In this document: positions 1 through 64,000 of the stretch, one piece after another
How the letters are laid out: every line of letters starts with the position of its first letter
Numbering within the stretch: position 1 is the first letter of the stretch
Assembly (NCBI RefSeq): GCF_900089955.1
Contig: NZ_FLQX01000162.1
Coordinates: 1 to 64,000 of the forward strand
Length of the DNA stretch: 64,000 bases
Reading direction: 5' to 3'
Source of the DNA: Candidatus Accumulibacter aalborgensis
GTDB lineage: Bacteria > Pseudomonadota > Gammaproteobacteria > Burkholderiales > Rhodocyclaceae
The notes under the pieces: model-generated
The model's database searches: none
Seen by the model: only the letters and a program-made list of their open reading frames with translations
Told to the model about the DNA's origin: nothing
Program-made: the position numbers and the translations under genes

Positions 1-158
1 CGTGACCACGTCGCTCCAACACCCGTCCCTCCGCATACACGCCCGCACTTTTTGAGAAGTTACAGTCACTCCTTCTAAGTGCTTGATTTGCTGTACACCA
101 CGCGGAGTGACTTCGGGGCGATTTGCGGCCGGCGGCCCGATTACTTCGCTAACCCGGC

Positions 159-2543
<2,385 letters not shown>

Positions 2544-2572
2544 GGCGGCATACCTCCGGGAACGGTGCGCTC

Positions 2573-2603
2573 ATTCAACAGTCTGTAGTGGGTACAGGGT
2601 CAA
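2573..2603 (-). promoter_or_regulatory. MerR-type promoter/operator driving cadA
   Basis: On the minus strand a -35 TTGACC (2598-2603) and a -10-like TTGAAT (2573-2578) are separated by 19 bp. The spacer holds an imperfect dyad, CTGTA...CTACAG. The over-long spacer with central dyad is the hallmark of promoters activated by DNA distortion through MerR-family regulators. It points at cadA and lies between cadA and the cadR-like gene. Confidence 0.75.
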
Positions 2604-2624
2604 GGACTTTTTGAGGTGGGCGGG

Positions 2625-3062
2625 ATGAGAATTGGCGAATTGGCACAACGCAGCGATTGCGACGTGGAAACGGTGCGCTTTTACGAGCGCGAAGGATTGC
2701 TCGACCTTCCCGACCGCGAGGCCAACGGTTATCGTCGCTACAGCGAAGCACACCTGGTACAGATCAAGTTCATTCGCCACTGCCGCTCGCTCGGCATGGG
2801 ACTGCATGACGTGCGCCGCTTGCGCAGCTTTCAGGCCAACCCCGAACTGGCCTGCGACGAGATCAATCAGTTGATCGACGGACAGATCGACCTTATTCAC
2901 CAGCAGATCGATTCACTTCGCTTGCTCGAACGACAACTGCACACCCTGCGTGAGACCTGTCACGCCAATCAGAAAGCCAGTGAATGCGGGATCATGCGCA
3001 ATCTGGCACGCGCGGCAGAGGGAGAAGACTGCTCGTGCCATCCCGCGGACGGCGCGCACTGA
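2625..3062 (+). CDS. cadR: MerR-family Cd/Pb/Zn-responsive regulator (CadR/PbrR type)
   Basis: This 145-residue transcription factor has an N-terminal winged helix-turn-helix beginning MRIGELAQ, a long dimerisation helix and a C-terminal metal loop. Cysteines are at 12, 53, 77, 112 and 121, plus a CSCH tail. The 77/112/119 triad is known for CadR and PbrR; here the third Cys is at 121, so the loop is two residues longer. ATG at 2625 was preferred over an in-frame GTG at 2616 because a GAGG ribosome site sits just upstream and the family starts this way. It is divergent from cadA and should activate that promoter when metal binds. A csoR-like gene follows after 67 bases with its own promoter. 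Confidence 0.88.
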   Translation: MRIGELAQRSDCDVETVRFYEREGLLDLPDREANGYRRYSEAHLVQIKFIRHCRSLGMGLHDVRRLRSFQANPELACDEINQLIDGQIDLIHQQIDSLRLLERQLHTLRETCHANQKASECGIMRNLARAAEGEDCSCHPADGAH

Positions 3063-3093
3063 AGCACTGAACCGCTCTCCCTGCCCATCAAAC

Positions 3094-3127
3094 TTGACGT
3101 ATCCTATCCTGGGGGATAGGATACGTC
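3094..3127 (+). promoter_or_regulatory. Promoter with perfect 14-bp inverted repeat before the csoR-like gene
   Basis: A perfect inverted repeat occupies 3096-3109 and 3114-3127, separated by TGGG. It overlaps a -35 TTGACG (3094-3099) and a -10-like TAGGAT (3117-3122) at 17-bp spacing. The G/C-tract core flanked by A/T is typical of operators of CsoR/RcnR/FrmR-family repressors. The repeat ends two bases before the gene's ATG, so a bound repressor would cover the whole promoter. Autorepression of this gene and the exporter behind it is inferred. Confidence 0.78.
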
Positions 3128-3129
3128 GC

Positions 3130-3399
3130 ATGAGCACACACACTTCCCATCCGGAAATCATCAAGCGTCTGAAGCGCGCCGAGGGGCACCTCAGAAGTAT
3201 CGTCGGCATGCTTGAGGACGGCCGCAAATGCCTGGACATCGCCCAGCAACTGCAGGCCGTAGAAAGCGCCGTCGGCAACGCCAAGAAGACGCTGGTGCAC
3301 GACCACATCGATCACTGCCTTGAACAAGCGGTTCGCGACAGCCCGCAAAGCGCGGACGAAACCATCCGTGAGTTCAAAGCGATCACCAAATACCTGTGA
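3130..3399 (+). CDS. CsoR/RcnR-family metal-sensing repressor
   Basis: This 89-residue all-helical repressor belongs to the DUF156 family. Cys34, His59 and Cys63 have exactly the C-x24-H-x3-C spacing of the CsoR copper site; nickel/cobalt RcnR proteins have His at the last position. His4, His7 and His20 near the N terminus could add ligands, as in the nickel sensor InrS. The gene directly downstream is an RcnA-like Ni/Co exporter, which favours Ni or Co as inducer, but copper cannot be excluded. ATG 3130 was chosen because the family begins shortly before the RLKRAEGHL helix. It lies only 7 bases after the -10 element, so the transcript may be nearly leaderless. Confidence 0.88.
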   Translation: MSTHTSHPEIIKRLKRAEGHLRSIVGMLEDGRKCLDIAQQLQAVESAVGNAKKTLVHDHIDHCLEQAVRDSPQSADETIREFKAITKYL

Positions 3400-3409
3400 G
3401 GGAAACCCG

Positions 3410-4534
3410 ATGACCCCTTTTGCCACCCTGCTGGCGCAGGGCACGACCAGCGCCTGGCTGTTCATCCCCAGCGCGATTCTGCTCGGCGCGCTGCATGGCC
3501 TCGAACCCGGCCACTCGAAGACGATGATGGCCGCTTTCATCGTCGCCATTCGCGGCACGGTGGCGCAAGCCATTCTGCTCGGGTTGGCGGCGACGATCTC
3601 GCATACGGCAGTGGTGTGGGTGATCGCGCTTGGTGGGATGTACTTCGGCCAGAAATGGGATGCAGAAACCAGCGAGCCTTATCTCCAGGTGGCGTCCGCA
3701 GTGTTGATCATCGGCGTCGCATTGTGGATGATGTGGCAGACTTGGCGGCAACAGCAATTTTCCGGGCAAGGCGATGACCACGATCACGACCATCATCACG
3801 ACGAGAGCAAACGAATCGACACCGGCCACGGGGTGGTACGGCTCGATGTATTCGAGGACGGCGTGCCGCCGCGCTTCCGCATGTTCCGCGAAAACGGGCG
3901 CGGCCACACCTGGACAGCCGATCAGGTGAGGATCGAGACCGAGCGGCCGGACGGTAGCCGGCAGACATTCAGCTTCGTCCAGCGCGCTGGCTTCGTCGAG
4001 TCAGAGCAGGAGATTCCCGAGCCGCACGCCTTTGTCGCCCGTCTGCGCCTGGGCGATGAGCAGCACAGCCATGACTATGACCTAGAGTTCGTCGAGCACG
4101 ACCACCCTCAGCACGCGATCAAGGATTACGAAGGTCTGGACATATCGGCACCCGGCTACCAGGACCCGCACGAACTTGCACACGCCAATGACATCCGCCA
4201 CCGTTTCGCCAACCGCGAAGTGACGACCGGGCAGATCATCATGTTCGGACTGACCGGCGGTTTGATCCCCTGCCCGGCTTCGATCACCGTACTGCTTCTG
4301 TGCCTGCAACTGAAGGAAATCACGCTTGGCGCGACGCTGGTCCTGTGCTTCAGTATCGGCCTGGCCTTGACCATGGTCCTTTCCGGGACGCTGGCGGCCC
4401 TGAGCGTCAAGCACGTTTCCAGGCGCTGGAGCGGTTTCGGCGAGTTCGCGCGCAAAGCGCCGTACTTCTCCGGCGCGCTGATCCTGCTGGTTGGTTTTTA
4501 CCTGGGCTATCAAGGCGTGCACGCGCTGGCCTGA
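3410..4534 (+). CDS. RcnA/NreB-like nickel-cobalt efflux membrane protein
   Basis: This 374-residue polytopic inner-membrane protein carries HGLEPGHSKTM in its first membrane segments, the signature of RcnA-type Ni/Co exporters. A His/Asp-rich loop follows around residues 122-135. A second conserved GLIPCPA motif lies near residue 285. It is about 100 residues longer than E. coli RcnA because of a large hydrophilic, His-containing insertion (about residues 125-265) between the two membrane halves. The start ATG at 3410 has GAGGGA upstream, and the gene follows the repressor by 10 bases, so the two form an operon. The family call is firm; substrate preference is inferred. Confidence 0.85.
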   Translation: MTPFATLLAQGTTSAWLFIPSAILLGALHGLEPGHSKTMMAAFIVAIRGTVAQAILLGLAATISHTAVVWVIALGGMYFGQKWDAETSEPYLQVASAVLIIGVALWMMWQTWRQQQFSGQGDDHDHDHHHDESKRIDTGHGVVRLDVFEDGVPPRFRMFRENGRGHTWTADQVRIETERPDGSRQTFSFVQRAGFVESEQEIPEPHAFVARLRLGDEQHSHDYDLEFVEHDHPQHAIKDYEGLDISAPGYQDPHELAHANDIRHRFANREVTTGQIIMFGLTGGLIPCPASITVLLLCLQLKEITLGATLVLCFSIGLALTMVLSGTLAALSVKHVSRRWSGFGEFARKAPYFSGALILLVGFYLGYQGVHALA

Positions 4535-4717
4535 TCCGGTCAGCATGCTCATCACTGCTCTCGTTGTACTCGCCCGGCAGGATGCCCGGCGCACCCTGAT
4601 TTTCTTGACTCAAGTCAATCATTTCGCTGGCTGCGCCGAGTAAATCCACATTCCAGTTGAAAAACCCTGGCTGAGGCGCTTATGCTTGCACCTCGGTCAA
4701 CAGTGGGAAGCAAAGGA

Positions 4718-5512
4718 ATGAGTCAAGTGCCCTCGTCACAGGCGGTCGGGACCGTGTACATCGTCGGTAGCGGGCCGGGGGCACTGGATCTGCTGACCCT
4801 GCGCGCCGCCCGCCTGATCGGCGAAGCCGATGCGATCGTCTACGACCATTTGATTGCCGAAGGCGTGCTTGACCTGGCACGTCCTGACGCCGAGAAGATC
4901 TACGCCGGCAAGCAAAGTTCGAAACACGCCGTCCCGCAGAACGAACTCAATCGGCTGTTGGTCCGTCTGGCGCGTGCGGGCCACAACGTCGTTCGCCTCA
5001 AGGGTGGCGACCCCTTCGTTTTCGGGCGCGGCGGCGAAGAGATCGAGACCTTGGTCGAGTCTGGAATCCCGTTCGAGGTGGTTCCCGGAGTGACGGCCGC
5101 CGCCGGTTGCGCGGCTTATGCCGGCATCCCTCTGACCCATCGCGAGCACGCCCAGGCAGTCGCCTTTGCCACCGGCCATCTCAAGGACGGGACGATCAAT
5201 CTCGACTGGCCGTCGCTCGCCCGCCCCCGGCTGACCGTCGTCTTCTACATGGGCGTTGGCGGCCTTGCCGAGATCTGCCGCCAGATGATCGCGCACGGCC
5301 TCCCGCCAGACCACCCGGCAGCGGTCGTACAGAACGGAACGACCAAGCGTCAGCGCGTGTTGACCGCCGATCTGGCCACCTTGCCGGCGAAAGTCGAAGC
5401 GGCCGGAATCAGATCTCCCGCCCTGATCATTGTCGGCACCGTGGTCCGCCTGCAGCAGAAACTGTCGTGGTTTCGACCGTCATCGTCGCACGACTTCCAT
5501 AGGGAAGCGTAA
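4718..5512 (+). CDS. cobA: Uroporphyrinogen-III C-methyltransferase (SUMT)
   Basis: This 264-residue cytoplasmic enzyme uses two SAM to convert uroporphyrinogen III to precorrin-2, feeding siroheme and cobalamin. It has the N-terminal VYIVGSGPGALDLLT loop, the YDHLI motif, the VRLKGGDPFVFGRGGEE signature and VVPGVTAA. It is a stand-alone SUMT without the CysG oxidase/chelatase domain. ATG 4718 was preferred over an upstream in-frame ATG at 4682 because GGGAAG lies just upstream and the conserved domain begins soon after. A cbiX-type chelatase gene at 13863-14249 could supply the next step. A hairpin at 5549-5568 lies after the stop but lacks a T tract. Confidence 0.92.
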   Translation: MSQVPSSQAVGTVYIVGSGPGALDLLTLRAARLIGEADAIVYDHLIAEGVLDLARPDAEKIYAGKQSSKHAVPQNELNRLLVRLARAGHNVVRLKGGDPFVFGRGGEEIETLVESGIPFEVVPGVTAAAGCAAYAGIPLTHREHAQAVAFATGHLKDGTINLDWPSLARPRLTVVFYMGVGGLAEICRQMIAHGLPPDHPAAVVQNGTTKRQRVLTADLATLPAKVEAAGIRSPALIIVGTVVRLQQKLSWFRPSSSHDFHREA

Positions 5513-5754
5513 CGTTCTGATTTCTTGAAGGCCATCGCCTATTCTCTGGGTGCCCAGTGCCGGGCACCGGAAGGCGGTCAGCTTACCGCATGGGCGGAAT
5601 TGGACATGTGCCGATGGCGGGTGGGGTGTAGAATACTGCCGCTTCAACTACTCAAAAGGCTCGAAAACCTGTGGAGAAGTGGCAAATCAATCGCCGATTT
5701 ACACCTGCCCGATTTACAGTGGCCCCTTTGAAAGCCCTGTGCTGCTTGTTGCCT

Positions 5755-5841
5755 TGGTGCCGAGAGGGGGAATCGAACCCCCACGATGTTTCCATCGGCG
5801 GATTTTGAGTCCGCTGCGTCTACCGATTCCGCCATCTCGGC
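5755..5841 (-). tRNA. tRNA-Leu, anticodon CAA
   Basis: The minus strand folds as an 87-base class II tRNA. The acceptor GCCGAGA pairs with TCTCGGC, the anticodon loop is CTCAAAA with anticodon CAA, there is a long variable arm (GATGGAAACATC), and the T arm contains GGTTCGATTCC. The 3' CCA is encoded. The anticodon reads UUG leucine codons. Confidence 0.96.
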
Positions 5842-5963
5842 TTGGGCGCGCAGTTCGCACGCCGGAAGAGTGGCCGATTATCGCTGATTCTCCGGCCGCC
5901 GACAAGCTGATTGGGCATCATTGCCCGACCCGAAAGGCCACCCCTTCGCAGACCAGGTTTGCC

Positions 5964-7040
5964 ATGCTCACGCTCGACGATTTCGACTTCGATCTGCCCA
6001 GCGCACTGATCGCCCAGCATCCGACGGCCGAGCGCACGGCCAGCCGCCTGTTGCAAGTCACTGACCAGGCCTTGCATGACCACCGCTTCGGCGACCTTCC
6101 CGAACTGATCGCTGCGGGCGATCTGCTGGTTTTCAACGATACGCGTGTGATCAGGGCGCGCCTCTTCGGGCGCAAGGAAAGCGGTGGCCGGATCGAAGTG
6201 CTGATCGAACGGATCAGCGACGCTCGCCACGCGCTGGCGCAGATCCGCGCCAGCAAGTCGCCGAAGCCGGGCAGCCGGATTCTTCTCGAAGACGCGATCA
6301 CGCTGATCGTTCGCGAGCGCAGTGGCGAGCAAGGCGAATTCTTCGCCCTGGAACTTGCCGGCGAGGGCGATCTGTGGGCCTTGATCGAAAAACACGGGCG
6401 ACTTCCCTTACCCCCCTATATCACCCACGCCGCCGGCAGCGACGACGAAAAGCGTTATCAAACCGTATTTGCCCGCCATCCAGGCGCTGTTGCGGCGCCG
6501 ACTGCCGGCCTGCATTTCGACGACGCCCTGCTCGCGCAACTTGGTGAGCGTGGCATCGAGGCCGCCTGGCTGACGCTGCATGTCGGCGCCGGCACCTTTC
6601 AGCCGGTGCGCGTCCACTCCGTCGCAGAGCACCGCATGCACGCCGAGCGCTTCGAGATTCCACCGGCGACGATCGCCGCCATCGCCCGCACACACGCGCG
6701 CGGCGGCCAGGTGATCGCCGTCGGGACGACCAGCCTGCGTGCGCTCGAAGCGGCCGCGCAGGGCGGCGAACTGCACGCCGGTCCTGCCGAGACGGACATC
6801 TTCATTACCCCCGGCTACCCGTTTCGGGTCGTCGACCGGCTGATCACCAACTTCCATCTGCCAAAATCGACGCTGCTGATGCTCGTCTCGGCCTTCGCCG
6901 GAATGGACGCGATCCGTTCCGCCTATCGGCACGCGATCAGCCACGGCTATCGCTTCTTCAGTTACGGCGACGCGATGTTCCTGGATCGCCGTGAGTCCCC
7001 ACGCGCAGCCCTTTCCGATCTCTCGAACACCTGCCAATGA
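5964..7040 (+). CDS. queA: tRNA preQ1(34) S-adenosylmethionine ribosyltransferase-isomerase
   Basis: This 358-residue enzyme transfers and isomerises the ribosyl group of SAM onto preQ1 in tRNA, forming epoxyqueuosine. The N terminus ([15 protein letters not shown]) and the motifs [43 protein letters not shown] and [17 protein letters not shown] are all diagnostic. Its length matches the E. coli protein (356). An open frame extends upstream through the antisense of the tRNA-Leu gene; ATG 5964 is chosen because homology starts there. The stop overlaps the next ATG by 4 bases, implying translational coupling to the SNF2 helicase gene. Confidence 0.97.
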
Positions 7041-10000
7041 ACAGAACGATACTCAATGTTGCCGCCCTCGAAGCACTCGACCGGCGCGGACTGCGACCCG
7101 ACACGCACAAGGTGGCGCTGGGCAGTGCGCTGCTGTGGACTTATCGAACGCCGACCGAGCTGCAGCGCCTGATGAGTCTCAGCGGCCTGCCCACCACTGA
7201 GACCAAGAGAGTATTCTCAGCCACCGATGTGAAAGTTGCCCTCAGCGAGCTGCGGCGCAAGGACCTGCTGGTCGACGACCCGACACGCCCCGCTGCCTGC
7301 CAACTGGTGGACTCACTGCGCGTACCGCTCTACAGACAGTTGCTCGAGACCCACACGGGTGACCGCCTGGCGCGCATGGTCGTTGAAGCCGATTCGATCG
7401 ACCCGACGCGGTCCTCGGCAGGTTTCTACGGGCCCATGGGCGGCATCCCGACGACCATCGCCTACGTCCGTGCCAAGTTCTTCTCCGGTGCGCCGAGCGA
7501 CGAGTTGACGCAGATCAGGAACACCGTCGCGCGGTCGATGGAGTGGGGCCCGATCCTGACGCGAGCCATCCTGTTCGGCTTTGACGGCCCCAGCTTCGAG
7601 CGCATAGAACCTCAGTGGCGCTGGCAGGCCGCTGCTCAGGCCGTGGGCACCATTTGCCTCTACTGGTCGAGAGACTTCGATCTTGTCGCTGACTGGGCTT
7701 TTGATCAACTGGCACAGCATCCCGAGCAGTTGACCCCGGGTCTGCGCGAGGTGCTCGCCGATCTGGCACTGCAACGCGGTGATGTCGCTGCGCTGGAGTC
7801 GGCGCTGGCCGGACTCGACAGCAGCCTGACGGCCGTCCTGCGCGCGGCACGATTGGTCATCGACGGTCAGTGGGCAGCCGGGCAGGCAGCCTTTGAAGCG
7901 GCTCTGAAGCAGCGCAAGAGCGAATTCAGTGGCCACAAACGCCTTCTGCCGGACAGCGTCGCCTGGCTCTATCCATTGGCGCTGCTCGCCCAGCAGACGC
8001 CCAGACACCTGGAGCTGGCGCGCAAGTTCTGCCTGACCGAGTCCGGCAGACGCGAGCCCGACGCATACGACCGCTGGGGACGCTGGGCACACGCCACTGA
8101 TGTCCGTCTCGGCAAGACAGCGATTGTCAGTCCCGCTTTCCGGCCCATGCGCACGGCACCCTCCCGACCGACAATCGACTCGCTGTGGCCGATTCTGTTG
8201 TCGGCCTGGATCGGCAGCGAGCTGCTCTCGCCCGGCGACTCCGGGCTGCCGGCGGTCGAGTGGCGCGAAACGATCGAGTCGCTGCGCGGCGAGTTGACCC
8301 AGCGCCGGCTCAAGACGATGCTGCGCATGCTCGACGGAGCGCAGGCCGTGCTCGAAGGGCGCGACCCACCCAGAGGCTTCTTTGTCGCCGGTCCCGGTGA
8401 ACAGTGGAGAGAGATCCTCATCGCCCTGCAAGCGCTGGCCGGCGAGCAGCCAGCGGACGCTGGCGGCGGAGAAACGACGCGTGTGCTGTGGGCCGTCGAG
8501 GTCGGCCAGCAAGGCGAGCTGCTGACCATCAAGCCGCTCGAACAGAAACGCGGTCCGCGCGGCTGGAGCCGCCCGAAAGCCCTGAGCCTGGCCAGAATCG
8601 CCGGCAACGAGCAGTTGCCGACCTGGGATAGCAAGGTCGCGCGGGCACTGCGCGCCGACTACGGCTACAGCAATCGCTACCACCTCGATCTGGCGGCGGC
8701 CATCGTCGCTCTCGTCGGTCACCCGTGCGTGGTCCTGGTGCAGGCGCCGGGACAGTTGGTCGAGCTGATTGAAGCGCCGCCGGAACTTGAACTGGTACGC
8801 CAGGGTGACCGTTTCGTGATGCGCATCGAACCGCCGCTGCGACCGGCAGTAAAAGCGCTGGCCTACTATCCGCTGAGCACCGAAGAGCGGCGCGAGGCCG
8901 AGGCGCTGAGTTTGATCACGCTCGTTCCGGACGGACCGCAACGCCTGCGACTGGTGCGCTTCTCGGCTGCCCAGCGGCAGGCCGCCCGACTCGTTTCCGG
9001 CCGCTTCGCCGTGCCGACCGACGCGCCGGAGGCACAGCCCGAACTCGACAAGACCCTGCGCGCACTCGCCGGGCATTTCCAGGTGCATGCCGATTCGGCG
9101 CAGGCGACCCGACAGGTGAGCAGCGATGCTCGCCTGCACGCCGAGCTCTCGCCGATGGGCGACGCCCTCTCGCTGCGCCTGGTCGTCGCGCCGCTCGGCC
9201 CGGAAGGACCGCGATTGCCGCCAGCCAGCGGCAGGATCCGCCTGATGGCCGTGCACGGCACCGAAACGATTGGCACCGAACGCGACCTGACCGCCGAACG
9301 CCGCAATCTCGAAGCGGTGCTTGACGCCCTGCCCTTCCTCGACAGCAGTGGCGACGTCAGCGAGTGGCTCATCGAAGACCCGGAACAGGCGCTCGGCCTG
9401 GTCGAAACGCTGCCCACTCTACCGGCGATTGCGGCGGTCGAATGGCCCAAGGGCAAGAACGTTCGCGTCGTCACCGTCGACACCCGCCAGCTCGGCGTAC
9501 GCGTCAGCCGCGAGCGCGACTGGTTCCGCCTGTCGGGACAGGCGACGCTCGACGAAGGACTGGTCGTCCAGCTCGAAACCCTGCTCAGCGCGGCGCGCGA
9601 AAAAACGCGTTTCGTGCCCATGGGCAATGGTGTCTATGCGGCGCTGACGCGTTCGCTGAAGCAGAAGTTGAGCGATCTGGCAGCCGTGCTGGAAACCGAC
9701 AAGGACGGCGCCAAGGCGCCGACGATTGCCGCCGCCTGGCTCGATGAAGTCCTCGACGGCACGGATACCCAGGCCAGCAAGGAGTTTCGCCAGGCCATCG
9801 ACCGCCTGCGCCAGGCACAGGCCACCGAACCGAAGCTGCCAAGCCTGCTGCAGGCCACGCTGCGACCGTATCAGGAAGACGGCTACCAGTGGGCGATTCG
9901 CCTGGCGACCGCCGGCATGGGCGGCTGCCTGGCCGACGACATGGGCTTGGGCAAAACTCTGCAGGCGCTCGGCGTCCTGCTCGAGCGCGCCGCCGGCGGA

Positions 10001-11245
10001 GCGGCGCTGGTCATTGCGCCGACCTCGGTGTGCGGCAACTGGCTGGCCGAAGCGCAGCGCTTCGCACCGACCCTCAACGTGCGCATCTACAGCGAAGCAG
10101 GCGACAGCGAACGCGAGGACCTGGTCACCAAGGCCGGACCGCAGGACGTGCTGATCGTCTCCTACACCTTGTTGCTCCTGGCGCAGGAACGTTTCGCCGG
10201 GCGCAACTGGCACACCCTCGTCGCCGATGAAGCACAGGCGATCAAGAACGCCGCCGCCAAGCGCTCGCAGGCGGTCTTCGACCTCGACGCTGACTTCCGC
10301 CTGGCAATGACCGGAACGCCGGTCGAAAATCGACTTGCCGATCTGTGGTCGATCATGCGCTTTGTGAACCCTGGGCTGCTCGGCACGCTCCACCGCTTCA
10401 ACGAACGCTTTGCCGGCCCGATCGAACGTAACCGCGACCGCGAGGCGCAGCATGTCCTCAAACGTCTGGTCGGCCCCTTCATCCTGCGGCGAACCAAGTC
10501 CGAAGTGCTCCAGGATCTGCCGCCACGGACCGAACTGATCCTGACCGTAACCCCGGAGGCGGCCGAAGCGGCGCACTATGAAGCACTGCGGCGTGAAGCG
10601 GCGAAGGAGATCGACGCGACGCTCGATGGCGCACCCGAGGCGCAGGCACGTTTCAACATCCTGGCGCAGCTCACGCGCCTGCGCCGCGCGGCCTGTGACC
10701 CACGCCTGTGCAGCCCGGAATTCGGGATTACCGGCGCCAAGGTGCAGGCCTTTGCCGAACTGGCCAGCGAACTCATCGCCGGCGGCCATAAGGCACTCGT
10801 CTTCAGCCAGTTCGTCGATTTCCTGCAGGTGTTGCGCGAGCCCCTCGACGAAACAGGTGTCCGCTATCAGTACCTCGACGGCGCCACCCCGGCCGCCGAG
10901 CGCAGCCGCCGCGTTGCCGCCTTCCAGGCCGGCGAAGGCGATCTGTTCCTGATCAGTCTCAAAGCCGGCGGCTTCGGCCTCAACCTGACCGCCGCCGACT
11001 ACGTCGTGATCACCGACCCGTGGTGGAACCCGGCAGCCGAAGACCAGGCCATGGGTCGCGCGCACCGTATCGGGCAGTTGCGCCCGGTCACCGTCTATCG
11101 ACTGGTGACCAAGGGCACCGTCGAGGAGCGCATCGTCGACCTGCACCACGAAAAACGCGCCCTCGCCGACAGCATTCTCGCCGAAGGCGAAGCCAGCGCC
11201 TTGCCCTCGACCGAGGATCTGGTGGCGCTGATCCGCGGGGAATAG
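7037..11245 (+). CDS. SNF2-family ATP-dependent helicase/translocase, 1402 residues
   Basis: The C-terminal half is a complete SNF2/RapA-type motor. Motif I is DDMGLGKT near residue 969, motif II is DEAQ near 1063, followed by [10 protein letters not shown]. The second RecA lobe carries [23 protein letters not shown] and the [11 protein letters not shown] motif. The N-terminal ~960 residues are poorly recognisable, with many helical and repeat-like segments; no nuclease or zinc finger is apparent. SNF2 proteins of this size remodel protein-DNA complexes. The target is unknown, and neither a RapA-like role nor a defence role is shown by the context. It overlaps queA by four bases, so it is probably co-transcribed with that housekeeping gene. 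DEAQ instead of DEAH is common in this superfamily. Confidence 0.85.
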
Positions 11246-11674
11246 ATCGACCACAGGACCGTGGCCCGGATGCTGCGGATACGGAATTCGCGGCCGAAAA
11301 GCGGTGATGTGGAAGTCCACTGAGCGCTCGCGACTCTTGATACTTGATAGCGCTTGTCACCGCACGCCTTTGGCGCAATGCGCATTGCTTGTTGCGCCCT
11401 ACGCGACCACTGCTCGCTGACCCATGCCACCGCATCCGTTTCGCGACCTGTCTTGGAACAGCCTGGAGGAGCCCCGCGCCGGTACTTTCGCTCTGCGCCA
11501 TGACGGCTGAGATATGCTCACGCATGGGCTGAGCTTTTATCGTTTGCCGCTATCACCACGACGAACTATAGTCGCTTCATGGGCGTTCAGATGCTGCGAT
11601 TCACGCCAGACGGGGACTATCGAAAGCCGGCATCCACCGCAACGAAGCCATTCACAAGCAAGAGGAGAAGGAAA
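11246..11674. other. Intergenic stretch without a supported gene
   Basis: About 430 bases separate the helicase gene from the next small ORF. No convincing coding frame is present. It contains a perfect 14-base palindrome, GCAATGCGCATTGC (11375-11388), and a short tandem CTTGATA repeat near 11336-11349. The promoter of the downstream small membrane protein presumably lies near its end. Confidence 0.5.
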
Positions 11675-11821
11675 ATGAGAGCAGAAACACCGGGTTTGGC
11701 GGCCGCTTTTTCGGTCTTTGTCATGGTTGCCTGTTTATCCCTGCCAGGCGCAGGTTTGCTGGTCAATTGGCTCACGGGCCAGCGCAGCAAGGCAACGCCG
11801 AGCGACAACGCTGCCGTTTAG
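11675..11821 (+). CDS. Small single-pass membrane protein, 48 residues
   Basis: An ATG at 11675 follows a strong GAGGAGAAGG ribosome-binding site. It opens a 48-residue frame with a short charged N terminus (MRAETPG), one hydrophobic helix of about 23 residues (AAAFSVFVMVACLSLPG and onward) and a basic, polar tail ending SDNAAV. An upstream in-frame ATG (11579) would give 80 residues but has no ribosome site. No family is recognised. The topology is that of a small inner-membrane peptide. It lies 45 bases before pdxH on the same strand. Existence is inferred from the ribosome site and membrane segment, not from homology. Confidence 0.5.
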   Translation: MRAETPGLAAAFSVFVMVACLSLPGAGLLVNWLTGQRSKATPSDNAAV

Positions 11822-11866
11822 GCCGCCAGGGCGCCCGGTTCTCACCAATTCTGCGCTGTACGCGCG

Positions 11867-12505
11867 ATGACCAGTCTAGCTGCCTTGCGAAAAAGCTACG
11901 AACGCGCCGAACTCAGCGAGGATGCGTCGCACAGCGACCCTCTCAAGCAGTTCGAGGAGTGGCTTAGCGCAGCGATTGCTGCGCGTGTGCCCGAGCCGAA
12001 TGCCATGACCCTGGCCACGGTGGGCGCCGACCTTCGCCCATCCACCCGGGTGGTGCTGATCAAGGGCTTCGATGAAAAGGGCCTCACCTGGTTCACCAAC
12101 TATGACAGCCGCAAAGGGCGGGAATTGGCTGGCAATCCCTGGGCAGCACTGCAATTCCACTGGGTCGAACTGGAACGAGTGGTGCGCATCGAAGGCCGGG
12201 TTGACAAGGTCAGCGATGCGGAAAGCGACGCCTACTTCGCCAGCCGCCCACTCGACTCGCGCATTGGTGCCTGGGCCAGTCCGCAAAGCCAGGTCATCGC
12301 CGGCCGCAGCGTGCTGGTGGCCAACGCCGCTCGCTATGGCGCCCGGTTCCTGCTCCACCCTCCGCGCCCGCCGCACTGGGGTGGCTATCGCCTGCAGCCC
12401 GACACCTGGGAGTTCTGGCAGGGCAGGAAAAGCCGTTTACACGACCGCCTGCGCTACCGGCTCGACAGCGACCGGCACTGGCTTCGCGAACGGCTGGCGC
12501 CCTGA
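11867..12505 (+). CDS. pdxH: Pyridoxamine/pyridoxine 5'-phosphate oxidase
   Basis: This 212-residue FMN enzyme oxidises PNP or PMP to pyridoxal 5'-phosphate, completing vitamin B6 synthesis and salvage. It shows the split-barrel flavin fold motifs [38 protein letters not shown] and the ending [11 protein letters not shown]...[13 protein letters not shown]...W.R.RLAP, the conserved PNPO C terminus. Length equals the family norm (about 213). PLP is the cofactor of several enzymes encoded in the window (decarboxylase, GabT, GabR), although no operon link exists. Confidence 0.97.
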
Positions 12506-12554
12506 TGCGCTGCGGCCTACCACCGGTGGGGCAGGGCAAGGCAAGGGGCTAGTG

Positions 12555-12995
12555 CTAGTTGTTGACCGGAGCGACCTTCTGCCACACGCTTGGACACTGG
12601 GTGACTGCCGGATAGTAAGCACCCTTTTCCCGGCAGTAATACCAGTAGCCAGGCTCTAGCGCCCGCCCGGGGGACACCAACGGAGCGATCACTTCGTCTC
12701 TCTCGACGTAGACCACAGGTGGCGGCACAGCGATCACTTGAGGATAGATCACCGGCGGTGCGTAATAGGCCGGAGGTCCCCACGCCCCCCAGTACAAGGG
12801 GGCACCCAGATACACCCCGACGCCCGGGCCACGATAGCCCCATCCGCCTCCGTAATAGCCCCCGCGCGGCCCGCCGTAGCCACCGACGACGACAGCGCCA
12901 GACCCCTGGTAGGGGCCACGCCACCCGCCATCGGCCTGAACCAGCATCGGTTGAATGAGGGCCAGCAAGAGCAGCGCGCTGATCGAAGTTTTCAT
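12555..12995 (-). CDS. Exported Gly/Tyr/Pro-rich hypothetical protein
   Basis: This 146-residue protein has a clear signal peptide (MKTSISALLLLALIQPML, cleavage likely after VQA). A low-complexity Gly/Tyr/Trp-rich segment follows (about residues 25-70), then a Pro/Val/Tyr-rich segment. The C-terminal motif has the form WYYC...AYYP.V..CP..WQKV, containing two cysteines that could form a disulfide. This C-terminal motif is recurrent in short exported proteins of betaproteobacteria with no known function. The start has a GGGAGAG ribosome site; an upstream in-frame ATG at 13067 lacks one. It is convergent with pdxH and not obviously in an operon. Confidence 0.7.
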   Translation of the reverse strand: MKTSISALLLLALIQPMLVQADGGWRGPYQGSGAVVVGGYGGPRGGYYGGGWGYRGPGVGVYLGAPLYWGAWGPPAYYAPPVIYPQVIAVPPPVVYVERDEVIAPLVSPGRALEPGYWYYCREKGAYYPAVTQCPSVWQKVAPVNN

Positions 12996-13063
12996 GGAAT
13001 GCTCTCCCGTATGATGACTCGCCATGAGTTGACAGTGGTCGCCGGATTTCGTCACCATCCGTT

Positions 13064-13777
13064 TCACTCGGCAGTCGCCGGAACGATCGCCTCGACGATG
13101 GCTTGCCTCGCGCTACAGCGCCACTTGATTTCCAGATCGTAGAGCCGAAAGCCATATAGCCGCCGCGGATCGTCAGCGTAGGCAGGACGAGGATCCTGTG
13201 CCAGCAGCTCGCGCAGCAGCGTCTCCAGATCGGGCCAACGCGACTCGTGCTGGCACAACTGGGGCAAGGCCTGCGCACTGAAAGCGACCGCCAGAGTTGA
13301 CGGTGGTCCGTCCACATAACCGGCGCGTGCAGCCGGCTGGCTGTCGACAAACGGGATGTAAGGCTTGATATCCAGTACCGGCGTGCCGTCCAGCAAGTCG
13401 ACACCGCCAAAGGTAAGCAGCACGCCGTCGCGCGTGTCAATGGCCAACAGTTCGACCAGCGACAAGCCCAGTGGGTTGGGGCGAAACGGGCTGCGGCTGG
13501 CGAAGACGCCGACCCGTTCATTGCCGCCGAGGCGCGGCGGACGAACGGTGGGGCTCCACCTGCCGGCTGTCCGATGGAAGATGAAACTGAGCCAGACATG
13601 CGAAAAAGCCTCCAGCCCACGTACCGCCTCGGCTCGATCATAGGGTCGCAGGAGGCGCAGGCGGCCGCGAGCATGCGGTGCCAGCCGCGGCTGTCGGGGA
13701 ATGCCGAAGCGGTCCCGAAACGGCGTCGCCAGATAGCCGATCGGTGAGAACGTGGCCTCAGGCACCGCCGCCGTCAC
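13064..13777 (-). CDS. trmO: tRNA t6A37 N6-methyltransferase (TrmO/TsaA family)
   Basis: TrmO uses SAM to methylate N6 of the threonylcarbamoyladenosine at position 37 of ACY-decoding tRNAs. The sequence carries FSPIGYLATPFRDRFGIPRQ, GLEAFSHVWLSFIFH, GVFASRSPFRPNPLGLS and LDIKPYIPFVDS, the family signatures. A GTG start at 13777 gives 237 residues, close to E. coli TrmO (235). A TTG at 13819 would add 14 Arg-rich residues with no ribosome site, so it is less likely. It follows cbiX in the ubiG-cbiX-trmO run. Confidence 0.92.
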   Translation of the reverse strand: MTAAVPEATFSPIGYLATPFRDRFGIPRQPRLAPHARGRLRLLRPYDRAEAVRGLEAFSHVWLSFIFHRTAGRWSPTVRPPRLGGNERVGVFASRSPFRPNPLGLSLVELLAIDTRDGVLLTFGGVDLLDGTPVLDIKPYIPFVDSQPAARAGYVDGPPSTLAVAFSAQALPQLCQHESRWPDLETLLRELLAQDPRPAYADDPRRLYGFRLYDLEIKWRCSARQAIVEAIVPATAE

Positions 13778-13862
13778 TCGCGACCGACGGCGCTGGCGAA
13801 AGCTGCGCCTTGCCGGCAAGCAACTTGCTGATCGCAGCGTCCGCCATGCCCATCGTGACCCG

Positions 13863-14249
13863 CTAGACGCCGGCGATCGTCAGCGCATGTCTGGCCATCG
13901 CCTGCACGATGGACTCGGCCTCACCAACCGCCGCAGCTAGTTCAAAGCGCGCTTGCGGGTTGCGCTCGCGCAAGTCATCAAGCAGAAGCGGCACGTCGCG
14001 CCTCAGATGGCCACCCCGAGCGATAAACATCGGTAGCACGACGATACGTTCGAAACCCTCGTCCAGCAGCGCTTCGGCGCACTCGCGCAAGGCCGGCGTC
14101 ATGAACTCGAGGAAAGCGAGTTCGACTCGCAGTTCGGGAGCCTGGTCGCGCAGCGCCGCGCAGACACGCTGCATCGGGTCAGCCCATTCCGGATCACGGG
14201 CGCCGTGTGCAAAGAGGACAAGCGCTGTTCTTGACATGTGGTCAGCCAT
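13863..14249 (-). CDS. cbiX: Short CbiX-type sirohydrochlorin chelatase
   Basis: This 128-residue protein resembles the single-domain CbiX(S)/SirB chelatases that insert Co2+ or Fe2+ into sirohydrochlorin. It has the N-terminal [13 protein letters not shown] motif, with the catalytic His, and [18 protein letters not shown], with the second His pair. Two-domain CbiX proteins are twice this length; the short forms act as homodimers. ATG 14249 overlaps the ubiG stop by 8 bases, while ATG 14237 is an equally plausible start. With cobA at 4718-5512 it could serve siroheme or cobalamin synthesis; which metal it uses cannot be told here. Confidence 0.85.
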
Positions 14250-14943
14250 TTTTTACGGTATGCAGGAGGTAATTCACGTCGGTGTCTTGGCCAAGAGCAT
14301 ATTTACCGGTAAAGGGATTATAGGTCATCCCGCGCAAGTCACACGGATCGAGACCAGCCATCCTTGCCCAGCGCAGAAGCTCCGAAGGCTTGATGAACCG
14401 GGCATAGTCATGGGTGCCCTTCGGCAGCATCTGCAGCACGTATTCGGCGCCGATGACGGCAAACAGGTAGGCTTTCGGGTTGCGATTGATCGTCGAGAAG
14501 AAGACGTGCCCGCCAGGTTTGGTCAGCGCCGCACAAGCGGCGACTGTACTGGCCGGATCGGGAACGTGTTCGAGCATTTCCATACAGGTGACGACATCGT
14601 AGCCGCTGCCGTTCTCGGCAGCCAGTTCCTCGGCGGCGATCTTGCGGTAGTCAACACTTCGCCCGCTCTCGAGCAGGTGCAGGCGAGCAACATTCAGCGC
14701 CTTGTCGGAAAGATCGATGCCGGTGACCGTCGCACCTCTCGCGCACATTGCCTCGGAGAGCAGACCACCGCCGCAACCGACGTCCAGAACGCTCTTGCCG
14801 GCGAGTTTGCACTGGCCGTCGATCCACTCCAGACGCAAGGGATTGATGTCATGCAGCGGCTTGAAATCGCTACTCGGATCCCACCAGCGATGGGCAAGCT
14901 GGCTGAATTTCTCGAGTTCGGTCTGATCAGCGTTGAGGGCCAT
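14242..14943 (-). CDS. ubiG: Ubiquinone biosynthesis O-methyltransferase
   Basis: This 233-residue SAM-dependent enzyme performs both O-methylations in ubiquinone synthesis. It carries [21 protein letters not shown] near the N terminus, the SAM motif [16 protein letters not shown], the [10 protein letters not shown] motif and [16 protein letters not shown], all typical of UbiG. Start ATG 14943 was chosen at the conserved [13 protein letters not shown]; the open frame continues upstream into the ompA terminator. It is the first gene of a ubiG-cbiX-trmO run and lies just beyond the terminator of the upstream ompA gene, so its own promoter must be close to or within 14944-15020. Confidence 0.96.
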
Positions 14944-14968
14944 ACCTGCGGTATCCTTGACGAGAGGC

Positions 14969-15003
14969 AAAAAAAACAAAAAAGCCCTGCCGAGACAGGG
15001 CTT
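14969..15003 (-). terminator. Rho-independent terminator of first ompA-type gene
   Basis: On the minus strand an 8-bp stem (AAGCCCTG with CAGGGCTT, 14982-14989 and 14996-15003) with a six-base loop is followed by a long T-rich tract. It sits 18 bases after the ompA-type stop codon. Confidence 0.9.
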
Positions 15004-15020
15004 CGCGTGCCGCTGGCGGA

Positions 15021-15701
15021 TTACTTGGTGCCGATGAGTTCGATGTCGACACGACGGTCAGGCTGCAGGCAGGCAATGACCTTCGGGCTCGTCTTGCCGA
15101 GGCACTGATCAGGCTTGGTGACCGGATTCTTCTTGCCCTTGCCTTCGGTGTAGACACGGTTCGCTTCGATTCCCTTGCCGACCAGGTATTGCTTGACCGA
15201 CGCAGCGCGCTGCTCGGAGAGTTTCTGGTTGTAGGCATCGGTTCCGATGCGGTCGGTGTGACCAACGGCCAGGATGACTTCGAGCTTGAGTTCCTTCGAC
15301 TTGGCGACCACTTCGTCGAGCTTCTTCTTGCCTTCCGGACGCAGCGCGGACTTGTTGAAGTCGAACAGCGCATCGGCAGCGATGGTGATCTTGTCACCCG
15401 ACGGCTTCGCTGACGGCGCAGCGGCCGGCGCGGCCTTGGCGATCACTGCCGGCTCGCAAACCTCCTTCGGAATCAGATCCTTGTCGCACTTGCAGCCGGC
15501 CGGGTCTCGGGCGGCACCGGCTGGCGTCCAGAACCCTGTGCGCCAGCAGAGGCCATTGCCACTGACGACCACTTCACCGCGCTGATCGATCACGTACACC
15601 CTATCCAGAGGAGCCGAAGTCTGTGCCTGAGCCAGCGAGACGCCGAAGCCGAGAGTGGCGGCGAGCAGGGCCATAATGGAGTTTCTTGCAGTTGTGTTCA
15701 T
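15021..15701 (-). CDS. OmpA-family outer-membrane/peptidoglycan-associated protein, copy 1
   Basis: This 226-residue envelope protein has a signal peptide (residues 1-26, ending AQA). A short N-terminal domain contains [10 protein letters not shown] and CKCD cysteines, an Ala/Pro-rich linker follows, and a C-terminal OmpA domain (about residues 105-225) contains the [20 protein letters not shown] and [21 protein letters not shown] peptidoglycan-binding motifs. It has no large beta-barrel, so it is an OmpA-like tether rather than a classical porin. ATG start with GAGGGA upstream. From about residue 68 on it differs from copy 2 (17170-17838) at only about five positions. It lies directly behind the mtaD-like gene. 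Confidence 0.9.
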
Positions 15702-15777
15702 CTAGGTTTCCCTCGTTAGTTGGAGCTTGCGAAACGGATCCGCATAGCCGGTTATGCCTCGTTGTCGACTGAACTCA

Positions 15778-17103
15778 TCACGGACGAATTTTATTTTGCC
15801 ACAAGAGCGCCAGCTTTATCAATCCAGGCGCGTTGTTTTCAACCAGTTGCCCGTTTTCAACGCGTATCCGGCCCGCCACCCATACGTCAGAAACATGCTC
15901 CCGGCCTACTGCGTAGGTCAGGTGCGAGACCGGGTCGTAGCAGGGAGCGAGGGCAATATCGTTGAGACTGACGGCGCACAGGTCGGCATACTTGCCCACT
16001 GCGATGGAGCCGATGTCCGCCTCGAGACCAAGAGCCCGAGCGCCCCCGAGCGTCGCCATGTGCAATACACGGTGGGCATTGATGGCATCGGCACGCCCAC
16101 TTTCTTCCTTGGCCAGCAACGCGGCCAGGCGCATTTCCTGAAACAGGTCGAGACGATTGTTACTCGCGGCGCCGTCTGTACCGAGACCGATGTTGATCCC
16201 TCTCGCAGACAGTGCGGTGATCGGTGCAATGCCACTGGCAAGCTTGAGATTCGAACTTGGACAATGAGCGACCGAGCATCCATGCTGCGCCAGCAATTCG
16301 ATTTCCTCGGCGTTGACGTGCACCGCGTGCACGGCAATCAAGGCCGGACTCAGCAAACCCAGCCGACGAATGCGCTCAATCGGGCGCATGCCGAAACGTT
16401 CCATGCTGTCGTTGATTTCATGCGCCGTTTCGTGCAAATGGAGGTGAATCGGCAAGTCGATTTGCTCAGCGAGTGTCAGCACCCTGGCAAAACTCCGCTC
16501 GCCGACCGTGTATGGCGCATGCGGGGCGAGGCAGAACGACAACAACGGCTCGTCGAGGCGCTGGTCGCGAACGGCGAGACCTTTGGCAAGATAGTCATCC
16601 GCATCAGCCGCGTAGTTGCTCGGAAAGTCGACGGTGATCAGACCTATCGCGGCGCGGATTCCTGAGGCGAGCGCTGCGTCAGCCGCGGCGCCGGGGAAGA
16701 AATACATATCGTTGAAGCACGTGATGCCACCGCGCAACATTTCGGCGCAGGCCAGCCGGGTGCCGTCATGGACGAACTGCGCCGAGACGTGCTGTGCCTC
16801 GGCCGGCCAGACGTGATGGTGCAGCCACTCCATCAGCGGCCGGTCATCGGCAAGACCACGGAGCAGGGTCATCGCGGCATGCGTGTGCAGATTGATCAGC
16901 CCCGGAATCAACACATGCTGGTCGAGCCGCTTGCGCTGGCGTGGCGAAAAGCGGGCTGCGACCTCACTCTGCGGGAGAACGTCAAGGATCCGGCCGTGAT
17001 CGATGGCCACCGCGTAGTTCTCGAGAACTGCCTCAGGCGGATCGACGGGGACCAGCCACCGCGCCTCGATGACCAGGTCGACAATTTCCACAGGCGCCAT
17101 CAT
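15778..17103 (-). CDS. mtaD: 5-methylthioadenosine/S-adenosylhomocysteine deaminase-like amidohydrolase
   Basis: This metal-dependent deaminase of the TRZ/ATZ (amidohydrolase) superfamily has about 441 residues. The metal and substrate motifs are LINLHTHAAMTLLRG, CLAPHAPYTVG, LHLHETAHE, a conserved His in AVHAVHV, and GLGTDGAASNNRLDLF. The family deaminates MTA, SAH or guanine-like substrates in SAM salvage. The start is uncertain among GTG 17112, ATG 17103 and ATG 17100. It is sandwiched between two ompA-type genes, and the terminator of the upstream copy lies 24 bases before its start, so it needs its own promoter or read-through. SAM recycling fits the three SAM methyltransferases encoded nearby, but that is inference. 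Confidence 0.85.
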   Translation of the reverse strand: MMAPVEIVDLVIEARWLVPVDPPEAVLENYAVAIDHGRILDVLPQSEVAARFSPRQRKRLDQHVLIPGLINLHTHAAMTLLRGLADDRPLMEWLHHHVWPAEAQHVSAQFVHDGTRLACAEMLRGGITCFNDMYFFPGAAADAALASGIRAAIGLITVDFPSNYAADADDYLAKGLAVRDQRLDEPLLSFCLAPHAPYTVGERSFARVLTLAEQIDLPIHLHLHETAHEINDSMERFGMRPIERIRRLGLLSPALIAVHAVHVNAEEIELLAQHGCSVAHCPSSNLKLASGIAPITALSARGINIGLGTDGAASNNRLDLFQEMRLAALLAKEESGRADAINAHRVLHMATLGGARALGLEADIGSIAVGKYADLCAVSLNDIALAPCYDPVSHLTYAVGREHVSDVWVAGRIRVENGQLVENNAPGLIKLALLWQNKIRP

Positions 17104-17126
17104 TGCGCTCACCGCTCGCAGAGCCT

Positions 17127-17156
17127 AAAAAAAACCCCGCCGAAGCGGGGTTTTTT
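17127..17156 (-). terminator. Rho-independent terminator, second ompA-type gene
   Basis: A perfect 12-bp inverted repeat with a CGAA loop (17129-17140 and 17145-17156) has a C/G core flanked by A and T runs. On the minus strand it follows the ompA copy 2 stop by 13 bases. The flanking A and T runs mean it could also work on the other strand. Confidence 0.9.
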
Positions 17157-17169
17157 CACATGGCCGGAA

Positions 17170-17838
17170 TTACTTGGTGCCGATGAGTTCGATGTCGACA
17201 CGACGGTCAGGCTGCAGGCAGGCAATGACCTTCGGGCTCGTCTTGCCGAGGCACTGATCAGGCTTGGTAACCGGATTCTTCTTGCCCTTGCCTTCGGTGT
17301 AGATACGGCTCGCTTCGACGCCCTTGCCGACCAGGTACTGCTTGACCGACGCAGCGCGCTGCTCGGAGAGTTTCTGGTTATAGGCATCGGTTCCGATGCG
17401 GTCGGTGTGACCAACGGCCAGGATGACTTCAAGCTTGAGTTCCTTCGACTTGGCGACCACTTCGTCGAGCTTCTTCTTGCCTTCCGGACGCAGAGTCGAC
17501 TTGTTGAAGTCGAACAGCGCATCGGCAGCGATGGTGATCTTGTCACCCGACGGCTTCGCCGACGGGGCGGCGGCCGGTGCGGCCTTGGCGATCACTGCCG
17601 GCTCACAGACTTCCCGCGGAATCAGATCTTTATCGCACTTGCAGCCCGCCGGATCCGTAGCTGCCGCGGCTGGCGTCCAGAACCCCGTGCGCCAGCAAAG
17701 GCCGGTACCGCTGATCACGACTTCGCCGCGCTGGTCGATCACGTAGACGCGATCAGCAGCGGTTTGGGCCTGTGTAGCGCCAGCGGCCGCGAAAAGGCCG
17801 ATAGAGGCCAGTAGGGTGGTGATGATTTTCGATTTCAA
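17170..17838 (-). CDS. OmpA-family outer-membrane/peptidoglycan-associated protein, copy 2
   Basis: This 222-residue paralogue of the protein at 15021-15701 has the same layout: signal peptide (ends TQA), Cys-containing N-terminal region, Ala/Pro linker and C-terminal OmpA domain. The two proteins differ in the signal peptide and the first 30 or so mature residues but are nearly identical over the last ~160. The frame starts at TTG 17838 (MKSKII), supported by GAGGAGG 6-7 bases upstream; no ATG lies nearby. Its own terminator follows. It is likely abundant in the envelope, judging from the strong ribosome site and terminator. Confidence 0.88.
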   Translation of the reverse strand: MKSKIITTLLASIGLFAAAGATQAQTAADRVYVIDQRGEVVISGTGLCWRTGFWTPAAAATDPAGCKCDKDLIPREVCEPAVIAKAAPAAAPSAKPSGDKITIAADALFDFNKSTLRPEGKKKLDEVVAKSKELKLEVILAVGHTDRIGTDAYNQKLSEQRAASVKQYLVGKGVEASRIYTEGKGKKNPVTKPDQCLGKTSPKVIACLQPDRRVDIELIGTK

Positions 17839-18204
17839 GATGTTCCTCCTCGATTAATTTCTGTTGGGTCCAAATGCGTGTGATGCGATGCGATTTTTGC
17901 GCAGTGAGGAGATTTAAGCATACAAACTTGTTTTGCTTCAACCATCGGTTTGGCATTGTGTCGCATTTATACAACGAACCGTCCGTAAAACGTCGTTCGC
18001 TGGAGCGAATGGGCGACTGCAGATCCCCAGCCGGTGCACGGCGGTGGCCCAGCGCGGCGCACGCGCGCGCTTCCCGCGTATCCTCGTATACTTGCCTGCT
18101 TGCATCTTTGCATCTTTGCTGCTGAATCCTGCGCAACGGGTTCGGAAGCCGGTACGCCGTGCGTTCGTGCGGCTCAGAAACAGGGAGGAACCAAGGAGAG
18201 CCTC
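17839..18204. other. Divergent intergenic region between ompA copy 2 and sirtuin gene
   Basis: About 365 bases carry no convincing gene. The half next to ompA should hold its promoter; A/T-rich sequence around 17915-17945 is the best candidate. A tandem GCATCTTT repeat is seen near 18102-18118. An open frame running into the sirtuin gene from 18034 has no ribosome site and low-complexity composition, so it is not called. Confidence 0.5.
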
Positions 18205-18963
18205 ATGCCATCACCCAGCCTGGAGTCGGTCGCTCGCATTCTGCACGAGGTACGCCAAGCGCGGGAAATCGTCGTCTTCTCGGGCGCCGGGCTGTCTGCG
18301 GACAGCGGCATTCCCACCTTTCGCGATGGCTCAACCGGCTTGTGGAACAACGTGGACCCTGACGAAGTCGCCAGCATTGAAGGCTTCTTGCGCCAACCGC
18401 GGGTGGTCTGGGACTGGCTGCTGCAACTGAAGCACCTGGTCGATGACCGGAGTCCGAATGCAGGTCATCGCGCGATTGCCAGGCTTGAGGAAATCTGTGC
18501 GACGAAGCGGCTGACCATCATCACCCAGAACATCGACGGCTATCATGCGCGTGCAGGGAATGATGACGTACTCGAAGTCCATGGCACGATTCATCGGCTG
18601 CGTTGTCATCGGCGCTGCGGCTTCGTTGCCGTCTGGCAGCAAGACGCCGTCGAACCTTTTCCTTGCCCCGACTGCGGCGGCCCGGTGCGGCCCGACCTGG
18701 TATTGTTCGGCGAGGCGCTCGATGAGGAAGTATTTGCCGCTGCCGAACTACGCAGTATCAATGCTGATGTCTTCTTCTGCGTCGGCACGTCGTTCACCGT
18801 CCAACCTGCCGCCCGCCTGCCGCTCTGGGCAAGAAGCTCCGGTGCGACGGTGGTGGAAGTCAATCCCCACCCGACGCCTCTCTCGGACGCCGTAGATTAC
18901 TCGATTCGTAGCGGCGCCTCGCAGTTCTTCAGTGCGCTGTGCGCTCGGCTCGATCACGTATAA
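18205..18963 (+). CDS. Sir2-family NAD-dependent protein deacylase
   Basis: This 252-residue sirtuin removes acyl groups from protein lysines using NAD. It has the NAD-binding GAGLSADSGIPTFRD motif, TQNIDGYHARAG, the catalytic His in EVHGTIHRLRC and four zinc cysteines in two pairs (CHRRC and CPDC). It ends with a Rossmann segment, VGTSFTVQPAARLP. Start ATG 18205 is backed by AAGGAGAG; longer in-frame starts (18034) are unsupported. It lies 55 bases upstream of mfd on the same strand. Substrates cannot be told from sequence, though acyl-CoA synthetases are classical sirtuin targets and one is encoded at 49226-50869. Confidence 0.9.
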   Translation: MPSPSLESVARILHEVRQAREIVVFSGAGLSADSGIPTFRDGSTGLWNNVDPDEVASIEGFLRQPRVVWDWLLQLKHLVDDRSPNAGHRAIARLEEICATKRLTIITQNIDGYHARAGNDDVLEVHGTIHRLRCHRRCGFVAVWQQDAVEPFPCPDCGGPVRPDLVLFGEALDEEVFAAAELRSINADVFFCVGTSFTVQPAARLPLWARSSGATVVEVNPHPTPLSDAVDYSIRSGASQFFSALCARLDHV

Positions 18964-19018
18964 TGCCCCCCTTTCGCTGCCTTGCCTTGACCAGCCTGCG
19001 CAGATCCCATCAGCTCAG

Positions 19019-22000
19019 ATGTCGAGTCGCGAGTCGTCTTCCTTGTCATTGCCGCTTCCCGTGTCGCCGCTGCCAGCCATCGGCGAAAAGCTTCATTTCC
19101 CCCCGTTTGCCGGCTCGGCCGACGCGCTTCTGATCGCCAGAGCGGCAGCGGGCGCCGGTATCGGCGCCCGGCGGCGCATGCTGGCGGTAGTGACCGCCCA
19201 CGCCAGCGATGCCCAGCGCCTGCTGGACGAAATCCCGTGGTTCGCCGCCGATCTGCGCGTACGGTTGCTGCCGGACTGGGAAACATTGCCCTATGACGGC
19301 TTTTCGCCACACCACGATCTCGTCTCAGAGCGCCTGGCAACGCTATATGCCGTCACCCGCGGCGATTGTGACGTGCTGCTGGTACCCGCCAGCACCGCCG
19401 TTTACCGCCTTTCGCCGCCAGCCTATCTGGCCGCCTACACCTTCTTTCTCAAGCAGGGCGAAAAACTCGATTCGGCGCAGTTCCGCGCCCAGCTGACGCT
19501 TGCCGGCTACGCTCATGTCACGCAAGTCGTCGCGCCGGGCGAATACTCGATCCGCGGTGGCATCGTCGACCTTTTCCCGATGGGCTCACCACTACCTTAC
19601 CGTCTCGATCTCTTCGACAACGAAATCGAAAGCATCAAGACCTTTGACGTCGATAACCAGCGCACGCTCTATCCGGTGCCTGAAGTCCGCCTGCTGCCGG
19701 CGCGCGAGTTTCCGCTCGATGACCAGGGACGCGCGCGTTTCCGCCAGCGCTTCCGCGAAATCTTCGAAGGCGACCCCGGCCGCTCGCGGATCTACAAGGA
19801 TGTCTCGAATGGCGTTCCGCCAGCGGGTATCGAATACTGGCTGCCGCTTTTTTTCGAGGAAACGGCCACCCTCTTCGACTACCTGCCGAAACAGACCGTG
19901 CTTTGTCTGCACCGCGACGTGCCCGAAGCGATTCGCACCTTTTGGCGTGAGGCGCAGTCGCGTTACACCATGCTCTCAGGTGACCGAACCCATCCGCTGT
20001 TGCCGCCAGCCGATCTTTTCCTGGCCGAGGAACCCTTCTTCGTCGCCGCCAGGTCCTACGCCCGCGTGGACATCGCTGCCGGCGAGTGTGGATTACTGAG
20101 TGGGTCGCTCAACGGCCCGGTGCGCAGCTTGCCGTCCCTGGCCGTCGACCGCCGGGCTGAAGACCCGCTGTACCGTCTCAAGGCCTTCATCGACGGCTTC
20201 CCTGGCCACGTGCTGCTGCTTGCCGAGACCCCCGGGCGGCGGGAAATGCTGGCCGGACTTTTCGCGGAATACGGACTACACCCCGAACCCTACGCCGGTT
20301 TTTCCGAGTTCCTGGCCTCCCGCAGCAAGCTGGCGCTGGGGATGGCGCCGCTGCATGACGGTTTCCTGCTCGATCAACTGGCAATCATCACCGAAGCCGA
20401 ACTCTACGCCGACAGCCCATCACGTCGCGGGCGCCATGTGGCCCAGCGCAAGGCATCGGTCGACAACTGGCTGCGCGACCTGACCGAATTGAAGATCGGT
20501 GCTCCGGTGGTCCATGAGCAACATGGCATCGCACGCTATCAGGGTCTCGTTCTCCTCGACCTGGGTGAAGGCGACACGGAGTTCCTCGAACTCCATTACG
20601 CCGGCGATGCCAGGTTGTATGTGCCTGTGTCGCAATTGCACGTCATCTCGCACTACTCGGGCGCTGACCCCGACGCAGCTCCGCTGCACACGCTCGGCTC
20701 GCCACAATGGGAAAAAGCCAAACGCCGTGCCGCTCTGCAGGCCCGCGATACGGCGGCGGAGCTGCTCGCTCTCTATGCCCTGCGGGCAGCACGGCAGGGG
20801 CACGCCTGTGAGTTCAAGGCTCATGACTACGACGCCTTCGCCGACGGTTTTGGCTTTGAAGAAACGGTCGATCAGGCAGGTGCGATCACCGCGGTGATTG
20901 AAGACATGAAGTCGGGCCGGCCGATGGACCGCCTGGTCTGCGGTGACGTCGGCTTCGGCAAGACCGAGGTGGCCTTGCGCGCCGCGTTCTGCGCGGTCGC
21001 TGGCGGCCGACAGGTGGCCGTCCTCTGCCCGACCACCCTGCTCTGCGAACAGCATTTCCAGACTTTCAGCGACCGCTTTGCCGACTGGCCGGTGACCATC
21101 GCCGAGATCTCGCGCTTCAAGAGCGGCAGGGAGGCCAACCAGGCACTCAGGGAACTGGCCGACGGCAAGCTCGACATCATCATCGGCACGCACCGCCTGC
21201 TGCAGAAGGACGTGCAGTTCAGCCGTCTTGGTCTGGTGGTCATCGACGAGGAACACCGCTTCGGGGTCCGCCAGAAGGAGGCGTTGAAGGCGCTTCGTGC
21301 CGAGGTTGACGTGCTCACCTTGACCGCCACTCCGATCCCGCGAACGCTCGGCATGTCGCTCGAAGGCCTGCGCGACTTCTCGGTCATCGCCACGGCACCG
21401 CAGAAGCGGCTGGCAATCAAGACCTTCGTCACCCGCTTTTCCGACGGCATCATCCGCGAGGCGCTGCTACGTGAATTCAAACGCGGGGGCCAAGTGTACT
21501 TCCTGCACAACGAAGTCGACACCATTGAAAACATGCGCGACAAGCTTGCCAAGCTGTTGCCCGAGGCCCGTATCGTCGTCGGCCACGGCCAGCTCAAGGA
21601 ACGTGACCTGGAGCGCGTGATGCGCGACTTCACTCAACAGCGAGCCAACGTCCTGCTGTGCACGACGATCATCGAGACCGGCATCGACAATCCGCACGCC
21701 AACACCATGGTCATCAACCGGGCCGAGAAGTTCGGCCTTGCCCAGTTGCACCAGCTCCGTGGTCGCGTCGGGCGCTCGCACCACCAAGCCTACGCCTACC
21801 TGCTGACGCACGACGAGACGGCACTCAGCAAACAGGCTCGCCTGCGACTCGAAGCCATCCAGATGATGGATGAACTGGGTGCCGGTTTCTACCTGGCCAT
21901 GCATGACCTCGAAATCCGCGGCGCCGGTGAAGTACTCGGCGACAGCCAGTCGGGGGAGATGCAGGAAGTCGGTTTCAATCTGTTCACCGAGATGCTCAAC

Positions 22001-22492
22001 CGGGCCGTCGCGGCGCTCAAACAAGGGAAGGAGCCCGACCCGACGCAAGCGCTGGCGATCGCTACCGAGATAAACCTGCACATCCCTGCCCTGCTCCCCG
22101 ACGCCTACGCACCGGACGTCCACGAGAGGCTGACGCTTTACAAACGCCTGGCCAACTGCCGCGTGGCCGACGAAATTTCCGCCCTGCAGGAAGAACTGGT
22201 CGATCGCTTTGGCGAGTTGCCGCCGCAGGGCCGCGCGCTGCTCGACAGCCACCGGCTACGCCTGCTCTGCAAACCGCTCGGCGTCAGCAAACTCGACGCG
22301 ACCCTGGAGCAGATCGTCGTGCAATTCGAAGCCGACCCGCCGATCGACCCCATGAAGATCATCAACCTGATCCAGAAGGACCACCACTACCGGCTGGCCG
22401 GGCAGGACAGGCTGCTCCTCAAACGCCACTGCCCGACGCTCGCCGACCGTGTGGCAGCGGTCAAAGACCTCGTTCATCAACTCTGCAAGTGA
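19019..22492 (+). CDS. mfd: Transcription-repair coupling factor
   Basis: This 1157-residue SF2 translocase pushes stalled RNA polymerase off damaged DNA and recruits UvrA. The UvrB-like N-terminal module includes LLPDWETLPYDGFSPHHDL. The RNA-polymerase-interacting domain begins near residue 495 (APVVHEQHGIARYQGL). The motor has Walker A GDVGFGKTE near residue 641 and DEEH near 742, then TATPIPRTL, ATIIETGIDNPHANT-like motifs and QLRGRVGR. The C-terminal TRCF domain is present. ATG 19019 gives a length close to E. coli Mfd (1148); an upstream start at 18932 would overlap the sirtuin gene. Confidence 0.97.
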   Translation: MSSRESSSLSLPLPVSPLPAIGEKLHFPPFAGSADALLIARAAAGAGIGARRRMLAVVTAHASDAQRLLDEIPWFAADLRVRLLPDWETLPYDGFSPHHDLVSERLATLYAVTRGDCDVLLVPASTAVYRLSPPAYLAAYTFFLKQGEKLDSAQFRAQLTLAGYAHVTQVVAPGEYSIRGGIVDLFPMGSPLPYRLDLFDNEIESIKTFDVDNQRTLYPVPEVRLLPAREFPLDDQGRARFRQRFREIFEGDPGRSRIYKDVSNGVPPAGIEYWLPLFFEETATLFDYLPKQTVLCLHRDVPEAIRTFWREAQSRYTMLSGDRTHPLLPPADLFLAEEPFFVAARSYARVDIAAGECGLLSGSLNGPVRSLPSLAVDRRAEDPLYRLKAFIDGFPGHVLLLAETPGRREMLAGLFAEYGLHPEPYAGFSEFLASRSKLALGMAPLHDGFLLDQLAIITEAELYADSPSRRGRHVAQRKASVDNWLRDLTELKIGAPVVHEQHGIARYQGLVLLDLGEGDTEFLELHYAGDARLYVPVSQLHVISHYSGADPDAAPLHTLGSPQWEKAKRRAALQARDTAAELLALYALRAARQGHACEFKAHDYDAFADGFGFEETVDQAGAITAVIEDMKSGRPMDRLVCGDVGFGKTEVALRAAFCAVAGGRQVAVLCPTTLLCEQHFQTFSDRFADWPVTIAEISRFKSGREANQALRELADGKLDIIIGTHRLLQKDVQFSRLGLVVIDEEHRFGVRQKEALKALRAEVDVLTLTATPIPRTLGMSLEGLRDFSVIATAPQKRLAIKTFVTRFSDGIIREALLREFKRGGQVYFLHNEVDTIENMRDKLAKLLPEARIVVGHGQLKERDLERVMRDFTQQRANVLLCTTIIETGIDNPHANTMVINRAEKFGLAQLHQLRGRVGRSHHQAYAYLLTHDETALSKQARLRLEAIQMMDELGAGFYLAMHDLEIRGAGEVLGDSQSGEMQEVGFNLFTEMLNRAVAALKQGKEPDPTQALAIATEINLHIPALLPDAYAPDVHERLTLYKRLANCRVADEISALQEELVDRFGELPPQGRALLDSHRLRLLCKPLGVSKLDATLEQIVVQFEADPPIDPMKIINLIQKDHHYRLAGQDRLLLKRHCPTLADRVAAVKDLVHQLCK

Positions 22493-22500
22493 CTGTGCCC

Positions 22501-23574
22501 ATGACCATGCTCGACCTCGGCAACATCAACGTTAGCGCCTTCGACCCCATGCCCTCGCCGGAGGAAATCGACGCTCGCCTGCCGCTGCCCCCTGGCGCAG
22601 CCAGCGAGGTCATGCGTGGCCGCGAGGTCCTGCGCAACATTCTCGATCGCAGCGACCAGCGCATCTTCGTCGTCGTTGGCCCATGCTCTATCCACGACCC
22701 CGTGGCCGGTATAGACTATGCCAAACGCCTGAAGCGGCTCGCTGACGAGGTCAGCGACACCCTCTATCTGGTGATGCGCGTCTATTTTGAAAAGCCACGC
22801 ACGACGACCGGCTGGAAAGGCTATATCAATGACCCCGACATGGACGATTCCTTCCATGTCGACCAGGGAATGGTCAAGGCGCGCCAGTTCCTGCTCGAAC
22901 TCGCTGAACTCGGTCTACCGGCGGGCACCGAGGCGCTCGACCCGATTGCGCCGCAGTATCTCGGTGACCTGATTTCCTGGACGGCGATCGGCGCACGCAC
23001 TACCGAGTCGCAGACGCACCGCGAGATATCGTCGGGCCTGTCGACCCCGGTCGGCTTCAAGAACGGCACCAACGGCGATATCGGGATCGCCGTCAACGCC
23101 ATCGTCTCGGCGTCCGGGCCGCACAGCTTCCTCGGCATCAACGGACAGGGACGCACGTCGATCGTGCGCACGCGTGGCAATCGTTACGGTCACCTGGTCT
23201 TGCGCGGTGGCGACGGCCGACCCAACTATGACACGGTCAGCGTACAGATGGCCGAACAGGCGCTGCGCAAGGCGGGTTTGCCGACCAACATCGTGGTCGA
23301 CTGCTCACATGCCAACAGTTACAAGAAGCATGACCTGCAGCCACTGGTCATGGCCGACGTCGTCAATCAGGTACGTTTGGGCAACCGGTCGCTGGTCGGC
23401 ATGATGATCGAATCGAATCTGGTGGCCGGCAACCAGCCGATTCCCGAGGATCTCTCGCAGCTCACCTACGGTTGCTCGGTCACCGACGCGTGTGTCGATT
23501 GGCAGACCACCGAGAAGATGATCCACGATGCCGCCAGTCTGCTGCACGATGTTCTACCGGGGCGAACAGGCTAA
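22501..23574 (+). CDS. aroG: 3-deoxy-7-phosphoheptulonate (DAHP) synthase, class I AroAI-beta/AroG type
   Basis: This 357-residue enzyme condenses PEP and erythrose 4-phosphate in the first step of aromatic amino-acid synthesis. Diagnostic motifs are VVVGPCSIHDPVAG, MRVYFEKPRTTTGWKG, DLISWTAIGARTTESQTHRE, PVGFKNGTNGDI, DCSHANSYKKH and the C-terminal YGCSVTDACVDW. It resembles the feedback-inhibited AroF/G/H enzymes; which amino acid inhibits it is not obvious. A GTG at 22489 overlapping the mfd stop is an alternative start; ATG 22501 or 22507 is more likely. It directly follows mfd. A 6-bp hairpin (23589-23605) lies just past its stop. Confidence 0.96.
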   Translation: MTMLDLGNINVSAFDPMPSPEEIDARLPLPPGAASEVMRGREVLRNILDRSDQRIFVVVGPCSIHDPVAGIDYAKRLKRLADEVSDTLYLVMRVYFEKPRTTTGWKGYINDPDMDDSFHVDQGMVKARQFLLELAELGLPAGTEALDPIAPQYLGDLISWTAIGARTTESQTHREISSGLSTPVGFKNGTNGDIGIAVNAIVSASGPHSFLGINGQGRTSIVRTRGNRYGHLVLRGGDGRPNYDTVSVQMAEQALRKAGLPTNIVVDCSHANSYKKHDLQPLVMADVVNQVRLGNRSLVGMMIESNLVAGNQPIPEDLSQLTYGCSVTDACVDWQTTEKMIHDAASLLHDVLPGRTG

Positions 23575-23589
23575 CGGGTCATGGTCAAG

Positions 23590-23649
23590 CCGCCATACCG
23601 GCGGCGTCACACGCCCCCCGCGTAAGCCTTCTGACGCCAGGCCTCGAAG
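23590..23649 (-). repeat. Displaced copy of trmL 3' end (direct repeat, left)
   Basis: Sixty bases match 26479-26538 at 56 positions with no gap and in the same orientation. The right copy covers the last codons and stop of the intact trmL gene plus 17 bases beyond. The left copy still reads EAWRQKAYAGGV-stop on the minus strand but has no gene in front of it. A GCCGCC-atacc-GGCGGC hairpin overlaps its start. The interval between the copies holds accessory genes and mobile-element scraps. Confidence 0.9.
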
Positions 23650-23797
23650 CCACGAGGCCGGTCACCGAATCCACCCACTCCTGCAGTCCGAAATACTGGA
23701 CCGCAATGGCCCCGCCGCCGATTCCGGTGACCACGGTGCTGATGACGCCGACTGCCCATTCCCGATGCGTTCGGAGTGGCGTCATCAAGATGAGCAT
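23650..23797 (-). pseudogene. Fragment of a phage-like small membrane protein
   Basis: On the minus strand a frame beginning MLILMTPLRTHREWAVG continues as a hydrophobic segment (GVISTVVTGIGGGAIAVQYFGLQ) and then runs directly into the displaced trmL repeat, where the natural C terminus is lost. The HREWAVGVIST...GGGAIAVQYFGLQ pattern resembles small holin-like membrane proteins of prophages. I recognise the type only loosely. The abrupt junction with the repeat supports a truncated remnant. Confidence 0.4.
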
Positions 23798-23978
23798 GAT
23801 CCTACATTCCGCTGCTGAGACCTCGGTCGGATGGCTGAAAGCCAGTATCGGCAAACGTTTGCGACCGAGTTTTGCAACTGCACCCCAGTTCCATTTTGGT
23901 GTCCGTCAGCTCTCTGAAAAACCGTTTGACGATGGTCACTTAGCGTTCTTCGGTGTCTTCAACGGAGGAATCTAGGAT

Positions 23979-24042
23979 GATGTCTTTCCGCTCGTCCGCC
24001 CACGCTGCGGCGGCGAAATGCGAGTCATCGCCACCGACCAGG
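23979..24042 (+). mobile_element. IS91-family transposase C-terminal remnant
   Basis: In the plus-strand frame starting at 23979 the translation DVFPLVRPRCGGEMRVIA matches the conserved C-terminal segment of IS91/ISCR-like transposases, typically (Y)xVFPLxCPxCGGxMRxIA. A stop codon lies just upstream in frame and no other part of the transposase is present. The rest of 23800-24180 holds no gene I can support. Confidence 0.55.
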
Positions 24043-24180
24043 AGCGCGGCTCGAAGTCACAGCCGACAGCCATCCCCACACACGACAATACAATTCCCAG
24101 GCACCCGAGCCCGAAGGCACGGCGCCGGACAGCGCTGGCTTGCCAGCCACGAACGTTTTTTTGCTTCCCCTCTGGTATTT

Positions 24181-24199
24181 ATTAGCCGATCGGTCTAAT
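24181..24199. promoter_or_regulatory. Predicted AcuR operator 1 (upstream of acuR)
   Basis: ATTAGCC and GTCTAAT arms with a five-base spacer (7-5-7 layout) match the second site at 24863-24881, differing by one base in the left arm. The site overlaps a -10-like TAATAT (24195-24200) just before the acuR start, as expected for TetR-type autorepression. Confidence 0.7.
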
Positions 24200-24209
24200 A
24201 TAACCATCC

Positions 24210-24848
24210 ATGGACACCGTCAGCTTGATTCCGCGTCGTCGAGGCCGCCCGCCAAAGCGCAGCGATAGCCCGTTCGCCACCCGCGAGTTACTGCTGCGGG
24301 CGGGCGTTGAAGCCCTTACCGAAAAAGGCTTCTCGGCGACGGGTATCGACGAGATCCTGCGCCGCGTCGGCGTTCCCAAGGGGTCCTTCTATCATTACTT
24401 CGACAGCAAGGAAGCTTTCGGCGCCGCCTTGATCGATTCGTATGGCGCCTACTTTGCTCGCAAACTGGAACGTTTTCTTGCCGACCCGGCGCACCCCCCG
24501 CTCGACCGCTTGCGCGCTTTCATCGCCAATGCGCAGGCCGGGATGGCCCGGTACGATTACCAGCGCGGCTGCCTGATCGGCAACCTCGGGCAGGAGATGG
24601 GCTCGCTGCCGGAATCGTATCGTGCGCAACTCGGTGGCGTGTTTGCCGATTGGCAGGAGCGACTGGCACGCTGCCTTTCGGCAGCACAAGAAGCGGGCGA
24701 GATTTCAGCGGCGGTCGATTGCCTGGAACTGGCCGCTTTTTTCTGGATTGGATGGGAGGGAGCAGTGCTCCGGGCAAAGCTTGAGCGCCATCCACTGGCA
24801 CTCAATATTTTCTCGGAAGGGTTTTTCGCCGGCGTCTTATCGCGGTGA
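24210..24848 (+). CDS. acuR: TetR-family repressor, AcuR-like
   Basis: This 212-residue TetR-family DNA-binding protein has a basic N terminus (PRRRGRPPKRSDSPF). The helix-turn-helix covers about residues 25-70, with GFSATGIDEILRRVGVPKGSFYHYFDSKEAF, and the ligand-binding C-terminal domain contains YDYQRGCLIGNLGQEMG. This YxxGCLIGNLxxE signature is shared by AcuR, the acrylate-responsive repressor of acuR-acuI-dddL in Rhodobacter sphaeroides. It stands directly before acuI, and near-identical 19-bp inverted repeats precede both genes. No ribosome site precedes ATG 24210, and the -10-like element ends 9 bases before it, so translation may be nearly leaderless. Effector identity (acrylate or acryloyl-CoA) is inferred. 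Confidence 0.8.
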   Translation: MDTVSLIPRRRGRPPKRSDSPFATRELLLRAGVEALTEKGFSATGIDEILRRVGVPKGSFYHYFDSKEAFGAALIDSYGAYFARKLERFLADPAHPPLDRLRAFIANAQAGMARYDYQRGCLIGNLGQEMGSLPESYRAQLGGVFADWQERLARCLSAAQEAGEISAAVDCLELAAFFWIGWEGAVLRAKLERHPLALNIFSEGFFAGVLSR

Positions 24849-24862
24849 TTTTTTTACATATT

Positions 24863-24881
24863 ATTAGACGACCAGTCTAAT
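24863..24881. promoter_or_regulatory. Predicted AcuR operator 2 (upstream of acuI)
   Basis: A perfect inverted repeat ATTAGAC-GACCA-GTCTAAT lies between acuR and acuI. It shares layout and right arm with the site before acuR. It would let the TetR protein repress acuI from a separate promoter. Confidence 0.75.
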
Positions 24882-24900
24882 CACACAGAAGGAGCAGCAA

Positions 24901-25884
24901 ATGTTCAAAGGCATTCTCATCGAGAAGGACGACGCGGGCTATCGCGCCGCACTCCACGACATCGACGAGTCGCAACTGCCCGACGGTGATGTGACCGTGC
25001 GGGTGAGTCATTCGACGCTCAACTACAAGGATGGCCTGGCCATCACCGGCAAGGGCCCGGTGGTACGCAAGTTCCCGATGGTTCCCGGCGTCGACCTGGT
25101 CGGCACAGTCGAGGCGACCAGCCACGCAGAGTACAAGGTCGGCGACGCCGTCGTGCTCAACGGTTGGGGCGTCGGTGAGGGCCATTGGGGCGGACTGGCG
25201 CAAAAAGCACGTCTCAAGGGCGAATGGCTGGTACCGCTACCTAAGCAATTCACCCCGCAGCAGGCAATGGCCATCGGCACTGCCGGTTACACCGCGATGC
25301 TCTGCGTGCTCGCCCTCGAACGCAATGGCGTGACTCCGGACAAGGGCGAGATCCTGGTCACCGGCGCTGCCGGTGGCGTCGGCAGCGTCGCGGTTGCCGT
25401 CTTGTCCAAGCTCGGTTACACGGTAGTCGGCGTCAGCGGTCGGCCGGAGGAGAGCGATTACGTCAAGCGACTGGGAGCGACCGAGGTCCTTGAACGTTCG
25501 CTCTTCTCGTCGCCGGGCAAGCCTTTGGCAAGGGAACGCTGGGCGGGAGCCGTCGACGTCGTCGGGAGCCATACCTTAGCCAACGTTTGTGCGACGACCA
25601 AATACCGTGGCGTCGTCACGGCCTGTGGTCTGGCCGGCGGAATGGACTTCCCGTCGACCGTCGCGCCCTTCATCCTGCGCGCCGTGACCCTGGCCGGCGT
25701 CGATAGCGTGATGTGTCCGCGCCCGGATCGTCTGGTCGCCTGGCAGCGCCTGGGCCTTGATCTGGACGTCGCCAAGCTCGATCTGATCACCAATGAGATC
25801 GGCCTCGCCGAAGCCATTCCGATGGCCAGCCAGTTGCTCGACGGCAAGGTGCGCGGACGCGTAGTGGTCGACGTAAATCGCTAG
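24901..25884 (+). CDS. acuI: Acryloyl-CoA reductase (AcuI/YhdH, MDR superfamily)
   Basis: This 327-residue medium-chain zinc-independent oxidoreductase reduces acryloyl-CoA to propionyl-CoA with NADPH. AcuI signatures include [26 protein letters not shown]-type sequence near residue 40-65, the NADPH-binding [11 protein letters not shown], and GVDSVMCP with R..AW.RL near the C terminus. AGAAGGAGC supplies the ribosome site. Propionyl-CoA could enter central metabolism and PHA synthesis. In marine bacteria this enzyme detoxifies acrylate from DMSP; here the gene behind it is a truncated DMSP-lyase-like cupin, so AcuI may now serve acrylate or 3-hydroxypropionate metabolism alone. Confidence 0.9.
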
Positions 25885-25898
25885 CGGCAGGCGCGGTG

Positions 25899-25914
25899 CC
25901 CGGCGCGAGCCGGG
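25899..25914 (+). terminator. Possible weak terminator hairpin after acuI
   Basis: CCCGGC-gcga-GCCGGG forms a six-base-pair stem 15 bases after the acuI stop. No T tract follows, so it may be a pause or processing hairpin rather than a terminator. Confidence 0.3.
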
Positions 25915-25932
25915 TCCGGACAACCCACCAAT

Positions 25933-26514
25933 GTGAGGAGAACAGACTGGTCTTCGGTTGGCTGGATTCCCTTCTACGCGGAAAATCCGGCCGCCGGTAG
26001 CGACCGTTTCCGCGGCGGCTACCTCTACGCCGAGCTGATGGGTCCGTGGGGCGACCTGCGCATCAAGGAGATCGACGGCGAAAAGGTCGGCGCCGAGATC
26101 GGCATGACCGTGCAACTGTTCAATACCGCCTACCCCTTCCACTATCACCACCCGCAGGAAATCTACATGACCCTGACCAAGCCTCAATGCATCGACCAGA
26201 ACAAGTATATGGTCATGCACTGGGACAGCGATCAGTTCACACAGGAACGCAAGGACAAGGGCTGGCAGGTGGCCATTGACGGCTCGCAGGGAAAATGGAA
26301 GAAGTGGTTTGCCAATCAGGACTCGAACAAGGAGTGGCTGACCTACTTCGAACGTAACGCGATCCATGCCTTCTACTCCATCGACGGCTGCAATCAGACC
26401 ATCAAGAACTCCGGTCTGGTCACCGTCTGGGCTCGCTCGACGGCGCAGGACAACGAGCAGAGCACCCGCCTCTGTCGGCCGCCATACCTGCGGCATCACG
26501 CGCCCCCCGCGTAA
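25933..26514 (+). pseudogene. Truncated DMSP-lyase-like cupin protein (DddL/DddQ family)
   Basis: The frame encodes the cupin core of the bacterial DMSP lyase-like family. Motif 1 is [14 protein letters not shown], with the metal His/Glu set; later come ERNAIHAFY, the second metal His, and [10 protein letters not shown]. Both ends are abnormal. An AGGAG ribosome site (25936-25940) leads straight into mid-domain codons with no ATG, suggesting deletion of the leader and N-terminal region. The last dozen codons ([11 protein letters not shown]) are antisense to the trmL 3' end, because the frame crosses the direct repeat at 26479. The order acuR-acuI-lyase matches the Rhodobacter acuR-acuI-dddL operon. 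A GTG start at 25933 would give 193 residues; I think it is non-functional, but a minimal cupin cannot be excluded. Confidence 0.6.
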
Positions 26515-26538
26515 GCATTCTGACGCCAGGCCTCGAAG
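26479..26538 (-). repeat. trmL 3' end copy in the intact gene (direct repeat, right)
   Basis: This is the right partner of 23590-23649 (56 of 60 bases identical, no gaps). It spans trmL codons for [12 protein letters not shown], the stop and 17 bases beyond. The cupin pseudogene frame runs into it from the left at exactly its outer edge. Confidence 0.9.
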
Positions 26539-26960
26539 ACCACCACCGCGACAGAATTCGATAGGTTGAGGCTGCGCTGGCCGGGTAGCATGGGCAGCCG
26601 TAGTCGCCGTTGATCAGGGAATTCGGCGACGATCCCCGCCGATAGGCCACGGGTTTCGGCGCCGAACACGAACACGTCGCCGGGCAGAAAGGCTTGGCCG
26701 GAGATCGTTTGAACGGCGCTGGTCGTGCAGGCAAACAAGCGCCGCCCAGCGAGCGCAATGCGCAAGCTGGACCAGTCGTCATGCACCCGCAGTTCGACGT
26801 ATTCGTGATAGTCGAGTCCGGCGCGGCGCAGGTTCTTGTCTGCCAGGTCGAAACCGAGCGGTTTCACCAGATGCAGCCGACAACCGGTATTCGCGGCGAG
26901 TCGGATCACGTTGCCGGTATTGGGAGGGATCTCCGGCTCGACCAGGACGATTTCGAACAT
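26496..26960 (-). CDS. trmL: tRNA (cytidine/uridine-2'-O-)-methyltransferase
   Basis: This 154-residue SPOUT methyltransferase modifies the wobble nucleotide 34 of tRNA-Leu isoacceptors. It has the family's N-terminal [22 protein letters not shown], then [12 protein letters not shown] and the knot-forming [26 protein letters not shown]. The length is that of E. coli TrmL (157). It is intact, and its 3' end also exists as an orphan copy near 23.6 kb. A tRNA-Leu(CAA) gene, whose product is a known TrmL substrate, is at 5755-5841. Confidence 0.95.
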
Positions 26961-27063
26961 TTTTTTGTGTGCCTTTTCTCTCAGATTGACGACAGTTCAT
27001 CAAGGCTCCTATACTGCCACTGCGTGTCCTTGGGTTTTCTATCCTTTACCGGGAGCACATCAT

Positions 27064-27507
27064 ATGTTCAAGAACATCCTCATCCCAACCGACGGTTCGG
27101 TTCTGTCGCTCAAGGCGATCAAGGCTGGCATCAAGTTGGCACAATCGCTGGGGGCAAAGGTCACCGGCTACTACGGGATAACGGCGCTGCAGCCCTCAGC
27201 CTTCGGCGACGGCGACCTGATCGACAAAAAAATGGTGGATAAGCTCGACCAGGTGGCACAGGCCGCGGGGGAGAAGTACCTCGCTCGTATCGCCAAGGCC
27301 GCCGCAACTGCCGGCGTCGCGTACACCGGGCTGGTCACCAAGACACCGACGGCTTACGAAGGAATCATCGACGCGGCGAAGAAAAACAAGTGCGATGCTG
27401 TCTTCATCGCCTCGCGCGGTCGCAGCGAGATCAAGAATCTGCTGCTTGGCAGTGTGACACAGAAGGTGCTGTCGCACTCCAAAGTGCCGGTGATCGTCTT
27501 CCGTTAA
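27064..27507 (+). CDS. Universal stress protein (UspA family)
   Basis: This 147-residue single-domain Usp begins MFKNILIPTDGS and ends VLSHSKVPVIVFR. The nucleotide-binding loop normally reads GxxGx9GS; here it is ASRGRSEIKNLLLGS, so the second Gly and the GS are kept but the first Gly is Ala. This leaves ATP binding plausible but not certain. The start ATG 27064 has GGGAG about 10 bases upstream. The gene is divergent from trmL and convergent with gabR. Confidence 0.92.
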   Translation: MFKNILIPTDGSVLSLKAIKAGIKLAQSLGAKVTGYYGITALQPSAFGDGDLIDKKMVDKLDQVAQAAGEKYLARIAKAAATAGVAYTGLVTKTPTAYEGIIDAAKKNKCDAVFIASRGRSEIKNLLLGSVTQKVLSHSKVPVIVFR

Positions 27508-27549
27508 CTGACGGCAAGAATCCTGACGCAAGCGGTCAATGAGCGCTGT

Positions 27550-29058
27550 TCATTGCCGGTCTCGCGGTGCGCGAACAGACTCGTGCTCGCGTCGACTCCT
27601 TCGTTCGACGGCTGTGCACAGGATGTCGGCGGCAGCGTCGATGGCCTTGGCGTCAACCGCAGCAAATCCGAGAATCATCCCGGACCGGCACTGCCGAGAA
27701 TCCGCGTAATACATGGATAGCGGACGCAAGACGATGCCTGCGGCAAGCATTTCGCTGGACAGCGCCACGTCGTCGAGCGCTTGATTGAAAAAGTACGGAA
27801 GGTGCAAACCGGCCAGGCCTCCAGTGGTGCTCACCAGGGCGCCGAGCCGAGATTCGATGGCTTTGCGGAGCACGTTGCGCCGCTCCTGATAGATGCTTCG
27901 AACCCGTCGCAGGTGGGTGGTCAGGTGCCCCTCGTCGATGAATTCGGCGAGCGCGGCCTGTTCGATCAAGCGCCCTTCCCGGTAGAGTTCGGCATTGCCG
28001 ATGGCAAACGCTTCGGCCAGGTGTTCGGGGACCACAAGGTAGGCCAGGCGCAAGCCGGGAAACATGGTCTTGCTGAAAGTGCCCAGGTAAAGGACTCGTT
28101 GCGACCGCGCCTGACCGAACAGTGAGCCGATAGCGTACGGGTGATAGCGGATCTCATTGTCGTAGTCATCTTCTATGACCCAGGCGTTATGCTCCTCGGC
28201 CAGTTCCAGTAGCTTGATTCGCCGACTGAGCGACATCACCACCCCGGAGGGATATTGACTCGATGGCGAGACGAAAATCAGGCGCGGCGGTGACGCCGGA
28301 GCGGTTGGCAGCGAGATGCCCTGCTCGTCCAGCGGGATCGGTTCAATGTGTAGTCCGGTGGCTCGCAAGACGTTGCTGGCGCCCCAGTATCCCGGGTCCT
28401 CCATCCAGACCAGATCCTTTTCATCGCAGAGCATCCGCGCGCACAGGTCAATGGCCTGATGCGAACCGTTGAGGATGAGGATCTGCCGCGGGGAACAGGA
28501 CATCATTCGCGATGCTCGCAGGTACTCCGCCAATACTGCCTTCAACGGCCCATATCCGCCGTGGCCATAGCGTGCCAACTGGCGGTGTTCATGGCCAATG
28601 TACTTGGACAAAAGGCGCCGCCAGGTCGCGAAGGGAAACAGACTCACGTCCGGCACCCCGGGCACAAACGCACCGCTTTGAATCGGACTGCTGGTCGCGT
28701 GCTGGGCGATCTCGGCTCCGCGTCGCGACAGGGGTCTACCTTGCCTCCACGGGCGCCCGCGCTGCGCGTCGCCCGGCCCTGCGAATGAGAGGGCTTCCGA
28801 GACCAGAGTTCCGGAACCTCCGCGGCTCTGCAGATACCCTTCCACGCGCAGTTTCTCGTAGGCCCTCACCACCGTGCTTCTGCTGAGCCCGAGTTCGGAG
28901 GTCAGCGCGCGGGTCGGCGGGAGTGGGCTGCCCGGTGGCAATTCACGGTCGAGAATGAGGCGCCGAATCACAAGGTACAGGTTTGCCGGTGATCCGGGTT
29001 CATTGGCCTGGCCTTCTAGGCGAGAGCGGATCAGTTCCGCGCAAAGCGACTTGTCCAT
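27550..29058 (-). CDS. gabR: MocR/GabR-type regulator with aminotransferase domain
   Basis: This 502-residue fusion has an N-terminal GntR winged helix (ELPPGSPLPPTRALTSELGLSRSTVVRAYEKL, about residues 37-70), an Arg-rich linker and a type-I-fold PLP aminotransferase-like domain. PLP residues are visible: WMEDPGYWG, VSPSSQYPSG, IEDDYDNEI and the Schiff-base Lys in GTFSKTMFPGLRLAY. GabR-type proteins bind PLP and GABA to activate gabT/gabD. The divergent position next to gabD-gabT strongly supports this role. ATG 29058 with GAGG upstream is preferred to a TTG at 29073. Confidence 0.9.
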   Translation of the reverse strand: MDKSLCAELIRSRLEGQANEPGSPANLYLVIRRLILDRELPPGSPLPPTRALTSELGLSRSTVVRAYEKLRVEGYLQSRGGSGTLVSEALSFAGPGDAQRGRPWRQGRPLSRRGAEIAQHATSSPIQSGAFVPGVPDVSLFPFATWRRLLSKYIGHEHRQLARYGHGGYGPLKAVLAEYLRASRMMSCSPRQILILNGSHQAIDLCARMLCDEKDLVWMEDPGYWGASNVLRATGLHIEPIPLDEQGISLPTAPASPPRLIFVSPSSQYPSGVVMSLSRRIKLLELAEEHNAWVIEDDYDNEIRYHPYAIGSLFGQARSQRVLYLGTFSKTMFPGLRLAYLVVPEHLAEAFAIGNAELYREGRLIEQAALAEFIDEGHLTTHLRRVRSIYQERRNVLRKAIESRLGALVSTTGGLAGLHLPYFFNQALDDVALSSEMLAAGIVLRPLSMYYADSRQCRSGMILGFAAVDAKAIDAAADILCTAVERRSRREHESVRAPRDRQ

Positions 29059-29072
29059 CGGTGACCTCGCCA

Positions 29073-29104
29073 AATTGGTATCGTGATTGTCGCAACAATT
29101 GGTT
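29073..29104. promoter_or_regulatory. Candidate GabR-binding direct repeats
   Basis: Two direct AATTGGT(A/T) elements (29073-29080 and 29097-29104) lie 24 bp apart in the gabR-gabD divergent region. MocR-family regulators typically bind direct repeats with ATACCA/TGGTAT-like half-sites, and the first element reads TTGGTAT. This is suggestive only. Confidence 0.4.
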
Positions 29105-29235
29105 CAGTCTGGAACTGTTTGCGCCTGTACAGTAGCGCCAATTCGGGATGCGCAGGTAAAGGCTGCCTTACGCCCCGGTGACCGTGACCATGAAAGTCGC
29201 GCGAGCGATTGAACCAGCCAACAGGAGATAAGTCT

Positions 29236-30690
29236 TTGGACCTTGCCGATAAATCACTGCTCAAGCAGTTGTGCTACATCGATGGCGAATGGGTGGGCGC
29301 TGATAGTGCGCGGACCTTCACCGTGACCAACCCGGCTACCGGGGAGCCCCTGGCCGCCGTACCCGACGCGAGTAGCGCCGAAACCCGTCGCGCCATCGAG
29401 GCAGCGCGCGTTGCGCAGCCGGGATGGCGAGCCCGAACTGCCGGCGAGAGGGCGAAGATTCTGCGCCGTTGGCATGAACTGCTGCTTGCCAATCAGGAGG
29501 ACCTCGCTCGACTGATGACCGCAGAGCAGGGCAAGCCGCTTGCCGAATCACGCGGCGAAATCGCCTACGCGGCTTCGTTCATCGAGTGGTTTGCCGAGGA
29601 AGGGAAGCGAATCTACGGGGACATGATTCCCCCGCATCACGCTGACAAACGCGTACTGGTAGCCAAGGAACCGATCGGCGTCTGTGCCGCGATCACGCCG
29701 TGGAACTTTCCTGCCGCGATGATCACCCGCAAGGTCGGTCCGGCACTGGCGGCAGGCTGCACGATAGTGCTCAAGCCGGCTGAAGCGACGCCGCTGTCGG
29801 CACTTGCGCTGGCCGAGTTGGCGGAGCGAGCCGGTGTCCCCAAAGGAGTCTTCAATGTCCTCACCGGAGACCCGGTGGCCATCGGCGGCGAGTTGTGCGC
29901 CAATCCGACGGTGCGCAAGTTGAGCTTTACCGGGTCTACGGAGGTGGGTCGGATTCTCATGCAGCAGTGCGCACCGACGATCAAGAAGCTGTCCCTCGAA
30001 TTGGGCGGCAACGCACCGTTCATCGTCTTCGACGATGCCGACCTGGATGCCGCCGTGCAGGGAGCGATGCTCTCCAAGTATCGCAATACCGGCCAGACCT
30101 GCGTCTGCGCCAACCGATTGCTCGTCCAGGAAGGTATCCACGATGCATTCGTGGAAAAACTTGCCGCCGCGGTGGCCGCTCTGCGGGTCGGCAACGGCGT
30201 TGAAGACGGGGTCACACAAGGCCCGCTGATCGACGACGCGGCGCTCGTTAAAGTGGAAGATCTGGTCGCCGATGCTTGCGACAAGGGGGCTCGCATCGTC
30301 TGTGGCGGCAGGCGCCACAGCCTGGGGAGAACGTATTACGAGCCAACGATCCTCACCGGAGTGACGCCGGCGATGCGTATCGCTGACGAAGAGGTCTTCG
30401 GGCCGGTGGCGCCGGTGTTCACCTTCACGACCGAGGCCGATGCGGTGGCGATGGCCAACGATACCGAGTGTGGTCTGGCGTCGTACTTCTATACCGAGAA
30501 CCTGGCGCGCAGCTTGCGGGTGGCCAGCGCCCTGGAATACGGCATGGTCGGAATCAACACCGGTCTGATCTCGACCGAGGTGGCACCGTTCGGCGGCATG
30601 AAGTCCTCCGGGCTGGGTCGAGAGGGTTCCCGGTACGGAATCGAGGACTACGTGGAAATAAAATACATCTGTATCGGCGGGATCCAATGA
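29236..30690 (+). CDS. gabD: NAD(P)+-dependent succinate-semialdehyde dehydrogenase
   Basis: This 484-residue aldehyde dehydrogenase oxidises succinic semialdehyde to succinate. Motifs are ITPWNFPAAMITRKVGPALAAGC, FTGSTEVGR, the catalytic Glu in LELGGNAPFIVFDDAD and Cys in NTGQTCVCANR, and EVFGPVAPVF. Start TTG 29236 (MDLADKSLLKQLCYIDGEW) follows AGGAGA at proper distance and aligns with the E. coli GabD N terminus; an upstream TTG at 29209 lacks a ribosome site. It is the first gene of gabD-gabT, divergent from gabR. Succinate enters the TCA cycle; a DASS dicarboxylate transporter is encoded at 39682-41094. Confidence 0.94.
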   Translation: MDLADKSLLKQLCYIDGEWVGADSARTFTVTNPATGEPLAAVPDASSAETRRAIEAARVAQPGWRARTAGERAKILRRWHELLLANQEDLARLMTAEQGKPLAESRGEIAYAASFIEWFAEEGKRIYGDMIPPHHADKRVLVAKEPIGVCAAITPWNFPAAMITRKVGPALAAGCTIVLKPAEATPLSALALAELAERAGVPKGVFNVLTGDPVAIGGELCANPTVRKLSFTGSTEVGRILMQQCAPTIKKLSLELGGNAPFIVFDDADLDAAVQGAMLSKYRNTGQTCVCANRLLVQEGIHDAFVEKLAAAVAALRVGNGVEDGVTQGPLIDDAALVKVEDLVADACDKGARIVCGGRRHSLGRTYYEPTILTGVTPAMRIADEEVFGPVAPVFTFTTEADAVAMANDTECGLASYFYTENLARSLRVASALEYGMVGINTGLISTEVAPFGGMKSSGLGREGSRYGIEDYVEIKYICIGGIQ

Positions 30691-30722
30691 ACCGCCAAGT
30701 CAATTTTGCCAAGGAGATGAAC

Positions 30723-32030
30723 ATGAACGCACCGAACGAAAAGCTGACCCTGAAGACCAATTCCGAGTTGATGGCCCGACGCACGGCGGCGTTGCCGAGA
30801 GGTGTCGGCCAGGGACACGCGCTGTTCGCCGAAAGGGCCGAGAACGCAGAAATCTGGGATGTCGAAGGCGGCCGCTGGATCGACTTCTGCGCCGGTATTG
30901 CGGTGGTCAATACCGGGCACTGCCATCCCCGCATCGTCGCCGCGGCGCGCCAGCAACTGGCAGCATTTACCCATACCTGCTTTCAGGTTGTGGCCTACGA
31001 ATCGTACGTCGAGCTGTGTGAGCGCCTCAACGCCGCCGCGCCGGGTAGCACGCCGAAGAAATCATTTCTCGTCAATACCGGGGCAGAAGCCATAGAGAAT
31101 GCCGTCAAGATCGCCCGTGCGGCAACCGGACGCTCCGGCATGATCGCCTTCGGTGGCGGCTTCCATGGTCGCACCATGTTCGGCATGGCGCTGACCGGCA
31201 AGGTCGCTCCCTACAAGATCAAGTTCGGACCATTCCCGGGCGAGATCTTCCATGTTCCGTTCCCGAACGCCCTGCAGGGTATCTCGGAAGAGGATTCCAT
31301 CGCGGCCATCGAACGTCTGTTCGCGACCAGTATCGAAGCCTCGCGCGTTGCCGCCATCTTCATTGAACCGGTGCAGGGAGAAGGTGGCTACGTTCCGGCA
31401 CCGCTAGGCTTCCTGCGCCGCCTGCGGACACTGTGCGACGCGCACGGAATTCTGCTGGTTGCCGATGAAGTGCAGACGGGCATTGCCCGCTGCGGCAAAC
31501 TGTTTGCCAGCGAACACTATGGCGTCGAGCCCGACATCATCACCATGGCCAAAGGTCTCGGTGGCGGCTTGCCGGTCGCCGCGGTGGTCGGCAAGGCGCA
31601 CATCATGGACGCGGCAGACGTTGGCGGTCTCGGTTCCACCTATGCGGGCAATCCGGTGGCGGTTGCCGGAGCGCTGGCGGTGCTCGACGTGGTCGAGGAA
31701 GAACAGCTCTGCGCTCGCTCGATGGCGCTCGGTGAGCGCATGCGCACGCGCTTCAGCGCCATGATGGAGCAGTTCTCGACGATCGCCGAGGTGCGCGGAC
31801 TGGGCGCGATGACGGCGGTGGAGTTCTGCCGCAATGGTGACCCGCGGCAACCGGCTGCGGATATTGCCGCGGCACTGAAGACCGAAGCGGCCAAGCGCGG
31901 CTTGTTGCTCCTCTTGTGTGGGCCGCACGGCAATGTATTGCGGGTGATGGTTCCGCTGACCATCTCGGATGCGGTGCTCAATGAGGGCCTGGATATCATC
32001 GAGGCGTCGCTGCACGCGTTGAATGCCTGA
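30723..32030 (+). CDS. gabT: 4-aminobutyrate aminotransferase
   Basis: This 435-residue class-III PLP aminotransferase converts GABA and 2-oxoglutarate to succinic semialdehyde and glutamate. It shows FCAGIAVVNTGHCHPRIV, VNTGAEAIENAVKIAR, GGGFHGRT, IFIEPVQGEGGY, LLVADEVQTG and the Lys in TMAKGLGGGLPVAAVVG. ATG 30723 has AAGGAG 6 bases upstream. An ATG at 30687 overlapping the gabD stop is possible but would add 12 residues. It could also accept other omega-amines such as 5-aminovalerate, relevant because a lysine/ornithine/arginine-type decarboxylase lies in the facing operon. Confidence 0.93.
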   Translation: MNAPNEKLTLKTNSELMARRTAALPRGVGQGHALFAERAENAEIWDVEGGRWIDFCAGIAVVNTGHCHPRIVAAARQQLAAFTHTCFQVVAYESYVELCERLNAAAPGSTPKKSFLVNTGAEAIENAVKIARAATGRSGMIAFGGGFHGRTMFGMALTGKVAPYKIKFGPFPGEIFHVPFPNALQGISEEDSIAAIERLFATSIEASRVAAIFIEPVQGEGGYVPAPLGFLRRLRTLCDAHGILLVADEVQTGIARCGKLFASEHYGVEPDIITMAKGLGGGLPVAAVVGKAHIMDAADVGGLGSTYAGNPVAVAGALAVLDVVEEEQLCARSMALGERMRTRFSAMMEQFSTIAEVRGLGAMTAVEFCRNGDPRQPAADIAAALKTEAAKRGLLLLLCGPHGNVLRVMVPLTISDAVLNEGLDIIEASLHALNA

Positions 32031-32231
32031 ACTATTGCTCCAGAAGGCGGCCCCCGGCGAAGCGTCGATCGCCCGACCCCGGGTCGCCCAATCGCCGTCG
32101 GGCGGAAAGCGTCTGCCGGTGGGCGCATGCTATCATACCCCGCGACGCTCGGCATTGCCCGGGATGCCGGGCCCGACGTAGAGTTTGAAGACGGTCCTAC
32201 AACGAATTCAGGCGCAAGGAGAAGCTAGCTG

Positions 32232-33227
32232 ATGGTTCCTTTTTCAATTGCCGGCATCCAGATGAACATCTCGATGGAGCACGCGAACATCGATGCGATG
32301 GGGCACAAGCTGGATGTCCTGATGCACCGCTTTCCCTGGGTCCAGATGGTGGTGTTCAGCGAGTTGGCGCCGTTCGGACCGGCCCCGTACCACGCTCAAG
32401 CTGCGGGCGGTCCGGCTGAGCAGACTTTTTGCCACATGGCCGCCAAACACGGCCTCTGGCTTCTGCCGGGGTCGATGTTCGAACGCGTCGGTGACGACAT
32501 CTACAACACCACGCCGGTGATCGATCCGAATGGGAAGGTGGTGACACGCTACCGCAAGATGTTCCCCTTTCTCCCCTACGAAATGGGCATCAAGCCCGGG
32601 ACGGAATTCTGCACCTTCGACGTACCCAATATCGGGCGCTTCGGGGTTTCCATCTGCTACGACATGTGGTTCCCGGAAACCACCCGGACTCTGGTGTCAA
32701 TGGGCGCTGAATGCATCCTTCACCCAACCATGACCGACACTATCGACCGTGACGTCGAGCTGCCGATCGCGCGCGCCAGTGCCACGATCAACCAGTGCTA
32801 CTTCTTTGATATCAACGGCGTGGGCGACTGCGGAACGGGTCGGTCGATTGTCGTTGGCCCGTCAGGCTACGTGATCCACGAGGCGGGGGGTGGCGAAGAG
32901 ACCATGCCGGTGGAAATTGACCTGTCGAGGGTTCGCCGCGAGCGCGAAGTGGGAATCCGCGGCCTCGGCCAAACACTCAAGAGCTTTCGTGATCGGCCGA
33001 TCGAGTTCCCCGTCTACCAGAAGCACCTGGGCAGGCGGGACTATCTCGATAGTCTGGGTCCCCTGATCAAGCCGACGCGTGGCTCTCGGTCCGACGTTTT
33101 GGTGCCACCCGAGCGGGCGGTCTACTCAATGGACGGTTCCTTCCTCGAGGCCAACCCGGTCGTGGCGGATGCCGATGTGGCTGTGACCGGTGCGGACTCT
33201 ACGCCCTTGCTCCACGCCCATCTCTGA
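32232..33227 (+). CDS. Nitrilase-superfamily carbon-nitrogen hydrolase
   Basis: This 331-residue amidase-type enzyme carries the Glu-Lys-Cys triad at Glu44 (FSELAPFG), Lys109 (YRKMFPF) and Cys142 (SICYDMWFPE). The architecture fits aliphatic amidases or N-carbamoylputrescine amidase-like enzymes more than true nitrilases, but the substrate is not deducible. A ribosome site AAGGAG precedes ATG 32232. It lies 200 bases after gabT on the same strand, with a GC-rich hairpin-forming spacer, so co-transcription is uncertain. Context suggests hydrolysis of an amide linked to amine or GABA metabolism. The C-terminal ~60 residues beyond the fold are unusual in length. Confidence 0.8.
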   Translation: MVPFSIAGIQMNISMEHANIDAMGHKLDVLMHRFPWVQMVVFSELAPFGPAPYHAQAAGGPAEQTFCHMAAKHGLWLLPGSMFERVGDDIYNTTPVIDPNGKVVTRYRKMFPFLPYEMGIKPGTEFCTFDVPNIGRFGVSICYDMWFPETTRTLVSMGAECILHPTMTDTIDRDVELPIARASATINQCYFFDINGVGDCGTGRSIVVGPSGYVIHEAGGGEETMPVEIDLSRVRREREVGIRGLGQTLKSFRDRPIEFPVYQKHLGRRDYLDSLGPLIKPTRGSRSDVLVPPERAVYSMDGSFLEANPVVADADVAVTGADSTPLLHAHL

Positions 33228-33273
33228 TCGGGCGGGCCTCCTGCCGGAGGCCGCCGCGTCCCTGGCACGACAC

Positions 33274-34179
33274 TTAATCGTATGCCTTGTCGTTGGGCGA
33301 CTTGAACAGCTTCTTGAGTGCGTACGAGAGCTGGAAGTTGAGGTTCAGACCCTTCGGCGGGATTGGCTGCAGGAACCACTTGGCGTAGATCTTCTCGGCT
33401 TCGCCAGAGGTCATCACCTGGGCGAGCGCGCCATCGACGACTTTCTTGAACGCCGGGTCATCCTTGCGCATCATGCAGCCATAGGCTTCATATGACTGCG
33501 GCGTCCCGACCACTGCCCACTCGCTGGCGTTCTTGGCTTTGGCCATTTCGCCGTACAGCAACACTTCATCCATGACGAAGGCCACCGCACGGCCGCTCTC
33601 CAGGGTCAGGAACGCTTCCCCGTGATCCTTCGCGCTGATCACCTTCATCTTCATATTGTTGCCTTCGTTCATCTTGCGCAGTAGACGGTCGGAGGTAGTG
33701 CCGGCGGTGGTCACCACGCTCTTGCCGGCCAGGTCAGGAAAGTCCTTGATCCCGGAGTTGCTCTTGGTCATCAGACGGGTACCGACGACAAAGATGCTGT
33801 TCGAGAAGCTCACCTGTTTCTGACGATCGGTGGTGTTGGTCGTCGAACCGCATTCGAGGTCGACCGATCCGTTCTGGACGAGCGTGATGCGATTCTCGGA
33901 TGTGACGGGAATCAGCTTGACATCGAGCTTGGCCAGCTTCAATTCGGCCTTGATAGCATCTACCGCCTTGAGCATCAAGTCCTGCGAGTAGCCGATGACC
34001 TGCTGCTTGTCGTCATAGTACGAAAACGGGATCGACGACTCGCGATGCCCCAGTGTGATGACCCCGGTATCCTTGATCTTCTTCAGCGTACCAGTCAGTT
34101 CCTGCCCCTGCACTGGCGCCGACATCAGGGCAGTGGCAAGCGTCGCAGCAACGGCGAAGCGCCGTGAAATGGTGAACAT
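33274..34179 (-). CDS. Glutamate/aspartate-type ABC transporter substrate-binding protein
   Basis: This 301-residue periplasmic binding protein has a signal peptide (residues 1-26, ending VQGQ). The type-II fold is recognisable from GTLKKIKDTGVITLGHRESSIPFSYYD, VDLECGSTTNTTDRQKQVSFS and WFLQPIPPKGLNLNFQLS, closest to GltI of the Glu/Asp system. No permease or ATPase genes follow; it is the last gene of the decarboxylase run. It may work with a transporter encoded elsewhere or have been recruited as a sensor. Convergent with the nitrilase-family gene. Confidence 0.88.
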   Translation of the reverse strand: MFTISRRFAVAATLATALMSAPVQGQELTGTLKKIKDTGVITLGHRESSIPFSYYDDKQQVIGYSQDLMLKAVDAIKAELKLAKLDVKLIPVTSENRITLVQNGSVDLECGSTTNTTDRQKQVSFSNSIFVVGTRLMTKSNSGIKDFPDLAGKSVVTTAGTTSDRLLRKMNEGNNMKMKVISAKDHGEAFLTLESGRAVAFVMDEVLLYGEMAKAKNASEWAVVGTPQSYEAYGCMMRKDDPAFKKVVDGALAQVMTSGEAEKIYAKWFLQPIPPKGLNLNFQLSYALKKLFKSPNDKAYD

Positions 34180-34276
34180 CGTGCCTGTCTCCTTTGCAAA
34201 CTAAAATTGGTCACTGGCCGGAATGAAGATGACCCCGAGCCAAGACGAGATCCAAGTCCGTTATATCAACTCAGCC

Positions 34277-35299
34277 TCAGCTCGGGCCGATCGGGAACAC
34301 GATATCGCGCTCGCCGGCCTGCGGCGCGAACAACGACTGCGGCCAGCGCTGGTCTTGCCAAAACAGCTCGACGCTGCGGCTTGCAGGCTGGTACACCGCA
34401 CTGTACAGCGTCCCGTAGCCGCGCCGGTAACTGGTCTGGAACAGCGGCGGCTGCAGCAACGCAGCAGCGACTGCCGGCAGGGAATGGGTTTTATCCACCA
34501 CCCAGTACTCCAGAGCAGCGAGTCGCTCGACAGCGCTGGTCGCTTTCGCGTGCGCTGGCCAGTCCACCTGATGCTGGAAGTTGGTGATCGCCCGACGGCG
34601 GGTCACATAGGTGGCCTGGTCGGGGCCAACATACACCGTGGCCCAATGGCTATTGGTATCAAGGAGCGTGATGCTGTAAGACATGTGCGCTGGTACGCGC
34701 TTGAGGATATCGCACGCTTCCTCCACCGTGGTCGACACCTCGAGCAGGTAGCGCATCACCAGGGGAATGCCGAAGCCTTCGCCGGCTTGCGTCTTGCCCC
34801 CGAAGCTCAGTGACGCAGCCAGGCCAGCCTCGTTGATGCCGTCGAGCGCACCCCAAAGGCAGTCGCCCATGGCCAGCACCCGTTGGCCGCACCAGCGGGT
34901 GGCCAGCCAGTTGCCTTCCAGCAAATCCGGAGAATAGTCGTAGTTGCGCAGCAGGGCGGGGCCTTGCTCGCCGAAGGGATCGATCCACACCGCTTGCGAG
35001 CAACCGGCAATGTAGACCGGCGGGCACCACATCGAGAGAATGCGTGCTTCGATGTCGCCACCTCCGGCGAGCTCCACCAGCCGCTCCCAGGTGGATACCA
35101 GCTCGGGCATGTGCTTGCGCAGCGCACGCCGACAGTCGAGGTAGCTGGGCCGTCCGAAGACGCCGTTGCGCAGGTACCAGTCGCGGTAACCTGGCCAGCA
35201 GCGCTCGAACAAATCCTGCCACGATGGGCCGGGAGTGTCCTCCACCAGCGCGGTGAAACGCTGGTGGATCGGCTGGTCCGAGTGTAGCAAGGTGGTCAA
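34277..35299 (-). CDS. C45/Ntn-hydrolase-type acyltransferase or linear-amide C-N hydrolase
   Basis: This 340-residue protein resembles the acyl-CoA:6-aminopenicillanate acyltransferase (C45) family of self-processing Ntn hydrolases. Gly99-Cys100 in VYIAGCSQAVW fits the autocatalytic site (Gly102-Cys103 in the fungal enzyme). NYDYSPDLLEGNW, GMNEAGLA-like DGINEAGLAASLSFGG and CDILKRVPAHMSYSITLLD are typical. It starts at TTG 35299, overlapping the ATP-grasp stop by 4 bases, with no other start available; coupling is likely. Family members cleave or transfer amide-linked acyl groups. Next to an ATP-grasp ligase this suggests make-and-break of the same amide bond. Confidence 0.78.
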   Translation of the reverse strand: MTTLLHSDQPIHQRFTALVEDTPGPSWQDLFERCWPGYRDWYLRNGVFGRPSYLDCRRALRKHMPELVSTWERLVELAGGGDIEARILSMWCPPVYIAGCSQAVWIDPFGEQGPALLRNYDYSPDLLEGNWLATRWCGQRVLAMGDCLWGALDGINEAGLAASLSFGGKTQAGEGFGIPLVMRYLLEVSTTVEEACDILKRVPAHMSYSITLLDTNSHWATVYVGPDQATYVTRRRAITNFQHQVDWPAHAKATSAVERLAALEYWVVDKTHSLPAVAAALLQPPLFQTSYRRGYGTLYSAVYQPASRSVELFWQDQRWPQSLFAPQAGERDIVFPIGPS

Positions 35300-36753
35300 A
35301 GGATTTTGAACGAACCCGGGGCCGGGGCCGCCTCGTGCTGGGTAGTGACGATGGGTTCGGCGGCGTAGTATTGCTTGATGCCACGAATCCAGTCGCGGGC
35401 GCGGATGTTGAGTTTGAAGTTATCGTCCATCGAGCGGCCCCGCGTGATCAGGATACCCAGGTCAGCGCCTTCGTAGCGGTAGTCGCCCGGCCCCGTGATG
35501 CGCATGAAGAAGGCCTCGCGCTCGCTGTCGATCGCCTTGCGGTTGTAGTCGAAGCGCTGGTAGCTGACGCCGCCGTCCTCGCCCATGCGATAGATGCCCG
35601 TCGCCGGCGCGTGGGTCACCCGGTCGACATGCTTTTCGGTGTACTTCATCACCACCTGTGACCAGGAATCAATGAAGTGCGGCTGCGCCCAACGCTCATT
35701 GATTTCACGCACGTTGAGGTCGAAAGGCACTCCCGAGAACTCGAGCAGGTGGAACAGGAACAGCGGCGCATCGGCATAGGCATGCGCGGCATGGTTGGTC
35801 ATCGGGCTGGCGCCGCAGACGCGCGGGTTCAGTTCGCCGAGGTAGACCTCGCCGTTGTCCTGGTCGATCAGGAAATCGAGGTCGAAATAGCCCCGATAAC
35901 CTTCTTCCAGCAACTGGTTGCCAAAGCGCTCGGTCATGTCACGGACCTTGGCGACCACCTCTGCGGAGAAGGCGCCGGGGAAGATCTCGTTGCCACACCA
36001 ACCACCCTTGTAAGGCGTGAGTTCGCGAGCACCGACCACCTCGGTGAGCAGCGGGCCGACCAGCGTTCCCGACTGCGTGGCGCAGGCTTCGAGCGTCGCC
36101 CCGCGGCAGTTGATGCGCTTCATGATCTTGATTTCGGGATCCTTGCAGATTTCTTCCTCGTGCTTTTTGAAATCATCTTCCGAAGAGATAAAGAAGGTCG
36201 TGTGGCCTGAGTCACCAAAGGCCGACTGGAGTACCAGTTCCTTGCCCAGGCCGCTGCGCTCGGCAATTTCCATCAGGTTGGCGTAGCTGCTGACCTTTTC
36301 CAGTGCATTCGGCACCGACGCCACGCCGGCCTTGTTGCCGATGCGCACGGTCTCCATCTTGTTGTCGCAGCGCTGCCGCAGCTTGGCCGGCGGAAACCAG
36401 ACTTCCATGCCGAGTTCCTTGGCCAGTACCTCGGTCTTCTCGTCGAACATCAGGAAGGTCGCCACCGGCCGGCCACCGCGGCGCTCGATCAGGTCAACCA
36501 CGTCCTTGTGTTGCAGCAGATAGTTGTTGATGTCCTCGATCGACTCGAATTCGTCGTGCGGCGTCTCCTGCGGCACGAAAACGTTCGGATGCCGGCCATC
36601 GAAGCAATCGATGTAACTGATGTAGCGGAAACGGTTGATCCAGCGGTCCATCCCCAACAGGTTGAAGTTGGTGGCGCTGATGAAGTAGATCGGCCGCTCA
36701 TTGCGGTGGAACATCAGCAGCAAATCGGACATGTTCTTTACGGGATGGGTCAT
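35296..36753 (-). CDS. ATP-grasp ligase (biotin-carboxylase-like)
   Basis: This 485-residue enzyme has an ATP-grasp core: the KELVLQSAFGDSGHTTFFI lid region, the metal-binding YFDLDFLIDQDNGEVYLGELNPRVCGASP and a GGWCGNEIFPG loop. No biotin-carboxylase C-terminal domain or biotinyl partner is encoded nearby, so it is more likely a carboxylate-amine ligase that activates a carboxylate as acyl phosphate. The substrate is unknown. ATG 36753 has AGGAG upstream. It sits between the decarboxylase (48-base gap) and the C45 hydrolase (4-base overlap). An amine made by the decarboxylase is an obvious candidate substrate, by inference. Confidence 0.8.
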   Translation of the reverse strand: MTHPVKNMSDLLLMFHRNERPIYFISATNFNLLGMDRWINRFRYISYIDCFDGRHPNVFVPQETPHDEFESIEDINNYLLQHKDVVDLIERRGGRPVATFLMFDEKTEVLAKELGMEVWFPPAKLRQRCDNKMETVRIGNKAGVASVPNALEKVSSYANLMEIAERSGLGKELVLQSAFGDSGHTTFFISSEDDFKKHEEEICKDPEIKIMKRINCRGATLEACATQSGTLVGPLLTEVVGARELTPYKGGWCGNEIFPGAFSAEVVAKVRDMTERFGNQLLEEGYRGYFDLDFLIDQDNGEVYLGELNPRVCGASPMTNHAAHAYADAPLFLFHLLEFSGVPFDLNVREINERWAQPHFIDSWSQVVMKYTEKHVDRVTHAPATGIYRMGEDGGVSYQRFDYNRKAIDSEREAFFMRITGPGDYRYEGADLGILITRGRSMDDNFKLNIRARDWIRGIKQYYAAEPIVTTQHEAAPAPGSFKIL

Positions 36754-36801
36754 TGTCTTCTCCTCGTCGTTATGACTGTCATGGGACTGCTCTTTTGGGT
36801 A

Positions 36802-39627
36802 CTACCTGTCGGCCAATTCATCCGTTTCGGCCTGTGAATTGATCTGCGCCGTCCACACGGCGTTCGCCTGCGCTGAACGCTCCAGCGCGGCCACGGTGTA
36901 GATGCGAAAGCCCAGTTCAGCCCGGAAACCATGGATCTCTCGCACATCGAGCGCCTGCATGAAGGTCAATATCTCGGCACTGATCACCTGACCCGGCACC
37001 AGAATCGGGAAGCCGGGCGGGTAGGGGATGACGAACTGGGCGGAAACGCATTCGCGCCCGTCCTTCATCGCCTGTTCGGTCTCCTTCATGCCGAGGTACT
37101 CGCAGTTCCCCTCGTCGTAGCCCAGGAAGAAAGCGCTGCGGATGTCGCCATCGCGAGTCTCGCTGCGCCCATCGATGCTGCGGCCGCGGAATGCGGTGTG
37201 GAAACACGAAAAATTCGGCAGCGGCGGTAGCTCGACGGTGAGTGATCGCACACGTCTTTCATGGATGCGGCGTTCGAGGGTGCTCATGTCGTCCACCCTC
37301 TGGTCGATGTCACGAGCGATGTTCACCAGCACTTCGATCAGGTAGGCGATCGTCGAGCGGGTAGTGCCGATGTTGGTCATGAAGAGCACGGTATTGCGCG
37401 AAGTCTTGTTGATCTGGATGTCGTACTTGTCCGCCAGATACTTGTTCTTCATGGTGTCGCCATCCATACCCGACAGGCCGATGGCCAGCGTGGCGCGGCT
37501 TGGATCGAGCGCAAACTCGTCGGTATGCCAGGCGTTGAACAGGTTGACCCAGCCGCTTTCGACGTTGTACAGCGACTCGACCTGCGACTCACGGAACTCC
37601 TCCGGCACCAGGTCTACCACCGTCAGGAAGCGGAAGTAACGCTTCAGCAGGGGATGTGTTTTTACCTGCTCGCGCAGATTCATCGCCAGCTCGAGCTGGC
37701 GCTGCACCAGCTCGTAGCCTTCGAGTTCCATCTGCCGCCGGCCGACGTCAAGGGTGGCGAGGATCTGGTAGTTGGGTGAAGTCGAGGTGTGAGTCATGTA
37801 GGCCTCATGGAAGGCCTCCTCGGCCTTGTCCTTGAAGTCCACATCCCAAACGTGAATCATTGATCCCTGGCGCAGCGCAGTCAGCGTCTTGTGCGTGGAC
37901 TGCGTGGCATAAACGCGCACCCTGGCCTTTTTCGGATCGGGAAGCAGGTGGGTGTTGAGCACCCGTTCGTCGTCGGCCCAGGCCGCCTCGTCAAAACTGT
38001 TGGCGAATTCCGCGTAGCGCAGGGCATAGGCTTCGCTCTGGAACATCTCGGTCAGCTTGGCGGCAGCCGCCATGCCGGTGCGCTGGCGGTAGACCGGGTG
38101 GAAGCGTGCGAAGGCGAACCAGGCCTCGTCCCACAGGAACACCAGATCGGGCTTGATCGCCAGGCACTCGAGCATCAGCCGCTCGACGTCGTAGACGATG
38201 CCGTCGAAGGTGCAGTTGGTCAGCAGAACCATGCGCACGCGGCTCAGCGTTCCGGCGTGGCGTAACTCAAGCAGCGTTTCCTTGATGTGGCGAATCGGTA
38301 CCGCACCGTACATCGAGTACTCGTGCAGCGGATAGGCTTCGAGGTAGGTGATCTGGGCGCCGGCCAGCACCATGCCGTAGTGGTGCGATTTGTGGCAGTT
38401 GCGGTCGACCAGAACGATGTCATCCGGCCGGACCATCGCCTGGACGACGATCTTGTTGGCGGTCGAGGTGCCATTGGTGGCGAAGAAGGTGCGACGGGCC
38501 CCGAAGGCGCGCGCGGCGTACTCTTGAGCCAGTTTCAGCGAACCCGTCGGTTCGAGGAGCGAATCGAGCCCGCCGGCAGTCGCCGAGGTTTCGGCCATGA
38601 ACAGGTTCATGCCGTAGAACTGGCCCAGGTCGCCGATCCAGTTTGAATTCATGATCGACTTGCCGCGCGCCAGCGGCAGCGCGTGGAAAACGCCGGTAGG
38701 CTGCTTCGCGTATTCGCGCAGCGCATTGAAGAACGGTGCCTGGTAGCGCTCGGAAACACCCTTCAGGATCGAGTAATAGAGTTCAAGCTGATCTTCCTCG
38801 CCGAAGAACACGCGCCGGAAGATCGCCGCCGCCTTGGCTGCGACGTCTTCCACCCTGGCGTCGGTCACCAGATAAAGGTCCAGCTCGGGGCGCAACTTGG
38901 CAATCTGTTGACCCAGGAGCTGGCCGCGCTCGGACTCCGGCAGGTCTTCCCCAGTGACATCGAGGCCTTCAAAGAAGCGCCGCGCGACTACTTCGGGGAC
39001 GTACAGCGAGCGGTAGGGAAAGCCGTAGCCGATCACCACGGCCTGCAGGTTGAAGTTCACCATCGACGCAACCAGGGCATCCTCGAAGGTCGGCACCACG
39101 ACCATGTCGAAAATGAAATCGTCGTCGGGGCGGCGACGGCTGCGAATCCGACGGCGTAGCGCCTCCTCTTCTTCGGCCGGCAGGTCATCGACCATCAGGA
39201 CTTCGAAGTACGGGCAGCGCATTTGCGTCTGGAACTCCTTTTCGGTTTCCATCTGCGTAGGCAACTCGGCGTCGCTGGTGCCTCCGGGACTGCCGTGGCG
39301 ATAGGTCAGCGAGGCCAGCATGCGGTGGTGGCGGCGAGCGACGATCGCAGCATGCGCCAGCTCGCCGCGCGCGATGAATCCACACAGCTCGGCGAAGGCA
39401 CGGCGGCCCGGATAGGCCCAGCAGACCTCGATCGGCGTCAGGATCTCAGTCAATTCGTGCAAGTGCGCCAGGCGCGCCTCGCGATCGCTTTGCTCGCGGG
39501 TCCGGTTCGCGAGTTGGGACAGCTCATCGACCAGCTCGATCCAGCTTTCGGTTCGCACTTCCCAGACGCTGCGGTGGCGGCTCAGCGGGGCCGTGGCGTG
39601 GCTGCCGGGGGTATTATCTATATTCAT
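36802..39627 (-). CDS. Orn/Lys/Arg-type decarboxylase with long N-terminal extension, 941 residues
   Basis: This PLP fold-type I decarboxylase belongs to the ornithine/lysine/arginine group. Active-site features are FATNGTSTANK, DRNCHKSHHYGM, LLTNCTFDGIVYD, LWDEAWFAF and the Schiff-base Lys at about residue 580 in TQSTHKTLTALRQGS. It ends with the C-terminal domain containing VIPYPPGFPILVPGQV. E. coli enzymes have 711-756 residues with the Lys near 355-367; here about 200 extra N-terminal residues precede and include the acidic/basic EEEEALRRRIRSRRRPDDD. Which amino acid is used cannot be read off. ATG 39627 with GGAG upstream. It is the third gene of the lipoprotein-transporter-decarboxylase-ligase-hydrolase run. 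Confidence 0.88.
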   Translation of the reverse strand: MNIDNTPGSHATAPLSRHRSVWEVRTESWIELVDELSQLANRTREQSDREARLAHLHELTEILTPIEVCWAYPGRRAFAELCGFIARGELAHAAIVARRHHRMLASLTYRHGSPGGTSDAELPTQMETEKEFQTQMRCPYFEVLMVDDLPAEEEEALRRRIRSRRRPDDDFIFDMVVVPTFEDALVASMVNFNLQAVVIGYGFPYRSLYVPEVVARRFFEGLDVTGEDLPESERGQLLGQQIAKLRPELDLYLVTDARVEDVAAKAAAIFRRVFFGEEDQLELYYSILKGVSERYQAPFFNALREYAKQPTGVFHALPLARGKSIMNSNWIGDLGQFYGMNLFMAETSATAGGLDSLLEPTGSLKLAQEYAARAFGARRTFFATNGTSTANKIVVQAMVRPDDIVLVDRNCHKSHHYGMVLAGAQITYLEAYPLHEYSMYGAVPIRHIKETLLELRHAGTLSRVRMVLLTNCTFDGIVYDVERLMLECLAIKPDLVFLWDEAWFAFARFHPVYRQRTGMAAAAKLTEMFQSEAYALRYAEFANSFDEAAWADDERVLNTHLLPDPKKARVRVYATQSTHKTLTALRQGSMIHVWDVDFKDKAEEAFHEAYMTHTSTSPNYQILATLDVGRRQMELEGYELVQRQLELAMNLREQVKTHPLLKRYFRFLTVVDLVPEEFRESQVESLYNVESGWVNLFNAWHTDEFALDPSRATLAIGLSGMDGDTMKNKYLADKYDIQINKTSRNTVLFMTNIGTTRSTIAYLIEVLVNIARDIDQRVDDMSTLERRIHERRVRSLTVELPPLPNFSCFHTAFRGRSIDGRSETRDGDIRSAFFLGYDEGNCEYLGMKETEQAMKDGRECVSAQFVIPYPPGFPILVPGQVISAEILTFMQALDVREIHGFRAELGFRIYTVAALERSAQANAVWTAQINSQAETDELADR

Positions 39628-39681
39628 GACTTGTCTCCAAAGGTGCCGGCGATGCTTCGCCGCCGGTCGTATAGGCGTCTT

Positions 39682-41094
39682 TTATCCGACCCACATGATC
39701 CACGGGGTGCCGATGACCAGAAACACCACGGTGCAGAAAAGCGTCGTCAGGATTCCCAGGCGGTACAGTTCTCCCTGCTTGAGATAACCGCTGGCGACGA
39801 AGATGATGTTCTGGCTGCCGCCCTGTGGTGTGATGACCGAGAAGTAGCTGCTGGCAAACAGCAGCGCATAAGCCATCAAAGGAACCGGAACCCCCGATTT
39901 CACGCCAACATCGAGAAACACGCCGAGTAGCGCCAGAACCTGTGCATTCTGGCTGACGAAACCGAAGTGGAGCAACACATAGATGACCAGCAAGGCGACG
40001 TAGGCGACCGGCCAGGAGAGACCTGCAAGCCCTACCGCCAAGCGTTCGCCGACGTAGCCCATGAAGCCCATTTCGTTGAGCTGCCCGCTCATGCCGAAAA
40101 GCACCGCCAGCCAGATGAAAGTCACCAAAGTGCCGCCCTGCTCGCTCATGTCCTCCATCGTCAGAACGCCGGTCATCATCAGCGTGGCGAGGCCGGCGAG
40201 GGCAATCGCCGTCGCATTGAGGTTGTAGGGGGCAGCCAGCACCCAGCCGGTGACCATGACCAGGAACGTCACCGCAGTGATCCGCTCGTTACGCGACATC
40301 GGCCCCATGACTCGCAATTCTTTACGCGCGTTCTCCGGGGCCTCCGGGGTGTCGGTAATTCCCGGCGGAAAAAGATAATAGAGCACCAGCGGCAGCAGGG
40401 CGAGCACCACCAGACACGGTACTGAGGAGGCGACCAGCCACGAGCCAAAATTGACTTTGAGCCCTTTTTCGGCGGCCAGCCCGGCGCCAACCGGATTGCC
40501 CGAGGTGGCGGTGAACCACAGCGCCGACGTGATTGCCAGGCTGGCCATGCCGCAGAACATCAGGTAGCCGCCGAGACGCCGCTTTTTGTCGTCGTCAGGT
40601 GTCGAGCCGCTGTTTTGCGCCAGCGCCAGGATGACCGGGAAGAGCACACCACCGCGCGCGGTATTGCTCGGGAAGCCGGGGGCGATCAAGGTATCGGTGA
40701 TGAAGATGCTGTACGCCAGGCCGAGCGTCGATTTCCCGAATACCGAGATCACGTACAGACTGATCCTTTTGCCGAGCCCACTCTTGACCACCGACTGCGA
40801 GACCAGGAAAGCGGTGATCACCAGGAGCACGATGTTGTTGGCAAAAGCACCGTAGGCCTTGGCCGGAGTCAGTGTGCCAGTGAGCACCACGATCGCGCAG
40901 AACAGCAGCGAAGAAGTGAATAGCGGGAAGACATTGAGGACCACCGTGGTGATCGCCGACGCGAAGATTGCAAACAGATGCCAGGACTCACGCGTCAGTC
41001 CGGCGGGAACCGGCGTGAACCAGAGGCCAAAGAAGAGAACCAGGAGGCACACCAACTTCACGATTCTTCCCGTCCCGAAAGCGGCTGTACTCAT
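39682..41094 (-). CDS. DASS/SLC13-family anion symporter
   Basis: This 470-residue polytopic inner-membrane transporter belongs to the divalent anion:Na+ symporter family. About a dozen hydrophobic segments are seen. The SNT-like motifs appear as GFPSNTARGG and later VSQNAQVLALL and ITPQGGSQNIIF. Family members move di- and tricarboxylates (succinate, malate, citrate), sulfate or taurine. ATG 41094 has AGGAGGT upstream and overlaps the lipoprotein stop by 4 bases. Placement before the decarboxylase suggests it handles a substrate or product of that pathway, perhaps a dicarboxylate or an N-acyl amino acid. Confidence 0.88.
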   Translation of the reverse strand: MSTAAFGTGRIVKLVCLLVLFFGLWFTPVPAGLTRESWHLFAIFASAITTVVLNVFPLFTSSLLFCAIVVLTGTLTPAKAYGAFANNIVLLVITAFLVSQSVVKSGLGKRISLYVISVFGKSTLGLAYSIFITDTLIAPGFPSNTARGGVLFPVILALAQNSGSTPDDDKKRRLGGYLMFCGMASLAITSALWFTATSGNPVGAGLAAEKGLKVNFGSWLVASSVPCLVVLALLPLVLYYLFPPGITDTPEAPENARKELRVMGPMSRNERITAVTFLVMVTGWVLAAPYNLNATAIALAGLATLMMTGVLTMEDMSEQGGTLVTFIWLAVLFGMSGQLNEMGFMGYVGERLAVGLAGLSWPVAYVALLVIYVLLHFGFVSQNAQVLALLGVFLDVGVKSGVPVPLMAYALLFASSYFSVITPQGGSQNIIFVASGYLKQGELYRLGILTTLFCTVVFLVIGTPWIMWVG

Positions 41095-41720
41095 TTTGGA
41101 CCTCCTGCAGTGGTGGGGGCAAGCGCACTGGGCGAGCCGAGGCGCGCCCAACCGTTCAGATCGACCGATCGCCCGGCAAGTTCGTCGCCTTCAATGGCGC
41201 CAAGGCGCTGCCATTTGAAGCTGTATTCACCGCTGATCCCGGCGTAGCGGCCGGTACCGCCGATAAACCGGCCTTCGATCAGTTGGCCGGGGCCAAACCC
41301 TTCGCCGCTCAACTCGCTGAAGGCCTTGTCGCCATGCTCATCAGTCCACACACTGCGCCCCTGCATGCCGGTGGTGGTATCGGAAAAGCCGATGGCTTCG
41401 GACTGGAAACCCAGATTCAGTCGCTGCTTGCCACCCAGCAACAGCGAACCGCTGACTCTAAAAATGCCCGCTCGTTGCCCCGGTGCAAGGTCCATGACCT
41501 GTCGGCTCCCAGTGACAGTCCAGTCGCCCGTGAAAGGTCGTTTGTCGTCCGTTGCTGCCGCCGCCGGCTGACTCGCCAGGGGACTCGACTGACTCGCCGA
41601 CGGACTCGACTGATTCGCCGGCGGACTCGACTGTTGGCCGCAGGCGGTCACCAACAACGCGCTGAGCAGAACAATGCTTCGCGAGTGATGACCTATGGAT
41701 GGGCTGCTTGGTAAACGCAT
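41091..41720 (-). CDS. Lipoprotein with a barrel-like domain
   Basis: This 209-residue protein has a lipoprotein signal (LSALLVTAC, lipid-modified Cys about residue 27). A short tandem Ser/Gln/Pro repeat follows (SPxxxSQSSP-like, about residues 30-50), then a beta-rich domain with DWTVTGSRQVMDLAPGQRAGIFRVSG- and GGTGRYAGISGEYSFKW-type segments. These resemble allene-oxide-cyclase/dirigent-like small barrels, but only by pattern. It leads the six-gene run, with AGGAGG before its ATG and a 4-base overlap with the transporter gene. Function unknown; possibly an outer-membrane partner of the transporter. Confidence 0.65.
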   Translation of the reverse strand: MRLPSSPSIGHHSRSIVLLSALLVTACGQQSSPPANQSSPSASQSSPLASQPAAAATDDKRPFTGDWTVTGSRQVMDLAPGQRAGIFRVSGSLLLGGKQRLNLGFQSEAIGFSDTTTGMQGRSVWTDEHGDKAFSELSGEGFGPGQLIEGRFIGGTGRYAGISGEYSFKWQRLGAIEGDELAGRSVDLNGWARLGSPSALAPTTAGGPK

Positions 41721-41962
41721 GATCGGGCCTCCTGTAGAAAGAAAAGCGGCAAGAAACTAGCGTCCGGCTCGACGCGGGCTTGGCAGCCGACCCGCGCTTG
41801 TCAGAATACTGCGAAAGAATCTTTGTTGCCTTTTTGAACCTTGTCCAACAGTGCATCCGGCATGCGGTTCCAAGCACACACGCCGAGCCCCCCTCAATAG
41901 ACTGTCTTTCCGGCGCATGAAGCGCCACCATTTCAGCATCCCACGGCAAGGTTCCTCGTCTG

Positions 41963-43669
41963 CTACCCGCCGGATCCATGCTCTTTCGCGAAGGCATCAG
42001 CCGCTCTCTTGACCGAGGTGAAGAAGTCGCTCGGACCGATCTCCTCGGAGAGTCCCACCTTGGCCAGTTCGATGAGGAAGGGCCGCGGCGCATCGGCAAT
42101 CTTGACGTCAACACCGTCGTCGGCCAGTTCACGATGCAGTTCGGCAAAACGCTGCGCAGCGGTCACGTCCATGTCGTGGATCGCCTGCGCGTCGATCACC
42201 AGCCACTTGACCGGCGGGTCGGCCTCGTCGACCAGCGTCCGGATGCGGGTCATCACATGCCGCGCGTTGGCAAAGATCAACGGTGCGTAGAGGCGATAGA
42301 CCAGCAAGCCGGGGACGCTCTCCGCCTCGTCGTCATCTCGGCAATGGTGGAACTTCCCGTCACTGAGCAAGCGGCGCAGGACGACATCATCGGGGCGCGA
42401 AACCTCGACGAGGACCGTGATCAGTGACAAGAGCAAGCCGAGGATAATCCCCGGCACGACACCGGCAATGAGGATCGCCGCGGTGACTGCCAGGGCAATG
42501 GCGAACTCGACGCGATCGACCTTGTAGAGGCCGGTCAGCGATGCCACTTCCAGCATCCCGATGGCGGTAACGATCAGGATGGCGCCCAGGGCCACCTTCG
42601 GCAACAGGGCAATCAGTCCGGTCAGAAAAAACAGGAAGAGCAGCAAGCCGACGGCCAACACCAGTTGCGCGACCTGTGACTTGCCGCCGGTGGCATCGAC
42701 GATCGACGTGCGTGACTGGCTGGCGGAAACCGGAAAACCCTGCCACAGGCCGGCAAGAATGTTCGCCGAGCCAAGCGCTGTCAGTTCCCGATTCGGGTGC
42801 ACCTCATAACCGTTCTTCTCGGCAAAGGTCTGCGCGAGAAGAATGCCGTCGGAAAATGCGAGGAAGGCAATCGCCACGGCTGCCGGCGCGAGCGCCGCGA
42901 TATCCCCCCAGTGGAACCCGGGAATGGTCAGGCGCGGCATACCGGAAGGCACCTCGCCGACCAGCGCGATGCCGTAACTTCCCAGATCAAGAAAGAAGAC
43001 GGCGAGAATCGCGACCGCACAGACGGCCAGCGCGCCCGGTACGCGCGGCAGCCAGCGCGCCAGGGCAATGAGCAGTCCAACGAGCAGCACGCCAATAAAG
43101 AAGGTCGGCAAATGCGTCTGCGGCAATTTTTCGATCACCGTATAGAACAACTCGAAGAACTCCTCGCCCTCGGTCTTGATGCCGAACATCTTGCCCAACT
43201 GGGTGGCGACCAGGACCATCGACGCACCGTTGAGGTAGCCGATCAGCACCGGCCGAGAAAGCAGGTCAGCAATGACGCCAAGCTTCAACCGCGCGGCGAG
43301 GAGCAGCACGCCACCCGAGAGGATACTGAGCACAGCCGCCAGCATGACGAGACGATTCGGGTCGCCCGCCGCCAGGGGCAGGATGGCAGACCCCGCGAGC
43401 AGCCCGATAGCCGCGTCCGGCCCGGCGATGACGTGCCGCGAACTGGCAAAGAGCGCATAGCCCACTGCTGCCGCCAGCGCCGCGTACAGCCCGGCAATCG
43501 GCGGCAGATGCACCAGTTCGGCATAGGCAATGACTGACGGAATCGACACGATACAGGCCGAAAGTCCGGCAATCGAATCCTTGCCGAGCCAGGCCAGCCG
43601 GTAGCTTTTCAAGGTCGCGAAGAGCGGCACACCCGACCGCAGGTAACTGAGCATCGCAGCAGCTTTCAT
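41963..43669 (-). CDS. SulP-family anion transporter with STAS domain
   Basis: This 568-residue protein has the SulP membrane core: LAWLGKDSIAGLSACIVSIPSVIAYAEL at the N terminus, GPDAAIGLLAGSAILP, and GFPVSASQSRTSIVDATGGKSQVA. A C-terminal STAS domain (about residues 435-550) contains KWLVIDAQAIHDMDVTAAQRFAEL. SulP proteins carry sulfate, bicarbonate or dicarboxylates; the substrate is not evident. ATG 43669 lies 8 bases after CGGAG and is preferred to ATG 43675 and a longer start at 43771. The 240-base gap before it (41721-41962) holds no supported gene. Confidence 0.92.
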   Translation of the reverse strand: MKAAAMLSYLRSGVPLFATLKSYRLAWLGKDSIAGLSACIVSIPSVIAYAELVHLPPIAGLYAALAAAVGYALFASSRHVIAGPDAAIGLLAGSAILPLAAGDPNRLVMLAAVLSILSGGVLLLAARLKLGVIADLLSRPVLIGYLNGASMVLVATQLGKMFGIKTEGEEFFELFYTVIEKLPQTHLPTFFIGVLLVGLLIALARWLPRVPGALAVCAVAILAVFFLDLGSYGIALVGEVPSGMPRLTIPGFHWGDIAALAPAAVAIAFLAFSDGILLAQTFAEKNGYEVHPNRELTALGSANILAGLWQGFPVSASQSRTSIVDATGGKSQVAQLVLAVGLLLFLFFLTGLIALLPKVALGAILIVTAIGMLEVASLTGLYKVDRVEFAIALAVTAAILIAGVVPGIILGLLLSLITVLVEVSRPDDVVLRRLLSDGKFHHCRDDDEAESVPGLLVYRLYAPLIFANARHVMTRIRTLVDEADPPVKWLVIDAQAIHDMDVTAAQRFAELHRELADDGVDVKIADAPRPFLIELAKVGLSEEIGPSDFFTSVKRAADAFAKEHGSGG

Positions 43670-43877
43670 GGGCATGGCTCCGGGGAAAGTGTCGCAGTAG
43701 ATGAATATGATCACAGTTGCATGAACATGGCAAGTAATTCTGGAGCAATGAACTAGGCAATTACATGCCAAACAAGATGTTTTCCGGCGAGCATGCTACG
43801 GTTTTTAAACGTTGCGATAATGCAAAAACACAGTGGGACGGCGAGAAATGACAGAAGTTCAACTCATCCTGGACTTC

Positions 43878-45356
43878 TCAGAATGGCTTCCACGGCACCG
43901 ATTGCTCCTGGAAGGCGCCCAGCAGCGTGGCGAGTTCCGGCCGCAGAGACTCGGTCTGCACCGCCAGCCAGCCCTGAACGGCGATGCCCTGGCGACCGGG
44001 CAGCGCCACCGCAGTCATCGTTGTCGCCACGGCCAGGTCGTTCAGACGGCCGAGCAACTCCTGCAGGCAAGTCGCCGAGTGAAGGTAGCTGTTCAGCGGC
44101 GCCTCCGCCAGAATTGGCGTGAAGAACTCCAGCGCGTAGCGCAGTTGCTTGAACGCCACGCGCAGGCGGTGCCGTGCTGCAGCATCGGCGCCGAGAGCAT
44201 TCGGGGAGCGCTCGATGACGCGCCGGGTGCGCTTGTCGAGGCAACGCGGAACGAAGTCCGCCAGCGGTTTCCCATCGTCCTCCGGCAATCCCAGAACCGC
44301 GGCGGTGAATTCGGTCAGCAGGCGCGAGTAGACTGCCGACTTGATGGCCGTTCGAGCCGCTTTGCGGCTGCTGGCGCGCCGCCGTTCGCTGTGCAGGGAT
44401 AGCCGCTCGATCGCGACGCTGTCCGGAAAAGCCTCGCTCAGTGCGGGCAGCGTGTCGGCCATGAAAACGTCCCAGTTGCGTGCCTCGCCCAGTTTCCTGG
44501 CCAGCTCTTGCCAGAGCGGGTCGAAGTGCGCGACAAAGGACTCAGGCAGTAGCGGCTCCCAGAGGCGAATGGCCGAGCGCAGGCGGCGGATGGCGACCCT
44601 CGCCTGGTGGACGAACTCCGGAAGGTCGCCGTCGCAAACGCCTTCTTCGTTGTTTTGCAGGTGGTTGAGGCAGGACAGCGCAACTTGTCGGAAAGCGCCG
44701 ATGGTCGGCATCCCGGCCTCGATCGGCACCGGCAGTGCCTTTACTGCGGCGTCAGGCGCATCGGCCAGCAAGCGATAAGCGCGATCGGACTTGCTCCTGG
44801 CTTCGGGATGCAGCGCCACGGTGGCCTGTAACTCGCCAGCCAGGACAAATAGCTCGCTCACCGCTCCGGCGAGCAGTTCGAGCTCCACCTCGCAGATCGT
44901 CCGGCGCCTGCCTTGCGCTTCGATCCAGCCGCGGTCGAGCGCCAGTTCGACACGCACGCCGTCGCGAGGCTCAAGCAGCCAGGCGTGGCGCCTGAAGTGG
45001 GTCGTGAAAATGGGTTGCAGTTGATGACGAAGCGACTCGAGCAGAGTGCGAATGGCGAGATTGTCCACGTGGGAGAAATCGAACTCGCCGGGCTGCCCGA
45101 GAACTTCCCATTCGCTTCGTTGCGCCAGCCCGCCGCTGAGTAGCGCGGCCGTCTTGACCGTAAACAGCCACTCCCGCCCCCTCTGGCGGTAGCGCACGAC
45201 AATTCTTTGGCTCCGCAACTGCCTGTCCGGCGTGTCATAGTAGGTATTGATCAGTAGTTGCCGATGTGGCTTGCCGTCGGCCAGCAAGGGATGCCTGGGC
45301 AGTTGGCTGGCGGCGCGCGCTGACAGGGAAAGTTTGATTTCGGTCTCGGTGGCCAT
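43878..45356 (-). CDS. CYTH-CHAD inorganic triphosphatase-type protein
   Basis: This 492-residue protein has an N-terminal CYTH triphosphate-tunnel domain (about residues 1-200). The diagnostic ETEIKL (ExExK) is at the start, followed by YYDTPDRQL, VRYRQRGREWLFTVK and EVELELL. A C-terminal CHAD domain (about 215-490) has conserved His/Arg helices (VHQARVAIRRLRSAIRLW and RHRLRVAFKQLRYALEFF). CYTH-CHAD fusions such as E. coli YgiF hydrolyse tripolyphosphate, and CHAD domains bind polyphosphate granules. The presence of ppx and ppk1 11 kb away makes a polyphosphate role likely. ATG with GAGGG upstream. Confidence 0.93.
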   Translation of the reverse strand: MATETEIKLSLSARAASQLPRHPLLADGKPHRQLLINTYYDTPDRQLRSQRIVVRYRQRGREWLFTVKTAALLSGGLAQRSEWEVLGQPGEFDFSHVDNLAIRTLLESLRHQLQPIFTTHFRRHAWLLEPRDGVRVELALDRGWIEAQGRRRTICEVELELLAGAVSELFVLAGELQATVALHPEARSKSDRAYRLLADAPDAAVKALPVPIEAGMPTIGAFRQVALSCLNHLQNNEEGVCDGDLPEFVHQARVAIRRLRSAIRLWEPLLPESFVAHFDPLWQELARKLGEARNWDVFMADTLPALSEAFPDSVAIERLSLHSERRRASSRKAARTAIKSAVYSRLLTEFTAAVLGLPEDDGKPLADFVPRCLDKRTRRVIERSPNALGADAAARHRLRVAFKQLRYALEFFTPILAEAPLNSYLHSATCLQELLGRLNDLAVATTMTAVALPGRQGIAVQGWLAVQTESLRPELATLLGAFQEQSVPWKPF

Positions 45357-45398
45357 GGCGAACCCTCGTGCAACGTGGAGCGTGTAGTGGGAGACTGG

Positions 45399-46499
45399 TC
45401 AGGACATCTTTTCGATCAGATGTGCCTTGAGCTGGGCACGTCCCGAAGGATTCGACATGGCGATGATCGTATTGCCTGGCTGGACGAGGTGATCGACCTT
45501 GGGATTGAACACCCAGGCTCCATCCTGCTCGCGCAAGGCAAGCAAAATGTAGTCCGGACTGCGCAGGCGCAGATCACCGACTCTAGTCGGCGGGAAATTG
45601 GCCGGCACGGGCACCTCTTCGACGCGCACGTTCTTGTCCGAGCGGATCATCTCATCGAGAAAGCCGACGACGTGCGGTCGGACCATCGCGGATGCCAGGC
45701 GAATGCCGCCGGTGAAATCGGGCGAGATAACCGTGTTTGCACCGGCTTTGCTCATCTTCTCGACATTGCGCAATTCCTGGGCACGCGCCACGATGCGCAG
45801 GTTCGGATTGAGCTGCCTGGCAGTGATGATGATCATCAGATTGCGCGAATCGTCGCCGGTGACGGCAAACAAGCCTCTGGCGTCCTCGATATCGGCGGCC
45901 TCCAGCAGGTCATCGTCGGAGGCATCGCCGTGCAGATAGAGCAGACCGGGAAACCTGTCCAGATTCTGCTCAAAACGATCCTCTTCGATATCGATGGCCA
46001 CGTAGTGCCGGCCGGTATTGTGCAATTCTCTGCCGACACTGCGACCCACCCGCCCGAAACCGCAGACGATGAAATGTTGCCGTAGCTTGTGAATGCGTTT
46101 TTCCATCCGTCGTCTCCGCAGGGAATCGTCGAGGTCCTTCTCGAGGAAGAACACCGACAGGCTGGTGAATAGAAAGGTGAGCGCGCCCAGGCCGGCAATG
46201 GCCATGATGCCGGCGAAGAGGCGCTCGTTGAGCGAATGGAGAGGGACGATCTCGCCAAAACCGACGGTCGAGATGGTGATCAGCGTCATGTAGAGTGCGT
46301 CCGACCAGTTCCCGCTGTCACCGGCAATGTGGTAGAACCCCAGCGTACCAATGGCGACCAACACCAACACGACGACAGCCGCCCAGGCGATACGAACAAC
46401 GATGCGCTGCAACTGCGCGGCGATGCGCATATCGGACTCTCGCATGCGGCGGCGGCGGCGTCGAAAACGCAGAAGGTCCTGCAGCGCGCTAGCAGGCAT
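45399..46499 (-). CDS. Two-TM potassium channel with RCK (TrkA-N) domain
   Basis: This 366-residue protein has a basic N terminus (RRRRRRMRESD), a first membrane helix, a pore loop with the selectivity filter TISTVGFGE, a second helix and a cytoplasmic NAD-binding RCK domain (IVCGFGRVGRSVGREL). A TrkA-C-like end follows (VEEVPVPANFPPTRVGDL). The filter reads TVGFG rather than TVGYG, as in some bacterial Kch and MthK-like channels. It is a ligand-gated K+ channel by family. Start ATG 46499 lacks a clear ribosome site; ATG 46445 is an alternative. It lies 42 bases upstream of the CYTH-CHAD gene, possibly co-transcribed. Confidence 0.9.
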   Translation of the reverse strand: MPASALQDLLRFRRRRRRMRESDMRIAAQLQRIVVRIAWAAVVVLVLVAIGTLGFYHIAGDSGNWSDALYMTLITISTVGFGEIVPLHSLNERLFAGIMAIAGLGALTFLFTSLSVFFLEKDLDDSLRRRRMEKRIHKLRQHFIVCGFGRVGRSVGRELHNTGRHYVAIDIEEDRFEQNLDRFPGLLYLHGDASDDDLLEAADIEDARGLFAVTGDDSRNLMIIITARQLNPNLRIVARAQELRNVEKMSKAGANTVISPDFTGGIRLASAMVRPHVVGFLDEMIRSDKNVRVEEVPVPANFPPTRVGDLRLRSPDYILLALREQDGAWVFNPKVDHLVQPGNTIIAMSNPSGRAQLKAHLIEKMS

Positions 46500-46897
46500 G
46501 CGAGGAAACCGGGTCGGATTGGGCGCTGATGGTCATAGGCGAAACAGTTGCCGGCAAGGAATCGATCAGGCCGCCAGGAACTCGGGCAGTATATGCTGAG
46601 CGGAAGAGAGTCGCACATCTGGGCAAGATTGTCCACGATTCATGGCCGGCCTTCCGTTTCCGATCTGAAAACCAAGGGCAGGCAACACCTGCGCTGCGGC
46701 GGCGGCCGGTGTCGTGCCGATCGCGGCCTCGGAAGCTGCGAAACTGGCAGCGGCAGAGAACGAATTCGCCGCGTCGCTGGTCTATGGCATGGGCGTCGCT
46801 CCGATCTGCCGCTCGTCGAGAACGATCCGGCGCCGACCGCTGGCCTGCGACCAGCGGGCCGATCCTGCCACCCCTCCTTCAGCCACCGACGACCCTC
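46500..46897. other. Divergent intergenic stretch without a supported gene
   Basis: About 400 bases lie between the K+ channel gene and the methyltransferase gene. One frame includes an Ala-rich helical-looking segment around 46714-46810, but it has no ribosome site or recognisable family and changes character abruptly. It may be a decayed reading frame. Promoters for both flanking genes must lie here. Confidence 0.4.
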
Positions 46898-47530
46898 ATG
46901 CCGCCAAGCTCCGAAGATCTGGAACAAATCACGGCCCGGACGCTGGCCCATTACAACCAGCGCGCCGAGGACTTCCGCGAGGGGACCGGCCAGCACGACG
47001 TTAGTCAGAACATTGCCGCCCTGCTGCGCCATATCACCGGCCAGGCACCGTTCACGATCCTCGACTTTGGCTGTGGTCCGGGCCGCGATCTGGCAAGCTT
47101 TGTCCGTCTCGGCCACCTGCCCGTCGGACTGGACGGCGCCGAGCGTTTCGTCGCCATGGCACGCGCCGACAGCGAGTGCACAGTCTGGCGACAGGACTTC
47201 CTCAAGCTCGATCTGCCCGCCGAACAGTTCGACGGGGTCTTTGCCAACGCTTCGCTGTTTCATGTTCCGAGCCAGGAACTGCCGCGCGTTCTGCGGCAAC
47301 TGCGCGCCACGCTCAAGCCGGCAGGCGTGCTATTCTGCTCGAACCCGCGCGGACAGAACGAGGAAGGCTGGAGCAACGGGCGCTTCGGCGCCTATCACGA
47401 CCTCGCCGCGTGGCGCGACTGGATGACGAATGCCGGCTTCGTCGAACTCGAACACTATTATCGCCCCACCGGTCTGCCCAACGCGCAACAGCCCTGGCTC
47501 GCCAGCGTCTGGCGCAAGGCGCCGGAATGA
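46898..47530 (+). CDS. Class I SAM-dependent methyltransferase
   Basis: This 210-residue Rossmann methyltransferase has SAM motif I ILDFGCGPGRDLASF, an acidic loop after GLDGAERFVAMARA, FDGVFANASLFHVP and PAGVLFCSNPRGQNEEGW. The substrate is unknown; small-molecule type is likely. ATG 46898 was chosen because homology begins at LEQITARTLAHYNQRAEDF; longer starts back to 46529 are compositionally odd. It is followed 71 bases later by the EcsC-like gene on the same strand. Confidence 0.85.
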   Translation: MPPSSEDLEQITARTLAHYNQRAEDFREGTGQHDVSQNIAALLRHITGQAPFTILDFGCGPGRDLASFVRLGHLPVGLDGAERFVAMARADSECTVWRQDFLKLDLPAEQFDGVFANASLFHVPSQELPRVLRQLRATLKPAGVLFCSNPRGQNEEGWSNGRFGAYHDLAAWRDWMTNAGFVELEHYYRPTGLPNAQQPWLASVWRKAPE

Positions 47531-47601
47531 CGCACCATGACAGCTCGGCCGCAGGTTGCCGAACGTATTCCCTTCCCTTCACCTAACGACACACCCTCAT
47601 C

Positions 47602-48279
47602 ATGCCAGCGACCCATTTTTCAAAACGCAGCTTCCGCTTCCGGGCCGGCCCGAGAATCGCCGAAGCGATTCTCGATTATGTCGGCCAGACCCCGGTAAGC
47701 AGCGAAGCTCGCAGACAGAGACCGGAAATCCGCGCCCGAGCGCTTGCCCAGACGGCGGCGAGACAGGCCGCGGTCACCGCCGGCACCCTCACGCTGCCCC
47801 CCGGCCCACTCGGCTGGCTGACCCTCCTGCCGGAACTCCGTTCGCTATGGAAACTCCAGACACAACTGGTTGCCGACATCGCGGCATGCTACGGGAAAAC
47901 GGCGGAGTTGAGCCGCGAAGAGATGCTCTATTGCCTTTTCCGGCATACCGACGCCCAGGCTGTCCGCGATCTGGTAGCCCAGATCGGCAGACGCTTTGTC
48001 GTCCAGCGCGCCTCGCGTCCACAGGTCCAGTCGGTTGCCCTGAAGATCGGCATGCACATCTCACAACGGCTTATCGGCAAAGGGATTGCGCGCTGGGTCC
48101 CTGTCGTCGGCGCACTTGGCGCCGGTGCATACGCGTACTACGACACCTCGCAGGTCGCCCTCACGACCATCGACCTGTTTGCCGGCGTCATTGACGTCGA
48201 GGAAGTGGAGATACCCGCCGACAATGAGCGAGAGGCGGCGGTCAATACCGCGCAGGCGGCGCAGCGCCAGGCACGCTGA
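47602..48279 (+). CDS. EcsC-like hypothetical protein
   Basis: This 225-residue protein has a basic N terminus, a hydrophobic amphipathic segment (GPLGWLTLLPELRSLWKLQTQLVADIAACYGK), and a Gly-rich helical hairpin (IARWVPVVGALGAGAYAYYDTSQVA). These elements resemble EcsC-family proteins, whose function is unclear (ABC-transporter regulation or secretion in Bacillus). It has no signal peptide; membrane association is probable. Convergent with the enoyl-CoA hydratase gene. Confidence 0.55.
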   Translation: MPATHFSKRSFRFRAGPRIAEAILDYVGQTPVSSEARRQRPEIRARALAQTAARQAAVTAGTLTLPPGPLGWLTLLPELRSLWKLQTQLVADIAACYGKTAELSREEMLYCLFRHTDAQAVRDLVAQIGRRFVVQRASRPQVQSVALKIGMHISQRLIGKGIARWVPVVGALGAGAYAYYDTSQVALTTIDLFAGVIDVEEVEIPADNEREAAVNTAQAAQRQAR

Positions 48280-48309
48280 AGTGGTGGCGCTGGCGGCTGT
48301 CGTGCGGAC

Positions 48310-49110
48310 CTAGTAGCCCTTCCAGGCGGGCTTGCGCTTGCCGATGAAGGCGTCAATGCCCTCGCCGGCGTCTTCGGTCATCATGTTGCAGGCCATCACC
48401 TCGGAAGCGTACTGGTAAGCAGCGTCGAGCCCCATTTCGAGCTGCTTGTAGAACATCTGCTTGCCCATGCCAATGGCCACCGACGATTTGGCGATGATCG
48501 AACGGGCGAGCTTGTCGATCTCGGCGTCGAGCGCATCGCCGGCGACGACACGATTGACCAGACCCTGTTGCAGCGCGGTCTGCGCATCGATGAAATCGCC
48601 GGTGAGCAGCATCTCCAGCGCCTGCTTGCGGCCCAGGTTGCGCGACAGGCCAACGCCCGGCGTGGCGCAGAACAGGCCAACGTTGATGCCGGAGGTGGCA
48701 AAGCGGGCAGTGTCGGCCGCGATGGCCAGGTCGCACATCGATACCAACTGGCAGCCGGCGGCAGTGGCGATGCCATGCACGCGCGCGATGGCCGGCTGCG
48801 GCATCTGCGTCAGGGTCATCATCATCTTGCCGCAGCTCCGGAACAGATCCTGCATGAAAGCCTTGTCGTGGTTGGCGCGCATCTCCTTGAGATCGTGCCC
48901 GGCACAGAATGCCTTGCCAGCACCGGCGATGACCACGACGCGGACGGCTGGGTCCTGGGCGATGGCATCGAGTTGCCCCTGCAGGGCGGCAATCATTCCC
49001 TGTGACAGAGAATTGAACTGGTGGCCGCGGTTGAGCATCAGCGTGGCGATGCCCTCGCCATCGGCGCGGACAACGTAGGGATCATCGTGATCCGGCATCG
49101 ACGTCTTCAT
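48310..49110 (-). CDS. Enoyl-CoA hydratase/isomerase family protein
   Basis: This 266-residue crotonase-fold protein has oxyanion-hole segments GAGKAFCAGHDLKEM and GIATAAGCQLVSMCDLAIAAD, followed by GVGLSRNLGRKQALEMLLTGDFIDAQTALQQGLVNRVV. Hydratase glutamates are not obvious at both usual positions, so the activity (hydration, isomerisation or hydrolysis) is open. It resembles the ECHDC3-like group. Start ATG 49110 with AGGAGG upstream; ATG 49098 is possible. It lies 115 bases behind the acyl-CoA synthetase gene, which suggests shared fatty-acid metabolism. Confidence 0.88.
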   Translation of the reverse strand: MKTSMPDHDDPYVVRADGEGIATLMLNRGHQFNSLSQGMIAALQGQLDAIAQDPAVRVVVIAGAGKAFCAGHDLKEMRANHDKAFMQDLFRSCGKMMMTLTQMPQPAIARVHGIATAAGCQLVSMCDLAIAADTARFATSGINVGLFCATPGVGLSRNLGRKQALEMLLTGDFIDAQTALQQGLVNRVVAGDALDAEIDKLARSIIAKSSVAIGMGKQMFYKQLEMGLDAAYQYASEVMACNMMTEDAGEGIDAFIGKRKPAWKGY

Positions 49111-49225
49111 CTCTTTTCTTCCTCCTGGTGGTCAACGGGTGGCGTGAAGATGCCCGTCCTCGAGCACCCGCGCCAACCGGCAGGGCGCCCGCCGGTCGGC
49201 CGCAAGAACGGTCGGCGACTTGGGC

Positions 49226-50869
49226 TCACTCGATCGCGGCAGTGGACTTTGCCCGTTCGCGCAGGATGAATTTCTGGATCTTGCCGGTCGAGGTCTTCGG
49301 CAAGGCACCGAAGATTACTCGCTTGGGGACCTTGAAACGCGCCATGTGCTGACGACAGAATTCGATGATCTCCTGCTCGCTGGCCGTTGTCCCCTCGCGC
49401 AACTCGATGAAGGCACAGGGCACTTCGCCCCACATCGCATCGGCGGTGGCCACGACGGCAACAGCGATCACCGCCGGGTGCCGATAGAGAACGTCCTCGA
49501 CCTCGATCGACGAGATGTTTTCACCCCCGGAGATGATTACGTCCTTCGAGCGATCCTTGATCTTGACGTAGCCGTCGGAGTGCATCACCGCCAGGTCGCC
49601 GGTATGGTACCAGCCACCGGCGAACGACTCCTCGGTCGCTTTCGGGTTCTTGAGGTAGCCCTTCATGACCAGATTGCCGCGGAACATGATCTCGCCCATC
49701 GTCTCGTGGTCCCAGGGCACCGGCACCATGTCGGTCGGATCGAGCACGGTGATCGCCTCCTGCGCATGGTAACGCACGCCCTGGCGGCCGTTCAGATCGA
49801 CCTGTTCCGCTACCGGTAGCGCGGCCCAGTGGCTGTGTTTGGCGCAGACGGCTGCCGGCCCGTAGGTTTCGGTCAGGCCGTACACATGCGTCAGATCGAC
49901 GCCGATATTGGCCATCGCCTCGATGACCGCCGCCGGAGGAGGCGCTGCGGCGACCAGGCCGGACACCTTCTGCGCAATACCGGCGCGCAGTTCGGCCGGC
50001 GCATTGGCCATCAGGCTATGGACGATCGGCGCACCACAGTAATGGGTCACGCCGTGCTCCCGAATGGCCTCGAAAATCAGCTTCGGATCAACTCGCCGCA
50101 GACAGACATTGGTCCCCGCGTTGGCGGCCATGGTCCACACGAAGCACCACCCGTTGCAGTGAAACATCGGCAGCGTCCACAGATACACGGCGTGCGGCGG
50201 CATCCCCCAACTGATGATGTTGCTCATCGAGTTGAGGTAGGCGCCGCGATGGTGATAGACGACGCCCTTCGGGTTGCCGGTGGTTCCCGATGTGTAATTG
50301 AGCGAGATCGCGTCCCACTCATCGGCCGGACCGCGCCAGGGAAAGTCGGGACTGCCAGCGGCGATGAAGGCCTCGTACTCCTGCGTACCGAGCCGTTCGC
50401 CGGGACCGCTGTATTCGGGGTCGTCAACATCGATGACCAGAATCTGCCGCTGCACGGCCGCCAGCGCCTTCCTGACCATCGGCGAATATTCGCGGTCGGT
50501 GATCAGGACCTTGGCCTCGCCGTGCTCGAGCATGAAAGCAATCGTCTCCGCATCGAGCCGCGTGTTGAGGGTATTGAGCACGGCACCGGTGACCGGCACG
50601 CCGAAGTGGCACTCGACCATCTCCGGCGTGTTGTTGAGCATCGCGGCGACGGTATCGCCCTCGACGATGCCGTGATTGGTCAGCGCCGACGCCAGACGAC
50701 GAGCGCGGGTGAAGGTCTCGAGCCAGGTGTAGCGGCGCTGTCCATGGATCACTGCCGTGCGCTCGGGATAGACATAAGCCGTGCGGGCAATGAACGTCAG
50801 TGGCGTCAGCGGCGTGTAGTTGGCCGTGTTCTTGTCGAGACCCTGTTGATAGATGTTCTGCATCGCCAT
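49226..50869 (-). CDS. Acyl-CoA synthetase (AMP-forming)
   Basis: This 547-residue ANL-superfamily enzyme activates a carboxylic acid to its CoA thioester through an acyl-AMP. It shows LNYTSGTTGNPKGVVYHHRGAY (P-loop), THVYGLTETYGPAA, GWYHTGDLAVMHSDGYVKIKDRSKDVIISGGENIS and the catalytic Lys in LPKTSTGKIQKF. The group is the medium/short-chain type often annotated as AlkK-like. The C-terminal Lys in KTSTGKI is a classical acetylation site controlled by sirtuins. It is followed by an enoyl-CoA hydratase gene and preceded at 22 bases by the MCE-system lipoprotein gene. Confidence 0.92.
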   Translation of the reverse strand: MAMQNIYQQGLDKNTANYTPLTPLTFIARTAYVYPERTAVIHGQRRYTWLETFTRARRLASALTNHGIVEGDTVAAMLNNTPEMVECHFGVPVTGAVLNTLNTRLDAETIAFMLEHGEAKVLITDREYSPMVRKALAAVQRQILVIDVDDPEYSGPGERLGTQEYEAFIAAGSPDFPWRGPADEWDAISLNYTSGTTGNPKGVVYHHRGAYLNSMSNIISWGMPPHAVYLWTLPMFHCNGWCFVWTMAANAGTNVCLRRVDPKLIFEAIREHGVTHYCGAPIVHSLMANAPAELRAGIAQKVSGLVAAAPPPAAVIEAMANIGVDLTHVYGLTETYGPAAVCAKHSHWAALPVAEQVDLNGRQGVRYHAQEAITVLDPTDMVPVPWDHETMGEIMFRGNLVMKGYLKNPKATEESFAGGWYHTGDLAVMHSDGYVKIKDRSKDVIISGGENISSIEVEDVLYRHPAVIAVAVVATADAMWGEVPCAFIELREGTTASEQEIIEFCRQHMARFKVPKRVIFGALPKTSTGKIQKFILRERAKSTAAIE

Positions 50870-50891
50870 CTCCCCTCTAAAGTTTCAAGTA

Positions 50892-51518
50892 TTATTGGCT
50901 TTCCGCCACTGTCGACCGGCAGCTTTCCAGCGTGCCACGTTTTTCCAGATCCCTCAACCAGACGGTGAGCTGTTGGCCCAGTTGTTCACTGGCCGAAACC
51001 AGCGCGCTGACGCCGCCGCGAGCGTCAGCACTGGGAGCCGGTTGCTCAATGGCGAACTGGCGCTCGGCGACCAGCCGGTGCCCGCTAGCGAACACGCTGG
51101 CGCTGCCCTGTAGGATGCCACGGCTGTGCTGCGGCGTGTCGAATAACTGCGAGAACTCGTGCAATTCGAAGCGCAACAGGCAGGCGGTCTGTACCCCGGC
51201 GCTGACCAGGCCAAGCTGCTGTCGCAAGCGCTGAGACAACAGCAGCGCCGGTGCGCCAGCCCAACGACTGGTGGCGTAGCTGCGCAGTTTCAGCGAGCTT
51301 TCGTAGAGCAGGCGATAGTCGATACCCGATGAATCGAGCCAGTACGAAGCCTTCACCTCGAGGGCCACATTCGACCAGCGGCCACTTTCGGCCACCCTCT
51401 GAACCGGCAGCCCGAAGTCGTACACCTCGGCCGGGGGCGACTTGCGCAGGTTGCCGGCGCAGCCGGCAGCGAAGCACGCCGCCAGGCAAATCAGGAACGT
51501 CTTCAGGGTGCTCGTCAT
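50892..51518 (-). CDS. ABC-type transport auxiliary lipoprotein of MCE system
   Basis: This 208-residue lipoprotein has a signal with lipobox AAGC (Cys about residue 20). The domain matches the PqiC/LptE-like auxiliary lipoproteins (PF03886): LPVQRVAESGRWSNVALEVKASYWLDSSGIDYRLLYE, followed by SLKLRSYATSRWAGAPALLLSQRL. Such proteins sit in the outer membrane and receive lipid or bind the MCE protein. It is the last of the four MCE-system genes, two bases after the MlaD-like gene. Confidence 0.85.
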   Translation of the reverse strand: MTSTLKTFLICLAACFAAGCAGNLRKSPPAEVYDFGLPVQRVAESGRWSNVALEVKASYWLDSSGIDYRLLYESSLKLRSYATSRWAGAPALLLSQRLRQQLGLVSAGVQTACLLRFELHEFSQLFDTPQHSRGILQGSASVFASGHRLVAERQFAIEQPAPSADARGGVSALVSASEQLGQQLTVWLRDLEKRGTLESCRSTVAESQ

Positions 51519-51520
51519 CG

Positions 51521-52462
51521 TTATTCCTCACGGCTGGGCGGAGCCACGAAACCAGCCTCGCCGGGTCCCGGGCTCGGCCGCGGAGCGCCGAAGACCAGGC
51601 TCTGTGGCGATTCTTCGACCATCTGCAGTACCCGCTTGAGCTGTCGCGAGGTGGCCGATAGCTCGCTGCCGAGTTCGTTGAGACGCGGTGCGAGCGCCCC
51701 GAAGCCAGCCGGCGACGAGTCGCCGACCAGCAGGTCGAGTTTTTCACTGACCGCCTGCAGGCGGACGAAGAGGCGACGAGCTTCGACGAGCACTGGCGCG
51801 GCCTCACTCGCGGCCTGCTCGGCGCGAGCGAGCGTGCCCTTCAGCAGGCGAACGTTTTCCGGCGCCAGGACCTGCCGCAACTGGCGTGCGACCTCGTTGG
51901 CGTTGCCCGTCGCAGCTTCGAGATTGACCAGAACATTGCCCAGATGCTGCCGGTTCTCGGTGTTGAGCAGCTGGTTGACATTGGTCAGGAAATCCCGCGC
52001 CTGCCGTAATGTCGCCGCGCCAGCATCCGACAACTGCTCGATCAGCGACGATTGCATGGCGATGCGCGGCGCCTCACCGTCGCCCTCGCCGCCACCCTTG
52101 AGGGGCGTCGCGTCGGCACCGCTGTCCTCGAGCAGGATGTGGGCGATGCCGGTGACCCCCTGATAGCCCAGCTTGGCGGTCGTTCCGCGGGTGACCGGCA
52201 CGGCATCGTCCACGGTGATGCCAATCAGAATCTTGCTTACGTCGTGCGGATCAAGCGCGATCGATTCCACCCTGCCAACCCGAATACCGCGATAACGCAC
52301 CTGCCCCTGCAAGCTGAGGCCGGTGACGTTCTGCAGTGTTTCCACCGTGTATACCTTGGTCGGCTCGTGCTTGCCACCGAACCACCAGATGGCGCCGAGT
52401 GCGGCGAGACCCAGAAGAAGGGTGAAAAGCCCGGCGATGAGGGCATGCGAACGGTTCTCCAT
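51521..52462 (-). CDS. MCE (MlaD-like) periplasmic lipid-binding protein
   Basis: This 313-residue protein has one N-terminal membrane anchor (LIAGLFTLLLGLAALGAIWWFGG). An MCE domain (about residues 38-120) contains VTGLSLQGQVRYRGIRVGRVESI and GYQGVTGIAHILLED. A long helical region follows (about 150-290) with a Pro-rich end. MCE proteins form hexameric rings or needles that shuttle phospholipids between membranes. It is longer than MlaD (183) because of the helical tail, as in needle-type MCE proteins. ATG 52462 was chosen at the membrane anchor. Confidence 0.9.
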   Translation of the reverse strand: MENRSHALIAGLFTLLLGLAALGAIWWFGGKHEPTKVYTVETLQNVTGLSLQGQVRYRGIRVGRVESIALDPHDVSKILIGITVDDAVPVTRGTTAKLGYQGVTGIAHILLEDSGADATPLKGGGEGDGEAPRIAMQSSLIEQLSDAGAATLRQARDFLTNVNQLLNTENRQHLGNVLVNLEAATGNANEVARQLRQVLAPENVRLLKGTLARAEQAASEAAPVLVEARRLFVRLQAVSEKLDLLVGDSSPAGFGALAPRLNELGSELSATSRQLKRVLQMVEESPQSLVFGAPRPSPGPGEAGFVAPPSREE

Positions 52463-52464
52463 GA

Positions 52465-53262
52465 CTAGCCTGCTCCCTGTCCGACGCCCGCCGCAGCGCG
52501 CCCGGAAGCGAAGAAATTGCGAATGAAGGGATGCTCGACAGCCAGCACTTCCTCGACCGTACCACAAGCGACGATCCGATGGTCGGCAAGCACGGCGAGG
52601 CGCGTGGCCAGACCCATCAGTGTCTCAAGATCGTGCGTCACCATGATGACCGTGAAGCCGAGTTCTTTCTGCAGCGTCTTGAGCAGTTTGACGAAGTTCT
52701 CGCTCCGATCGGGGTCGAGGCCCGCCGTCGGCTCGTCGAGAACGAGCAGTTCGGGTTCCAGAGACAGCGCCCGCGCCAGAGCCACCCGCTTGACCATGCC
52801 ACCAGAGAGCTCGGCCGGCATCAGCCGGGCGTGACGCGGCTCAAGTTCGACCATGCCCAGCTTGAGCAAGACCAGATCGACGATCATCGCCTCATCGAGC
52901 ATGCGCAGTTCACGCAGCGGGAAGGCAATATTGTCAAACACCGAGAGTGCCGAAAACAGCGCCCCCTGTTGAAAAAGCATGCCGAAGCGTCGGCGGACCA
53001 TTCGCCGACGCTTCGGGTCGGCGTCGAGCACGGCATGCCCGAAAAGCCTGACCTCGCCCTTGCTCGGCGCCAGGAGGCCGACAATCTCGCGCAGCAGCGT
53101 CGTCTTGCCACTCCCCGAACCACCTACCAGACCGAGCATCTGGCCGCGCTCAACGGCAAGATCGATGTCGCGATGGATTACCGCGTCGTCGAACTGCGTC
53201 GATAGGCCACGAATCGCGATCACCGGCAGTGCCGTGTGCGAGGCGCCAGCCGGTTCACTCAC
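52465..53262 (-). CDS. MlaF-like ABC transporter ATPase
   Basis: This 265-residue ABC ATPase has Walker A GGSGSGKTTLLRE, the Q-loop FQQGALFSALSVFDN typical of MlaF, the signature LSGGMVKRVALARAL, Walker B LLVLDEPTAGLD and the switch His in MVTHDLETL. A GTG start at 53262 overlaps the permease stop by 4 bases, which fixes the start. It energises the MlaE-like permease for lipid transport. Confidence 0.92.
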   Translation of the reverse strand: MSEPAGASHTALPVIAIRGLSTQFDDAVIHRDIDLAVERGQMLGLVGGSGSGKTTLLREIVGLLAPSKGEVRLFGHAVLDADPKRRRMVRRRFGMLFQQGALFSALSVFDNIAFPLRELRMLDEAMIVDLVLLKLGMVELEPRHARLMPAELSGGMVKRVALARALSLEPELLVLDEPTAGLDPDRSENFVKLLKTLQKELGFTVIMVTHDLETLMGLATRLAVLADHRIVACGTVEEVLAVEHPFIRNFFASGRAAAGVGQGAG

Positions 53263-54374
53263 AGGGGAACCCCGAAGTTGCGTGTCAGGATTGCAAAGAC
53301 GGCATCGACGAGAATCGCGACGGTGATCGAGGTGACCACCGAGGTGGTCGTCTGCGACGAAAGGCTTTCGGTATTCGGCTTGACGCGCAGGCCAAAATGA
53401 CAGGCAATGAGAGCGATCAGCACGCCGAAAACCAGACCCTTGCTCATGCCGATCCACACGTTGGCCACCGGCACCACCCGCGGCAGGGTATCGATGAAGA
53501 AGCCGTAGGACAGATCCATCTGCAGATTGGCCGACACCATGCCACCGAAAATCCCGGCTGCCGAACACCAGATGACCAGTAGCGGCATCACCACCGCCAG
53601 GGCGACGACCTTGGGCAGAACCAGGCGCAGACTTCGCGAGACGCCCATGGTGGCGAGCGCATCGATCTCCTCGGTGACGCGCATGACGCCGATTTGGGCG
53701 GTCATCGCCGAACCCGAGCGTCCGGCAACCAGGACGGCGACCAGTACCGGTCCCAGTTCGCGAACGATGCTGATGCCCAGCAGATTGACGATGAAGACGT
53801 CGGCACCAAAAGCTTGCAATTGCAGCGCCGAGAGGTAGGAGAGAACGACACCGATCAGAAAGCCGATCAACGCCGTGACCGGCAAGGCCTGGGCACCGCT
53901 CTTGTAGAGGTTGGCTGAAAACTCGCGCCAGGGGATGTCGCGCGGATGCAGACCCAGGTACACCACGTCGAGGACCATCTGACCAATCAGAGCAACCATG
54001 CCGGCGAGATGGTCGGCCGCGGCCAGGACCAAGCGGCCGGGGACCAGCAGCCAGGCAAGCTGACCCGTGGACCGGACCGAGTCACGGTCAACGGCAATCG
54101 CTTCAACACGTTCCAGGAGCAAGCGGTGGGCGGCAGAAACCGCGAGCGAGGCTGGCCAGCGCCGACCCCAGCCGCGCCAGAGGACGATTGCACCGGCGCT
54201 GTCCAGCCGCGAGATCGAGCGCAGATCCCATCCGCTGTGGTCAGCCGCCACTTCGCGCAAGCGAAGCTCGAGCCGCGAAATCGGCTGCGGCATCGTCGCC
54301 AGCGTCCAGTCACCGGAGAGCACCACCTCTATCGAGCCTGCCCGCCTGACCGTTTCGATCGTCGCCGAGGCCAT
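53259..54374 (-). CDS. MlaE-like permease with N-terminal STAS-like domain
   Basis: This 371-residue protein has an N-terminal soluble STAS-like domain (about residues 1-100) and a C-terminal MlaE permease. The permease motifs are GLHPRDIPWREFSANLYKSGAQALPV, GISIVRELGPVLVAVLVAGRSGSAMTAQIGVMRVTEEIDAL, and GVSANLQMD-like GGMVSANLQMDLSYGFF. The fused STAS domain replaces the separate MlaB protein of E. coli. The ATG at 54374 lies 7 bases after the ppx stop, so the MCE genes appear to be co-transcribed with ppx. Confidence 0.9.
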   Translation of the reverse strand: MASATIETVRRAGSIEVVLSGDWTLATMPQPISRLELRLREVAADHSGWDLRSISRLDSAGAIVLWRGWGRRWPASLAVSAAHRLLLERVEAIAVDRDSVRSTGQLAWLLVPGRLVLAAADHLAGMVALIGQMVLDVVYLGLHPRDIPWREFSANLYKSGAQALPVTALIGFLIGVVLSYLSALQLQAFGADVFIVNLLGISIVRELGPVLVAVLVAGRSGSAMTAQIGVMRVTEEIDALATMGVSRSLRLVLPKVVALAVVMPLLVIWCSAAGIFGGMVSANLQMDLSYGFFIDTLPRVVPVANVWIGMSKGLVFGVLIALIACHFGLRVKPNTESLSSQTTTSVVTSITVAILVDAVFAILTRNFGVPL

Positions 54375-54381
54375 CGCCGCT

Positions 54382-55893
54382 TCACTGCACCGCAGGCTCA
54401 ACGGGTACGGGCTTGATGCGCAACTTGCTGCCGATGCGGCGCCACAGCAGTGCCTCGTCGTTCAAGGCGGCAGCGGTAATGGGGTTGGCGTCCAGCCATG
54501 GAGCGGGGATATCGATTTGAAAACCGACCGGCGACTCCTTGACCGACAATTCGGGCAAGGGCTGCTCATCACGCGCACGGTGCAGCAGCGAGGCCATTCG
54601 CAGGCAGAATACCAGGCGCCAGTTCGGGTCGCCCGCCGGCATGGAGGCCAGCTTCTGCAGCTTGCCACGCTGGCCAAGGACGAAAAGCGCCAGACGCGCC
54701 TGATCTCGTTTCGAGAAGCCCGGCATGTCAGCGTGGCTCAGGAGATACGCGCCATGCTTGTGAAACTCGCTGTGCGCCACGGAAATGCCAATCTCATGCA
54801 AGGAAACCGCCCAGCGCAGAAAGTGGACCTCGTTCTCGTGCTCGGGCGAATCGAGTTTGATTATCGCGCCAAGCAGCGCCAGTGCGGTGCGCTCGACGCG
54901 TACGACCTGTGCCTTGTCGACCTGGTAGCGACGCTTGAACTCGACGACTGTCTCGTCGCGGGTATCGTGATGCTCGAAGCGCCCAAGCAGGTCGTAGAGA
55001 ACTCCGAGCGGCAAGGCGCCTTCGGAATAGGTCATCTGCTCGATTCCCAACTCGGAGAACACCGCCGACATGATCGCGGTGACGCCGGGAAGAATCGGCA
55101 GGCGTTCGCTGCGCATCCCTTTGAGATCGAGCAGTTCCGCCGACCCGGCCCGGATCATCAGTTGGCGTAATTTCGCCAGCCCCTCCCGGCTGATGCCGGT
55201 GCCCCCGTCTGGATTCAACTCATTGATTTCGAGGATCTCGGCGATTTCCTGCGCCGAACCTGATGAACCCACCGCTTCTTGCCAACCGAAACGCTGGTAG
55301 TCGGCGGTCAGAGCCTCGATCTCACGGGCCGCCGCCACTTCGGCCGCATAGAAGCGCTTCTTGTCTACCCTGCCGTCCGGAAAGAAGCGCTGTCGATAGC
55401 TGATCCCGCCCATGAACAAGGACTCCATCAGCAACGGTTCCGCTTGTTCGCCGATGATGAACTCGGTCGAGCCGCCACCGATGTCGACCACCAGACGCCG
55501 GTGACTCGCCGGCGGCAGGGCCTTCGCTGCGCCGATGAAGATCAGTCGGGCCTCTTCGCGACCACCGATGATCTCGATCGGAAAACCCAGTGCAGCCTCG
55601 GCCTGGGGAAGAACGATGTGCGCGTTGCGCGCCACCCGCATCGCGTCGGTGGTCACCGCGCGCACCGTTTCCGGTGCGAAGCCGCGCAAACGCTCGCCAA
55701 AACGCCGCAAGGCCTGGATCGCGCGCTGCTGCGAAGCATGATCGAGGAGTCTTTCACGGGTCAGACCAGACCCCAGACGAACGGTGTCTTTCAGCGTATC
55801 GAGCGGGTGGATCCGATCGCCAACGACGCGCCCGATCTGCAGGCGAAAGCTGTTGGAGCCGAGGTCCACACCGGCAATCAATTCGTAGCTCAT
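54382..55893 (-). CDS. ppx: Exopolyphosphatase (Ppx/GppA family)
   Basis: This 503-residue enzyme releases phosphate from polyphosphate chain ends and may hydrolyse pppGpp. It has the ASKHA-fold motifs AGVDLGSNSFRLQIGR, GGREEARLIFIGA (catalytic Glu) and LVVDIGGGSTEFIIG. A C-terminal HD-like domain has conserved His in RWAVSLHEIGISVAHSEFHKHGAYLL. The length matches E. coli Ppx (513). ATG with GAGGAGG. It is divergent from ppk1 across 211 bases; no convincing PhoB box was seen there. Confidence 0.95.
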   Translation of the reverse strand: MSYELIAGVDLGSNSFRLQIGRVVGDRIHPLDTLKDTVRLGSGLTRERLLDHASQQRAIQALRRFGERLRGFAPETVRAVTTDAMRVARNAHIVLPQAEAALGFPIEIIGGREEARLIFIGAAKALPPASHRRLVVDIGGGSTEFIIGEQAEPLLMESLFMGGISYRQRFFPDGRVDKKRFYAAEVAAAREIEALTADYQRFGWQEAVGSSGSAQEIAEILEINELNPDGGTGISREGLAKLRQLMIRAGSAELLDLKGMRSERLPILPGVTAIMSAVFSELGIEQMTYSEGALPLGVLYDLLGRFEHHDTRDETVVEFKRRYQVDKAQVVRVERTALALLGAIIKLDSPEHENEVHFLRWAVSLHEIGISVAHSEFHKHGAYLLSHADMPGFSKRDQARLALFVLGQRGKLQKLASMPAGDPNWRLVFCLRMASLLHRARDEQPLPELSVKESPVGFQIDIPAPWLDANPITAAALNDEALLWRRIGSKLRIKPVPVEPAVQ

Positions 55894-56104
55894 GCCTCCT
55901 CGTTTTCCTCCCGTGGGCCAAAGGTGGTTGCAGACGCCTCATTCTAGCATCGCCGGGACGCTGATACTGACCCGCGCCAGACCGGTCACGCCGGCAAGTA
56001 CAGAAAAATGCCAGGGCGATCGACAAGCAATCGACCGATGGATGTAATATGCTCGTCTTTGCTCGCCAACCTGCCCGATCCATCTCTTCTGACGGAACGA
56101 ATCC

Positions 56105-58234
56105 ATGACTACCGTAACCCTGACCACCGAGACCCTTCCCCACGAGGCTGCCACCGCAAGCACCGTTTTTCCACCCGAATACTTCCTGAATCGCGAGATG
56201 GGCCTGCTCGCCTTCAATCGGCGAGTGCTCTGGCAGGCCAGGAACCCGCGCACACCGCTGCTCGAGCGTTTGCGCTTTCTGTGCATCGTGAGCAGCAATC
56301 TCGACGAGTTCTTCGAGGTTCGCGAGGCCGGCATCAAGGAACAGATCAAGCTCGGATCGGTGGCCATCACAACCGATGGCAAGACCGCACGCGAAGTCTA
56401 TCGTCTGGTCAGCGACGAGACGCATTCGATCGTCAAGGAGCAGTACGCGCTGCTCAACGAAGAAATTCTGCCGCTGCTCGTCGCCGAAGGCATCCGTTTC
56501 GTCAAGCGCGGCGAGTGGAACACCGCGCAGCGTGAATGGATCAATGACTTCTTTTTCCGCGAAGTCATGCCGGTGATTACCCCCATCGGCCTTGACCCTT
56601 CGCACCCTTTCCCGCGCGTGCTCAACAAGAGCCTCAATTTCGCCGTCGAGCTTGAAGGCCGGGACGCCTTCGGTCGCAGCTCAGGGGCGGCCATCGTCCA
56701 GGCGCCGCGCGTCCTGCCACGCGTCATCCGACTGCCACGCGAACTCGGCGAAGCCGAATACACCTTCGTCTTTCTGTCTTCGGTCGTGCACGAGTTTGTG
56801 CACGAATTGTTTGCCGGCATGAAGGTGCTTGGCTGCTATCAGTTTCGCGTCACGCGCAACAGCGACCTGTTCGTCGATGAGGAGGAGATCAAGAATCTGC
56901 GGGCCAAGATCCAGGGCGAGTTGCCGCAGCGCAATTTCGGCGACGCCGTCCGGCTCGAGGTCGCCAACAGTTGTTCGGAAGCGATGACCCAATTTCTGCT
57001 CGGACAGTTCAACCTCACCGAGAGCGATCTCTATCGCGTCGCCGGCCCGGTCAACCTCGTTCGACTGATGCAGGTGCCCGACTGGGTACTGCGCGGCGAT
57101 CTCAAGTTCCCACCGTTCAGCCCCGGAACACCGAAGGCGCTGCAAAAATGTCACAGCGTTTTCGACAGCATCCGCGGCGGCGACATCCTCCTGCACCACC
57201 CGTACCAGAGCTTCAATCCGGTCATCGAGTTGCTTGAACAGTCGGCGATCGACCCCCATGTCGTGGCCATCAAGATGACCGTCTATCGCACCGGCACCGA
57301 CTCGGTCCTGATGCAGTCGCTCCTGCGTGCGGCGCAGAACGGCAAGGAAGTAACGGTGATCGTCGAACTCATGGCCCGTTTCGACGAGGAAGCGAACATC
57401 GGCTGGGCGACCAAGCTGGAAGAAGTCGGCGCACACGTCGTCTATGGCGTCGTCGGGTACAAAACGCACGCCAAGATGCTAATGATCGTCCGCCGCGAGG
57501 ACGGGAAGTCCGGCGGCAGCCTCCTGCGCCGCTATGTACACCTCGGTACCGGCAACTACCATCCGAAAACAGCCCGCCTGTACTCCGATTTCGGACTGCT
57601 GACCTGCAACGAAGAGATCGGCGCCGATACCAACGAGGTCTTCAAGCAGCTTACCGGCCTCGGTCGCGCGCAAACGCTGACCCACTTGTGGCAGGCACCG
57701 TTCACGCTGCAACCGAACGTCATCGCCGGGATTCGCGCCGAGGCTGACGCCGCGCGCGCTGGCAAGCGGTCACGAATCATTGCCAAGATGAATTCGCTGC
57801 TCGAACCGGAAACCATTTGCGCGCTCTACGAAGCTTCACAGGCCGGGGTCAAGATCGACCTCATCGTGCGCGGCGTCTGCGGCTTGCGCGCCGGGGTCAA
57901 GGATCTGTCGGAAAATATCAGTGTGCGCTCGATCATCGGCCGGCAACTCGAACACCATCGGGTGTTCTATTTCTACGCCGGTGGTGAGGAAAAGGTCTAT
58001 CTCTCGAGCGCCGACTGGATGGAACGTAATTTCTTCCGGCGTATCGAGCTCGCGTTTCCGATCCTCGACCGCAAGCTCAAACGCCGGGTGATCGCCGAAG
58101 GACTGCAGATCTATCTCACCGACAACGCGCTGGCCTGGGAACTCGGGCCCGATGGCACCTACCACCAGCGGCGCGGGTCACGCAGCAGCCCGCACTCGTC
58201 GCAAGGCGAGTTGATCGAACTCCTCCAGGCTTGA
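56105..58234 (+). CDS. ppk1: Polyphosphate kinase 1
   Basis: This 709-residue membrane-associated enzyme polymerises the ATP gamma-phosphate into polyphosphate. It begins with PPEYFLNREMGLLAFNRRVL and SNLDEFFEVREAGIKEQ. It has the autophosphorylated His455 in GYKTHAKML and the second catalytic His617 in LEHHRVFYF, and ends with YLSSADWMERNFFRRIE. The family length is about 690. The ribosome site before ATG 56105 is weak. A -10-like TAATAT near 56045 may be its promoter. Divergence from ppx permits separate control of synthesis and breakdown. Confidence 0.97.
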   Translation: MTTVTLTTETLPHEAATASTVFPPEYFLNREMGLLAFNRRVLWQARNPRTPLLERLRFLCIVSSNLDEFFEVREAGIKEQIKLGSVAITTDGKTAREVYRLVSDETHSIVKEQYALLNEEILPLLVAEGIRFVKRGEWNTAQREWINDFFFREVMPVITPIGLDPSHPFPRVLNKSLNFAVELEGRDAFGRSSGAAIVQAPRVLPRVIRLPRELGEAEYTFVFLSSVVHEFVHELFAGMKVLGCYQFRVTRNSDLFVDEEEIKNLRAKIQGELPQRNFGDAVRLEVANSCSEAMTQFLLGQFNLTESDLYRVAGPVNLVRLMQVPDWVLRGDLKFPPFSPGTPKALQKCHSVFDSIRGGDILLHHPYQSFNPVIELLEQSAIDPHVVAIKMTVYRTGTDSVLMQSLLRAAQNGKEVTVIVELMARFDEEANIGWATKLEEVGAHVVYGVVGYKTHAKMLMIVRREDGKSGGSLLRRYVHLGTGNYHPKTARLYSDFGLLTCNEEIGADTNEVFKQLTGLGRAQTLTHLWQAPFTLQPNVIAGIRAEADAARAGKRSRIIAKMNSLLEPETICALYEASQAGVKIDLIVRGVCGLRAGVKDLSENISVRSIIGRQLEHHRVFYFYAGGEEKVYLSSADWMERNFFRRIELAFPILDRKLKRRVIAEGLQIYLTDNALAWELGPDGTYHQRRGSRSSPHSSQGELIELLQA

Positions 58235-58302
58235 GTCCCGCGGGGGGGTGGGAGGACGAGCTCCCCGCTCCCCGCCCGCCCGGCCTGGCGATGGCGCACC
58301 AC

Positions 58303-60528
58303 TCACGCGCGACGCGCGCCAACCACGCCATCGACCTGGTGCAGCAAGGCCATCGTCCGATTGAGTTGCTCAATGGTGCCGACTTCGGCGGTGAAGCGCA
58401 TATGCGCGTTGCCTTGCCTCGACTGCGTATTGACCGCGATGACGTTGATCTTCTCGCGGGCGAGAATGTCCGAAACGTCGCGCAGCAAGCCCTGACGGTC
58501 GTAGGCGTCAATCACGATGTCGGCGGCGAATATGCCGCCTGCACGCCCGCCCCAGGTCGTCTCGATCACCCGTTCCGGATGCATGGTCAGCATGTTGGTG
58601 AAGTTGCTGCAGTCGGCGCGATGGACAGAAACGCCCTTGCCTCGCGTGACAAAACCGACGATCGGATCGGGAGGAACCGGCTTGCAGCAGCCGGCGAGCT
58701 GCGTCAGCAAGCGATCGACGCCGACAATCAGGATGCCCTTCTCGGCCACATCGCTGTCCCGCCGCCGGCGCACCGGCAGTTCGCCGAGCACGCGCTCGTC
58801 GACCGGCATGTCGGTGCCGCGCACCGCCACCTGCAACTGACGCAGGTTCAGCTTGTCTCGGGCAACGGCAATGAACAGGTCATCACTGCCGGAAAAATCG
58901 AGCCTGGCCGCCAGATCGTCCAGGTTGACGCCGGCCTGCCCCATCCGTTGCAGTTCGCGGATGACCACCGCGCGCCCCTCGGCCAAGGTGTCCTCGAGTG
59001 CGAGGCTGGCGAACCATTGCCTGACTTTGAGGCGCGAACGATGCGTGTAGAGGTAGCCCAGCGCCGGGTTCAACCAGTCGCGCGACGGCCCGCCGTGCTT
59101 GGCCAGGACGATCTCGACTCGCTGCCCGGTGGTTAGCTGGGTATTGAGCGACACCAGGGCGCCGTTGACCTTGGCGCCACGGCAGCGATGCCCGATATCG
59201 GTGTGCACCCGATAGGCAAAATCGACCGGTGTCGCGCCGCGCGGCAGGTCGACGACACGCCCCTGCGGCGTCAGGATGTAGACCGTCTCGTCGAAGGCCG
59301 CCTGCTTGTAGTGCTTGACCCAGTCCGACGAATCGGCGACTTCGTCGCGCCAGGTCAGCAACTGACGGAGCCAGGCGATCTTCTCGTCGTAGCGATCTTC
59401 CGGCGTCGCCTTGCTGCCTTCCTTGTAGCGCCAGTGCGCAGCCACACCCAGCTCGGCGTGGCGATGCATCTCGCGGGTACGGATCTGTACCTCGACCGCC
59501 CGCCCGTCCGGACAGTGTACAGCCGTATGCAGCGAGCGGTAGTCGTTGCCCTTGGGGTGCGAAATATAGTCGTCGAACTCCTTGGCGATCGGTGACCATA
59601 TGTGGTGAACGATGCCCAGAGCGGTGTAACAGTCCTTCACTTCGCCGACGATGACGCGCAGCGCGCGCACGTCGTAAACCTCGGAAAAGCCGACGCTCTT
59701 CTTGCGCATCTTGTTCCAGATGCTGTAGATATGCTTTGGCCGGCCGTAGATTTCGGCATCGAGCACGCCGGCGGTGGCCAGCTCTTTCTTCAGGCGGTCG
59801 ACCGCGTCTACGATGAACTGCTCGCGCTCGGTTCGCTTCTCGTCTAGATGCTGGGCAATCTCCTTGTAGATCGCCGGATGCAGGAAACGGAAAGAAAGAT
59901 CCTCGAGCTCCCACTTGAGTTCCCAGACGCCGAGGCGGTTGGCCAGAGGTGAATAGAGTTCCAGCGTCTCGCGCGCCACCTGGACGCGCAGCTCATCGGG
60001 CTCAGCCGCATAGTAGCGCAGGGTCTGCGTGCGCGAAGCAAGACGCAGCAAGACGACGCGGATGTCCTCGACCATCGCCAGCAGCATCTTGCGCAGCACT
60101 TCGACCTGCGCCTTCAGATCGTGCGGGTTCTTGTCGCCACCATCGACGGAATGGGCGACAAAACCGCGTGCGATGGGCCGCATGCGATTCAGCCGCGAAA
60201 TGCCACCGACCAGATGGGCCACACTGGGCCCGAAATCCTTCTCGATCAGGGTCAGGCCAAGGTCCTGCAGCGCCGGAACGGCGAAGAGCAGCGCCGCCAG
60301 CCGTGAATCAGCATCGAGCTTGATCCCGGCGACGATCAACGCCATCCCAAGCGCATGACCCCAGACCGCTTCGCCGCTGCCGAGCTGGCGGTCAAGATAG
60401 ATCGATCGGGCAAAGTCGACCGCCTGCCGAAGGCGATCTGTTTCGGCAGCGGCGAGACCTTCAGCAAGGGTTTGCAGCGAGTGTTCGAAGTCGCTCTGCG
60501 CGGCGACCGAGTGAATGACGGAGACCAT
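58303..60528 (-). CDS. relA: RelA-type (p)ppGpp synthetase with inactive hydrolase domain
   Basis: This 741-residue long RSH protein has a decayed HD domain: the HD pair is replaced in RLAALLFAVPA, and the metal-binding first His region reads VWGHALGMALIVAG. The synthetase domain is intact (YGRPKHIYSIWNKMRKKSVGFSEVYDVRALRVIV and HPKGNDYRSLHTAVHCPDGRAVEVQIRT). TGS (VYILTPQGRVVDLPRGATPVDFAY), helical, zinc-finger-like CC (LAGCCKPVPPD) and ACT domains follow. This is the RelA rather than SpoT pattern; E. coli RelA has 744 residues. ATG 60528 lies only 6 bases after a consensus -10 TATAAT, implying leaderless or near-leaderless mRNA; a longer ATG start at 60582 would place that element inside the gene. 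Confidence 0.94.
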   Translation of the reverse strand: MVSVIHSVAAQSDFEHSLQTLAEGLAAAETDRLRQAVDFARSIYLDRQLGSGEAVWGHALGMALIVAGIKLDADSRLAALLFAVPALQDLGLTLIEKDFGPSVAHLVGGISRLNRMRPIARGFVAHSVDGGDKNPHDLKAQVEVLRKMLLAMVEDIRVVLLRLASRTQTLRYYAAEPDELRVQVARETLELYSPLANRLGVWELKWELEDLSFRFLHPAIYKEIAQHLDEKRTEREQFIVDAVDRLKKELATAGVLDAEIYGRPKHIYSIWNKMRKKSVGFSEVYDVRALRVIVGEVKDCYTALGIVHHIWSPIAKEFDDYISHPKGNDYRSLHTAVHCPDGRAVEVQIRTREMHRHAELGVAAHWRYKEGSKATPEDRYDEKIAWLRQLLTWRDEVADSSDWVKHYKQAAFDETVYILTPQGRVVDLPRGATPVDFAYRVHTDIGHRCRGAKVNGALVSLNTQLTTGQRVEIVLAKHGGPSRDWLNPALGYLYTHRSRLKVRQWFASLALEDTLAEGRAVVIRELQRMGQAGVNLDDLAARLDFSGSDDLFIAVARDKLNLRQLQVAVRGTDMPVDERVLGELPVRRRRDSDVAEKGILIVGVDRLLTQLAGCCKPVPPDPIVGFVTRGKGVSVHRADCSNFTNMLTMHPERVIETTWGGRAGGIFAADIVIDAYDRQGLLRDVSDILAREKINVIAVNTQSRQGNAHMRFTAEVGTIEQLNRTMALLHQVDGVVGARRA

Positions 60529-60534
60529 CAGGCG

Positions 60535-60540
60535 ATTATA
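60535..60540 (-). promoter_or_regulatory. Consensus -10 element immediately before relA
   Basis: The minus strand reads TATAAT, ending 6 bases before relA ATG 60528. The expected transcription start coincides with the ATG. A recognisable -35 is poor. On the opposite strand an extended -10-like TGCATAAT around 60560 could serve mtfA. Confidence 0.5.
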
Positions 60541-60596
60541 AGTCCTCGGCCGGGCATCGTGCATAATGCCGGTTTGCTGCAACAGGTGAGATCAAG

Positions 60597-61385
60597 ATGA
60601 TCAGCAAGCTCCTCGGCTGGTGGCGGCGACGACTGGAGCCGGCACCGCTGCCCGATGCCCTTTGGCATGAGGTCGTTTCAGCGCTGCCTTTTCTCGTCGC
60701 GCTGAGTGACGAAGAGCAGGCCCGGCTGCGCCGTCTGGCCGAGGCTTTCCTGGCCGAGAAAGAGTTCACCACCGCCGGTGGACTTGCCCTGAGCAATGCG
60801 ATCTGCCTGTCGATTGCTGTGCAGGGCTGCCTGCCGATCCTCAACCTCGGCCTCGACGCCTATCGCGGCTGGGTGGGGATCATCGTCTATCCCGACGAGT
60901 TCATCATCCCGCGCAGCGTCGAGGATGAATTCGGCATCGTGCACGAGTATCAGGAACTGGCTTCGGGCGAAGCCTGGGAAGGCGGCCCGCTGCTGATTTC
61001 CTGGCGCGACGCGCAGATGGCCGGCGACGGCTACAACGTTGTCATCCACGAGTTCGCGCACAAGCTGGACATGAACAATGGCGAAGCGAACGGCATGCCG
61101 CCGCTGCCGCCGGAAATCTCGCGTACCGACTGGCAGCGGGTGCTGGTCGCAAGTTACGATGATTTCTGCGGCCGCGTCGAGGAGGCCGAAGCCAGGGGAG
61201 AGGACACCTGCTTCGACCCCTACGCGGCGGAGAATCACGGCGAGTTCTTTGCCGTCATGAGCGAGGCATTTTTCGAGACGCCGGATATTCTTCAAGAGGA
61301 GTATCCGGATCTGTATGAAAACCTGGTCCGCTTCTACCGGCAGGATCCGGTGGCGCGGCAGTTGCCGGCAAGCGATGTGCGCTAG
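60597..61385 (+). CDS. mtfA: MtfA-family zinc-dependent peptidase
   Basis: This 262-residue cytoplasmic metallopeptidase has the zinc motif VVIHEFAHKLDMNNG (HExxH at about residue 151) and the downstream ENHGEFFAVMSEAFFE glutamate helix. In E. coli MtfA binds the glucose repressor Mlc (DgsA) and so relieves repression of ptsG. No PTS or mlc gene is in this window, so the partner here is unknown. It is divergent from relA with 68 bases between starts. Confidence 0.93.
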   Translation: MISKLLGWWRRRLEPAPLPDALWHEVVSALPFLVALSDEEQARLRRLAEAFLAEKEFTTAGGLALSNAICLSIAVQGCLPILNLGLDAYRGWVGIIVYPDEFIIPRSVEDEFGIVHEYQELASGEAWEGGPLLISWRDAQMAGDGYNVVIHEFAHKLDMNNGEANGMPPLPPEISRTDWQRVLVASYDDFCGRVEEAEARGEDTCFDPYAAENHGEFFAVMSEAFFETPDILQEEYPDLYENLVRFYRQDPVARQLPASDVR

Positions 61386-61539
61386 TGCGGCCGGTGGGCG
61401 GAAATCCCTTGCTGACGCGGGGCTTGGGAAGCGAAGGCGTGTTTTCGTGTGAAACGCGGTGGGTGCTGTTCATGCAGCCGCCGAGGCGGCGGAGTGCCCG
61501 CTTGGCCATTGACGCAATTGCGGGAGATTAGAGAGTCCC

Positions 61540-62172
61540 ATGAACGTAGTGAGCCGAATGACATGGCTGCTGTCACTGGTCGGGGCGGCGGCTCTTGGCG
61601 TATCCGGAATGTGGCTCTTGGGGCCGCAGCTAAAGGAGCCGTTGCAAGCGCAGACTCCGCTGATAGCACTCGAAAAGATGGGGCACTTGGTATCGGTGAA
61701 AGTCAACTACGCCGATGTCATCGAGTTCACCGAAAAGCGAACTCAGGATATTCCGTGGACGGACTGGGAACTGCGCCTCGGTGGTACGAAGGTGCTTCTG
61801 GTTGCTCGGGGAGACTGCACAATCGCAACAGACCTTGGCGCTGCCAGGTACGAGTCCGTCAATGCGCAAGCCCGCAGCGTCAGCGTGATTCTGCCGTCGC
61901 CCAAGCCATTCTCGGCCCGGGTCAGTCACGAACCGCGTGAGAACGGTGGTTCGTACTTCTACGCCATCAACAGCCAGGGAATCGAACCCATCATTCCCGA
62001 CTCGTCGAACCGTACGCAAGCGATCAACAATGCACTCGCGCACGCACAGCAAGAGGTCGAGCGAACGTGCACCCTGCCTGATGTGCTCTCGACGGCGAGG
62101 AAGAATGCTGAAGATGTCCTGATGGCCATATTTCGAGCCATTGGTTGGAAGGCCACACTGGTGTGGAAGTAG
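61540..62172 (+). CDS. DUF4230-domain membrane-anchored protein
   Basis: This 210-residue protein has an N-terminal membrane segment (WLLSLVGAAALGVSGMWLLG). A beta-rich extracytoplasmic domain follows with LIALEKMGHLVSVKVNYADVIEF and LLVARGDCTIATDLGAARYESVN, matching the DUF4230 pattern. The C-terminal part is helical (NALAHAQQEVERTC), often seen as coiled coil in this family. The function is not known. ATG 61540 and 61558 are both possible starts. A 154-base gap with no gene precedes it. Confidence 0.7.
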   Translation: MNVVSRMTWLLSLVGAAALGVSGMWLLGPQLKEPLQAQTPLIALEKMGHLVSVKVNYADVIEFTEKRTQDIPWTDWELRLGGTKVLLVARGDCTIATDLGAARYESVNAQARSVSVILPSPKPFSARVSHEPRENGGSYFYAINSQGIEPIIPDSSNRTQAINNALAHAQQEVERTCTLPDVLSTARKNAEDVLMAIFRAIGWKATLVWK

Positions 62173-62213
62173 CAGCGCGCGCCTGGTGTGGACATACGCC
62201 GACGCGGCAGAAA

Positions 62214-62385
62214 CGCTTACAGATAGCGAAACATCACTCGTGTGTCCGTGCACTGGCCTCTGGGCACGACGACGATTCCCAAGTCGGGACCCTGAATCGG
62301 CGACGGTCTGCCTCGGCATCGTAGCCGATGCAGTCGCCGGCCTCGATCGTGTTGTAGCGGTCGACGATGACTCTTTTTTCAGCCG
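62214..62385 (-). repeat. Displaced copy of glgC 3' end (direct repeat, left)
   Basis: This 172-base segment is nearly identical to 63482-63652, in the same orientation. It differs by a few substitutions, a one-base deletion near 62297 and two extra T near 62376. It encodes the last ~55 codons of GlgC with a frameshift and no upstream gene. It is followed directly by the transposase remnant. Confidence 0.92.
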
Positions 62386-62403
62386 AAGCCGGGGTCAGGG
62401 CTT

Positions 62404-62692
62404 GATGAGCAACCATTATCACTTGCTTGTGGAAACACCAGATGCGAATCTCTCCGTAGGGATGCGGCAGTTGCGCGAGGTTCCACAAGTCAGGGCACGG
62501 CCCATCCCCAAGCCACTCTCTCATTTTGCTCAACAATGCGCCGATCGGGACAGCGCCATCGTCGCTGCCTACGCAAGCGGCGGATGCGCCTTGAACGACA
62601 TTGGCGATTACTTCGGCCTGGACTACTCTCGCGTGAGCAAGATAGTGCGCCTCGCAGAACATGGACCGCCAAAGGAAAAAGGAAAGACGTGA
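62404..62692 (+). pseudogene. Internally deleted REP-associated (Y1-type) transposase
   Basis: The frame starts with MSNHYHLLVETPDANLSVGM, the HxH (HUH) motif segment of RAYT/TnpA-REP transposases. After RQLREVPQ it jumps to RARPIPKPLSHFAQ...AYASGGCALNDIGDYFGLDYSRVSKIVR, the typical C-terminal helix-turn-helix. The middle of the protein (~150-200 residues, with the catalytic Tyr region) is missing, and the N terminus is cut at the edge of the glgC repeat. Inactive remnant. Confidence 0.75.
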
Positions 62693-62754
62693 CCCGCTTG
62701 TGCTTTGCCGTGTAGCGCTTGCGTTGTGATGTTGCCCGCAGTACCATTGCGTCG

Positions 62755-62982
62755 ATGAATACTGCCACTAAGCTCCTGGTTGCCATGCGTCGCAACCCGT
62801 TGGACTGACAGATCACGCAACTTCAAACCGTAGCACGGCAGAAGGGAATCGACTGGCGACACGACGGCAGCAGCCATTGCGTCTTCGTACGAGCCGACGG
62901 CAAGACGCTACCCGTTCCTGCCCATCGTCCGATCAAGCCGATCTACGTCAAGAAGTTCCTCGAACTCGTCGATGGAGCATGA
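62755..62982 (+). pseudogene. hicA: hicA-like toxin gene with in-frame nonsense codon
   Basis: The frame reads MNTATKLLVAMRRNPLD, then TGA at 62806-62808, then QITQLQTVARQKGIDWRHDG and continues through SSHCVFVRA...LPVPAHRPIKPIYVKKFLELVDGA to a stop. Relatives have Trp after RNPxD, so a single TGG-to-TGA change explains the break. The catalytic GSSH and basic PIKP segment are intact beyond it. It overlaps no gene and sits 3 bases before hicB, the usual hicAB arrangement. The toxin should be inactive unless the stop is a sequencing error or is read through. Confidence 0.78.
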
Positions 62983-62985
62983 ACC

Positions 62986-63345
62986 ATGAGCAATCTAGCT
63001 GAGTACCCCTTCGAGATCCGTCCCCTCACCCCGGAGGAGGGAGGTGGATTTCTCATTTCCTACCCGGACTTCTCAGACTGCATCTCTGACGGGGACACCG
63101 TCGAGGAAGCGTTGAAGAACGGACAAGACGCACTCAAGGCGACGATCGCTGCCCTCAAGGCAAAGGCGTTGCCGGTGCCCGCTGCCAACAGCGGCGGCGT
63201 TGCGTCAGGAAAGTTCGTGGCCCGTGTTCCCAAGACTATCCATGCTCAACTAACGACTCGAGCAAAGACCGAAGGCGTTTCGCTCAATACATTGGTAGTT
63301 ACCTTCATCGCCCAAGGTCTGGGCCGCAAAGAAGGCCGCGCCTAA
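62986..63345 (+). CDS. hicB: HicB-family antitoxin
   Basis: This 119-residue protein has the HicB degraded-RNase-H-like domain (EEGGGFLISYPDFSDCISDGDTVEEALKNGQDALKATI). A C-terminal ribbon-helix-helix DNA-binding part follows (GKFVARVPKTIHAQLTTRAKTEGVSLNTLV). HicB binds and neutralises HicA and represses the operon. Here it is intact behind a hicA with a nonsense codon, so it may persist as an orphan antitoxin. ATG 62986 follows the hicA stop by 3 bases. Confidence 0.88.
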   Translation: MSNLAEYPFEIRPLTPEEGGGFLISYPDFSDCISDGDTVEEALKNGQDALKATIAALKAKALPVPAANSGGVASGKFVARVPKTIHAQLTTRAKTEGVSLNTLVVTFIAQGLGRKEGRA

Positions 63346-63481
63346 TACGCTCTAGCGGGACGAACCCCTCATGTTAGCGGACTGCCTTCATGCAACCGCT
63401 GAATTCGAACGTCAGATCTTGTGGCCGGCATTTTTTTGAATCATCTGCGCAGACCGCGAGGCATGAAGGCCTGGCTTGCTG

Positions 63482-63652
63482 CGCTTACAGATAGCGAAAC
63501 ATCACTCGTGTGTCGGTGCACTGGCCTCTGGGCACGACGACGATTCCCGAGTCGGTGACCCTGAATCGGCGACGGTCTGCCTCGGCATCGTAGCCGATGC
63601 AGTCGCCGGCCTCGATCGTGTTGTAGCGGTCGACGATGACTCTTTTCAGCCG
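63482..63652 (-). repeat. glgC 3' end copy in the intact gene (direct repeat, right)
   Basis: This is the right partner of 62214-62385. It begins 3 bases beyond the glgC stop codon and covers the last ~55 codons. The left copy carries the frameshift, so this copy belongs to the functional gene. Confidence 0.92.
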
Positions 63653-64000
63653 CACTCCCTTGCGCAGCACGGCGTAATCCATGACGATGCACTCGTCGAG
63701 TTCGACATCGTCCTCCATCAGCACTTCGCTACGAACAATCGAATTGCGCAGTCGGGCGCCGTTTATCAGTCCACCGGAACTGATGATGCAATTGTCGATC
63801 TCGGCGCGGAAGAATTTCGGCGACGGACCCTGGTAGTTGCTGGAGCCGATTCTCCACTTGGGATTGAACATGTCGAACTTCGGCTCGGCACCGAGGAGGT
63901 CCTGGTGGGCCTCAAAATACGCATCGATCGTCCCCACGTCGCGCCAGTACGCGCTCTCCTCATAATCGCGTATTCCCGGGATTCTGTTCGCGCAGAAATC
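63485..64000 (-). CDS. glgC: Glucose-1-phosphate adenylyltransferase, C-terminal part (window edge)
   Basis: The last ~171 residues of ADP-glucose pyrophosphorylase are visible, read from the window edge to a stop at 63485. Motifs are YWRDVGTIDAYFEAHQDLLG, the left-handed beta-helix with INGARLRNSIVRSEVLMEDDVELDECIVMDYAVLRKGVRLKRVIVDRYNTIEAGDCIGYD-type repeats, and the end CTDTRVMFRYL. GlgC makes ADP-glucose for glycogen, a storage polymer of polyphosphate-accumulating bacteria. The start lies outside the window. Its 3' end is duplicated at 62214-62385. Confidence 0.93.
   Translation of the reverse strand, partial: DFCANRIPGIRDYEESAYWRDVGTIDAYFEAHQDLLGAEPKFDMFNPKWRIGSSNYQGPSPKFFRAEIDNCIISSGGLINGARLRNSIVRSEVLMEDDVELDECIVMDYAVLRKGVRLKRVIVDRYNTIEAGDCIGYDAEADRRRFRVTDSGIVVVPRGQCTDTRVMFRYL

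Follow-up and report, generated by a model that had tools for sequence, protein, structure and literature searches.

The DNA analysed in this study (a window of 64,000 nucleotides from Candidatus Accumulibacter aalborgensis) harbours a conserved unit, whose core consists of the genes for a decarboxylase (DEC), an ATP-grasp ligase (ATPG) and a C45-family hydrolase (C45) and of a facing gene for a nitrilase-superfamily enzyme (NIT). We tentatively interpret the locus as a GABA-centred catabolic unit, in which an amide of GABA would be made and broken by ATPG, C45 and NIT, a reading to which we assign somewhat less than an even chance. The gene content of the locus, its intact catalytic residues, the linkage of its genes and the replacement of DEC by arginine-to-GABA genes in related loci were all obtained by computation. 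A first-pass annotation of the same DNA had recognised no described pathway with this set of genes and our literature searches agree, as they returned neither a description of the combination of DEC, ATPG, C45 and NIT, nor reports of enzyme tests on these proteins, nor a link to cyanophycin.

The coordinates of six open reading frames, all on the minus strand, confirm the compact operon proposed initially, in which neighbouring genes overlap twice by four bases (41091-41094; 35296-35299) and otherwise lie 54, 48 and 97 bases apart. Its first two genes are peripheral and encode a putative lipoprotein (41091..41720), whose translation contains the lipobox LVTAC and which yields no family match in Pfam or NCBIfam, and a DASS-family sodium-coupled anion symporter (39682..41094; PF00939; TIGR00785 with 308.7 bits at a cut-off of 198.6) starting with ATG, an upstream TTG alternative extending the gene to 41151. 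Both are local additions found in 6 of 80 related loci each, a distribution too narrow to retain a role for either. They are followed by DEC (36802..39627), a 941-residue PLP-dependent decarboxylase of the Orn/Lys/Arg (OKR) superfamily (PF01276, E 6e-75), by ATPG (35296..36753; 485 residues), assigned by NF005096 (786 bits, cut-off 684) and its predicted fold, and by C45 (34277..35299; 340 residues, TTG start), an Ntn-type amide hydrolase or acyltransferase (PF03417; NF040521 with 156.5 bits, cut-off 85). The last gene (33274..34179) encodes a GltI-like glutamate/aspartate periplasmic binding protein of 301 residues (NF008063 with 443.7 bits, cut-off 375), a type present in 14/80 loci, and the operon contains no permease gene. 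Converging on the operon from the plus strand are genes for a gabD-like succinate-semialdehyde dehydrogenase (29209..30690; TIGR01780 with 725 bits, cut-off 646), a gabT-like 4-aminobutyrate transaminase (30687..32030, start inferred from the translation; TIGR00700 with 561.6 bits, cut-off 506.65) and the carbon-nitrogen hydrolase NIT (32232..33227; PF00795). A MocR/PdxR-type gene on the minus strand (27550..29073), which exceeds the PdxR cut-off (NF052282, 385 versus 320 bits) and stays below those for rhizopine MocR (461 versus 650) and GabR (263.6 versus 600), is likely the local regulator of the gab side and recurs in 13/80 loci. Scans for promoters and terminators gave no excess over shuffled sequences.

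The conservation of the unit was investigated in the best 80 of 305 related loci, with counts obtained by tblastn. In all 80, C45 follows ATPG on the same strand, and of 28 genomes of the genus, the same 14 contain ATPG, C45 and NIT (for ATPG and C45, Fisher p 5e-8, uncorrected for kinship). The pairing of ATPG and C45 exceeds chance, and the two genes did not fail to co-occur in other genomes, which upholds the conserved pair suggested by the first-pass annotation. Its grouping of the nitrilase and the GABA transaminase with this pair is similarly supported by their shared distribution in the genus, where DEC and GabT are each found in 13/28 genomes, all within the ATPG-positive 14. In contrast to these module-specific genes, gabD is found in 27/28 genomes, and a gabD resembling the local copy (86%) resides in genome G548, which has no unit. 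The four core genes form a single cluster in Acinetobacter baylyi (L016), a species amenable to laboratory work. Besides polyphosphate-accumulating bacteria of sludge, carriers of the unit include Acinetobacter, Burkholderiales and Rhodobacterales, as well as symbiotic-type plasmids of Rhizobium. Three loci that branch deepest (L141-L143) contain DEC, ATPG and C45 with no NIT or gabT nearby, and stretches of Aquitalea contain NIT, ATPG and C45 without a GABA source. Both arrangements would fit if the unit were biosynthetic, such that a GABA-containing pseudo-dipeptide, acting as osmolyte or signal, would be made and recycled, with GabT and GabD draining the surplus. We consider this unlikely, since all genomes of the genus that have GabT also carry the unit (13/13), a link that looks catabolic, and no recurring gene for an osmolyte or for export was noticed.

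The proteins of the ligase-hydrolase pair and NIT display the features of their families. ATPG has no Pfam match, and its predicted model (pLDDT 89.7) resembles biotin carboxylase, PurK and GARS in Foldseek searches (best E 5e-18, with 10-16% identity among the 50 matches listed). Together with this fold, the ExNxR residues E307, N309 and R311, conserved in 82/82 sequences, place the protein in the ATP-grasp superfamily. NF005096 carries the name 'biotin carboxylase'. However, the active-site motif of biotin carboxylases, N-x-R-x-Q-V-E-H, is found in 0/82 sequences, and a biotinyl AMKM-type motif is absent from ATPG in all 82, which led us to reject a role as biotin-dependent carboxylase. In C45, the predicted nucleophile Cys100 is retained in 81/81 sequences, and the model (pLDDT 94.7) shows a fold akin to isopenicillin N acyltransferase, whose structure 2x1c is the top Foldseek match (E 9e-14). 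The triad of NIT (E44/K109/C142) is intact in 56/56 sequences.

DEC is of the long form exemplified by Rv2531c and matches the PDB chains 9n0n/9n0o over its full length with 809 bits in sequence and about 1132 bits in profile comparisons. Its membership in the OKR superfamily is reflected in the conservation of the PLP-binding Lys580 and of the phosphate and ring contacts H579, D500, W503, T387 and S388 in each of 66 aligned members (alignment and tree exclude translations that contain a stop or whose length falls beyond 850-1100 residues). Equally invariant (66/66) are Asn740 and Arg744, which in a sequence alignment correspond to E526/P530 in CadA, E532/L536 in SpeF and T571/D575 in AdiA. 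CadA E526 and SpeF E532 are the proposed site for the distal amine of the substrate (PMC5607190). The acidic residue expected of a lysine or ornithine decarboxylase is thus replaced by asparagine throughout. Together with the transporters and the lack of agmatinase-like genes described below, these substitutions suggest that DEC is probably not an ornithine, lysine or arginine decarboxylase, as the first-pass annotation had assumed, and that its substrate is likely an acidic amino acid, with glutamate as the most likely candidate. GadB as a source of GABA elsewhere in the genome was discarded, as the only PF00282 protein has no tblastn match to E. coli GadB (1e-5) and matches only models of the diaminobutyrate/PanP type, far below cut-off.

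The residues also bear on a route resembling the E. coli Puu pathway with unrelated enzymes, where DEC would make a polyamine-type amine from ornithine, lysine or arginine, ATPG would block one of its amino groups, GabT and GabD would oxidise the other end and C45 and NIT would deblock the product to GABA. The linkage of ligase and amide hydrolase in 80/80 loci, the matching phylogenetic profiles of gabT and NIT and the assignment of DEC to PF01276 are all in accord with such a route, which nevertheless appears quite improbable in light of the exchange of the proposed distal-amine glutamate for asparagine near an invariant arginine, the acidic-type transporters at DEC loci, the AspT-type partner in the sister lineage and the lack of agmatinase-like genes described below. 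For the same reasons, a polyamine-type product is probably not formed. A strict parallel to the gamma-glutamyl-putrescine route, with which the first-pass annotation had compared the locus, lacks its middle step, because the annotated neighbouring genes include none that we recognised as a PuuB-like amine oxidase; what endures of that proposal is the logic of a ligase acting with a hydrolase, partly supported by the conserved pair, whereas its polyamine framing finds no support in the DEC residues and the transporters.

Additional hints come from the transporters encoded next to DEC. In a sister lineage, comprising nine genomes where ATPG was not found, decarboxylase and exchanger are neighbours, as an AspT-type antiporter gene adjoins DEC in 9/9 cases; six of these genomes (G179, G183, G256, G303, G466, G470) are not among the ATPG matches genome-wide, and in G562, G634 and G676 ATPG was judged absent on 18-kb stretches. 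AspT was found at 0/11 loci of genomes with ATPG (ten covered by tblastn on 150 loci with no match at 1e-5, and G580 searched separately). PF06826 was confirmed for the DEC-adjacent antiporters of L173, L174 and L176, and the others are 66-95% identical to the L176 copy. The AspT-linked decarboxylases emerge from one fork of a quick tree (SH-aLRT 100) and keep the NKTSRN motif in 9/9 cases. Among ATPG-C45 loci, glutamate/dicarboxylate-type transporter components were detected in 26/56 loci with DEC versus 0/24 others (Fisher 1.2e-5), based on queries picked from transporters noticed in DEC loci and in part assigned only to subfamily, with several of the 26 being near-copies (six are Accumulibacter loci) and the other 30/56 DEC loci containing none.

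In its known case, AspT exchanges aspartate for alanine. A conversion of aspartate to beta-alanine would also fit the arrangement in G466, one of the nine genomes, which contains a canonical AspT and an aspartate 4-decarboxylase, an observation that counts against the choice of glutamate. We have thus considered that DEC might be an aspartate 1-decarboxylase, whose product beta-alanine would be converted by ATPG into a beta-alanyl amide that is cleaved by C45. Insect Ebony and Tan offer a parallel for the synthesis and cleavage of such an amide, with the beta-alanyl-amine hydrolase Tan itself belonging to the C45 family, and an aspartate 4-decarboxylase is found near DEC in L174. Still, we attribute a low probability to this assignment, as in 8/9 cases the antiporter next to DEC falls into a clade sharing about 30% identity with the second AspT encoded there, as the model scores of GabT and GabD mark both as GABA enzymes and as the arginine route that replaces DEC elsewhere yields GABA.

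This replacement concerns the source of GABA, which among the 80 loci is DEC in 56, genes of an arginine route in 13, both in none and neither in 11, the latter as judged within the analysed stretch. The 13 loci contain genes for a 5-guanidino-2-oxopentanoate decarboxylase, a D-amino acid dehydrogenase or a racemase in place of DEC, a route that ends in GABA. Since arginine-to-GABA enzymes replace DEC and no locus has both, GABA would be the product common to the two types. At E 1e-8, where the transporter and agmatinase counts were rerun with the permease of the arginine route included, this APC-type permease is found in 11/13 arginine-route loci, 1/56 DEC loci (a weak match of 67 bits) and 1/11 others, and an agmatinase-like gene in 9/13 arginine-route loci and 0/56 DEC loci. 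The replacement could alternatively imply that DEC is an arginine decarboxylase, with both locus types devoted to arginine catabolism and ATPG, C45 and NIT handling agmatine or 4-guanidinobutyrate, and the DEAW motif that DEC shares with AdiA, where CadA and SpeF have DSAW, would conform with this assignment. We regard it as very unlikely, given the absence of agmatinase-like genes from DEC loci and the alignment of AdiA Asp575 with Arg744 of DEC, and it would leave AspT and the acidic-type transporters unexplained.

Returning to the GABA-centred unit, from these properties we infer the substrate of DEC and all reactions, including the amide step around GABA. DEC would produce GABA by decarboxylating an acidic amino acid, for which glutamate is the most likely candidate, and GabT and GabD, both exceeding the cut-offs of GABA-pathway enzymes, would convert GABA to succinate. 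ATPG may form an ATP-dependent amide between GABA (or glutamate) and a second metabolite, which C45, with NIT as second amidohydrolase, would open to return GABA. If present in a single compartment, ATPG and C45 would run a futile cycle, which regulation or an intervening step would have to prevent. The 11 loci with neither source of GABA, the lack of NIT and gabT near L141-L143 and the gabD of G548 likewise speak against the reading. In a general form, a new family of OKR-superfamily glutamate decarboxylases, coupled to AspT in one lineage, may feed an ATP-dependent GABA-conjugation cycle of a dedicated ATP-grasp ligase, a C45 hydrolase and a nitrilase-type amidase, together forming an as yet undescribed GABA pathway of bacteria, with a source that is interchangeable with arginine catabolism, a generalisation that is possible rather than probable. 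The unit offers a candidate function for three families that are misnamed or unnamed, namely the 'biotin carboxylase' NF005096, a clade of C45 peptidases and the long OKR decarboxylases including Rv2531c. If correct, the reading would extend the decarboxylation of acidic amino acids to an unrelated enzyme family and would bring a new amide chemistry of GABA to the groups of carriers named above.

Among known systems, the unit resembles the E. coli Puu pathway (the ligase PuuA, PuuB, PuuC, the hydrolase PuuD and PuuE) in that a GABA transaminase accompanies enzymes that would form, with ATP, and hydrolyse an amide in the context of GABA, but the protein families differ and GABA would originate from the decarboxylase or the arginine route instead of putrescine. 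In 150 loci, tblastn (1e-10) found no match to PuuA and a single match to PuuD, in the itself weakly matching locus L085, and a Puu-type system defined by homologues of both is thus absent from these loci. The predicted conversion of glutamate via GABA to succinate, and the decarboxylase and exchanger of the sister lineage, recall the GABA shunt with GadB/GadC, from which the unit differs in a decarboxylase of the OKR superfamily instead of PF00282, an AspT-type exchanger and the additional ligase, C45 and NIT. The described arginine transaminase or racemase routes are not known to involve the ATP-grasp/C45 pair. Genes of such a route, which includes AruI and a guanidinobutyrase (CATCH-N; PMC7268258), replace DEC in 13/80 loci. 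The full-length homologue of DEC in Mycobacterium tuberculosis, Rv2531c, corresponds to 9N0O, with 9n0n/9n0p appearing to be the same protein, and its activity is reported as unclarified (PMC12910592). In the alignment, Rv2531c carries an isoleucine at the position of Arg744 and therefore possibly acts on another substrate. Finally, the C45 model shares the Ntn fold of isopenicillin N acyltransferase, acid ceramidase and NAAA, at 13-17% identity among the matches listed.

The operon at 33274-41720 contains the six genes of the first-pass annotation with the spacing described there and, on the opposing side, a nitrilase-superfamily CN hydrolase (NIT), gabT and gabD are found, with a MocR-type regulator located farther out. 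Its ATP-grasp ligase (ATPG) is 89-91% identical to proteins of Candidatus Accumulibacter MAGs, the nearest named relatives at the locus, and the host genome comprises 4.7 Mb. In alignments, the catalytic residues look intact, with Lys580 of the 941-residue OKR-superfamily PLP decarboxylase (DEC) kept in 66 of 66 rows, Cys100 of the Ntn-type amide hydrolase (C45) in 81 of 81, Glu44/Lys109/Cys142 of NIT in 56 of 56 and Glu307/Asn309/Arg311 of ATPG in 82 of 82.

The proposed pairing of ATPG and C45 is borne out by the best 80 of 305 confirmed ATPG relatives from the GTDB contig collection, where C45 adjoins ATPG on the same strand at all 80 loci. At the bit-score thresholds used, and with 22 of the 80 stretches shorter than full, the sequence examined around ATPG includes DEC at 56 loci, a NIT-type hydrolase at 65, GabT at 28 and GabD at 16. 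Among 398 genomes drawn evenly from the phylum, ATPG was detected at 1e-30 in 10 in addition to the source genome, and both DEC and C45 are present at the loci of these 10. Within the genus, ATPG, C45 and NIT each occur in the same 14 of 28 genomes, 13 of which also contain DEC (the exception being 72% complete) and 13 GabT (the exception being split into 820 contigs); the other 14 hold none of the five at the thresholds used. GabD is widespread (27/28 genomes), and the local-type gabD is also found in a genus genome lacking the unit (G548). NIT, ATPG, C45, DEC and GabT thus form one unit, to which genes for a lipoprotein, a DASS transporter and a binding protein have been added. At the deepest DEC-ATPG-C45 loci, neither NIT nor gabT was seen.

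The unit is duplicated in several Accumulibacter genomes, as two paralogues that differ in gene order (L004 and L036 of the same MAG, G536, G538 and G543), and the frame of the DEC match contains one in-frame TGA in two genus genomes (G531:C1 and G542:C1), perhaps by assembly error or decay. On Rhizobium leguminosarum plasmids (L114, L116), DEC-ATPG(-C45) is located near nifA or a RiPP cluster, and eight Sinorhizobium records match ATPG only in part. Downstream of the unit at L145 (18306-19364, genome G515), a gene scores above the EutB hydroxyectoine dehydratase cut-off NF005680. No account of the unit was found in open-access papers on Rv2531c, 9N0N, C45/ATP-grasp operons, OKR/AspT glutamate decarboxylation and GABA/ATP-grasp clusters; subscription literature was mostly outside this scope and absence is unproven.

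The ATPG model (pLDDT 89.7) matches biotin carboxylases, PurK and GARS, with 10-16% identity among the matches listed. Since the biotin-carboxylase motif is absent in 82 of 82 rows, this function was rejected and the equivalog name 'biotin carboxylase' of NCBIfam NF005096 looks wrong for the family. The C45 model (pLDDT 94.7) matches isopenicillin N acyltransferase, acid ceramidase, NAAA, bile salt hydrolases and penicillin V acylases, all of them linear-amide enzymes, and no named NCBIfam family or PDB chain matches NIT, a nitrilase-superfamily protein, at 70 bits or more. Judged by family, one enzyme would use ATP to form an amide or peptide linkage and two would open C-N bonds. The simplest scheme tying these activities to GABA would be an amide of GABA (or glutamate) that is formed and then reopened; no gene in the annotated neighbourhoods points to the amide partner.

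DEC is absent from 13 of the 80 loci (in Thiofilum, Thiothrix, Shinella, Labrys and other Rhizobiales), which encode instead a D-amino acid dehydrogenase (13), a 5-guanidino-2-oxopentanoate decarboxylase (11), a racemase-type protein (11) and an agmatinase-family ureohydrolase (9). Such genes take arginine to GABA in the arginine transaminase/racemase route. For the related IlvB1 of S. meliloti, PMC7268258 describes a preference for 5-amino-2-oxopentanoate. Both sets coincide in none of the 80 loci, and none of the 56 DEC loci contains an agmatinase-like match, even at 1e-8. In 11 loci, neither DEC nor arginine-route genes are present within the stretch examined, which is under 10 kb for L028 and L043. 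Locus L112 encodes a fusion of an alanine-racemase-type N-terminal and an arginase-family C-terminal domain (15779-17566; Pfam, L112 only), possibly an arginine racemase extended by a ureohydrolase tail, with relatives in 11 of the 80 loci at 250 bits or more.

Glutamate/dicarboxylate-type transporter components (TAXI-TRAP, presumably of this substrate type, SDF, GltI-like and DASS) accompany 26 of 56 DEC loci, against 0 of 24 others (Fisher p 1.2e-5, with queries taken from the compared loci themselves and related loci not independent), and are absent from the remaining 30 DEC loci. The opposite pattern holds for the APC-type permease found with the arginine genes (11/13 arginine-route, 1/56 DEC at 67 bits and 1/11 other loci). 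If DEC turns glutamate into GABA, both types of locus would supply GABA to the NIT-ATPG-C45 set. Several findings count against this reading: the 11 loci with neither GABA source, the deepest loci with no NIT or gabT seen, the 30 DEC loci lacking such transporters, and L174, which aspartate would suit equally.

DEC also occurs in another context. Besides the source genome, 16 of the 398 phylum genomes contain it, 10 being the ATPG genomes and six not among the ATPG matches listed, and 149 genomes from a single family contributed three more DEC loci without ATPG and one with it at the locus (G580). An AspT-type antiporter gene directly adjoins DEC in 9/9 genomes found without ATPG; no AspT match was seen at the locus in the 11 ATPG-bearing genomes. 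Eight of the nine antiporters constitute one clade (66-95% identical to the L176 copy), about 30% identical to a second AspT present in several of these loci, and the ninth genome (G466) holds a canonical AspT plus an aspartate 4-decarboxylase. At L174, aspartate would fit as DEC substrate too. In a quick tree with some long branches, the nine AspT-linked DECs, which retain the NKTSRN motif, form a single fork (SH-aLRT 100), whose place among the ATPG-linked DECs is unsure. A SulP-type permease gene adjoins the operon in the window (41963-43771), and relatives of 29-30% identity also adjoin AspT-linked DEC in 4 of 6 loci (L175-L178).

Aligned with CadA, AdiA and SpeF of E. coli K-12, DEC retains the PLP pocket. 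The position of CadA Glu526 and SpeF Glu532 is occupied by Asn740, an asparagine in 66 of 66 rows, and is followed four residues later by Arg744, equally kept in 66/66, whereas AdiA contains Thr571 and Asp575 at these positions. Glu526 is named in PMC5607190 as a proposed substrate site of lysine decarboxylase; assigning a substrate to DEC from two alignment positions is fragile. Rv2531c, whose activity is given as unclarified in PMC12910592, is a homologue of DEC over its full length but differs by an Ile in place of Arg744.
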